From Deltaproteobacteria bacterium (lineage in GTDB: Bacteria > Desulfobacterota > Desulfarculia > JACQYL01): a stretch of DNA of 34,936 bases. Below, piece by piece: positions 1 to 34,936 of the stretch (positions are counted from its first letter, which is position 1; each line of letters opens with the position of its first letter). Position numbers and translations under genes: made by a program. The notes beneath the pieces are model-generated. The model was not told the origin of the DNA and searched no databases. It saw only the letters and a list, made by a program, of their open reading frames with translations. The DNA is taken from NCBI GenBank assembly GCA_016208165.1, contig JACQYL010000023.1, positions 5,969-40,904 of the forward strand, given 5' to 3'.

Positions 1-51
1 TTCTTTCAGGAACTGCTCGAACGCGATATCGCTAAGAGGCTTGTCTATCAT
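1..51 (-). CDS. DUF35 Zn-ribbon/OB-fold acyl-CoA-associated protein, N-terminal fragment
   Basis: Only the first 17 codons are inside the window; the gene runs off the left edge. The visible start reads MIDKPLSDIAFEQFLKE, which resembles the N-terminal helix of the DUF35 family (rubredoxin-like Zn ribbon plus OB fold). The ATG follows a strong GGAGG site that overlaps the TAA stop of the upstream thiolase, so the two are translationally linked. In archaea and many bacteria DUF35 proteins form complexes with thiolases of this type and help transfer or channel acyl-CoA intermediates. The assignment rests on a short stretch plus this neighbour, so it is likely but not proven. Confidence 0.6.
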   Translation of the reverse strand, partial: MIDKPLSDIAFEQFLKE

Positions 52-55
52 GGGT

Positions 56-1321
56 TTACCTCCTCTCCAGGATCGTAAGGGTGCACGTACCGCCCGTACC
101 TCCCAGGTTATGGGTGGCGCCGATCCTCAGATCTTTGATAGGTACCTGTCGTTTGCCGGCCTTTCCTCGAAGCTGTGTCCAGATCTCGTACATTTGGGCA
201 ATTCCCGTGGCGCCCACGGGGTGTCCTTTGCACTTGAGACCGCCGGATGTATTTATGGGTTTCGGCCCGTCCAGCCGCGTCAAGCCCTCTTCCACCGCCT
301 TGAATCCTTGCCCCGCTTTGAAGAAACCGAGATCTTCGATGTGTATCAGTTCCGCCATGGAAAAGCAGTCGTGGACTTCCGCAATCTGGATGTCATCGGG
401 TGTCAGCCCGGACATGCCGTAGGCTTCGGCGGCGGCATTCTTAGTGGCCTCGAAGGAAGTCAGCTCTGCGGCGGCATGCAACCCCCTACCGCTGCCCTGA
501 CCTATTCCGGCGATATGAATCGGATTGTCCGTAAAGTTGCGGGCGATGTCCTCAGCTACCAGTAGCATGCATGCCGCTCCATCGCTGATGGGGCAACAAT
601 CGAAAAGATGCATGGGCCAGGCCACAGCCGGATTCGCTTGAGGATCTCTCAGGAAGTCTTTTTCTTCTTTCCAATCCGGAACCGGCAATCCCTTCTGTGC
701 CATCTTCGCTTTTCTTTGCTCCATCAAGTCCTTTATGGTGACCGGAAATTGAGCTTTGGGGTTCAGAGGAGCATTGTTGTGACTTTTTATGGTAATGTTC
801 ATGAGGTGTTCGCGATTCGCGCCGTACTTGGCAAAGTAGGCGGTTGCCAGCGTTCCGAAAACCCCGGGAAATGTGAAACCGACCTTCATTTCGTATGGTA
901 CGGACGCCAAGGCCAAACCCTCGGCGACTTCCTCGGTGGTGCGTTTGGACATTTCTTCGAGTCCCCCCACCAGTACCATGTCATAGAATCCCGAGGCGAT
1001 GGCAAAAACACCTTCGCGAAACGCCAGAGCGCTCGACGCGCAGGCCCCTTCCGTTCTTGTGGCCGGTTTGGGCGTAATTCCGATCAGATCGGTGATGATC
1101 GGTCCCCAGTGAGCCTGGTGCATGAAGAAATCATTCGTGAAGTTGCCCAGGTACAGGGCGTCGATATCGTTCGGATCCACACCTTTGTCCACAGAAGCGA
1201 TCATCTCCTTGTACGCCTCCACAAACAAGTCCTTCGAGTCTTTGTCCCTGAACATACCGAACTTCGACATCCCGGCGCCGACAATAGCTACACCTCTTCC
1301 GAGTTTTCGTTTCTTTGACAT
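56..1321 (-). CDS. Thiolase family protein (SCP-x/archaeal-type acetyl-CoA acyltransferase)
   Basis: This 421-residue protein has the full thiolase layout. The nucleophile is Cys94 in EGACASSA; HDCF with His317 lies in the second half, and the GHPVGATG box contains His367. The family cleaves or condenses 3-ketoacyl-CoA with CoA. The sequence resembles the SCP-x/archaeal subgroup, which usually pairs with a DUF35 partner, and such a gene begins right after the stop codon. The ATG is preceded by AGGAGG at good spacing. A biosynthetic role (acetoacetyl-CoA) or degradative role (beta-oxidation, aromatic ring products) cannot be told from sequence; the surrounding acyl-CoA genes favour degradation. 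All active-site residues looked for are present, so it should be functional. Confidence 0.9.
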   Translation of the reverse strand: MSKKRKLGRGVAIVGAGMSKFGMFRDKDSKDLFVEAYKEMIASVDKGVDPNDIDALYLGNFTNDFFMHQAHWGPIITDLIGITPKPATRTEGACASSALAFREGVFAIASGFYDMVLVGGLEEMSKRTTEEVAEGLALASVPYEMKVGFTFPGVFGTLATAYFAKYGANREHLMNITIKSHNNAPLNPKAQFPVTIKDLMEQRKAKMAQKGLPVPDWKEEKDFLRDPQANPAVAWPMHLFDCCPISDGAACMLLVAEDIARNFTDNPIHIAGIGQGSGRGLHAAAELTSFEATKNAAAEAYGMSGLTPDDIQIAEVHDCFSMAELIHIEDLGFFKAGQGFKAVEEGLTRLDGPKPINTSGGLKCKGHPVGATGIAQMYEIWTQLRGKAGKRQVPIKDLRIGATHNLGGTGGTCTLTILERR

Positions 1322-1383
1322 CCCAACACCTCCTAATACGAGTAAAAGTTCAACGTAAAGGGCCGAATGTTCGTCAATGACTG

Positions 1384-1402
1384 AAGCTATGCCGCGTAGC
1401 TT
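1384..1402. repeat. Inverted repeat AAGCTA-N7-TAGCTT upstream of thiolase
   Basis: Two perfect 6-base arms, AAGCTA and TAGCTT, flank seven bases about 65 bases before the thiolase start. The size and place fit an operator for a dimeric repressor, but no regulator is identified. A similar pair in the opposite order (TAGCTT-N8-AAGCTA) lies before the acyl-CoA dehydrogenase at 23701. Confidence 0.25.
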
Positions 1403-1783
1403 ACAGGCTCCAAATTACCTCTTCAACTCCTCCTTTTCAGTGATCTTCAAATCCAGGTTACAGGTCCAACCGGAGTCGCCGCTGTGAATCGTGTATGCAC
1501 AAGCATTTCGTTCAGTGGCGTGCGCAGAAAGTTCCCGGCGCTTTCTCGTCTCGAATGGTTCTGATGGCCACCTGAAAACGCTTTTTGCCGGAATGAACCC
1601 CCCGGGACGGTCCTCTGTTTTCGAGTAGTTGGAGAAACATAGAAAACTCGAAAGGAAGAGGCAAGAGAAAAAAAGGCCGGGTACTCCTCAAGATACCGGA
1701 TCGTAAGGGCTCGGGTGCGCGAATTCGGAAATATCCGGAGAGCGCCTGCCTCGAGGCTTTCCCGCGATCAAAGCTTCGGAAAA

Positions 1784-1802
1784 GCTCGAGGCGCATTCGA
1801 GC
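1784..1802 (-). terminator. Possible terminator of thioredoxin reductase transcript
   Basis: On the minus strand GCTCGA and TCGAGC form a perfect 6-base-pair stem with a 7-base loop, followed at once by TTTT. It sits about 110 bases after the thioredoxin reductase stop. The stem and T-run are short, so this is a weak intrinsic terminator at best. Confidence 0.3.
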
Positions 1803-1912
1803 CTGGCGCATCGGGCTTTGGTCATTTCGATGGGCCGCTCAGCGTTGATTGTTCCCCTTCGCGTTTTCAGTATCATCGACAATTCAGAACGTCCCAATCC
1901 GGATCTTCTTGT

Positions 1913-3562
1913 CTAGGAGCCGGGCGCAGCAGCGCTGTCCTTCTCCAACCAGTACGGGTGGATGAGGTCCTCGAAAATGCTCAGCGCTGCCTCCGCTCCC
2001 TGTCCTGCCGCTGTGACGATCTGTTTGAAGCCGCCTTCCACGTCCCCGGCGCTGTATACCCCGGGTACATTGGTACGGTGCCTTGAATCGTGTTTGATAT
2101 AACCTTCGGGGGTCAATTCGATTCCGACCTGTTTCGCCAGTCTCACTTCGGGATCGTATCCGACGGCGACAAACACGCCCTCCACCGCCAACGACGAGGT
2201 CTTGTCAGTCTTGTTGTTGTAAAGAAGAACGTCGGTGACTTTCTGGTTCCCCCGAATTTCTTTCACCTCCATATTCCAAAGGATCGGTATGTTGTTGGCC
2301 GCCAGGTTTTCGATGAGGTGTTCCTGGGCTCGGAGGGTATCCCTGCGGTGCACCAGAGTCACTTCCACGCCGATGTTTTTCATATGGAGGGCCTCCGTCA
2401 CCGCGCTGTTCCCACCACCCACGATGATGACCTTCTTATCCTTGAACAGAGGGCCGTCGCAGGTGCTGCAATAGCTGACCCCGCGACCCGAGAAGCGGTT
2501 TTCACCCGGAACGTTCAGACGGCGATAGGTAGCGCCCGTGGCCAGCAAGACGGTTTTCGTGACAAACTTCCTGCGATTGGTGAGTACGATCATGGGAGCG
2601 CCCGGCTGGATCTCCATAACTTCTTCGCCCTGGAATATTTTTGCGTATTCAAGGGCGTGCGCCACCATGATATCCACCAGCGTCCTGCCTCCAACCTGGC
2701 TGAAACCCGGATAATTCTCCACAATGGGTGTCGTCGTGATCTGTCCGCCAAGGATTCCGCGTTCAACGAGCACTGACTTCACGCCGCTTCGTACGCCGTA
2801 GATTGCGGCCGTCAATCCGGCAGGTCCCCCGCCTATAATGACCAGATCCGCTTCCACCACCTCCGCATCGTCTTCAGGAATATAAATGGTCTGTTCTTCC
2901 ATCTTGAGAAGCGAAGCCAGAAACAGTTCCTCCGGCTGGGCGCCCATGGCAATCAGTGTCTCGTTGGCCCAGGTCTGGGGTACGCTGTGGGCGTTATAGC
3001 GATCGGCGAGATCCGGATTCGCCTGAATATCAATAAGTTCCAGGGAAATCAGTTTCGGATTGTGCACGGCGGCCTTAAACGCATTGACGGCCTGTTGGGG
3101 GCAGTAGGGACAGGTGGGGCTGACGAAAACCTTTACGTGACGAGGACCGTCGATCTTCTCCATGATTTTGCGTGACTGATCGCTCAGCATGCTGTCTCGA
3201 TTGCCCAACAGAAACAGTGCTTCCAAAAACGTGCGGCCTTCCTCGCCGGCCGGAGCTCCCAACCAGCGGATCGAGTACCGATCCGGATCGAACAGTATGG
3301 TCGGTGTATACAGCACCTCCCATTTCTCGGCAAGTTTGTGGTCCAGGCCGTATTCCTTGGATTCGATCTTGTCGGATAATTGACTGAAAGCCTGAACGAT
3401 TTCCCTCGCCACATCGTTGTAGGCATCGTTAAAACCTTCCCGGACAAAGAGAAAGATCGGAATCGAATGGCGGAGTGTCTGGAGCGCTTTGCGGAGTTGA
3501 GCGGCGAGTTCCTCTTCCATTACGCGACTGCGCTGTTGTTTATTTGCACCTTTTTCCGTCAT
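1913..3562 (-). CDS. AhpF-like thioredoxin reductase with N-terminal double thioredoxin fold
   Basis: A flavin disulfide reductase of 549 residues, far longer than ordinary thioredoxin reductase (about 310). Residues 1 to about 225 look like two thioredoxin folds: the first has no CxxC, the second has CPYC near residues 151-154. The reductase part follows: FAD motif GGGPAG near 244, redox-active CSTC near 365-368, NADPH motif GGGNSA near 382, and the C-terminal FAD box with SAGDVEGG. This is the AhpF plan, in which the N-terminal domain passes electrons from the flavin to a peroxiredoxin or other disulfide. No ahpC lies beside it. ATG 3562 is chosen over an in-frame TTG 12 bases upstream because GAGGA sits six bases before it. 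It has its own promoter and is probably a cytosolic antioxidant or protein-disulfide reductase. Confidence 0.9.
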   Translation of the reverse strand: MTEKGANKQQRSRVMEEELAAQLRKALQTLRHSIPIFLFVREGFNDAYNDVAREIVQAFSQLSDKIESKEYGLDHKLAEKWEVLYTPTILFDPDRYSIRWLGAPAGEEGRTFLEALFLLGNRDSMLSDQSRKIMEKIDGPRHVKVFVSPTCPYCPQQAVNAFKAAVHNPKLISLELIDIQANPDLADRYNAHSVPQTWANETLIAMGAQPEELFLASLLKMEEQTIYIPEDDAEVVEADLVIIGGGPAGLTAAIYGVRSGVKSVLVERGILGGQITTTPIVENYPGFSQVGGRTLVDIMVAHALEYAKIFQGEEVMEIQPGAPMIVLTNRRKFVTKTVLLATGATYRRLNVPGENRFSGRGVSYCSTCDGPLFKDKKVIIVGGGNSAVTEALHMKNIGVEVTLVHRRDTLRAQEHLIENLAANNIPILWNMEVKEIRGNQKVTDVLLYNNKTDKTSSLAVEGVFVAVGYDPEVRLAKQVGIELTPEGYIKHDSRHRTNVPGVYSAGDVEGGFKQIVTAAGQGAEAALSIFEDLIHPYWLEKDSAAAPGS

Positions 3563-3602
3563 GATCGTCCTCAAATATCAGTGAGATGAATCTTGCATCA
3601 CC

Positions 3603-3630
3603 AGTATAGTGAAAGGAAAAGGATGGTCAA
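3603..3630 (-). promoter_or_regulatory. Sigma70-type promoter of thioredoxin reductase
   Basis: On the minus strand TTGACC, a 16-base spacer and TATACT match the housekeeping consensus at five of six positions in each box. Transcription would start near 3596, leaving a leader of about 35 bases. This separates the gene from the fumarase operon upstream. Confidence 0.6.
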
Positions 3631-3769
3631 GGCAAAGCCGAACTCCCGTCTTGGAGCCCACCTATCAGTAAGCGCTTGTCAGGTGGGTCCGGGCGTTACG
3701 GGACCGATGGAGATGCCCTTATCTTTGTTAGGAAAACGCAACACATACGTGGCTCAACGGCTTAATACG

Positions 3770-5146
3770 TCATTTTTCCGAATGGCCGGTTGTTTCCTCG
3801 AGCCGATCGGGTAATTCTATGCCCTTTCGTCCGGCCACCTCCCGCACGGTTTCCCCCGTTCTGAAAGCCTCTTTGGCCAGTTCCGAAGCCTGATCGTAAC
3901 CGATTTCAGGGACAAGGTATGTAGCCATGGCAAGGCTTTTTTCCACAGTGGAAGTGCATTTGTCTCGATTCGCCGATATGCCGTCCACGCATTTCTCGGC
4001 CAATACGGTGGAGGCGTTCGACAACAGGTCTACGGATTGCAAAAGGTTGTATCCAATGAGCGGCATCATCACGTTCAACTCGAAGTTGCCCGCCTGCCCT
4101 CCCAAGGTAATGGCAACATCATTGCCGATAACCTGAGCCGCCGCCTGGAGTACCGCTTCCGGTATCACCGGATTGACTTTTCCGGGCATGATGGAAGAAC
4201 CGGGTTGAAGCGAGGGTATGGTGATTTCCGCGAAACCGGTTCTTGGGCCGCAAGAAAGCCATCTGAGATCATTTGCGATTTTGGTAAGGCTCACGGCCAC
4301 CGTCTTAAGCGCGCCGCTGGTTTCCACCGACGCGTCCCGAGCGCCTTGAGCTTCAAAATGATTCCCGGCTTCTACGAACGGGTACCCCGTTTCCGCGGCA
4401 ATAGCGGAGATAACGTTGGAGGCGAATCGAGGATGTGCGTTGACGCCTGTGCCCACCGCCGTACCTCCCAAAGGCAACTCGGCAAGACGTTCCTCCACCG
4501 CCTGGACGCGTTTCATACCGAGTTCCACCTGTCGGGCGTACCCACCGAATTCCTGCCCCAAGGTCAGCGGCACCGCATCCTGAAGGTGTGTGCGTCCGAT
4601 TTTGACGATGTCCGCAAACGTCTCGGATTTATGACGGAGAGTCTGACGCAATCGATCGAGCCCCGGCAGGAGTCGCTTCCGGATTCCTTCAAACGCCGCA
4701 ATTTGAATGGCGCTGGGAACGGCGTCATTGCTGGATTGGCAGAGGTTCACGTGGTCATTCGGGTGAACCGGGGCCTTTCCTCCCACCTTTCCCGTCAGGA
4801 GTTCGTTGGCTCTTCCGGCGATGACTTCGTTGACGTTCATGTTCGACGAGGTGCCCGACCCGGTCTGAAACACATCCAACGGGAACTGATGGTCCCATTG
4901 TCCGGACATTACTTCTCGAGCCGCCCGGATGATGGCCTCCGCCAGCCTCTCATCCAAAAGCTGCAACTCTCGATTTACCGAAGCTGCCTGCGTTTTGATG
5001 AGAGCCAGGGCGTGAATGATCGAGATAGGCATCCGAATGCCGCTTAAGGGAAAGTTCTCGACGGCGCGTTGCGTACCGGCGCCGTAATAGGCGTCCGCCG
5101 GCACGAAAACAGTCCCCATGGCGTCCGCTTCTTCTCGCGTCTTCAT
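3770..5146 (-). CDS. fumC: Class II fumarate hydratase
   Basis: Fumarase interconverts fumarate and malate in the TCA cycle without a metal cofactor. The 458-residue length is normal for the class II family. Visible signatures are [13 protein letters not shown] near the N-terminus, [10 protein letters not shown] in the middle, and the family signature [11 protein letters not shown] carrying the catalytic Ser loop. The start is the ATG at 5146, one base after the TGA of the iron-sulfur subunit gene; an in-frame ATG 30 bases upstream would lie inside that gene and is not preferred. It is the last gene of the aconitase to fumarase operon. Aspartase is a related alternative, but the TCA neighbours favour fumarase. 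No lesion is seen. Confidence 0.93.
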
Positions 5147-5147
5147 G

Positions 5148-5852
5148 TCATTTGCCTTTTCGTTTCTCGATTTCACGCTTTATGGTATTGATGCTCTTGG
5201 TCACAGGGATTTTTTTCGGACAGACACGTGTGCACTCGAAATGATTGACACACCCCCAAACGCCGTCGGGATTGTCAATTTGCTTCAACCTCTCTTCAAT
5301 CTTTTCGTCCCTCGAGTCGAAAATATATCTGAAAGCCCATACAAAGGGAGCCGGGCCGAGGTAGTTCCCGTTCTCAAAAGTGACCGGACAAGCCGCAACG
5401 CAGGAAGCACAAAGTATGCAACGGATGACTTCGTCCAGTTTCTTTATGTCTTCCGGACGCTGTTTTCGTTCATTCTCCGGCGGCGGCGTCTCGTTTATCA
5501 GGTATGGACGCATGCGTTCGACTCTTTCAAAGAACGGGTTCAAGTCCACAATCAGATCCTTGAGTATTCTGAAAGAAGGAAGTGGCTCCAATAGAATTTC
5601 TTCACCGCTGCAGTCTCTTATCAGCGTCTGGCATGCCAGAGCACAGCGTCCGTTGATCTTCATGGCGTCGGACCCGCAGATTCCGTGAGCGCACGACATC
5701 CGATAGCTCAAAGTACCGTCCTGCTCCCACCTGATCCGATTCAGACAATCCAGAATTCGCTCCTCCGGCTTGGTCGGCACGGTATAGGTTTTGTAGTGGG
5801 GTTTGGAATCGACGTCGGGATCGAATCGAAGGATTTTGAACCGCATTTCCAT
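5148..5852 (-). CDS. sdhB: Succinate dehydrogenase/fumarate reductase iron-sulfur subunit
   Basis: This 234-residue protein carries electrons between the flavoprotein and a quinone or other partner. The N-terminal half has the plant-ferredoxin-type 2Fe-2S site ([11 protein letters not shown], then a later Cys in RCALAC). The C-terminal half has the 4Fe-4S motif [12 protein letters not shown] and the second cluster motif ending in [10 protein letters not shown]. The length is normal. The ATG follows the flavoprotein stop by one base, so translation is coupled. No membrane-anchor gene (sdhC/D or frdC/D) is next to it in this window. Direction in the cell, succinate oxidation or fumarate reduction, cannot be decided from sequence. 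Confidence 0.93.
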
Positions 5853-5853
5853 A

Positions 5854-6273
5854 TCAGTACACCCTTGGTTTGGGTTCGAACCGAGTAATCTGAACCGGCT
5901 TGTAGGACAACCTTGGACCGGTCTCCGATTTTTCGGCGAGCGTGTGTTTCAGCCACTGATCGTCGTCCCGCTCGGGGAAATCCTCCCGATAGTGCGCGCC
6001 CCGGCTTTCCTCTCTCGCCAGGGCGCTGTCCAATATGACCTCGGCAAGCGTGAGAATGGACTCGAGTTCAAACGCTTCCAGTAGGTCCTGATTGTATGTT
6101 TCCCCCACGTCATCAAGGACCAGCCGGTCTGCACGGTCTTTCAGGGCGGCAACCTCCGAACGGGCTCGGGTCAGGCCTTCTCTATGACGGAAAACAGAAC
6201 AATGCTTCATCATGACAGACTGAAGGTCGCGCCGAATCACTCCGACACGTTCCCCCGATTTCCTGCTTTTCAT
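5854..6273 (-). CDS. sdhA: SDH flavoprotein C-terminal domain, separated by in-frame TGA
   Basis: These 139 codons encode the C-terminal helical domain of the SdhA/FrdA flavoprotein, with the family landmarks ESRGAHYREDFPERDD and the terminal YKPVQITRFEPK. It lies in the same frame as the larger part upstream: six codons counting the TGA separate that part's last residue from this ATG. Reading through gives a collinear protein of normal length (573 codons plus stop). The ATG has only a poor ribosome site, so independent translation is doubtful. The TGA falls in the variable linker before the ERVG..RRDLQ helix, where no catalytic selenocysteine is expected. A nonsense mutation or base error is the simplest reading; a split two-chain enzyme or readthrough is possible. 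Confidence 0.75.
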   Translation of the reverse strand: MKSRKSGERVGVIRRDLQSVMMKHCSVFRHREGLTRARSEVAALKDRADRLVLDDVGETYNQDLLEAFELESILTLAEVILDSALAREESRGAHYREDFPERDDDQWLKHTLAEKSETGPRLSYKPVQITRFEPKPRVY

Positions 6274-6288
6274 CTCGTTTATCCGGAC

Positions 6289-7575
6289 TCATACCGGTTC
6301 CAGTGGGTCCTCCGATAGCTCGATCAATGGCTGTTCCCGGGTCTCCTCAGCCATCTTGATGCCGGCCCTACGTCCGAAGACCACCAGATCCAGTAGGGAG
6401 TTACAACCCAGGCGATTGGCTCCGTGAACGGAAACGCAGGCGCATTCGCCCGCGGCGTAAAGACCGGAAATCGGATTTCCGTGAAGGTCCAGTGCCTGGC
6501 CATCCACATTGGTGGGGATGCCGCCCATCATGTAGTGACATGTGGGCGCAACAGGAATGGGCTGTCCGGCCGGATCGATTCCGAGATAAATCTTCACGAA
6601 CGAGGAGATTTCAGACAGCTTTTCCTCGAGTCGTTTCTCACCGATATGCGTGAGGTCCAGGTGTACAAAATCCTTGCCTTCAATGCCGCGACCTTCACGT
6701 ATTTCGGTATCAATGGCTCGGGAGACCACATCCCTGGCGGCGAGGTCTTTGATGGCGGGCGCATAACGCTCCATGAAACGTTCGCCGTCCGCATTTCGAA
6801 GTATACCACCTTCTCCACGAGCCGCCTCGCTTAGGAGAACACCAAGGCCGTAGATGCCGGTTGGATGAAACTGGATAAACTCCAAATCCTGCAGGGGGAT
6901 CCCCAAGCGGTAGGCCGAGGAGACCCCGTCACCCGTGTTCGCAAAGCAGTTGGAGGAGATCTTGAACAGTTTCCCAAATCCCCCGGTAGCCAGGAGTACG
7001 ATTTTACTACGAAATACATGGAGCCGGCCTGTAGCCAACTCATAGGCCGTCAGCCCCTGTACGCAGTCCCCGCTCCCTATCAGGTCAAGCATCTGGAATT
7101 CCGGATAGACGTGGATTCCTTTTCGAAGGACCTGTCCATAGAGCGTGTCTAGAATGACGCGTCCGGTTCGATCCGCCGCATGGCAGGCACGTTTTACCGC
7201 AGCCTTACCGAAATTGCTAGTGTGCCCTCCAAAGGCGCGCTGTGCGATTTTTCCGTCGGGTGTACGGTTAAACGGGACTCCAATATGTTCCAGTTCATAA
7301 ACGGCCCTTGGAGCGTCCTGGGCCAACACCTGAGCTGCATCCTGGTCGGTCAGGTAGTCCCCGCCCTTAACCGTGTCAAACATGTGCCATTCCCACGAAT
7401 CGGGTTCCTCGTTTCCCAGCGACGCGGCGATACCGCCCTGGGCCGCTCCGGAATGGGACCTGGTGGGAAAGACCTTGCTGATGAGAGCGAGATCGCACTT
7501 GCCCGCCAGTTCGACCGCCGCCCTCAATCCCGCCAGGCCTGACCCTACAATCACTACGTCATGTGTATGGATCAT
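6289..7575 (-). CDS. sdhA: Succinate dehydrogenase/fumarate reductase flavoprotein, main part ending at TGA
   Basis: The flavoprotein binds FAD covalently and interconverts succinate and fumarate. The 428-residue part contains the dinucleotide motif GSGLAGL near the start, the covalent-FAD His41 in [10 protein letters not shown], His237 in QFHPTG, Arg281 in RDVVSRA (the usual proton-transfer Arg), His347 in CHYMMGG and Arg388 in NRLG. The catalytic core is therefore complete; only the C-terminal helical domain is cut off by the TGA. The longer open frame upstream to 7740 overlaps citrate synthase and lacks homology; ATG 7575 begins [11 protein letters not shown] and has GGAGA upstream. The gene follows citrate synthase in the same operon. 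Whether a working enzyme is made depends on the TGA. Confidence 0.9.
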
Positions 7576-7699
7576 GAGATTCTTTCTCCGCCGGTAAAAG
7601 GCCGTCCTGAAAGGCGCATAACGCCTGCGCCCGTCCGAGCGACACTTCTCACCGTTTCGCTCATGGGAAGAACTGTAGCTCGCGTTCATCAACCCGGCG

Positions 7700-8596
7700 C
7701 TAACCCCTTCCCGCCAGCGGCTCGTAGGAACATCCCACAAGCCCGCAGTAATTACCTACGTATTCCGCTTTCGGTCGATACCTCGGGTCCATCGTTTTGT
7801 ACACGGCATGTCCCATGCCCATGATGCGCTGTCCCGAATCCATTTGCCGCCGTACCCATTGGGGGAGGTCTTTTTCCGACTCGAGCTCCAACAGCATCTT
7901 CATAACTCGAGCGTTTGCACCGCCGTGGAGGCTGCCCGAAAGCGCGCCGACCCCCGCCGCCACCCCCGCGTACATATGCGCCCGAGTGGAAACGACTTCC
8001 CGGCAGGCAAACGTAGAGGCGTTGAACGTATGGTCCGCGTGTAAGATCAAACAGACGTCCAGATCGCGGGCAACGTCCTCATCCGGTCTTCTTCCATGCA
8101 AGAGCCAGAAAAAATTAGCGGCGTGCGACAGTTTTTCATCCGATTTCAACGGTTCCAGACCTTGGCGGATTCTATGCCATGCGGCCATAGCAACGGGCAG
8201 CCGCGCTATGAGACGTTTGGCGATGCGCTCGTTGGCTTCACGGGATTCGCCGGAGACATCCGGATCGGACATGGCAAAGAGAGGCACGGTGGCCTGCAGC
8301 ACGTCCATGGGATCGGCGTCTTTAGGACACCTCTTGTAGCTCTCGTACACATAATCCGGCAGTTCGCGCGCTGCGATTATTTCCTGTTCGAATTCCCGGA
8401 GCGCGCTTCTCGAGGGCAGTCGACCGTTCAGTAATAGATAGGCCGTCTCGAGGTAGGTCGAGTTTGCGGCCAGTTCCTCGATGCGATACCCTCTATAAAT
8501 GAGGATTCCCTTTTCTCCGTCGATAAAGCTGATCTTCGTGTCCGCTACTGTGATACCGCGTAGCCCCACATTCTTTGTTCGAACCATCTCTGCCAT
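7700..8596 (-). CDS. gltA: Citrate (or 2-methylcitrate) synthase with internal deletion
   Basis: The enzyme condenses acetyl-CoA with oxaloacetate. The first 272 residues are normal: [11 protein letters not shown] near 186, SLHGGAN with His224, and [11 protein letters not shown] with His263. The next residues are YRPKAEYVG, a motif that normally lies just before the C-terminus. About 85 to 90 residues are missing between them, including the family's catalytic Asp (in the PNVDFYSA-type segment) and much of the small domain. The reading frame is kept and the C-terminal tail runs to a normal stop, so this is an in-frame internal loss, not a simple truncation; the family is usually 370 to 390 residues. 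The product should be inactive. The start has a GGGGG site, 18 bases after the aconitase stop. Confidence 0.88.
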
Positions 8597-8614
8597 ATCA
8601 ACCCCCTATAACGT

Positions 8615-10561
8615 CTATGCAGACGCATCCTCCAGTTTCTCTTTCACGTAATTCAATGCGCCGCCTGCGGCCAGAAGCTGTCTCTGGCGGGAAGACACAT
8701 CGAGCAACGCCGGAATTTCTGCTCCATCCACCACTACCGGTATTTCGTGATCGCCGTTCAGCACGTGTCTTCTCACCTCTGGGAAAATCACCTTGCTCCC
8801 CTTTTGAAAGCGGTCATAATCCCTGGGATTCTTGAATGTGAGCGGCAGGATTCCAAAATTACACAAATTCGCTTTGTGGATGCGCGCAAAGCTCTTCGCG
8901 ATTTTCGCGCAAACGCCGAGATACCGTGGCGCAAGGGCGGCATGCTCCCGGCTCGACCCCTGTCCATAGTTTTCACCTCCGACAACGACCGCCCGGCCCA
9001 TTTCCTTACACGTTTTGTGAAAATCAGGGTCCAGCTGCGAATACACGAACTCGCTGATAGCCTCGATGTTGGATCGAAGCGGCAGGACTTCGCTGCCCGC
9101 CGGCATAATGTGATCGGTAGTAATGTTGTCCCCGACCTTGATGGCCACGCGCGCCTCAATGGTCTCCGGCATGGATTCCATCCGGGGCAAAGATCGGATA
9201 TTCGGACCCCGGAGGATTCCCTCCTTTGAAGTTTGTTCGGAAGGAAACACGATCGAGGATTCGTCGACATGGTATTTTTCCGGGTCCTGGATACGTGGAT
9301 ACGCCATATCCTTGGCCAGATCCCGAGGATCGGTGATCACTCCTTTCAGAGCGGCGGCTGCCGCCGTCTCGGGAGAACACAGGTAAACCTTGTCATCCTT
9401 GGTTCCCGAACGCCCGGGGAAATTTCGAGGAAAAGTCCTCAAGCTGACTTGACCTGTTCCGGGCGCCTGCCCCATGCCGATGCATCCCAAACATCCCGAC
9501 TCATGGATGCGGGCTCCGGCCGACAACAAGCTCAAGGCGCCTCCCACCATGGTCACGTTTTCGATCACCTGTCTGCTGCCGGGGTTGACGTGAAACGATA
9601 CTTCCGGATGAACGTGTCGGCCTTCCAGCATGCGCGCAGCCACCATAAGGTCCCGGAATGAAGAATTCACGCTGCTGCCTATGATGGACTGGTGAACCTT
9701 GATACCGGCCACTTCCCTCACCGGCGCCACGTTTCCGGGCGATGAAGGGCAGGCTATGAGCGGTTCGAGGGTCGAAAGATCGATCTCGTCGGTTTCATTG
9801 TAATCCGCGTCCGCGTCCGGAGCGAGAGGCTTCCAGGCGCGTCCCCGTCCCTGTGCCTCGAGGTATTTTCGAGTATTCCCGTCCGAAGGGAAAACGGAAG
9901 AGGTGGCTCCGAGTTCCGTACCCATGTTGCCAATGGTCTCGCGGTCCGTGGCGGACAGAGTCATGAGTCCCGGTCCATAATACTCGACCACCTTGCCGAC
10001 GCATCCTTTCACGCCATAACGACGCAACATCTCCAAAATAACGTCTTTGGCGCTGACCCAGTCCGGGAGGCTTCCCGTAAGCTTGACTCCGAAAACTTCC
10101 GGACACGGCAAATAATATGGACGTCCGGCCATGGCCATGGCCACGTCGAGTCCTCCAGCTCCGATGCCCAGCATGGACACTCCCGCCGCTCCCGGAGAAT
10201 GACTGTCGGCGCCTAAAAGGGTTTTCCCGGGAACGCCGAAACGCTCCATGTGAACCTGGTGGGAAACGCCGTTTCCCGCCGGGCTGTAATGAATCCCATA
10301 ACGGGCGGATGCACTCTGAAGATAGGCATGGTCGTCCGCGTTTTTGAAATCGGTCTGGATAATGTTATGGTCAACATATTGCACGGCCAGTTCCGCCCGA
10401 ACGCGATCGATACCCATGGCTTCGAACTCGAGCATGGCCATGGTCCCCGTTGCGTCCTGCAACAGTGTGTGATCGATCCGTATGGCGATCTCTTCGCCGG
10501 GAATCAACTCTCCTTTCACGAGGTGATCCGCCAGAATCTTATACGTCAGACTTTTGCCCAC
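8615..10561 (-). CDS. acn: Aconitate hydratase, Aquifex/putative type
   Basis: A 648-residue aconitase that would isomerise citrate and isocitrate via cis-aconitate. The N-terminal domains are followed by DHTLLQDATG, GADSHSPGAAG, the cluster region ESGCLGCIGMGQAPGTG with two Cys ligands, and the swivel domain with NITTDHIMPAG and GENYGQGSSREHAAL. The length fits the short single-chain family. In place of the usual GSCTN segment with the first Fe-S ligand, the protein reads IGSSVNSSFRDL, so that Cys is Ser. A Cys in the preceding LIACPSSPGN stretch is a possible substitute. The start is GTG at 10561, preceded by AGGAG; an upstream in-frame ATG lacks family sequence. It is the first gene of the TCA operon. 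Confidence 0.88.
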   Translation of the reverse strand: MGKSLTYKILADHLVKGELIPGEEIAIRIDHTLLQDATGTMAMLEFEAMGIDRVRAELAVQYVDHNIIQTDFKNADDHAYLQSASARYGIHYSPAGNGVSHQVHMERFGVPGKTLLGADSHSPGAAGVSMLGIGAGGLDVAMAMAGRPYYLPCPEVFGVKLTGSLPDWVSAKDVILEMLRRYGVKGCVGKVVEYYGPGLMTLSATDRETIGNMGTELGATSSVFPSDGNTRKYLEAQGRGRAWKPLAPDADADYNETDEIDLSTLEPLIACPSSPGNVAPVREVAGIKVHQSIIGSSVNSSFRDLMVAARMLEGRHVHPEVSFHVNPGSRQVIENVTMVGGALSLLSAGARIHESGCLGCIGMGQAPGTGQVSLRTFPRNFPGRSGTKDDKVYLCSPETAAAAALKGVITDPRDLAKDMAYPRIQDPEKYHVDESSIVFPSEQTSKEGILRGPNIRSLPRMESMPETIEARVAIKVGDNITTDHIMPAGSEVLPLRSNIEAISEFVYSQLDPDFHKTCKEMGRAVVVGGENYGQGSSREHAALAPRYLGVCAKIAKSFARIHKANLCNFGILPLTFKNPRDYDRFQKGSKVIFPEVRRHVLNGDHEIPVVVDGAEIPALLDVSSRQRQLLAAGGALNYVKEKLEDASA

Positions 10562-10855
10562 TATTCTCTCCTCTCGGGAATCGAGCCGTCCAATCGGCCT
10601 TTGATCTTTTACAAGACGCATGCACGGAGCGGATAACGCCGGCGAGAACATCGGGCAAGGGAGCGACGCCCCGGTTTCCGTGCATTTCTTCGAAGACATG
10701 CAACATGAGGGTATTACTTTCTGAGACGATCAAATCACATATTTGGAGTGAACGCGAATGCTCATCTTTCTACCATAAGGAGGCGAAAACTCCCGGTCAA
10801 CCCCGGCGGAATTCGTTTTGCGCGATTTACGAAAGATGGCCCTTCGTCTGATTCC

Positions 10856-10884
10856 TTGACGCGCGCCTGCGTCACCTATATATT
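10856..10884 (+). promoter_or_regulatory. Sigma70-type promoter with embedded palindrome
   Basis: TTGACG, a 17-base spacer and TATATT match the housekeeping boxes at five of six positions each. The inverted repeat TGACGC-N6-GCGTCA (10857-10874) occupies the -35 box and most of the spacer, where a bound repressor would block polymerase. Transcription from here would leave a leader of about 255 bases before the SCP2 gene. Confidence 0.5.
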
Positions 10885-11052
10885 CAAATTGTATTCGGAA
10901 CGCGCGCATCTGAACAGACTCCCTTTTTAGAACATTGTGGACTCGTTTTAAACTGTTTGTCTATCCGCCGCAAAAGTGAAGATCCTTGATCCGTTTTTCC
11001 CTTTCCGTTTCTGACAGTGCTTTCTTTGCGTACACAATGGGTTTTTGATAGC

Positions 11053-11081
11053 TTACCCTCAAAAGTGAATTCGCGTATAAT
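11053..11081 (+). promoter_or_regulatory. Possible proximal promoter of the SCP2 operon
   Basis: A perfect TATAAT lies at 11076-11081, with a poor -35 (TTACCC) 17 bases upstream. It would give a leader of about 58 bases to the SCP2 gene. A weak -35 suggests either an activated promoter or chance. Confidence 0.45.
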
Positions 11082-11145
11082 GAGCATTGCGAAACGGCGA
11101 CTGAAACCATTGGATTCGTGACAAGCCCAAAGGAGGAACAAACTC

Positions 11146-11472
11146 ATGGCGTTCTCAAAGGTTGAAGATGTATTTAATGGAATGGCGAACTCGTTCAATC
11201 CGTCAAACGCGCAGGGCCTGGATGCTGTTTTCCAGTACAACATCACGGGAGCAGGGGGTGGAAACTGGAACGTAGTGGTGAAAGACGGCGCCTGTCAGGT
11301 GAATACGGGCTCCCACCCTTCCCCCAACGTGACACTTTCTTTGGACGCTGAAACCTGGCTGGGCATGGTCAACAAGCAGATCAACGGCATGCAGGCGTTC
11401 ATGAGTGGAAAGCTGCGGGTGAGCGGCGACATCATGTTGGCTCAAAAAATGGAAAGCCTCTTTTCGTATTGA
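11146..11472 (+). CDS. SCP2 sterol/lipid-binding domain protein
   Basis: This 108-residue protein consists of a single SCP2 fold. It shows the family pattern of an alternating amphipathic sheet (FQYNITGAGGG..W.V.VKDG), the segment PNVTLSLDAETWLGM, and the C-terminal helix with GKLRVSGDIMLAQKM. SCP2 domains bind fatty acyl chains, acyl-CoA or other lipids in a hydrophobic tunnel and are often linked to beta-oxidation. No signal peptide is visible, so it is cytosolic. The ATG has a very strong AAAGGAGG site. The gene heads an operon with an acyl-CoA dehydrogenase, which supports a role in presenting acyl substrates. The specific ligand is unknown. Confidence 0.9.
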   Translation: MAFSKVEDVFNGMANSFNPSNAQGLDAVFQYNITGAGGGNWNVVVKDGACQVNTGSHPSPNVTLSLDAETWLGMVNKQINGMQAFMSGKLRVSGDIMLAQKMESLFSY

Positions 11473-11507
11473 TACATCAGCCGATCGACTTCGATAGGAC
11501 ACGCACG

Positions 11508-11529
11508 GCCGCCGGCATACACCGGCGGC
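11508..11529 (+). terminator. GC-rich hairpin after SCP2 gene
   Basis: GCCGCCGG and CCGGCGGC make a perfect 8-base-pair stem with a 6-base loop in the gap between the SCP2 and acyl-CoA dehydrogenase genes. No T-run follows directly; TCTTTTT comes about 20 bases later after a further CCGGCG. It may attenuate read-through or protect the SCP2 mRNA 3' end, giving more SCP2 than dehydrogenase. Confidence 0.4.
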
Positions 11530-11595
11530 ATACGATTTCCCGCACCGGCGTCTTTTTGAACGGATGAAGGCTTCGCGGCCAAAGGAATGAAGACC

Positions 11596-12822
11596 ATGTT
11601 CGATTTTTTACTGAATGAAGTGGAACGAGCGTTCTGGGAAGAGGTTCGAACGTTTGTGAAGAACGACGTCCCCAGTCAGCTTGTTCGGGATCTGGATGCC
11701 GGAAATCTGGAAACCGGCCGACCTCTGATCGAGATGGCCGGTAAGAAGGGACTGCTTGGGCCCCGCTTCCCAAGCGAGTTCGGCGGACGTGATCTCAACT
11801 GGGCGGCGGAAGTGGCCGCTGTTGAAGAGGTGGGAGTTCTTGGAACTTCTCTTTCCTGCGCTTACGTGATGCCGAGCATTGTGGGGGAGGCCATACACCG
11901 TTTCGGAACACAGGAACAAAAAGTCAACTATCTCGAGCCCACAAACAAGGGGAAACTGTACAGCGCCGAAGCGCTGACCGAACCGAGGGGAGGATCGGAT
12001 TTTTTTGGCGCAACGACAACCGCGTCGCGTGACGGTGATTTCTTCGTGCTGAACGGAGAAAAGCGATTTGTGGTGGGCGCCGAGGATTCGGACTACTTTC
12101 TTGTGTATGCCAAATCCGATCCGGAAGCGCCGCCTCACAAGTCCATCAGCTGTTTTCTCGTGGAGCGTTCGATGGGCATCGACGTTCAGAAAATCTACAC
12201 CCTTATGGGCACGAGGGGGGGCGGCACCGGCCGGATTCGTTTTCGCGATACCCGGGTTCCCGTGCAGAACGTCGTAGGAACACTGCACAACGCCTATGAG
12301 ATCTTCAATCGAATGATGATTCCGGAGCGACTCTTGAGCGGGGCCGGAGCCATCGGACTCGGCCGGGCGGCCCTGGAGGTAGCGGCGCGCTACTCCACAC
12401 GAAGAAAAGCATTCGGAAGGACGATCAACAACTTCCAGGCCGTGAACTTTATGGTCGCCGACTCGGTGACCATGCTGGACGCGGCTCGTTCTCTCGTTTT
12501 TTCCGCGGCAAAGCTGGTGGACGCCGGCGGAGACGCGCGCCGTCTCGTTTCCGAAGCCAAGAAAGCCGGGACCCAATACGCGTGGGACGTTATCAACAAC
12601 GCCATGCAAATCATGGGAGGAATCGGTTACACCACGATCTATCCCATAGAACGTCTGATGAGGGACTGCCGGCTGGCTATGATTTGGACCGGAACGAATG
12701 AAGTCATGAACCTGATGATTCAACACGAGTATTACCGCGAGTTGGAAAGTGGAAAGTCGCTTTCCAGAGACGTGGAAGGGGACGCTCTCTCTCCGGAAGA
12801 GGAAGAAAAACATTTTGGTTGA
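11596..12822 (+). CDS. Acyl-CoA dehydrogenase with IVD/LCAD-type catalytic Glu
   Basis: An FAD enzyme of 408 residues that introduces a double bond into an acyl-CoA and passes electrons to ETF. The family segments are present: EALTEPRGGSD, LNGEKRFVVGAEDSDYFLV, RKAFGRTINNFQAV and QIMGGIGYTTIYPIERLMRD. At the usual C-terminal base position the sequence is IWTGTNE, with Thr where medium- and short-chain enzymes have Glu. A Glu is found instead in IPERLLSG (residue 244), the place used by isovaleryl-CoA and long-chain dehydrogenases. Branched or long acyl-CoA substrates are therefore plausible. ATG 11596 is chosen because AAAGGA lies nine bases upstream; an ATG at 11587 is the alternative. It follows the SCP2 gene in the same direction. 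Confidence 0.9.
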   Translation: MFDFLLNEVERAFWEEVRTFVKNDVPSQLVRDLDAGNLETGRPLIEMAGKKGLLGPRFPSEFGGRDLNWAAEVAAVEEVGVLGTSLSCAYVMPSIVGEAIHRFGTQEQKVNYLEPTNKGKLYSAEALTEPRGGSDFFGATTTASRDGDFFVLNGEKRFVVGAEDSDYFLVYAKSDPEAPPHKSISCFLVERSMGIDVQKIYTLMGTRGGGTGRIRFRDTRVPVQNVVGTLHNAYEIFNRMMIPERLLSGAGAIGLGRAALEVAARYSTRRKAFGRTINNFQAVNFMVADSVTMLDAARSLVFSAAKLVDAGGDARRLVSEAKKAGTQYAWDVINNAMQIMGGIGYTTIYPIERLMRDCRLAMIWTGTNEVMNLMIQHEYYRELESGKSLSRDVEGDALSPEEEEKHFG

Positions 12823-13208
12823 GTCAATCCGGCAGAGGGTTCGGGGGCTTCTTCTTCATCCGAGGAAGAGGGAGCCCGGGAGTGGTTCCGCTAGGTTTCT
12901 TTTCCGCTGTATTGGCCGCAGCCATGTTGGGAATCCTGAACGCCTTTTTCAGGCCGATCCTCTTCATCCTGACGCTGCCGATCAACCTTGTCACCTTCGG
13001 ACTATTTACGTTTGTCATCAACGCGATGATGCTCAAAATGGCTTCCGCGGTCATCCCCGGTTTTGACGTGAACGGTTTCTGGCCCGCGATTTTCGGCTCT
13101 CTGCTGATCAGCGTGATAAGCTGGCTTTTGACCTCGTTTGTGAACGAAAGGGGCCGTATTGAATATATCGAGCTTACGAAAAGGAAGGATGGACACTGGG
13201 AGCGCTGA
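12819..13208 (+). CDS. YvlD/phage holin 4-like family membrane protein, unusual N-terminus
   Basis: The protein resembles the small YvlD/'phage holin family' group of integral membrane proteins, which despite the name are mostly not phage encoded. Three hydrophobic segments are visible: LGFFSAVLAAAMLGILNAF, PINLVTFGLFTFVINAMML and the GFWPAIFGSLLISVISWLL stretch. The LNAFFRPI and PINLVTFG motifs are typical. The family normally starts with another membrane helix; here the first 20 residues are Gly/Arg/Ser-rich and polar instead. The open frame begins at a TTG overlapping the dehydrogenase stop (TTGA); a GTG at 12882 preceded by GAGG is an alternative start. Function is unknown; the N-terminal helix may have been lost. 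Confidence 0.65.
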   Translation: MSQSGRGFGGFFFIRGRGSPGVVPLGFFSAVLAAAMLGILNAFFRPILFILTLPINLVTFGLFTFVINAMMLKMASAVIPGFDVNGFWPAIFGSLLISVISWLLTSFVNERGRIEYIELTKRKDGHWER

Positions 13209-13250
13209 AAACCGGCGCTTTGGGAAAGTAAACGCTCTTGCTGAGTTTTG

Positions 13251-13571
13251 TTATCTTCGATTCATCGTCCGGCTCGGTAGACCGGACTTCCGCGTGAGAC
13301 GTCTGATAAGGATGACGGACTTGGAAATAAAGGATTCAATCATCGTCGGCAACTTCCGCGGGCACGATTTCGTCCAGCAAGCGCCCCGGTGACTCGAATG
13401 TTCCATATACCTCGAGTTGTCTCTGTCTATCTTTCCCTTGAAATTACCCTCCACGCATACGGTGTTCTTAAGAAACAGTATCCCCTGGAATACGCTGTCC
13501 GGTCCTATGATGGTCTCGATTTTTGAACTAGAACCATTGCTTGGAAGGGATTTCGAAAAAAGCTTCCCCAT
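13251..13571 (-). pseudogene. Bactofilin, degenerate after the first 50 residues
   Basis: The first 50 residues carry the bactofilin opening: a polar tail, then SKIETIIGPDSVFQGIL..KNTVCVEGNFKGKI. Bactofilins are small cytoskeletal beta-helix proteins that polymerise at the membrane and help control cell-wall remodelling. After GKI the open frame loses all family pattern and becomes Arg/Ser-rich. In another frame from there the sequence reads RQLEVYGTFESPGRLLDEIV to a stop at 13336, which could be a displaced C-terminal piece. A deletion with a frame change is the simplest reading. The gene begins 20 bases after an M23 peptidase stop, a classical peptidase-bactofilin pair, which supports the identification. 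Confidence 0.6.
13267..13287. terminator. Hairpin at the convergent end of two transcripts
   Basis: GTCCGG and CCGGAC form a perfect 6-base-pair stem with a 9-base loop. It lies between the membrane protein gene (plus) and the bactofilin (minus), so it could end either transcript. Only two T bases follow on the plus strand, and the arms lie within the degenerate bactofilin frame, so the call is tentative. Confidence 0.3.
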
Positions 13572-13591
13572 CGAGTCATTCCATCCTTTTC

Positions 13592-14593
13592 CTAATTTTC
13601 ATTCATGGAAACGTAAGGGGTAAGGGAGTCATTCTCGAAGTCGTAGTCCCATATGAACTGACGTGGATCAATGCATCGCTGTTCCTTAATCACGGAATAA
13701 TGTAAGTGAGTCCCCGTACTTCGACCGGAATTACCCATGTACGCAATCACTTGCCCTCTTTTGACCTTGTCCCCCGCTTTAACGGCAAACCGATTCAGAT
13801 GACCGAATACGGTCTCTACGCCGTTCCCATGGCTAAGCTTAAGCACTTTGCCTAAAAAACGTTCCTTGCCGACATCCGTCACTTTCCCATCCGCTGGAGC
13901 AATGACCTCGTCGTTGAGTCTGCCCGCGATGTCCAGACCATTATGGAAAGCACTCTGTGAGGTGAACGGGTCTCGCCTCCAGCCGAATCCGGAGGAAATC
14001 CAAAAGCCGGTTCCTGCAACCGGCAGGATGGAAGGCATATTCCTGAATCTCTCCTCCTGATGCTCCAGGAAGTCGACGAGCTCCTCGGCCTGTTCCTTTA
14101 CAAAACTTGCATAGGCCATCAGTCCCTCCCCTTCCGGAGGAACCACGGGAAGCGGCGAGCTAAAATCCGGCATTGCCTCCAGGGCATCCGTATCGCCGGG
14201 GGGCAAACCGCCCTGATGGGAGTCTCCGGGAGGAGAAAACTTACGGATTTCCAGCCCCAGATATTGACGTATTCGTTCATCCAGCCTCGATATGTTGCTG
14301 AGCCTCTCCCGAATATTCTCAAATCGCTGACTCAGTTCCTCGATCTTTTTCTGATGCGCCAAGAGATCCGCTTCCTTAGCTTCGATCTCTTTTTCGTGCG
14401 ACAACAGTTCTCCCCGCAAATCTCGATTGGCCTCAACCAGGGAATGTCCCCTCGAGTGCGATAAGTAAACGAGAAAACCGGCCACGAGGGACAATCCCAG
14501 CCAGACTCCCAGCGCGACCACGGCCGCGCCCGGGACCGATATCATCCTCGTCGATCTCTTGGGGCCTCCAACCAGTACGACTGTAATTCTCAC
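13592..14593 (-). CDS. M23 family peptidase (LytM-type) with membrane anchor and coiled coil
   Basis: A zinc endopeptidase that should cut peptidoglycan cross-links in the periplasm. The 333 residues comprise a short cytoplasmic tail, a membrane segment at about 22-44, a coiled coil from about 52 to 112, a Pro/Gly-rich linker, and a LytM domain from about 195 to 312. All zinc and catalytic residues are visible: His217 and Asp221 in FHNGLD, His265 in FGHLN, and His296/His298 in GTHLHYS. The start is GTG with GGGGGAG upstream. It stands directly before the bactofilin gene; in other bacteria such pairs shape cells by localising the peptidase. The peptidase appears intact although its partner is not. 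Confidence 0.9.
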   Translation of the reverse strand: MRITVVLVGGPKRSTRMISVPGAAVVALGVWLGLSLVAGFLVYLSHSRGHSLVEANRDLRGELLSHEKEIEAKEADLLAHQKKIEELSQRFENIRERLSNISRLDERIRQYLGLEIRKFSPPGDSHQGGLPPGDTDALEAMPDFSSPLPVVPPEGEGLMAYASFVKEQAEELVDFLEHQEERFRNMPSILPVAGTGFWISSGFGWRRDPFTSQSAFHNGLDIAGRLNDEVIAPADGKVTDVGKERFLGKVLKLSHGNGVETVFGHLNRFAVKAGDKVKRGQVIAYMGNSGRSTGTHLHYSVIKEQRCIDPRQFIWDYDFENDSLTPYVSMNEN

Positions 14594-15233
14594 GTCTGCT
14601 CCCCCGAGTCGTTAGAGATGCGCATAAACAGATGGCTCGCTGTTTTCGTACCTGAAAACTTCCACCGAGTTCGAGCATTTTTCGCGTGTATGACTCTTGA
14701 CGACCAACCGTGAACGTAAGTCTGTCACAACCGGTGGAAATAGGCGCCTGTTTCTCATTTTGTGAATAGAGAATCGCGCCCGGTTAAACCAGCGAGTTTC
14801 CCGGTCTCCACGGGAACAACACGGACAGCTTACCCGCAGAGGAGTTGAGTTGACTGAATCGTACTTACGCTCAACCCACGACGCACGACACTTCCGTCGG
14901 TTTCCGGCCATGGCACAGTGAGTTGGATGAACAGATAGAAAGGATCGTTCCCCACTTTTTGGAGTTTGAGCAAGGAAGTGGCGATCCTATAGCACACATT
15001 CCTGCAAAAGTCAATGAAGTGATTGATGATAAATTCACGAGTCTGAAGTTTGGTGAAAAAAACGAATCTTCGCGCTCTCGGCGGCATACCGTAGCTACAT
15101 GGTAAGATGTCGAACGTCCTTAACGGCATTAGAAGAAAACGCCTGCGCATCCAGGAAATTTACCATGAATATCCCAGGAAGACGAAGTCGGAACCCTGTG
15201 CCCGATCCTCTTCCGTCTCCCGGATCGGTCCCG
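14594..15233. other. Intergenic region with no recognised gene
   Basis: About 640 bases between the M23 peptidase start and the 3' end of the racemase-like gene. Open frames of 60 to 106 codons on both strands show no family resemblance and have no good ribosome site. It should include the M23 promoter, but no convincing boxes were found. The base composition looks less GC-rich than the flanks around 14930-15060. Nothing else is supported. Confidence 0.45.
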
Positions 15234-16415
15234 TTAATTAAAAATACCTTCCTGTCGCATCAGCTCGATTTCCTCTTCCGGATACCCCAACTCCGTCATC
15301 ACTTCCCGGTTGTGGGTACCCGGTTTGCAGCCGATGTGACGATAGTGGGGTGCGGTTTCCGAGAATTTGATTGGATGGGCCAATTGTCTGACGGTGGTTC
15401 CGCCTCCGGCCGGAACGGAGACGACCAGCCCCCGCGCTTCCGAATGCGGGCTCGTCAATGCCTCCTCTAATGAGAGGACCGGTTCAAAACAGGCGTCCAC
15501 ATCCCGGAAAATTCTCACCCACTCATCCCGCGTTTTCGAGCGTATGATCGCTCGCACCTCCTTTTTCACCTCCGAAAGGTTGCCCGGCACCACTCCGCCG
15601 GACACGAGATCGGGCCGGCCGATGGCCTCCAAAAAGGCGGCGGAAAACTTCGGCTCCAGACCGCCGAAAGACATGTATTCACCATCCGAAGTCTCATAGA
15701 AATCGTAGAGCGATCCACCGTTCAACAGGTGTTCTTCTCTTTTTGGACCAAGGCCGTCCACCAAAAAATCCGTTCCCGCAAGTGCATTGAAGGGCGCCAT
15801 GCAGTCAGTCATGGCAACGTCCAGGTGTTGTCCCTTGCCCGTGGCGTTTCGACAGAACACACCCGCCAAAATGGCGATGACCGCACTTTGAGACCCGCCC
15901 GCCAAGTCGGCCGCCTGAAACGCGGACAAGACAGGGCCTGTCTCCTTCCGTCCCGAATAGGACATCACGCCGGCCTGGGACAAATAGTTGATGTCATGTC
16001 CCGCCCTCTGTTCCATGGGCCCGTTCTGCCCATAGCCCGTCAAGGAACAATACACCAGTTCCGGATTCACGTGCTTCAGGCGGTCGTAGTCCAGTTCGAG
16101 TTTGGCCATGACTCCCGGCCGAAACTGTTCGATAAGAACGTCATACGTTTGGATCAGGCGATGGACGATCTCTTTGGATCGTGGTTTCTTGAGATCGAGC
16201 GTGATGGCCCGTTTACCGCGCCCCAGGTAAGCCAGTTTACTCGAAACGCCGGACGATCCGATAAACGGGGGAAGCAGTTCCACGAGGTCGGGCCGGGATC
16301 CGGATCCGGCCCGAAGCACATCCGCGCCCATATCCGCCAAGATGAGCGTTGCAAAAGGTCCCGGCAACAGTGTAGTGAAATCCAATACTTTTAATCCATC
16401 GAGCGGTCCAGGCAT
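15234..16415 (-). CDS. CaiB/BaiF family protein, probable alpha-methylacyl-CoA racemase
   Basis: A family III CoA-transferase-fold protein of 393 residues. The family N-terminus LDGLKVLDFTTLLPGPFAT is clear. The residues used by alpha-methylacyl-CoA racemases are all in place: His140 in RAGHDINYL, Asp170 in AADLAGG, and Glu254 in GGLEPKF, preceded by the YETSDGEYM segment. This favours a racemase, which inverts the 2-methyl stereocentre so that branched acyl-CoA can enter beta-oxidation, over a CoA transferase. The ATG has AGGAG seven bases upstream and a promoter is visible. It is a single-gene unit among acyl-CoA genes, consistent with branched-chain fatty acid use. Confidence 0.88.
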   Translation of the reverse strand: MPGPLDGLKVLDFTTLLPGPFATLILADMGADVLRAGSGSRPDLVELLPPFIGSSGVSSKLAYLGRGKRAITLDLKKPRSKEIVHRLIQTYDVLIEQFRPGVMAKLELDYDRLKHVNPELVYCSLTGYGQNGPMEQRAGHDINYLSQAGVMSYSGRKETGPVLSAFQAADLAGGSQSAVIAILAGVFCRNATGKGQHLDVAMTDCMAPFNALAGTDFLVDGLGPKREEHLLNGGSLYDFYETSDGEYMSFGGLEPKFSAAFLEAIGRPDLVSGGVVPGNLSEVKKEVRAIIRSKTRDEWVRIFRDVDACFEPVLSLEEALTSPHSEARGLVVSVPAGGGTTVRQLAHPIKFSETAPHYRHIGCKPGTHNREVMTELGYPEEEIELMRQEGIFN

Positions 16416-16450
16416 CAGAAACTCCTTTGGTCTGGTGAGGTAAGCCTGCT

Positions 16451-16478
16451 ATTGTATCAAAGTGACTCGAAATTCCAA
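16451..16478 (-). promoter_or_regulatory. Sigma70-type promoter of the racemase-like gene
   Basis: On the minus strand TTGGAA, a 16-base spacer and TACAAT match the housekeeping boxes at four and five of six positions. Transcription would begin near 16444, about 30 bases before the start codon. Confidence 0.5.
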
Positions 16479-16656
16479 CGGGGCGTTTCCACGCGAGGGG
16501 TCAAGACCTGACGGATGATACGCGGAAGGAGTTCTTGAGGCAAGGCGTTTCCAGGCTGCCATGGCGCGCATTCGGACCGAGCCTTACAGGGTCTTGCACA
16601 TACCGGCCACATCCCGAGCGACCGGCGCCGGCCAACTCATAGGAGGAGCCTTTTGC

Positions 16657-18765
16657 ATGCTCATAAACGCCGACAAATCCAATTATAAGATGGTTCGTTT
16701 CGGACGATATGTCCTTTTTGCAGCCGCGGCCTGCCTGCTTTTGATGTCTGCAGCGTCGGATTGCCGGGCCGTGGCGGTGTTGCGGCACAACCTCGACGTA
16801 ACGCTGAGCCCGGGGACACAGGAACTCTCCGGCACGGATACCATGACCGTGCGAACGGGAGGCGAACGGGTGCTGCCGTTCCTCCTGGCGCCCAAAGCGC
16901 GCGTCCAGGCAGTAACTTCTGGTGCACAGGAGGCCGAGTTCGAATTCGACAAGGGCCGGCTCATGGTGCATGTGCCGCCGGACGTGACCGGAGACCCCAT
17001 ACGCCTTCAAGTGACCTACTCCGCCGTCTTCAGTGACCGCGCCCCGGTGGAGCCGCTGAACGATGAGGATCCAGGTTACGGCTTCGTGGGATCTATTTCT
17101 GAAGACGGAGTATTTCTACTGCCGGAAGCCGGGTGGTATCCCGAGCTGCCCGGCGGCATGCCTCTCTTTCTAGTCCGCGTTCGCACGCCTCCCGGGTTCG
17201 ATGCAATCACGTCGGGTAAGCGGTTGGACCGGCGCTTCCGGGAAGGATTGAATCTTTCCGTATGGGAGACTTCGTACCCCGTGGAAGGGCTGACTCTGTG
17301 TGCGGGGAGATATATCGTCCGAGAAGCGCATGTGGGTGATCTGCCGATTTACACGTACTTCTACCCCGGCAACGACGCCTTCTCGGAATCTTACCTCGCG
17401 GCCGCCGCCACATATCTCCGGTTTTATATCGAACTGTTCGGACCTTATCCCTTCGAAAAATTCGCGGTGGTAGAGAACTTCTTTCCTACCGGCTACGGAT
17501 TCCCCTCTTTCACCTTGCTCGGAAGCGAGGTAATTCGCCTTCCCTTTATCGTGAAAACTAGTCTGCCCCATGAAATAGCCCATTCCTGGTGGGGCAACAG
17601 CGTGCTGGTGGCCCCTGATTCCGGCAATTGGTGCGAAGGACTCACGACCTACGTGTCCGACTATCTGCTCAAAGAAAAGGAGTCACCGGAAAAAGCCTAC
17701 GAATACAGGCTCGACATTTTGCGTGACTTTGCGACCCTGGTCGACTCGGAAAACGATATCCCTCTGGATCGCTTCAAGGCTCGTTTCAATCCGGCCCTTC
17801 GGGCGGTGGGCTATGGGAAAAGCGCCATGGTGTTTCACATGCTTCGTCGCCTGGTGGGGGATAAACCTTTCTGGGATGGACTCCGTGAGATGCACCAGTC
17901 CAAGCGGTTTCAATACGTTGCATGGAACGACTTCACCGTGACGTTCGAGAATGAAAGCGGTCTAGATCTGGCCGGTTTCTTCCGCCAATGGATCCAGCGG
18001 TCCGGAGCCCCGTTTATCTCACTCGAAAAAGTGCAACTGCAGCGGAAGGATGGATCGTGGGTCATCGGAGGGAAGATCCTTCAGGAAAAGCCCGCGTATG
18101 ACATGGGGGTCTCTCTGGCAGTGAAAACCGCACAGAAGGACTTTGAAGTTGCGTTGGATGTGAACCGGTTGGAAACTCCTTTTTCGATCGAATCCGCCGA
18201 TGCGCCGATAAAGCTTACGGTGGATCCGGACGCCGAACTGTTCCGCCGGCTGCATCCTTCGGAAATCCCCCCTTGCGTAAACTCAGTAAAGGGTTCACAA
18301 TCCCTCAGTGTGGTGACTTCCAGCGGCCTCACTTCAACCGTTGCCGCGACTTACCTCGATGTGCTAAAAGCTCTGGGGCTTTCCCAAGTCCGCCCCCTGG
18401 GCGAAACTCAAACCGAATCCCTATATGCGCGAGACAGCGATCTCTTGTTCGTTGGTCTTCCCAAAGAAAAACAGATTCGGGCCATTTTGCCCGAGGGCTG
18501 GGAATTCGGGTCGGGCGGCTTTACTGTGGACGGGAAAACATTTGACGATGCGGGGGACCTGCTGTTTGCCGTATTTCGACATCCGAAATTCGAGCGGCGC
18601 GTTGTAGCTGTTCTCTATCCATTGTCAGAGCAGGCGGCCGTCAAAGCTCTAAACAAAATCCCTCACTATGGCAAATATGGGTATCTCGTCTTTTCAAACG
18701 GCAGAAACGAAGCTAAAGGGGTATGGCCGGTGTCGGCGTCGCCGCTCACTCGCACGTTCAACTGA
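16657..18765 (+). CDS. M1 family metallopeptidase, exported
   Basis: A gluzincin of 702 residues. The zinc site HEIAHSWWG (His305, His309) and the third ligand Glu327 in NWCEGLTTY, 18 residues further on, are intact. Upstream, the usual GxMEN aminopeptidase motif is replaced by VVENFFPTG, so only the EN core is kept; substrate handling may differ from classical aminopeptidase N. The N-terminus has basic residues and a hydrophobic stretch (LFAAAACLLLMSAAS) followed by CRA, a signal peptide, so it acts in the periplasm or outside. ATG 16657 is chosen because AGGAGGAG lies nine bases before it; the frame opens earlier but without signal or homology. An M1 peptidase core is followed by a region of about 200 residues I cannot assign. 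Confidence 0.88.
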   Translation: MLINADKSNYKMVRFGRYVLFAAAACLLLMSAASDCRAVAVLRHNLDVTLSPGTQELSGTDTMTVRTGGERVLPFLLAPKARVQAVTSGAQEAEFEFDKGRLMVHVPPDVTGDPIRLQVTYSAVFSDRAPVEPLNDEDPGYGFVGSISEDGVFLLPEAGWYPELPGGMPLFLVRVRTPPGFDAITSGKRLDRRFREGLNLSVWETSYPVEGLTLCAGRYIVREAHVGDLPIYTYFYPGNDAFSESYLAAAATYLRFYIELFGPYPFEKFAVVENFFPTGYGFPSFTLLGSEVIRLPFIVKTSLPHEIAHSWWGNSVLVAPDSGNWCEGLTTYVSDYLLKEKESPEKAYEYRLDILRDFATLVDSENDIPLDRFKARFNPALRAVGYGKSAMVFHMLRRLVGDKPFWDGLREMHQSKRFQYVAWNDFTVTFENESGLDLAGFFRQWIQRSGAPFISLEKVQLQRKDGSWVIGGKILQEKPAYDMGVSLAVKTAQKDFEVALDVNRLETPFSIESADAPIKLTVDPDAELFRRLHPSEIPPCVNSVKGSQSLSVVTSSGLTSTVAATYLDVLKALGLSQVRPLGETQTESLYARDSDLLFVGLPKEKQIRAILPEGWEFGSGGFTVDGKTFDDAGDLLFAVFRHPKFERRVVAVLYPLSEQAAVKALNKIPHYGKYGYLVFSNGRNEAKGVWPVSASPLTRTFN

Positions 18766-18783
18766 TGCGGAAGGATGGCGCCG

Positions 18784-18906
18784 ATGAAATACGTCCTCCA
18801 TGCGGTTTTAGTGGTGATCTCCGTGTCCCTGGCCGTATCTTCCTCAGGAATGGGGCAATCCGTTTCGAAAAACAACTGCGCGGATTACTTGTGGTTATAC
18901 CAGTAG
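18784..18906 (+). CDS. Small secreted peptide candidate (40 codons)
   Basis: A short frame beginning 18 bases after the M1 peptidase stop, with AAGGA eight bases before the ATG. The first 23 residues, MKYVLHAVLVVISVSLAVSS and a few more, form a typical Sec signal peptide with one Lys. The remaining residues end in NNCADYLWLYQ, giving a mature peptide of only about 17 to 20 residues with one Cys. I do not recognise the family. It could be a real small exported protein cotranscribed with the peptidase, or the start of a longer gene that has lost its 3' part. No frame continuation after the TAG was identified. Confidence 0.5.
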   Translation: MKYVLHAVLVVISVSLAVSSSGMGQSVSKNNCADYLWLYQ

Positions 18907-18945
18907 GGAAGATAATACGCGGTCGGAGGCCTCGTATCGGGGCGT

Positions 18946-19932
18946 TTGGCCGTGACCGTACCCCAAACTGAAACTCTCGAAACTCCAAACGTGTTGACCA
19001 TCCAAGATACCATGGTTGCCGAACGACGTTCTTTCACCCATTTCATCCACTGGTTTGCAAGCGAACGCCCGATAGACTGGCGGAAGCGTTTCGGACGCAC
19101 CGCCCGTCTCGAACTGGAGATCGGCTTCGGCCGGGGAGACTATCTTCGCGAGCGCGCGCAGGCCAATCCGGATACGGATGTTGTAGGCGTCGACCTGAAA
19201 TGGAAGCCGCTATTGAAAGCCCTGTCGGACCTCGAACACCATAAGGTGGACAATGCGCGGCTCCTTCAGGTGGACGCCGCTGTTGCCTTGGAAAGGCTTA
19301 TCAGACCTCTGTCCATCGACAACGTGGTTGCCCTTTTTCCTACGCCCTGGCCAAGGGAACAACAGAGCAAACAACGTCTATTTTCCAACGATTTTCTCAA
19401 GCTGCTCAATTCTCGCCTCACGCCGGGCGCGCAGGTTCAGATCGTCACGGATCATGAACGCTTCGCCAAGTGGATCCTCGACCAGGCGGCGGATACGGGT
19501 TTTGCCGTATTCCGGAGAACCATAGGGCCGACTTTTGGAACCAAGTTCGAACGGAAATGGCTCAGGAAGGGCCAGCGGGAATTCCATGAGCTGCTTTTGC
19601 GTAAAGAGATTCACCTGAGCGTACCCCTCAAGGAGGACTCGAACTTGCTCCATTATCATACGGATCGTTTCGCCCCTATAGGTTTTCAGCCGATGGGAGA
19701 AAGATGCGAGCACTACCTCATCGAATTCAAGGATTACCTGTACGATCCCGGACAGCGGAAAGGCCTCGTTCGCGCTTTTGTAGCCGAGGGAAGCCTCCTC
19801 CAGACCGTGTGGATCGAAATCGTCGAAGAGCAGGGAGGCTGGCGGATAAGGCTCCCCAAGGGCTATGGCGTGGTCCCTACCGAGGGAGTGTTTCGAGCGC
19901 TGGAACTCGTGCGAGATCAGGCCGGCAGATGA
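18946..19932 (+). CDS. trmB: tRNA (guanine-N7-)-methyltransferase TrmB with C-terminal extension
   Basis: TrmB methylates G46 in the variable loop of tRNA using S-adenosylmethionine. The SAM motif ELEIGFGRGDYL, VVGVDLK, and the family block LFPTPWPREQQSKQRLFSNDFL are visible, followed by the substrate-recognition segment TKFERKW. The common form of this block is FPDPWPK; the Asp is Thr here. The protein is about 328 residues, roughly 100 longer than many bacterial TrmB; the extra C-terminal part (from about residue 235) has no motif I recognise. The start is uncertain: TTG 18946, GTG 18952 and ATG 19012 are all in frame and none has a strong ribosome site. It is followed by rlmH, another RNA methyltransferase. 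Confidence 0.85.
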   Translation: MAVTVPQTETLETPNVLTIQDTMVAERRSFTHFIHWFASERPIDWRKRFGRTARLELEIGFGRGDYLRERAQANPDTDVVGVDLKWKPLLKALSDLEHHKVDNARLLQVDAAVALERLIRPLSIDNVVALFPTPWPREQQSKQRLFSNDFLKLLNSRLTPGAQVQIVTDHERFAKWILDQAADTGFAVFRRTIGPTFGTKFERKWLRKGQREFHELLLRKEIHLSVPLKEDSNLLHYHTDRFAPIGFQPMGERCEHYLIEFKDYLYDPGQRKGLVRAFVAEGSLLQTVWIEIVEEQGGWRIRLPKGYGVVPTEGVFRALELVRDQAGR

Positions 19933-20001
19933 GTGTGAGGGGATTTCCTGCGCTTTTTGGTTTCAACGAGTCAGAAAGGATCATCATCAGCGGAGAAAAA
20001 T

Positions 20002-20472
20002 ATGGAGGTTCGCGTTCTTTGGGTTGGAAAGACGCAGGAGGATTACCTTCGCGAAGGCCTCAACATCTTCAAATCACGACTCAAACGGTATCTGGACTTT
20101 AAGACCGTGGTCATCAAGGGCGAGAAGATCCCACCTGGAGCCCGAACAGAGCCGCTATTGAAACGAGAAGAACAACGCATATTGGAGGCCTTGGAGCCCG
20201 CCGACAAGGTAGTCGTTCTGGATCCCAAGGGGAAAGCCATGGGCTCCATGGAGTTCAGCAAATTCCTGGGAGGCCTTCAAGACCAAGGGATACGCTCCCT
20301 TGTGTTCGTTCTGGGCAGTTCCATGGGCCTGGGACCCGCAGTGACGGATCGGGCTGAATTCAGGATCAGCCTGTCGCCCATGACGTTTACTCATGAAATG
20401 GCCCGACTGATCCTCCTTGAACAGATCTTTCGGGCCATGACTATTTTAAAGGGAGAGAAGTATCACAAGTAG
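20002..20472 (+). CDS. rlmH: 23S rRNA pseudouridine-1915 N3-methyltransferase RlmH
   Basis: RlmH is a SPOUT-class enzyme that methylates pseudouridine 1915 in helix 69 of 23S rRNA. The 156-residue length equals the family norm. Landmarks are the N-terminal VRVLWVGK, VVVLDPKGKAMGSMEFS, and the C-terminal knot THEMARLILLEQIFRAMTILKGEKYH, ending in the family YHK. The SAM loop usually reads IGGA/IGGS; here it is VLGSSMGLG, a mild variation. ATG 20002 has GGAG six bases before it; the longer open frame overlaps no recognisable domain. It lies 70 bases after trmB, so both may be cotranscribed. Confidence 0.92.
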   Translation: MEVRVLWVGKTQEDYLREGLNIFKSRLKRYLDFKTVVIKGEKIPPGARTEPLLKREEQRILEALEPADKVVVLDPKGKAMGSMEFSKFLGGLQDQGIRSLVFVLGSSMGLGPAVTDRAEFRISLSPMTFTHEMARLILLEQIFRAMTILKGEKYHK

Positions 20473-20477
20473 GTCTC

Positions 20478-20524
20478 CCATTCGCTTCCCCGCACCCCGT
20501 TTGCGTCCACGGAAAGCCGAATGG
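20478..20524. repeat. Nested inverted repeats between convergent genes
   Basis: The 60-base gap between rlmH and the convergent NifU-like gene contains CCATTCG and CGAATGG arms enclosing a second pair, CGCA and TGCG. Either strand could fold into a branched hairpin that ends transcription from both sides. There is no clear T-run, so the terminator role is inferred from position. Confidence 0.35.
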
Positions 20525-20532
20525 ACACACCC

Positions 20533-20754
20533 CTATACGGATTCCACCGCCTCTACGGAAGGAATCTCCTGTTTGAGAATCTTCTCGATGCCCATTTTCA
20601 GAGTCATCTGTGACATGGGGCACCCCCCGCAAGCACCTGTGAGCTTTACCTTTACCACGTTTCCGTCCAAACCCACTAGTTCCACGTTACCGCCGTCCGC
20701 CTGCAGGGCTGGTCGAATCTTGTTTAAAGCGGTTTCTACCTCTTCTCTTGTCAT
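20533..20754 (-). CDS. NifU C-terminal-domain (Nfu) iron-sulfur scaffold protein
   Basis: A 73-residue stand-alone Nfu domain that carries a 4Fe-4S cluster between two subunits and delivers it to target enzymes. The pattern LNKIRPALQADGGNVELV, then KLTGACGGCPMSQMTLK with the CxxC cluster ligands, then the helix ending in IPSVEAV, covers the whole family. The start is ATG 20754, with GGAGGTG eight bases upstream; a longer frame from 20814 adds a stretch without homology. It is alone on the minus strand. The many Fe-S enzymes in the window (SdhB, aconitase, the ferredoxin-like reductase) are typical clients, though none is specified. Confidence 0.93.
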   Translation of the reverse strand: MTREEVETALNKIRPALQADGGNVELVGLDGNVVKVKLTGACGGCPMSQMTLKMGIEKILKQEIPSVEAVESV

Positions 20755-21008
20755 GTTTTCACCTCCGATGGCCCATAGCGCGCCGGCAGATGTGGAATCC
20801 ACAGCCGTCCCCAATCGACCACGCCATGAATTTTGCCTAAGATTTAAATTCTTTGGATGAAGGTCAACAGACGCTTGCCATCCAACGGTAAGAATAATAC
20901 CATATACCTTCTAAAGCAAGGCCATGTCTCCAACTGTCCTAAGGCGCCCTTGCACGCATATGCGGTATAACGCGGGAACGGCTGATGCCGCATCCAGAGG
21001 AACGCCGG

Positions 21009-21437
21009 ATGAAAATCGATATCGAAACCAAGCCCGAAGCTGATCTTCAAGAGCTGGCCCGTCGAGCCGACGAGTCGTCATTCGCCAGACAGCTCGGCCT
21101 GAAAATCCTCGAGGTGGGCCTCGGATACGCCCGAGCCGCTGTCAGAATCAGTCCGGACCGCCACGGAAATCTATTCGGCTATATTCACGGCGCTGCTCTG
21201 TATGCGCTGGCCGACCATGCGGGGTCCGTCTGCGGAAACAGCCTGGACCGCAAAGCGGTGATGATTCAATCCACGATGAGTTTCTTCAAGAACCCCGGCC
21301 TTGAACAGGACCTTCTGGCGGAGGCGCGCGTAGTGCAGGAGGGAAGGAGGACCGGCCATCTCGAGGTAGACATACGCGACGAGATAGGAGAAATACTGGC
21401 TCGCTTTCAGTCAACCATCTATTTTTTTGACGCATAG
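21009..21437 (+). CDS. PaaI-type hotdog-fold thioesterase
   Basis: A 142-residue single-hotdog protein, likely an acyl-CoA thioesterase that hydrolyses or proofreads acyl-CoA, as PaaI does for aryl-CoA. The family block is visible: RHGNLFGYIHGAALYALADHAG, in which NLFGYIHG corresponds to the N..G..HGG active-site helix with Gly-His, followed by the strand QSTMSFFKNPG and the C-terminal RFQSTIYFF. ATG 21009 has GAGGAA eight bases upstream; ATG 20985 in the same frame is an alternative adding eight residues. It lies 15 bases before a periplasmic binding protein gene. The substrate is unknown; detoxifying stalled aromatic or branched acyl-CoA would suit the region. Confidence 0.88.
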   Translation: MKIDIETKPEADLQELARRADESSFARQLGLKILEVGLGYARAAVRISPDRHGNLFGYIHGAALYALADHAGSVCGNSLDRKAVMIQSTMSFFKNPGLEQDLLAEARVVQEGRRTGHLEVDIRDEIGEILARFQSTIYFFDA

Positions 21438-21452
21438 TAATTGAGAGGCGAC

Positions 21453-22457
21453 ATGAATTCCACCATACGCAGAACGGCGCTCTGTTTCATAGCCATTATC
21501 TTTCTGGCCGGCAACCTGACCTGTTCCCACAAGAAACCACTCGCCGGGAACGATAGCCAAACCGCAAGGATCGGACTGTTGCAGATCGTAGACGACCCGC
21601 TGATGGCGGAGAGTCGTCGCGGATTCATCGAGGCCTTCGACGAGGGCCTTCCAACCCTTGGGAGAGAGATTGACGTCGAGTGGGCAAACGCAGAGGGCAG
21701 CAATTTGGCGATCAAACCGATCCTGCTCTCTTTTATTGACGAACCCAAAGATCTTATCGTCACTCTTGGAAGTCCTTGCCTCGACAGGGCTGTTTCCATG
21801 GTAGTTGAAATCCCGGTTGTGTTTGGCGTCACCATCAATCCGATGATTCTGGGCCTGAATATCAACAAACGATCCAACTACCCGAATTTCACGGGCACCT
21901 ACTCAGAACCCCCTCTTGAAGAGTTGGGAGAACTGATGCGCCGCCTGATGCCGAATCTGAAAACAGTGGGTACTGTCTGGAATCCCTCGGAGATCAATTC
22001 CCGTTACGAGATGTACCATCTGAGAAAATTCTGTAAGAAGTACGGCTACGTATTGAAGGAAGCGCGCGTCAGGTCCGTAGATCAGCTGGAGGAAAGAACA
22101 CATCTGCTCCTCGACTATGAACCGGAAGCCGTGGTGATCCTGGCGGACAACACCGTCCTCGAAGGGTTCGACCGGATAGTTCCGCTGATTAAGAAGCGGC
22201 GCATACCTATGTTCACGGATGTACCTACCATCGTGAAGGAAGGCGGCGCCGATTTGGGATGGGGATTCGATTTCTTCGAATGGGGCAAAGAAACCGGACG
22301 GGTATCTCTCGACGTATTGAGCGGCAAAGCACCTTCCGAGATTCCTATCCGGGAGTTTAGCGTCCATCGGCTGGCGATCGAAGTCAAATCGCTTTCAGCC
22401 ATGGGAGTCACGGTGCCTCAGGATCTGCTCGACCGCGCGGACAAGGTCTCAGAATAA
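21453..22457 (+). CDS. TrpX-like ABC substrate-binding protein, unpaired
   Basis: A periplasmic binding protein of 334 residues resembling the TrpX/YtrF-like ABC substrate-binding family. Typical segments are IGLLQIVDDPLMAESRRGF, DLIVTLGSPCL, PVVFGVTINPM, LKTVGTVWNPSEINSRYE and the closing AIEVKSLSAMGVTVP. A hydrophobic leader (LCFIAIIFLAGNL) ends in TCSHKK; the Cys could be a lipid anchor but the lipobox is not canonical. ATG 21453 follows GAGAGG closely. In most genomes the next genes encode a permease and an ATPase; here the next gene is a VOC protein, so the binding protein is orphaned. Amino-acid-like or aromatic ligands are common in the family but not shown here. Confidence 0.88.
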   Translation: MNSTIRRTALCFIAIIFLAGNLTCSHKKPLAGNDSQTARIGLLQIVDDPLMAESRRGFIEAFDEGLPTLGREIDVEWANAEGSNLAIKPILLSFIDEPKDLIVTLGSPCLDRAVSMVVEIPVVFGVTINPMILGLNINKRSNYPNFTGTYSEPPLEELGELMRRLMPNLKTVGTVWNPSEINSRYEMYHLRKFCKKYGYVLKEARVRSVDQLEERTHLLLDYEPEAVVILADNTVLEGFDRIVPLIKKRRIPMFTDVPTIVKEGGADLGWGFDFFEWGKETGRVSLDVLSGKAPSEIPIREFSVHRLAIEVKSLSAMGVTVPQDLLDRADKVSE

Positions 22458-22710
22458 CGTTCCGCAATACAGAGGCCGCACCGATGTGGTTCATGGCTGT
22501 GGGAGCGTTTGGATCCGCCGCCGCATTGGACTACATACCGATCCCGAATGCCGCAAAGCAGTTTTTCCCTGGGTTGAGTGGCGTCCGAGGTGAGGGACCT
22601 CGTGGAGCGCCTGTAACGATGGCCATGGATAAAGGCGCTTCCACGGCAGCTCAGGCTCTAGTGCTCCGGATGATTCGAATCAAAACAAAAGAAGTCGCGG
22701 GAGAAATCGA

Positions 22711-23502
22711 TTGTACAAAGGCATCGACCACATTGCTCTAGCTGCAAAAGACATCGCACAGGCTACCGAGTTTTTTCAATCGGCATTCAAGCTCGATCTG
22801 ATCATGCCCCTTTCGTACCCTGCGGATGGTGTTCATACGAACCTTGTATTCTCCTTAGGCCCCGATAATGAACTCGAACTGATGGGTCCATTGGGAGACC
22901 ATGGGTTTCTGGTGCAGTTTCTGGAAAGGAACGGAGAAGGCCTCCATCATCTGGCCCTGGAAGTGACGGACATAGACCGGCACACCGAGGAACTCGAGCA
23001 AAACGGAGTGCGTGTCTTCGGTCGAACCGACGCCTTGGGAATGCGGTTCACGTTCCTGCATCCGAAATCCACGCTCTTGGTGGGCATGCAACTCATGCAG
23101 AGAAAGCCTCAGAAACCGTCTCGCGATCCTATGATCAAAGGTATCGACTATGTCGCGATTCGAGTGGAGCAGCCCCAGGAGGGACGGCATTTTTTCTTGC
23201 GTCAATTGGGGGCGGACATGGTTTCGAGTGAAAGGGAGCCCGTACTGGATTGTTGGTCCGACCATTTTGTTCTGGGGAAAGCCCATTTCCTTCTGCTGTA
23301 CGACTTTAGGAGCGGTTCTGCCGTCGCGGCGCCGGAAGGACTCCATCACGTGGCCCTGAAAGTGGACAGCCTTTCAGACGCTGTCCGCCACCTCGAACAG
23401 TACAACGTTCTTCCTTTGGAGAACTGGTCCGGAGACCACAGCGCCCTGCTCTCTCCAGACCATACGTTTGGATGTGTGTTCAGGTTGATCCAGCGCTCGT
23501 GA
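22711..23502 (+). CDS. Tandem VOC-fold protein, methylmalonyl-CoA epimerase-like first half
   Basis: The 263 residues form two vicinal-oxygen-chelate domains. The first (about 1-130) resembles methylmalonyl-CoA epimerase, with metal-ligand candidates His7 in GIDHIAL and a His in GLHHLALEV, but ends VGMQLMQ where epimerases have a Glu. The second (about 140-263) repeats the pattern with IDYVAIRV, lacking the first His, and GLHHVALKV. One complete metal site may be built from both halves, as in dioxygenases, or only one half may be active. Epimerase would fit propionate or branched-chain metabolism; the changes make that uncertain. The start is TTG with GGGAG seven bases upstream. The next gene is an acyl-CoA dehydrogenase. 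Confidence 0.75.
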   Translation: MYKGIDHIALAAKDIAQATEFFQSAFKLDLIMPLSYPADGVHTNLVFSLGPDNELELMGPLGDHGFLVQFLERNGEGLHHLALEVTDIDRHTEELEQNGVRVFGRTDALGMRFTFLHPKSTLLVGMQLMQRKPQKPSRDPMIKGIDYVAIRVEQPQEGRHFFLRQLGADMVSSEREPVLDCWSDHFVLGKAHFLLLYDFRSGSAVAAPEGLHHVALKVDSLSDAVRHLEQYNVLPLENWSGDHSALLSPDHTFGCVFRLIQRS

Positions 23503-23564
23503 GGCCGTGAAAGAAGGACTCAGTCCTCGATCAGGCATTCCGGCCATTTTCCTAATGAACTTTT

Positions 23565-23584
23565 TAGCTTTTTAAAATAAGCTA
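23565..23584. promoter_or_regulatory. Operator-like palindrome in AT-rich stretch before acyl-CoA dehydrogenase
   Basis: TAGCTT and AAGCTA form perfect 6-base arms around eight A/T bases in an AT-rich island (23556-23610). TATAAA follows at 23589 and could be a -10 box, placing the palindrome over the -35 region. A TetR- or GntR-type repressor site is plausible but no regulator is in the window. Confidence 0.35.
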
Positions 23585-23620
23585 TTGTTATAAAACATGA
23601 AATTGAATTAGAACTAAGCA

Positions 23621-23633
23621 AACGCATAGCGTT
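23621..23633. repeat. Short palindrome AACGC-ATA-GCGTT
   Basis: A perfect 5+3+5 inverted repeat between the AT-rich island and the dehydrogenase start. It could be a downstream operator in the leader; its shortness makes chance likely. Confidence 0.2.
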
Positions 23634-23700
23634 GCGTTTCCAATCCGCAGCAGATGCCTAGCCTTTACCGATTCAATTGACACTATAAAGGAGGGGGGCC

Positions 23701-24831
23701 TTGGACTTTGAACACGGTCCGGATCTTTTGATCTTTCAGCAGAAGGCCCGGGCTTTCATCCGGCAATACATGGCGCCGGAAATCGACGAGTACGATCGCA
23801 AGTCCGTGTTTCCAAGGGAGACTTTCAAGAAATTCGGGGCCCAGGGTTTCTTGGGCGCCTCGGTTCCCAAGGACTTCGGCGGACAAGGGCTCGGTACACC
23901 CGGATATTGTCTGCTGTGCGAAGAACTGGGGCGTCTGGGAGCGGGCGCGATCCACAACGGCATTTTCCAGACACAAAAGATGATCCTGGTCTGCGGATCG
24001 GAAGAGTTGAAGCAGATCTATCTGCCGGGCCTCTGTTCAGGCGACATCCACGCAGCCACGGCGATCTCCGAGCCGGACATGGGATCCAGCTTCGCCATGA
24101 TGACAACCTCCGCCGGACGAGACGGCGCCTTTTATGTACTGAATGGCGAAAAAACACACATCAACGATGCCGCCGAGGCGGATCTGATCAATGTGTTCGC
24201 CAAGACCGACGCCGGTCTGAGCGTTTTTCTGGTCGAAAAGGGAACGGCCGGTTTTTTCGTAACGCAGAAACTCGACCCAATGGGTTTGAGGAGTTCTCCG
24301 ATATACGCCGTTAAATTCTCGGAGTGCCGAATCCCCGAAACCAGGCTCGTTGGAACAGAAGGAGGCGGGTTGGCCGTATTTACCACTACGTTCAACTTCA
24401 GTCGTCTGGGCAACGCCAGCACGTTTATCGGCATGGCAAGAGAAGCTCTGGAAAGAGCCGTCGAGTTTGCCAAACAAAGAAAGATAGGATCGTCGTACGT
24501 GGCCGATTTCCAAGGCATAAGGTGGATAGTGGCGGATCTCCACACCAAGCTCGAGGCGGCCGTATTGCTGCGTGACAAGGCTGCCTACACCGAGGAAGCC
24601 GGCCGGGACGTCTCGAACCTCTCCTCCATGGCGAAGTACTACGCCGGCGAAATGGCTACGGAAGCCGTGATGAGCGCCATCAGGGTAATGGGGAGCCACG
24701 GATGTTACAGGGACAGTCCGTTCGAGCGATTACTCCGGGATGTGAAAGCGCTCGAGATTGCCGGAGGTACTCCCGAAATTATGAAGAATGTAATTGCATC
24801 CTCTATTCTGGGCAGGGTGCATAGATCCTGA
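23701..24831 (+). CDS. Acyl-CoA dehydrogenase family protein lacking the usual catalytic Glu
   Basis: A 376-residue protein with the whole acyl-CoA dehydrogenase plan: LGASVPKDFGGQGLG, the FAD/substrate segment ATAISEPDMGSSF, LNGEKTHINDAAEADLINVFAK, and the C-terminal VMGSHGCYRDSPFERLLRD. The region that usually reads YEGT with the catalytic Glu reads AGGT, with Gly355 at the Glu place. The alternative site in the isovaleryl-CoA type is Ser234 in FNFSRLGNAS. Neither base is therefore present. It may use another residue, as some cyclic acyl-CoA dehydrogenases of anaerobes do, or act on unusual substrates. The start is TTG preceded by AAAGGAGGG. The next gene encodes a crotonase-fold protein, suggesting paired steps. 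Confidence 0.88.
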   Translation: MDFEHGPDLLIFQQKARAFIRQYMAPEIDEYDRKSVFPRETFKKFGAQGFLGASVPKDFGGQGLGTPGYCLLCEELGRLGAGAIHNGIFQTQKMILVCGSEELKQIYLPGLCSGDIHAATAISEPDMGSSFAMMTTSAGRDGAFYVLNGEKTHINDAAEADLINVFAKTDAGLSVFLVEKGTAGFFVTQKLDPMGLRSSPIYAVKFSECRIPETRLVGTEGGGLAVFTTTFNFSRLGNASTFIGMAREALERAVEFAKQRKIGSSYVADFQGIRWIVADLHTKLEAAVLLRDKAAYTEEAGRDVSNLSSMAKYYAGEMATEAVMSAIRVMGSHGCYRDSPFERLLRDVKALEIAGGTPEIMKNVIASSILGRVHRS

Positions 24832-24900
24832 TAGATCAGGCAACTTTATGAGCTCGTCCGGCATTATGCCGACATTTATTTGTTCGAGCGGAGAATGATT

Positions 24901-25665
24901 ATGACATTGACTCATCTAGAGTATGAAAAATTGGACGGAATCGCCCTGATTACGCTTAACCGCCCCGAGAAACTGAACGTGCTTTCCATTCCCATGGCGG
25001 AGAGCTTCATCCAGGCGCTGCAGGACGCTAAAGGTGACGCCGGGATCAAAGCCATTGTGATTACCGGCGCGGGAAAAGCGTTTTGCGCCGGGGGAGATAT
25101 CCAGGAAATGCTGGATGGAAAACTGAAATCCTGGGGCATGAAGCGCTACTTGTGGGAGCATCTTCAAAAGGTGCCCCTGCTCATGGAGGAGACAGACAAA
25201 CTGATCGTCGCCGCGGTCAACGGCGCCGCGGCCGGAGGAGGTTTTGATCTGGCCTTGGCGTGTGACGTTCGTGCTGCAAGCCCCGACGCCACGTTTATAT
25301 CATCCTACGTCCGTCTGGGCCTGGCGCCGGGCTTTGGCGGCTGTTACTTTCTGCCTCGCATTGTTGGGCTGGGGCATGCCCTGGAAATTCTACTCTCGGG
25401 GAAGGAAGTGAACGCCGAAGAGGCTCTTGATTTGGGGGTGGTGAATCGGTTGTATTCAAAGGAAACGCTCCTGGAAGACACGTTGGCCTGGGCTGCCGAG
25501 ATGACCAAATGGCCCTTGCCCTCCTTGAAAGTGATCAAACGCGGCGTCCTGCAGGGGCTTCGATCCGATCTGAGAAGCCACCTGGACTACCTGTCCTCTC
25601 AGGATGCTTTGCTTTCTTTGACGGACGAGCATCAGGGTATTTTGAGCCGCTTTCAAAAGAAGTGA
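24901..25665 (+). CDS. Crotonase-fold protein (enoyl-CoA hydratase/isomerase family)
   Basis: A 254-residue crotonase. The oxyanion-hole segments AGKAFCAGGDIQEM and NGAAAGGGFDLALACD are intact, so it binds an acyl-CoA thioester. The two catalytic Glu of classical enoyl-CoA hydratase are changed: the first is Asp116 in GFDLAL and the second is Tyr136 in FISSYVRLG where hydratases have PE. It is therefore unlikely to be an ordinary hydratase and may be an isomerase, hydrolase or dienoyl-CoA enzyme. ATG 24901 has GGAG seven bases upstream; earlier in-frame starts are poorly placed. It follows the variant acyl-CoA dehydrogenase by 69 bases, and both deviate at the active site, which suggests a shared non-standard substrate. 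Confidence 0.88.
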   Translation: MTLTHLEYEKLDGIALITLNRPEKLNVLSIPMAESFIQALQDAKGDAGIKAIVITGAGKAFCAGGDIQEMLDGKLKSWGMKRYLWEHLQKVPLLMEETDKLIVAAVNGAAAGGGFDLALACDVRAASPDATFISSYVRLGLAPGFGGCYFLPRIVGLGHALEILLSGKEVNAEEALDLGVVNRLYSKETLLEDTLAWAAEMTKWPLPSLKVIKRGVLQGLRSDLRSHLDYLSSQDALLSLTDEHQGILSRFQKK

Positions 25666-26547
25666 TCGGCCGTCGGAGCGAAGGAGAGGAAGAGCGATGA
25701 TCCCCTGCGGTCCGTCCGGCGGCGGAGACAGTACTCGAATGCACCGTCCGGGTCGGTCCTTTCAAAGGCGCCTGGGGCTGATGCTCTGATTGAAATGTCC
25801 AGTTCCATCGATGTTCGATCATAGAAGAGATAACGAGTGTACGCGACCTTTGTGCGGTAGATTGACGTATTAGGATGGTGGCCCGGATGCATCCGGTTGG
25901 CGCAACAAAGTGGACGCGAAAGATTACAGGCCGTTGTCCAGAAATAGCTTGACAATGTCAGGGCCGGCGTAAAGGATGATTTCTGCGATGTGAGGACGGT
26001 TGGTGAGCAGAGAAGGAGGACACCGACTTCCCGTCCCTCGATGGGGAAACCCGGAAGAGGAGGTGTTTCCGCTGTACACACACGACGCCATTGGGTAAAA
26101 CCCGTGTTTCCCTTGAATCGGAGCGTGTTGGTGGCGATCTGACCCTGGACCTTTGCACCACGTTCTCTCCACCAAGCAGGCGGATCGTTTTTCGAACGGG
26201 ACCGGAACGCTGCCGTACTATTCCAACATCGATCACTTCAAAGACTCTGACATTCGTTCTCGAATTCGTCACGCCGGTCCTTTCGCGGCCGGCGTCAAGT
26301 CTCTTTCGGATATGCTTTCGCTCCGCAAGCCGTGTTGCGCAACCACTTTATCTTTCGATTTCATTTGCATCCGATATTCCATAACCAGAGCCGATGAAGC
26401 TTCTCTTGACCGTTCTCAGTTCCGAGAGTTGAGTGCGATGATCTCAGCACCCAAGCTTAACATCGCCTCGACCTGAATACCCAACTCCGGAAAAGTAACT
26501 CTGATTGCCAGGAAACATTTCACCAATCGAAAAAGGGAGGAAATCGT
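25666..26547. other. Long intergenic region before the ABC importer
   Basis: About 880 bases with no recognisable gene. Frames up to 142 codons on the minus strand and 107 on the plus strand show no family pattern. The minus-strand frame ending at 25924 finishes in a protein-like AGPDIVKLFLDNGL, which might be a relic of a lost gene, but this is weak. A perfect 11-base palindrome TGACAATGTCA at 25950-25960 overlaps a TTGACA, without a good -10 box. The ABC promoter should lie in the right part; no clear boxes were found. Confidence 0.45.
25950..25960. repeat. Palindrome TGACAATGTCA
   Basis: A perfect 5+1+5 inverted repeat overlapping a TTGACA hexamer in the long intergenic region. It could be a repressor site; no matching promoter -10 is visible 16 to 18 bases downstream (best is AAGGAT). 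Confidence 0.2.
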
Positions 26548-27912
26548 ATGGCAATGGACACAAAGGGGTTGAAAAGGACGAGAGTAGGGGTAATCACCAG
26601 GCGACAATTTATCAAAACTTCGTTGGCGGGCGCAGCAGCCGTCGGAGCAGGCGGTCTCGTCTTCCCGCGTTACGGAGCCGCGGAACAAAAGACGCTTAAA
26701 ATCCTCCAATGGGTCCACTTTGTCCCGGGCTACGACAAATGGTTCAACGAAACATACGTCAAGGAATGGGGTGCGAAGCACGACACGAACGTCATCGTGG
26801 ACAACATCGGATTGGCCGGTCTTAACGCTAGGGCGGCGGCGGAAGTCTCCGCGCAGAAAGGTCACGACCTGTTTATGTTCCTGTGGCCCAAGCCGGACTA
26901 TGAAGAACAAGTCATCGACCACAAGGAGATCTACGACGAGTGCATCAAAGATCACGGGAAACCCATCGACCTCGCCATCAAAAGCACTTTCAATCCAAAG
27001 ACCAAGAAATATTATGGTTTTTCCGACAGTTTCGTGCCCGATCCGGTCAACTACCGCAAGGATTTGTGGGACGCTGTTGGAATTTACCCGGACACCTGGG
27101 ATGACGTTCGAGCGGGCGGCGCGAAAATAAAACAACAATTCAACGTGCCGGTGGGGATCGGCCTGGCTTCGGAGATCGATACCAACATGGCCATGCGCGC
27201 GATCATGTATTCGTACGGATCGTCCGTCCAGGACGAGGAAGGCAACGTGGTCCTCAATTCCAAAGAGACCCTGGAAGCCGTCAAATTCGTAAAGGCACTT
27301 TACGACGAATGCATGACGGACGAGGTCTTCACCTGGGATGCTTCCTCCAACAACCGTTTTATGATTTCGGGCAAAGGATCGCTGGTCTTGAACGCCATTT
27401 CCGTGACTCGAACCGCGGAGAAGACGGACCCGGAAATGTCCAAGAAGATCTGGCTAGCCAAGGCATGCAAAGGACCCGTGCGCAGAATGGGGCTCGAGCA
27501 CGTCATGGACGTGTATTGTATCTGGAAGTTCGCCGAGAACATCGACGGCGCAAAGCAGTTCCTGGTGGACTACATCAAAAATTTCCGCAGCGGGTTCCTC
27601 GCGAGCGAATATTACAACTTCCCCTGCTTTGCCGGCACGGTCCCGGATCTTAAGCAACTGGTCGCGAATGACCCGAAAGCGGATCCGCCGGATAAATACA
27701 AAGTGCTCGAGGACGTTCTGGACTGGGCCACGAATGTGGGATACCCCGGTTACGCCAATGCGGCCATTGACGAGGTTTTCAGCACCTGGATCATCTCCAC
27801 CATGTTCGCCCGGGCCGCCGTAGGAAAAATGACGCCCCAGGAGGCCATAGGAGCGGCGGACAAGAAGGTGCAGGCGATCTTCGAGAAATGGCGGGCCAAG
27901 GGTATGGCCTAG
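26548..27912 (+). CDS. ABC transporter extracellular solute-binding protein (family 1), Tat-exported
   Basis: A binding protein of 454 residues for a CUT1-type importer. The N-terminus has a twin-arginine signal, ITRRQFIKTSLAGAAAVGAGG, so it is folded in the cytoplasm and exported through Tat, perhaps because it is membrane-released later or binds its ligand stably. The mature part has the extracellular solute-binding family 1 layout with LKILQWVHFVPGYDKWF, DLFMFLWPKP, YGFSDSFVPDPVNYRKDLWDAVGI, a long hinge, and a helix-rich C-terminus. AGGGAGG precedes the ATG. It heads a complete transporter operon. Sugars, polyols and glycerol-phosphates are typical ligands of the family, but some members bind aromatic or organic acids, so the ligand is left open. 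Confidence 0.92.
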   Translation: MAMDTKGLKRTRVGVITRRQFIKTSLAGAAAVGAGGLVFPRYGAAEQKTLKILQWVHFVPGYDKWFNETYVKEWGAKHDTNVIVDNIGLAGLNARAAAEVSAQKGHDLFMFLWPKPDYEEQVIDHKEIYDECIKDHGKPIDLAIKSTFNPKTKKYYGFSDSFVPDPVNYRKDLWDAVGIYPDTWDDVRAGGAKIKQQFNVPVGIGLASEIDTNMAMRAIMYSYGSSVQDEEGNVVLNSKETLEAVKFVKALYDECMTDEVFTWDASSNNRFMISGKGSLVLNAISVTRTAEKTDPEMSKKIWLAKACKGPVRRMGLEHVMDVYCIWKFAENIDGAKQFLVDYIKNFRSGFLASEYYNFPCFAGTVPDLKQLVANDPKADPPDKYKVLEDVLDWATNVGYPGYANAAIDEVFSTWIISTMFARAAVGKMTPQEAIGAADKKVQAIFEKWRAKGMA

Positions 27913-27926
27913 TGCATACCGTCGGC

Positions 27927-27943
27927 GCCGGACTGGAACCGGC
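27927..27943 (+). terminator. Hairpin after binding-protein gene
   Basis: GCCGG and CCGGC form a stem with a 7-base loop 15 bases after the binding-protein stop, in a very GC-rich gap that holds a further small CGCC-TGC-GGCG hairpin. Such structures often stabilise the binding-protein mRNA and reduce expression of the downstream ATPase. There is no T-run, so full termination is unlikely. Confidence 0.4.
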
Positions 27944-28086
27944 CCGCCTCCGCCTGCGGCGCCTGCTCCCAAGGACCGCTCCACACTGCAGGTTTTCCTG
28001 ACAACGTACCCATCATGTTTGTATCCCCTTGGGCGGACCCGGCCCAGGGGGATCTGGCGCGAATTCAGCTGACCATTTGGCGCATT

Positions 28087-29133
28087 ATGGAGGAGATGTT
28101 GGCCATAGTAGAAACGCGAGGACTCGAAAAGCGGTTCGGTGACGTGCCGGCTGTGGATGGAATTGACATCACCAGCGGGGAAGGCGAATTTCTCGTCCTT
28201 CTGGGTCCATCGGGGTGTGGCAAGACCACTCTGCTGCGAATGATCGCCGGACTGGAAAAACCCACGGCCGGAGATATCATGATCGGTGGGAGGGTGGTCA
28301 CCCACCTGCCGCCCAGGGCGCGAGGCATAGCCATGGTCTTTCAAAGCTATGCGCTATACCCCCATATGTCGATTTTCAAAAACATCGCTTTCCCGCTCAA
28401 AGCGCACGGAGCCACCAAGGAAGAGATCAATCGGAAGGTATTATGGGCGGCGTCCATGTTCCGCATCGAGCACCTGCTCAATCGAAAGCCCCGCGCCCTA
28501 TCCGGAGGAGAACGGCAGCGCGTGGCTCTCGCGCGAGCCCTGGTGAGGGAACCGAACGTCTTTCTCCTGGACGAGCCGCTATCGAATCTGGACGCCAAGC
28601 TTAGGACATCGGCTCGGGAAGAACTCTATCGGTTCCAGAAGGAGATTGCCATTACCACCATATATGTAACCCACGACCAGGTCGAAGCCATGGGCATGGG
28701 TGACCGTATCGCGGTGATGAACGGGGGAAAAGTGCATCAGTTGGGATCCCCGGTGGATGTCTATACCGAACCGATCGATACCTTTGTAGCCGGTTTCCTC
28801 GGTTCCCCTCCGATGAATCTCGTAGACTTTGAAGATCGGATTGTGGGCTTTCGACCTGAATGCTTTCTTCCCCGGGAGATGTACCAGGGACGCGGGGACC
28901 TGGTGCAACTTCGTTTCCTGGTCAAGCGGATCGAGGAACTGGGATCGGATCGGCTTGTATATGGCAACCTCGAGGAGCGATTCAACTGCGCCCACGTGAT
29001 TGCCAGTCTACCTACCAGTTTTACTCACTACTCCGTGCTAACCGGCGCTACTTACCACTTCGCCGTGCCCAACGGAAACGTGAAATTCTTCAGCAAACAG
29101 ACGGGACTTCGCACGAATGCTCTACCGATTTAA
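28087..29133 (+). CDS. ABC transporter ATP-binding protein, MalK/UgpC type
   Basis: The motor subunit of the importer, cytoplasmic, about 348 residues. Walker A GPSGCGKTT (residues 40-48), Q-loop FQSYALYPHM, signature LSGGERQRVALARAL (from 138), Walker B VFLLDEPLSNLDA, and the switch His in VTHDQVEAMGMGDRIAVM are all present. The C-terminal TOBE-like domain is present but its sequence is divergent. The start is unclear: ATG 28087, ATG 28096 and TTG 28099 lie around a GGAGGAG; the TTG has the best spacing. An earlier in-frame ATG at 28015 lacks a ribosome site and family sequence. The permease gene begins ten bases after the stop. Confidence 0.93.
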   Translation: MEEMLAIVETRGLEKRFGDVPAVDGIDITSGEGEFLVLLGPSGCGKTTLLRMIAGLEKPTAGDIMIGGRVVTHLPPRARGIAMVFQSYALYPHMSIFKNIAFPLKAHGATKEEINRKVLWAASMFRIEHLLNRKPRALSGGERQRVALARALVREPNVFLLDEPLSNLDAKLRTSAREELYRFQKEIAITTIYVTHDQVEAMGMGDRIAVMNGGKVHQLGSPVDVYTEPIDTFVAGFLGSPPMNLVDFEDRIVGFRPECFLPREMYQGRGDLVQLRFLVKRIEELGSDRLVYGNLEERFNCAHVIASLPTSFTHYSVLTGATYHFAVPNGNVKFFSKQTGLRTNALPI

Positions 29134-29142
29134 GGAGGTGGA

Positions 29143-30087
29143 ATGGCCACTGGCGGCAGACGAGCAGGAGAAGCGGCCTTGGGCGGGAACAGCCGCCTAA
29201 GCCTGCTGGTGGATAACGAAAAGATACTCGGCTTCCTGATGATCGCACCGGCGGTGGCCTACGTCTTGGCCCTGGTCGGCTATCCCCTGGTGCTGGCCTT
29301 TATTTATTCACTCAGCGACATGACGGTGGGCAGTACGCACTTCAACTTCGTCGGCTTGAAGAATATCAAATACATTATACAGGACCCCGAATTCCAGACG
29401 GCCGTCAAAAACACGCTTCTGTTTACGTTCGTTTCCCAGCTCATCGTAATCGTTCTGGCCAAAATCTTGGCGCTGCTTCTGGTGAAGGATTTCAAGGGAA
29501 AGTTTTTCGTTCGCGCCCTTATCCTCATGCCTTATGTGGCCCCGATTTCCCTTGGGGTGATCGGTTGGTTGTGGATGCTGGACTCGATCTACAGCCCCAT
29601 CAATTGGCTACTCCAGCACACGGGGCTTTTTGGTCCCGACTTCTGGCCCATGTGGTTGGGGAAACCGGACCTGGCCATGACCTCCATCATAACGGTTCAC
29701 GTGTGGCGTATGCTGCCTCTGGCCACGGTCATTATCCTGGCCGGACTCTGTTCCATCCCCCAGGATATCCAGGACGCGGCCCTCGTTGACGGAGCAGGCT
29801 ATTTTCGGCAGCTGTTTCAGATCACCATACCCATGATGCTTCCCATCATCATGGTGGCCGTACTGTTCGGGATCGTATTTACGGCAACGGACATCATTAT
29901 CATTCTGGTGCTGACAAGGGGGGGACCCTACGATTCAACACAGGTTCTGGTCAGCCAGGCCTTTTATACGGGTATCGATGCGGGCGACTTGGCCCAGGGA
30001 GCGGCCATTGCTCTGTTTCTCTTTCCACTTCTTCTGGCCGTTGCCATATTCATGCTGCGGATAGCGCGAAGAGCGGAGGTTGCCTGA
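29143..30087 (+). CDS. ABC transporter permease, MalF/UgpA type
   Basis: An inner-membrane permease of 314 residues with six predicted membrane segments, the first at about 30-55. The coupling EAA-type loop reads IPQDIQDAALVDGAGYFRQLFQITIPMMLP, typical of CUT1 importers. The N-terminal 25 residues are polar and cytoplasmic. A very strong AAGGAGGTGG site overlaps the end of the ATPase gene, so these two are translated together. It pairs with the following permease to form the transmembrane channel. Confidence 0.93.
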   Translation: MATGGRRAGEAALGGNSRLSLLVDNEKILGFLMIAPAVAYVLALVGYPLVLAFIYSLSDMTVGSTHFNFVGLKNIKYIIQDPEFQTAVKNTLLFTFVSQLIVIVLAKILALLLVKDFKGKFFVRALILMPYVAPISLGVIGWLWMLDSIYSPINWLLQHTGLFGPDFWPMWLGKPDLAMTSIITVHVWRMLPLATVIILAGLCSIPQDIQDAALVDGAGYFRQLFQITIPMMLPIIMVAVLFGIVFTATDIIIILVLTRGGPYDSTQVLVSQAFYTGIDAGDLAQGAAIALFLFPLLLAVAIFMLRIARRAEVA

Positions 30088-30088
30088 T

Positions 30089-30946
30089 ATGAACACAAAA
30101 ACTGATCTTCTCAAAGAAATCGTCAAGAATATCACACACTACGTTGTTTTGGGGGTTTTCGCGCTCTTCGCCAGCCTGCCCTTCCTGTGGATGCTGATTA
30201 CCACCTTCAAGACGGACGCCGATCTCTACAACCGCGCCAATAATCCTTTCTTTTTCAACCAAGCGCCCACGCTGGCGCATATCGAGCACCTGTTTACCGA
30301 AACGATGTTTTTTCAGTGGCTGCTGAACACGGCCATTGTGGGCATAAGCGTGGTTGCCATTACTCTGGCATTGGCCATTCCGGCCGGATACAGTCTCGTG
30401 CGTCTCGGAGGTCGAACAGGGGAAAAACTCGGCATCGTGATATTTCTCACCTACCTGGTTGCTCCGACCATCCTGTTCATCCCCATGTCGCGCGTGATTG
30501 CGGAACTGGGTCTGCAGGATTCGCTCTGGTCCCTCATACTGGTATTCCCCTCCTTCACCATACCGTTCGCCATATGGCTTCTTATGGGTTTTTTCAAAGC
30601 CATTCCGCAGGATCTCGAGGAAGCCGCCATGATTGACGGCTACAGTCGACTGGGTGCTTTCATCCGGATGGTCATCCCGATTTCGAAATCGGGAATACTG
30701 ACGGTGGTCATTTTTAGTTTTACTCTCGTGGTGCAGGAATACATCTACACCCTGACCTTCGTTACGTCCGCCTCCAGATACACGGTGAGCGTCGGCGTGC
30801 CGACGTTTCTGGTGCATGGGGACGTGTATAATTGGGGTGCGCTCATGGGAGGGTGTCTCATTGCCTCCCTACCCATCGCCATTGTCTACAATTTCTTTGT
30901 GGACCGGTTTATAGGCGGACTGACTCTCGGGGCCGTGAAGGGGTGA
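30089..30946 (+). CDS. ABC transporter permease, MalG/UgpE type
   Basis: The second inner-membrane permease, 285 residues and six membrane segments. The EAA loop is IPQDLEEAAMIDGYSRLGAFIRMVIPISKSG. The N-terminus is short, as in MalG. ATG 30089 follows the first permease's TGA by one base and has GGAGG nine bases upstream, so an in-frame TTG at 30080 is not preferred. It closes the importer operon. Its last 38 bases overlap, on the opposite strand, the 3' end of the UPF0280 gene, so the two transcripts converge and could interfere. Confidence 0.93.
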   Translation: MNTKTDLLKEIVKNITHYVVLGVFALFASLPFLWMLITTFKTDADLYNRANNPFFFNQAPTLAHIEHLFTETMFFQWLLNTAIVGISVVAITLALAIPAGYSLVRLGGRTGEKLGIVIFLTYLVAPTILFIPMSRVIAELGLQDSLWSLILVFPSFTIPFAIWLLMGFFKAIPQDLEEAAMIDGYSRLGAFIRMVIPISKSGILTVVIFSFTLVVQEYIYTLTFVTSASRYTVSVGVPTFLVHGDVYNWGALMGGCLIASLPIAIVYNFFVDRFIGGLTLGAVKG

Positions 30947-31790
30947 ACAGTCGCTGCGGATCAAAGACGGCCCGATCCGACTGGACGGCAATCAGGCAGC
31001 CTCGGATGAGCCCGGCCTGGAACAGTTCGGCGGCCGCGTCCATTCCCGCCTGGAGTGCGACGCGCCTGGCAGTGGGGGATAAGTTACCCACATAAGACAC
31101 TACGGGTTTGTCTTTCAGGTCGCTGCGGGGATCCAGCTCACATGCCGGATGCCGCACCACTTCGGAGGATTCCGCGTATACTGCGTTGGCCAGGGCGGTC
31201 GCTGCCGCATCGGCCAGGCCGGCGGTAACGGTCCATACGGTGACCAGGTCCGCCAGGCCGAGGGAATGGCTGCGCCCCTGCCAGCCGCTCGAGGCCACAC
31301 CCCCGACGCCATCCCCGGACGGCACGCGGAGCCTGCCCAGAATCGGCTCATCCGCAAGGCTTCCGAACCTGCGTATCTGCTTGATACCCACCCGGGCCTG
31401 TTCACCCGCTTTGAGACGTAACGCGATGTCTCCTCCATTATTGACGATCACCCTGTCCGCGCCCAGCTCCCACGCCCGATCCGCCACCTCGTCGGCCACG
31501 GCGCCGGCCACGGAAGCCAGGGGCGTGAGTTCCCGTCCCACAACGGCAGCCGCATCTCTCGCCCTGGCAACTACTCTTGGGAGGGGCCGATCCCGAGGAA
31601 GCTCGACAACCGGTTTCTTCAGGTATTCCTGGAAATCCGCCAGCGTGGACAGGCAACCCAAGGCCGTTCGAGCGGACCTTGCGGCGATGACCGGTCGGGG
31701 AACCCCTCCTTCCCATGCCGATATGCTCAACGTCATGGGGCCCCAGTCCACCAGAACAAGGTCTTCTCTCAGGACCCGGATCGGTTCCAA
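30909..31790 (-). CDS. UPF0280 family protein (ApbE-like fold)
   Basis: A protein of 293 residues resembling UPF0280, a family with an ApbE-like fold and unproven function. Landmarks are TPLASVAGAVADEVADRAWELGADRVIVNNGGDIALRL (the NGGD segment), VASSGWQGRSHSLGLADLVTVWT, and GLADAAATALANAV. A further 60 residues at the C-terminus are not usual in short members. The start chosen is TTG 31790 with AGGAG eight bases upstream; it overlaps the stop of the reductase-like gene by about 20 bases, and a longer frame from 31910 has no homology. UPF0280 often occurs beside 6-hydroxynicotinate-reductase-like genes and molybdenum hydroxylases, as here; a role in cofactor or flavin attachment is a guess from the fold. 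Confidence 0.82.
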   Translation of the reverse strand: MEPIRVLREDLVLVDWGPMTLSISAWEGGVPRPVIAARSARTALGCLSTLADFQEYLKKPVVELPRDRPLPRVVARARDAAAVVGRELTPLASVAGAVADEVADRAWELGADRVIVNNGGDIALRLKAGEQARVGIKQIRRFGSLADEPILGRLRVPSGDGVGGVASSGWQGRSHSLGLADLVTVWTVTAGLADAAATALANAVYAESSEVVRHPACELDPRSDLKDKPVVSYVGNLSPTARRVALQAGMDAAAELFQAGLIRGCLIAVQSDRAVFDPQRLFTPSRPRESVRL

Positions 31791-33295
31791 GGCACGGGCT
31801 CCTGTGTACGGAATGGTTTGATGGCCTCGACGTGTCCTCCCATCTTCGCGTAATCGCTGCGCCGCATGGTGTATTCGATGGGAGCCACCGTCGCCGGGGT
31901 GGGCACCCACGAAAAGGCGCCGGGTTTAACCCGCTCGACATCAACGTAAAACGTGATCCCGCCTCCCGGCAGCACGAATACCGGCGCGCCCCCGCAAGTA
32001 AGGTTGGCGAGAGCCGAATGCACGGCAAGGGTCAGACGTAAGGGATAGCGGACCACGCCTGCTCGGGCCGAGCCGCCCACCCCACCCACATAGACCGCCG
32101 ACACTCGAGAGTCCTGGCAGGATTCGGCGATGGCGGCCACAGCCTCTTCGGCCGCCGGGGTAAGCTCCACGGGTTCGAACACACCTTCATCGCTGAGCAC
32201 GTATAGGGCGGCTTGTCGGCCCGTGGTTTCCGTAATCAGCAATGTGGCGCCGGGCCTGGTGATTGAAGTGTCCACCGATTGGACTACATCCAGGGGATCG
32301 GAAAGGCCTGTGCCGCCCCAACCACGCCCGGTGGCGCCGAAATAGCGGCCGGGGGTGGATACGGGGAACGTCAGTTTAAGGCCTGAAGGTGCAACCCCCA
32401 GACATCGACCCGCAGCGTGGTGAGTAAACAACGAAGTGATGTGGTGGTCCAGCACAATGACTTCGTCCGCGGCCTTTTCCAGGAACGTCCCAAAAAGACC
32501 CGCCGTGGCGGATCCGCATCCGACGCGCATCTTTTCGGCCGTCCGGCCGTCGATTACCGGTGGCTTGCCCACCTGCACTTTCATCTTGGCTCCGTTTTTC
32601 ACGGATAGCTCCACCGCCTCGCGGTTGGCAATGGCCGCCACGGCGCGGGCGGCGGCGAACCCGCTTTTTCCGGTGAGCCGGTTCACACCGCCGATGGCCA
32701 GAATCTTGGACCCGTACTCTTCGGTCTCCACCATTCCCACGACTCGCCCGTCGAAGCGTACATCAGCGCCTTCTTTTCCTACATCGAGGTCCGTGTCGAT
32801 TTTGAGTTTGATTCCGGAATAGCTCAACGGAGCTTCCGTGACCACGGTAACCACGTCAACGCCGTCACGTTCATCGCTGACGATGTAGGGAGCAGGCACG
32901 TAATCCGGGTAGGTTCCGCCGGCTCCTATGGCTGTCAACAGCGGCCTGCGGATGATTCTCTCCGTTTCGACGCCCACCACGTCAATGACTTCGTCGAAGG
33001 TGAGCAAAGGTCTGTTTCGCTTCAGTTCGCCACTTCGATTGGTGAAACGATGACAGGCGCCGGTGAGTCCCTCGGGTATTCGGCAGTTCACCGGACAGAC
33101 GTTGCAGACCACCTCCCCTTCCACGGAAAGCGCAAGCTCTTCAACCGCTTGCCGGGGACAGACTTTCAAACAGGTCCGGCATTGCACGCATGTCTCGCCG
33201 ATCACCGCTTTCTTGGCTACCACAGCGACGGCCTCCATGGGGCAGTCGCGCACGCATAGGCCGCAGCCGTTGCATCGTTCGGCGTCTATCTTCAT
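31769..33295 (-). CDS. 6-hydroxynicotinate reductase-like iron-sulfur protein
   Basis: A 508-residue protein with an N-terminal two-cluster ferredoxin domain, CNGCGLCVRDCP and CVQCRTCLKVCP, followed by a third Cys set CNVCPVNC..GAC and a large domain with VNRLTGKSGFAAARAV, HHITSLFTHHAAGR and GRGWGGTGLSDP. The layout matches what I know of the 6-hydroxynicotinate reductase family, which reduces the pyridine ring during anaerobic nicotinate breakdown in Eubacterium. The start is ATG 33295, overlapping the molybdenum hydroxylase stop (ATGA) with GGGAGG upstream; the frame continues upstream as a shadow of that gene. Its substrate here is unknown and the family name is only an analogy. Confidence 0.72.
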   Translation of the reverse strand: MKIDAERCNGCGLCVRDCPMEAVAVVAKKAVIGETCVQCRTCLKVCPRQAVEELALSVEGEVVCNVCPVNCRIPEGLTGACHRFTNRSGELKRNRPLLTFDEVIDVVGVETERIIRRPLLTAIGAGGTYPDYVPAPYIVSDERDGVDVVTVVTEAPLSYSGIKLKIDTDLDVGKEGADVRFDGRVVGMVETEEYGSKILAIGGVNRLTGKSGFAAARAVAAIANREAVELSVKNGAKMKVQVGKPPVIDGRTAEKMRVGCGSATAGLFGTFLEKAADEVIVLDHHITSLFTHHAAGRCLGVAPSGLKLTFPVSTPGRYFGATGRGWGGTGLSDPLDVVQSVDTSITRPGATLLITETTGRQAALYVLSDEGVFEPVELTPAAEEAVAAIAESCQDSRVSAVYVGGVGGSARAGVVRYPLRLTLAVHSALANLTCGGAPVFVLPGGGITFYVDVERVKPGAFSWVPTPATVAPIEYTMRRSDYAKMGGHVEAIKPFRTQEPVPWNRSGS

Positions 33296-34936
33296 GGACG
33301 GTCGACCTCCCGCCCCGAGTTCAGAGCTTCCATGATTCTCTCCAGAGAGATCGGCAAATGCCTCATCGGCCTGCCGATGGCACGGCTCACGGCTGATGCC
33401 ACCGCCGGCGCCGTAGGAATGAGCGCCGGCTCGCCGACGCCCTTGGCGCCGAAGGGCCCGGTCTCTTCCGGCTCCTCGACGATGAACGGGGTTACCCTGG
33501 GGGCGTCCGCACTCGTGGGGATGTGATAATGTTGCAGGTTTTCCGTGCGGCCGGTCTGGAAGTCCTCCATTAACGCCATGCCGACGCCCATAAGCACCCC
33601 TCCGCATATCTGTCCCGTTACGGCCCGTGGGTTCACGGCCCGGCCCACGTCATGCGCCGCCGCCACCTCCGATACATGGGTCATTCCCGAGGCCGTGTCC
33701 ACGTTCACCCGCGCACATTGGGCCGCAAAGGCGTACGTGGCGTAGGGTCTGCCCTGCCCGGTTTCCGGATCCAACGAGGTGACATTGGGGTCGAATCTGC
33801 CGTTGCCCTTGATGATCTTGCCTCGCCCGGTCATGACCCGCACCACTTCATTAACGTCCATGCAAACATCCGGGTCGTCCCGGCTCACGACGTGATCGCC
33901 TTTCAGCTCGAGTTCCAAATGACGGCGGCCCAGCACTTCGCGTGCGCCATCGAGGATCCTCATCTCGAGATTATCCGCGGCAGCCAACACCGCATTACCC
34001 GATATGTACGTCTGGCGGCTCGCCGAAGTGGCGCCCGACGACGTGGTACGATCCGTGTCTCCACGGCAGAGCTTGATTCGATCCGGCTCGAGTCCAAGGC
34101 GCGTCGCCGCCAATTGGCGCAAAACCGTGTCCGACCCCTGACCGATGTCCGCCGCGCCGGTGTAAAGGATCAGCTTGCCTTTCCGTGTCCATTCGAGCTG
34201 GGCCGTGGAAGGATTCGAGACCCCTGTGTTGCCGATGCCATAAAACATGCCCGCCACACCGACCCCCTCGAGTCGGTTCCGGTCGGAGGTCGCTCGACGT
34301 CGCCAGTTTTCGTAGATGGGCCGGATTTTTTCCAGGCATTGGACCATGCCCACCCCGCTCTTGAGCAGTTGGCCGGTGGCGGTACGGGATCCGTTACGCA
34401 GGGCGTTCAGCACACGAATCTCCAACGGATCCATGTCCAGGCGGCGAGCCAGTGCATCCATCTGCCCTTCGTGCGCCAGAGCCGCTTGAGGCACCCCAAA
34501 GCCCCGCATGGCTCCGTTCCAGGCATTGTTCGTATAAGCCATGCGGCAGCGAACGTGCACATTAGGGACAACATAGGGACCCGTGGCGTGAACCGCGGCC
34601 CTCGCATTCACGGCCGACCCATACGATGCAAAAGCCCCCGTGTCCGACAGCATGTCCGCTTTCACGGCGGTAAGTCGGCCCCGGTCGTCCGCTCCGGTAG
34701 TGAAGCGCATGCGAAACGGGTGTCGCTTGGCCGTGGCGACAAAAGACTCTTCTCTTGTGAAACACATGCGAACAGGTCTGTGGAGATGCCACGCAGCCAG
34801 AGCAAGAAAAGGCTGCACGGACAGGTCCAGCTTTCCTCCGAACCCGCCCCCGGTTTCCGCCTGCACCACCCGTATCCTCTCGACCTCCACCCCGAGGAAC
34901 AACGCCAGATCCTCCCGGTCATAGTGAGGATTCTGG
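33292..34936 (-). CDS. Xanthine dehydrogenase family molybdenum-binding subunit, 5' end outside window
   Basis: The C-terminal 547 residues of a molybdopterin hydroxylase large subunit; the gene enters from the right edge, so its N-terminus is not seen. The enzyme hydroxylates a carbon in a heterocycle or aldehyde using water, with electrons leaving through FeS and FAD subunits that would lie upstream. Visible motifs are QNPHYDRED at the edge, AETGGGFGGKLD, AMRGFGVPQ, GAADIGQGSDTV and GAKGVGEPALIP with the catalytic Glu. The visible part is unbroken. Its stop overlaps the ATG of the 6-hydroxynicotinate-reductase-like gene, strongly indicating coupled translation. Xanthine, nicotinate and other substrates are possible; the neighbour points to a pyridine-type ring. 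Confidence 0.92.
   Translation of the reverse strand, partial: QNPHYDREDLALFLGVEVERIRVVQAETGGGFGGKLDLSVQPFLALAAWHLHRPVRMCFTREESFVATAKRHPFRMRFTTGADDRGRLTAVKADMLSDTGAFASYGSAVNARAAVHATGPYVVPNVHVRCRMAYTNNAWNGAMRGFGVPQAALAHEGQMDALARRLDMDPLEIRVLNALRNGSRTATGQLLKSGVGMVQCLEKIRPIYENWRRRATSDRNRLEGVGVAGMFYGIGNTGVSNPSTAQLEWTRKGKLILYTGAADIGQGSDTVLRQLAATRLGLEPDRIKLCRGDTDRTTSSGATSASRQTYISGNAVLAAADNLEMRILDGAREVLGRRHLELELKGDHVVSRDDPDVCMDVNEVVRVMTGRGKIIKGNGRFDPNVTSLDPETGQGRPYATYAFAAQCARVNVDTASGMTHVSEVAAAHDVGRAVNPRAVTGQICGGVLMGVGMALMEDFQTGRTENLQHYHIPTSADAPRVTPFIVEEPEETGPFGAKGVGEPALIPTAPAVASAVSRAIGRPMRHLPISLERIMEALNSGREVDRP

Follow-up and report, generated by a model that had tools for sequence, protein, structure and literature searches.

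The citrate synthase gene (gltA) of a TCA-cycle operon in the analysed stretch of DNA (34,936 nucleotides, hereafter the window, extending to the end of contig C23) encodes a protein that lacks one internal segment with its reading frame kept, and the adjoining sdhA is interrupted by a stop codon. We consider it probable that this gltA is a redundant citrate synthase copy, recently inactivated, in an operon that is starting to decay. The gene and the point of loss are located as follows:

7700 to 8596, minus strand: truncated short-type Si-citrate synthase, made up of residues 1-272 and the 26 C-terminal residues of a ~393-residue enzyme
7780 to 7781, minus strand: deletion junction between DPR and YRP, 95 codons missing relative to 64 of 77 relatives, with 0-2 nt of microhomology

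The 298-residue frame of this short-type enzyme is intact from ATG to stop, without an internal stop codon. Alignment to the full-length gltA genes of relatives, as the initial annotation had proposed, placed the junction between plus-strand bases 7780 and 7781, where codon 272 (R of DPR) meets codon 273 (Y of YRP). Here an 11-residue motif abuts YRPKAEYVG with nothing between, and the 12 residues ahead of the join are followed at once by the 26 that close the protein, which bears out the direct, frame-preserving joining of the two motifs first noticed in the letters. The Pfam PF00285 match covers positions 1-272 and stops at profile position 272 of 357, short of the full-length coverage expected of an active Si-citrate synthase, and the TIGR01800 score of 299.2 bits falls below the cut-off of 421.3.

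The extent of the loss was measured against relatives. A scan of genome contigs gave 387 relatives, and the best 80 of these went into the comparison; relatives from the same class added three genes of the same type and six type I genes. The final alignment comprised 81 same-type relatives, duplicates, type I genes, L085, which has an in-frame TGA, and L056, which contains a run of N, being left out. Seventy-seven of the 81 are at least 385 aa long; of the other four, L032, L054 and L091 run off the end of their contigs and L043 carries an insertion. The spacing count thus uses 77 relatives, and the breakpoint and invariant-site counts use 78 where L043 passes the length limit. The distance between DPR and YRP is 95 residues in 64 of the 77 full-length relatives, 94 in 11 and 96 in 2. 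A search of the phylum returned matches in 204 of 395 genomes (own genome included), and the 29 further same-type loci compared from it (L153-L181) are all full length, at 392-402 aa, with normal spacing. Given the spacing in these 77 relatives and 29 loci, the loss, as read from the assembled gene, amounts to 95 residues (285 nt), keeps the frame and lies well outside what chance would give; the original estimate of about 90 residues lost between motifs normally 85-95 apart agrees well with the counted 94-96. A naturally short form was found in none of the relatives' frames compared (the best 80 of 387 with the class additions, and the 29 phylum loci). Among the phylum matches listed, only the window frame, G255 (272 aa) and G220 (335 aa) are shorter than 383 aa, the last two being partial matches. 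Residues 1-272 of the window protein share up to 73% identity with full-length relatives. Within its own class, a match of any kind exists in 8 of 62 further genomes; a gene of the same type occurs in only three, each with 5-7% estimated contamination.

Irregular citrate synthase genes were also encountered among the relatives. Two of the best 80 of 387 are broken, and L056 contains the run of N mentioned above. L085, from a Desulfocapsa bin, has its single in-frame TGA at citrate synthase codon 128 (match at 729-1904). L043, from a Desulfobulbaceae bin, carries an insertion of ~300 nt (2101-2405) at the codons before RP, with TTTAC on both sides; this insertion adjoins the point where the window deletion ends, gave no Rfam structured RNA at E up to 1, and was not found in the other sequences retrieved for comparison. 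An insertion at the same point in L056 was considered and rejected, the irregularity there resembling a gap in the scaffold bordered by repeated sequence. In L032, L054 and L091 (3 of the same 80) the contigs stop only a few codons apart, at the conserved NVDFYSA segment, possibly because the strains share a stretch at which assemblies break.

The missing 95 residues contain the almost invariant N-V-D motif and the SRxxGW arginine, with D319 and R344 as the equivalents in the full-length relative L020. The conserved small-domain Asp of NVD is absent from the 298-residue protein together with the whole segment; H224 (HGGAN) and H263 (GHAVY), both invariant in the alignment, and the Arg of DPR are retained. 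We take H224, H263, the Asp of NVD and the named arginines to be active-site or catalytic residues of the family, and the lost segment had been said from the outset to hold the catalytic Asp; the Asp of NVD is indeed gone. For E. coli GltA, PMC7083601 describes the second His as important. An AlphaFold2 model of the 298-residue protein reached a pLDDT of 69.9 and a pTM of 0.70, with residues 189-206, 220-229 and 258-282 below 50; full-length L020, modelled with the same 21 sequences, reached 83.4 and 0.87, and each 10-residue block of its region 181-270 scores at least 70. The deleted stretch corresponds in the L020 model to four predicted helices (273-287, 291-308, 318-328 and 333-356), and the solved structures nearest to the model of the short protein are ordinary citrate synthases. 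Without the NVD Asp, the SRxxGW Arg and these four predicted helices, the 298-residue protein should not make citrate, and the initial annotation's expectation of a dead catalyst stands as a prediction from the residues lost. That another gene supplies the missing segment in trans and restores activity seems extremely improbable: citryl-CoA lyase-type genes on contigs C57 and C14 do carry the corresponding C-terminal family region, but both score above the cut-off of the citryl-CoA lyase model, a whole-genome PF00285 search found no free-standing segment, and the missing piece itself gave one chance-level match (E 0.89) in the stretches of the same genome compared by sequence.

The deletion is accompanied by a second lesion in the same operon, the remaining members of which are:

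8615 to 10699, minus strand: aconitase, intact, the only non-LeuC PF00330 member of the genome
5854 to 7575, minus strand: sdhA, succinate dehydrogenase flavoprotein, a 573-codon full-length frame with one TGA, 767 bits to TIGR01812
6289 to 6291, minus strand: in-frame TGA stop at sdhA codon 429, a position variable in relatives
5148 to 5852, minus strand: sdhB iron-sulfur subunit, intact
3770 to 5176, minus strand: fumC-like gene of the fumarase/aspartase superfamily, intact frame, divergent within the operon set

The TGA (6291-6289) sits in a linker that carries many different residues among relatives, and sdhA is interrupted in none of 19 full-length relatives. The window gene is the only match above the TIGR01812 (sdhA/frdA) cut-off in the whole genome, where the search likewise reports '1 TGA' inside it; two distant flavoproteins (on C53 and C57) score far below that cut-off, so that sdhA has no clear replacement. 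As a control for stop codons, we scored PF00005 matches of the same genome, and 0 of 88 are interrupted, indicating that stop codons do not arise throughout this assembly as noise. A reading of TGA as a sense codon was rejected on this control and on the variable position of the codon in sdhA relatives. The initial annotation did not mention this stop, which turns a curious short enzyme into what reads as a two-lesion operon. The acn, sdhB and fumC genes are free of stops and, save for a two-column gap near the fumC C-terminus, of internal losses. The true start of aconitase is probably near 10564, since the family match begins at residue 48. The gene order acn-gltA-sdhA-sdhB-fumC is conserved, for example in L029 and L039. 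The fumC-like gene is the most divergent of the set, with 19 of 198 invariant sites changed, as against at most 13 in any of nine relatives; its identity to each of the nine is 60-63%, and its score falls between those of the fumarase and aspartase models. No RNA family reached its gathering score in the window.

Both the gltA and the sdhA lesion could reflect a minority variant or a consensus error of the assembly, which would then hold a deletion and a point change from a few cells, or from a chimaeric read path, while the genes of the population are intact. The genome (5.69 Mb in 142 contigs, 95.5% complete, 4.4% contaminated) does look like a metagenome bin, and the defects in the citrate synthases of other bins (L085 and L043 broken, the run of N in L056) point the same way, but the sequence at the ends of the deletion and the behaviour of the rest of the genome make such an origin unlikely. 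At the exact breakpoints, 55 of 78 relatives have 0 nt in common, 22 have 1 nt and one has 2 nt, and the longest string common to the 80-nt windows at both ends is 5-10 nt. No repeat at the deletion ends that could explain slippage or assembler collapse was therefore found in these 78 relatives, which stand in for the ancestral sequence. This makes a long repeat unlikely as the cause, whether through slippage in the cell or collapse by the assembler, and there is no k-mer-sized repeat on which a false join could have been made; the collapse of ~270 bases that had been named as grounds for abandoning the initial interpretation is accordingly improbable. The absence of stops from the PF00005 matches also argues against an artefact, as does composition: the two pieces of C23 have GC contents of 0.534 and 0.559, with tetranucleotide correlations that lie within the spread shown by the genome's 18 other pieces. 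C23 as a contaminant contig is likewise unsupported by composition.

What remains of gltA is well kept. The window gene departs from its relatives at 2 of 69-70 invariant sites (L107F and L163F), a number reached by 1 of 77-78 relatives at the strict threshold and by 25 at the 95% threshold. By this comparison the window gene has only a slight excess of changes at invariant sites, and the substitutions do not show relaxed selection on gltA. The conservation of the remainder makes the loss look recent; it fits a recent event, and would neither prove nor exclude continued use of the protein. The preserved frame and the retention of most conserved sites in the remainder would also be expected if the short protein had been retained as a non-catalytic remnant with a regulatory or structural role, for which a precedent exists in Caulobacter CitA: in PMC7083601, the catalytic activity of this citrate synthase is described as dispensable for its cell-cycle role. 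The two cases are alike in that a citrate synthase without catalysis (here by prediction) stands beside a paralogue. The precedent, however, rests on engineered point mutants of a full-length protein, whereas about a quarter of the window protein is missing (95 of ~393 residues) and no role is indicated. In addition, none of the relatives compared has the short form, the fold is predicted to be disturbed well past the junction, and the adjoining sdhA is broken too. Retention for such a role is thus very unlikely, and the new role that the initial annotation had allowed for the short protein received no positive sign. Very unlikely as well are two bolder proposals: that the short protein is stably kept as a non-catalytic remnant while acetyl-CoA turnover has moved to CODH/ACS and the TCA operon is vestigial save for aconitase, or that insertion and loss of DNA in this gene favour the codons just ahead of YRP (compare L043).

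The rest of the genome offers a reason why the loss could be tolerated. A type I citrate synthase gene lies at the end of contig C136 (L130 18340-19026), open to the edge and cut by the contig end; the 157 residues visible from its N-terminus share 65-75% identity with their type I counterparts in six genomes of the class. The C-terminal part of this gene was not found in the assembly by the whole-genome PF00285 search. The initial annotation had predicted another citrate synthase, for example of the Re-type, and half of this holds: the N-terminal part of an Si-type I enzyme is present, and no Re-citrate synthase candidate was found among the five PF00682 (HMGL-family) genes of the genome, all of which are otherwise accounted for (LeuA, CimA, two HMG-CoA-lyase-like genes, scoring below that model's cut-off, and one of pyruvate carboxylase B-type). 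CODH/ACS alpha/beta is encoded on C140, and another gene resembles isocitrate dehydrogenase but scores below the equivalog cut-offs; the second PF00330 gene of the genome is LeuC. A cluster on C57 (L129 9712-16785) combines a citryl-CoA lyase-type gene with succinyl-CoA synthetase-like subunits and a distant flavoprotein resembling fumarate reductase.

Inactivation of a redundant gltA beside a nonsense sdhA would account for the two lesions, for an aconitase left intact and for the well-conserved remainder. A single repeat-free deletion would have taken out 285 nt of gltA, the frame being kept by chance, and the downstream sdhA would have been hit by an in-frame TGA. The type I citrate synthase typical of the class would still be present and CODH/ACS would handle acetyl-CoA turnover, so that the loss of gltA could be tolerated, while the operon's intact aconitase would still be needed by the cell. 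A deletion of random length is expected to preserve the frame about 1 time in 3, and frame retention to this extent counts against pure decay. Compared with its orthologues, gltA carries the inactivating lesion expected of a pseudogene, with a second lesion in sdhA, and the gene that would make it redundant is present, though visible to residue 157 only. We infer that both lesions are fixed in the organism, as we do the order of events and redundancy as their reason.

The window protein shares with the short (type II, CitZ-like) Si-citrate synthases of TIGR01800/PF00285 the operon order and a 13-residue C-terminal motif, and differs from them in lacking 95 residues, including the NVD Asp and the SRxxGW Arg. 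Its locus resembles bacterial pseudogenes of redundant genes, with a deletion, a nonsense change in a neighbour, the rest conserved and a paralogue elsewhere; unlike in the usual case, the frame happens to be kept, and an annotation pipeline would call a normal short protein. The use of the TCA cycle together with the Wood-Ljungdahl pathway in a related kind of bacterium, as treated in PMC12137691, is background here and not evidence. The observation is real, and its cause looks like ordinary gene decay. Its value is mainly as a caution, in that an open reading frame with an in-frame deletion may be annotated as citrate synthase; with the stop in sdhA also overlooked, a metabolic reconstruction would assign to the operon a functional oxidative TCA cycle, which it may lack. 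If the lesions are fixed, the window would capture an early stage in the loss of a TCA operon in an organism with CODH/ACS.

Follow-up and report, generated by a model that had tools for sequence, protein, structure and literature searches.

A nicotinate-type gene cluster in a dsrA-bearing deltaproteobacterial genome and a UPF0280 subfamily linked to 6-hydroxynicotinate reductase

Three overlapping genes in a 34,936-nucleotide stretch of a deltaproteobacterial genome (the window) are read here as the right end of a cluster for nicotinate catabolism in a dsr-bearing anaerobe. Judging by sequence comparison, the probability of this reading is about 0.85. Contig C23, with which the window ends, and contig C60 of the same genome together hold what, from the sequence, is a nearly complete gene set for the anaerobic use of nicotinate (vitamin B3). 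The first-pass annotation had put the unit forward as an undescribed catabolic system; such a cluster, however, is already known from Eubacterium barkeri and from Azorhizobium/Bradyrhizobiaceae (PMC3511419). The unit is largely of a known kind, and what is new is the finding of the complete cluster in a genome that carries dsrA, along with an alternative end branch and the split of UPF0280 into subfamilies.

All three genes are located on the minus strand. The molybdenum hydroxylase gene (33,292–34,935) encodes a predicted nicotinate dehydrogenase molybdopterin subunit of the fused NdhL+NdhM type; its 5′ end is missing, being cut at the right end of the window, which is the end of C23. The closest PDB matches of this subunit are the large and medium subunits of the E. 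barkeri nicotinate dehydrogenase (3hrd_A/B), covering residues 1–205 and 223–539. The following gene (31,769–33,295) encodes a putative 6-hydroxynicotinate reductase (Hnr) of 508 aa with an N-terminal 2[4Fe–4S] ferredoxin-like domain (33,133–33,274; eight Cys, C8–C46), and its ATG overlaps the stop of the molybdenum gene as ATGA. The last gene (30,909–31,790), with a TTG start, overlaps hnr by 22 nt and encodes a 293 aa UPF0280 (COG2122) protein of the Hnr-linked subfamily with a predicted ApbE-like fold. A longer UPF0280 reading frame from 31,910 was rejected as an artefact of the overlapping frame; the relatives begin at the same MEPVQV.. position. The coordinates, the two overlaps and the families (MoCoBD_1/2, Pfam Fer4 and PRK04334/UPF0280, respectively) bear out the earlier description of three genes with overlapping stops and starts.

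The missing half of the cluster was found when the genome's own contigs were searched with the molybdenum subunit of a relative. The N-terminal part of the subunit is located at the start of C60 (L082:1–972, minus strand), and the ends of C23 and C60 overlap by 355 bp with 98.6% identity and five mismatches; the genome is a MAG with 4.4% contamination, which bears on this join. C60 carries, on one strand, genes for a TRAP importer (DctP, DctQ and DctM), a [2Fe–2S] subunit and a FAD subunit and, on the divergent strand, genes for an HTH–cupin regulator, an enamidase, a DUF1185 protein and an aldehyde dehydrogenase (ALDH). The dehydrogenase subunits encoded on C60 gave FAD_binding_5, Fer2_2 and MoCoBD matches. 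The FeS and FAD subunits and the enamidase, which the first-pass annotation had suggested looking for beyond the window, are thus all present on this contig. The enamidase matches 2VUN over its full length (E = 4e-135). The ALDH is nearest to methylmalonate-semialdehyde dehydrogenase (MMSDH), scoring 358.9 bits against a family cut-off of 448.5; the Cys of SGQRCLG is present, and LNGNGKN occupies the position of the hydrolytic-ALDH Glu in the MMSDH alignment. The DUF1185 gene (‘amino acid synthesis’, PF06684; L082:7324–7920) accompanies Hnr clusters with either of the end branches described below; the structures nearest to its product, 2qtp and 3byq, both belong to uncharacterised proteins, and a second copy is located at G000:C2:37705–38229. 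Since dsrA was found in the genome, the organism likely reduces sulfate or sulfite.

From gene content, homology and co-occurrence, we infer the activities, the substrate and the ALDH reaction as follows. The TRAP transporter would bring in nicotinate, the three-subunit molybdenum dehydrogenase would oxidise it to 6-hydroxynicotinate, the ferredoxin-fused Hnr would reduce the latter to 1,4,5,6-tetrahydro-6-oxonicotinate, and the enamidase would open the ring, giving 2-formylglutarate and NH3. As 2-formylglutarate is a substituted malonate semialdehyde, MMSDH-type chemistry would yield glutaryl-CoA and CO2; the CoA-acylating MMSDH-like ALDH would probably decarboxylate and oxidise the compound in this way, followed by complete oxidation. 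This step would agree with the glutarate route reported for Azorhizobium (PMC3511419). The proposal, made earlier, of molybdenum-dependent hydroxylation followed by ferredoxin-dependent ring reduction is supported by analogy with E. barkeri. Two further regions of the window can be mentioned. A class III CoA-transferase gene at 15,234–16,415, nearest to a succinate–glutarate CoA-transferase model but below its cut-off, may be connected with glutaryl-CoA, although it lies at a distance of 15 kb. A minus-strand block at 3770–10,699, whose genes were named from reading translations only, contains TCA-cycle genes for fumarase, fumarate reductase/SDH subunits, citrate synthase and aconitase.

Molybdenum hydroxylases vary in specificity, and NCBIfam xanthine and 4-hydroxybenzoyl-CoA models match here below cut-off, so another N-heterocycle, for example a purine or an alkyl-pyridine, was considered as the substrate. 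This is improbable: the best matches of Hnr, the enamidase and the molybdenum subunit are all to nicotinate enzymes of the E. barkeri type, and further E. barkeri steps are present in relatives. Still less credible is the suggestion that the substrate is supplied by the CUT1-type ABC importer adjoining the unit (26,548–30,946, plus strand; Tat-signal SBP, ATPase and two permeases, assigned with Pfam/NCBIfam). The argument for it is physical adjacency only, but the permease and UPF0280 genes are convergent, their stops overlapping by 38 nt (30,909–30,946), and the family is of the sugar type. The SBP and both permeases gave no tblastn match in 36 loci (the relatives' clusters and C60), and the cluster has TRAP genes inside it instead. 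The CUT1 importer is unlikely to belong to the nicotinate system and would be part of another unit; it is located downstream of an acyl-CoA dehydrogenase gene and a crotonase gene.

Hnr homologues were detected in 20 genomes of a 60-genome search (window genome included) and at 22 loci in the genome collection, with some genomes shared between the two sets; 26 plasmids also carry them, whereas scans of IMG/VR yielded no Hnr relatives. Their recurring neighbourhood comprises genes for Ndh subunits, Hnr, UPF0280, enamidase, DUF1185 and an importer, and the same gene set is found in Desulfarculaceae, Syntrophobacteraceae, Peptococcaceae and on proteobacterial plasmids. The importer is of the TRAP type in most anaerobes and mostly of the ABC type on the proteobacterial plasmids. 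The end branch consists of either the MMSDH-like ALDH or, in loci L062, L064 and L065, an SDH-alpha-like dehydratase together with a B12 mutase; no locus with both branches was found. L062 also encodes homologues of 2-hydroxymethylglutarate dehydrogenase (3CKY) and 3-methylitaconate isomerase (3G7K), as tested by search, and L064 contains members of the same protein clusters. Since UPF0280 and DUF1185 occur with either end branch, both probably act at the level of 2-formylglutarate or before it. The plasmid of Hydrogenophaga sp. BPS33 (L056) carries UPF0280 copies between IS1071 elements (741–1794 and 11,550–12,603), and a remnant of 42 aa from the C-terminal end of Hnr stands before each copy; with four tblastn places in the record, a nicotinate-type cluster was apparently cut by a transposon and then multiplied.

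The Hnr of the window is 43–47% identical, over 85–88% of the protein, to plasmid proteins, the annotated ones being mostly named 6-hydroxynicotinate reductase. The motif CxxCPxxC..GACxR (C64, C67, C71 and C81), C260 and C393 are invariant. A fold search with the Hnr model gave a clear match for the ferredoxin domain only (residues 1–54 align with ferredoxins at a VIA-align Z of up to 9.6). This domain is present in the Hnrs of anaerobes and absent from those of aerobic plasmids. The core has no match to curated HMMs (Pfam and NCBIfam), and its structural matches are weak (Z up to 3.8, T-protein); on these model comparisons, the core may have a known fold. A distant relationship of Hnr to DUF39/COG1900 (HcyBio) was set aside, the hhalign E values of 0.03–0.09 being within the range of unrelated decoys; the two families have a look-alike motif, VDVVT..T..P(L/M)(S/C).SG.

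The UPF0280 protein of the window matches PRK04334 with 204 bits (E = 3e-60), against an equivalog cut-off of 290 bits that was reached by no relative searched. UPF0280 directly follows hnr in 28 of the 33 unique clusters with enough flank, at a distance of −22 to +82 nt, far beyond chance (28/30 if unique clusters holding UPF0280 are counted); two further clusters also contain UPF0280, and L038, L045 and L049 have none nearby despite enough flank. In a set of 60 related genomes, PRK04334 is matched strongly (136–237 bits) in 19 of the 20 with Hnr versus 2 of the 40 without (Fisher p = 2e-12, with shared ancestry ignored), and each of the three exceptions (G033, G037 and G043) involves a fragment at a contig end. 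A weakly matching UPF0280 subfamily (58–79 bits) occurs in 19/20 genomes with HcyBio versus 0/20 without. The window genome has both subfamilies; in G003, G022 and G038, Hnr is accompanied by its UPF0280, with no HcyBio match. HcyBio was not found on plasmids, and an IMG/VR scan for it gave one very weak match. In the tree, the Hnr-linked and homocysteine-linked groups are split at 100/100, the former being one group with members from Thermodesulfobacteriota, Bacillota and Pseudomonadota. Although the window genome contains other molybdenum hydroxylase loci, it has no more than two UPF0280 genes; this connects UPF0280 with Hnr and not with molybdenum enzymes. The genetics of COG2122 has been described in Desulfovibrio and Methanosarcina (PMC5764234, PMC12068725). 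Homocysteine synthesis in Desulfovibrio depends on COG2122 along with DUF39 and NIL/ferredoxin (PMC5764234), and the statement that UPF0280 has no proven function is outdated. It is rather likely that the UPF0280 protein of the unit is a factor dedicated to Hnr, and not to the molybdenum enzyme or homocysteine synthesis; that it assists the reductase had been a good guess, for which comparative support is obtained here.

The UPF0280 model (pLDDT 92.8) has an ApbE T-fold, with a Z of 20.6 to 2o34 (DVU1097) and, among ApbE-type flavin transferases, 17.4 to 7mgt (T. pallidum Ftp) and 16.8 to 7esa. The UPF0280 profile aligns with that of ApbE with an hhalign E of 2e-10 (probability 97%). Residues N118, GGD (119–121), S168–G169, G172, S174, D194 and T198 are kept in both subfamilies and make up a conserved site, NGGD / SG..G[RH]S / ADxxAT; the two differ at position 173, with R in the Hnr-linked and H in the homocysteine-linked proteins. 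The ApbE segment HH[IV][IV][ND]PxTG (HHxxxP) is absent from the aligned region, and the ApbE-type flavinylation motif [ST]GA[ST] was found in none of 36 Hnrs. Because the fold is that of ApbE, yet HHxxxPxTG and a target motif in Hnr are lacking, a maturation or cofactor role is favoured. What UPF0280 does to Hnr we infer from the subfamily split and the predicted fold: it is probably a maturation or cofactor factor, which would use the conserved site to deliver or assemble a flavin or an Fe–S/sulfur species.

Two specific chemistries, the covalent transfer of flavin and the delivery of sulfur, compete on roughly equal terms, and each on its own is rather unlikely. As a true ApbE-like FMN transferase, UPF0280 would attach flavin covalently to Hnr; the Hnr of E. 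barkeri has a covalent flavin, which counts in favour, as do the fold (Z of 17 to Ftp/FmnB), the hhalign result, the retained metal-site residues D194 and T198 and the fact that PF02424 touches two Hnr-linked UPF0280s. The absence of both the HHxxxP segment and the target motif, however, speaks against transfer, and COG2122 homology stops short of the flavin-binding region (PMC5764234). Alternatively, UPF0280 would traffic sulfur or persulfide to an Fe–S centre or a Cys of Hnr, in the manner suggested for MA1715/COG2122 and the DUF39 enzymes. The requirement for COG2122 in homocysteine synthesis (PMC5764234) and the description of MA1715 as sulfur trafficking (PMC12068725) point this way, Hnr and the homocysteine partner are both ferredoxin-linked enzymes, and the active-site residues are common to both UPF0280 subfamilies; but Hnr is a reductase with no sulfur transfer, the conserved columns of Hnr-linked UPF0280 hold no invariant Cys, and homology between Hnr and HcyBio was undetected. 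A broader reading can be put forward tentatively, in which UPF0280 comprises ApbE-fold maturation lines for Hnr and DUF39 with the same new cofactor chemistry, alongside an MMSDH-like glutaryl-CoA branch of sulfate reducers.

Genetic phenotypes of COG2122/UPF0280 are on record, but its biochemical role is not agreed. This role becomes testable with a subfamily that goes with a single definable enzyme and is present in genomes in which the homocysteine partner was not found. In addition, the genes of the cluster are candidates for the oxidation of nicotinate in sulfate-reducing bacteria and outline a candidate path between 2-formylglutarate and glutaryl-CoA.

With the ApbE, Ftp and FmnB flavin transferases, UPF0280 shares the T-fold and the metal-site Asp/Thr but not the HHxxxPxTG motif. 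With the DUF39-linked COG2122 proteins (DVU1097, structure 2O34, and MA1715), it shares the fold and NGGD / SG..G.S / ADxxAT; in contrast to them, the Hnr-linked subfamily is separate, has GRS for GHS, follows Hnr and also occurs in genomes with no HcyBio found. In the Azorhizobium/Bradyrhizobiaceae nicotinate cluster, catabolism proceeds via glutarate (PMC3511419). The plasmid-borne proteobacterial relatives differ from the window cluster in having an Hnr without the ferredoxin domain, often a ferredoxin–NADP reductase gene in the vicinity, and importers that are for the most part of the ABC type. The nicotinate fermentation of E. barkeri employs the enzymes Ndh, Hnr, Ena, Hgd, Hmd, Mgm, Mii and Dmd. 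Like E. barkeri, the window cluster has homologues of nicotinate dehydrogenase, Hnr and enamidase, and relatives L062 and L064 also have those of Hgd, the B12 mutase, the dehydratase and Mii. Hgd, Mgm and Mii were not found beside hnr on C23 or C60, where the ALDH is present instead. Unlike E. barkeri, the window cluster thus has an MMSDH-like ALDH in place of the mutase branch, and the organism possesses a fused NdhL/NdhM, a TRAP importer and dsrA.
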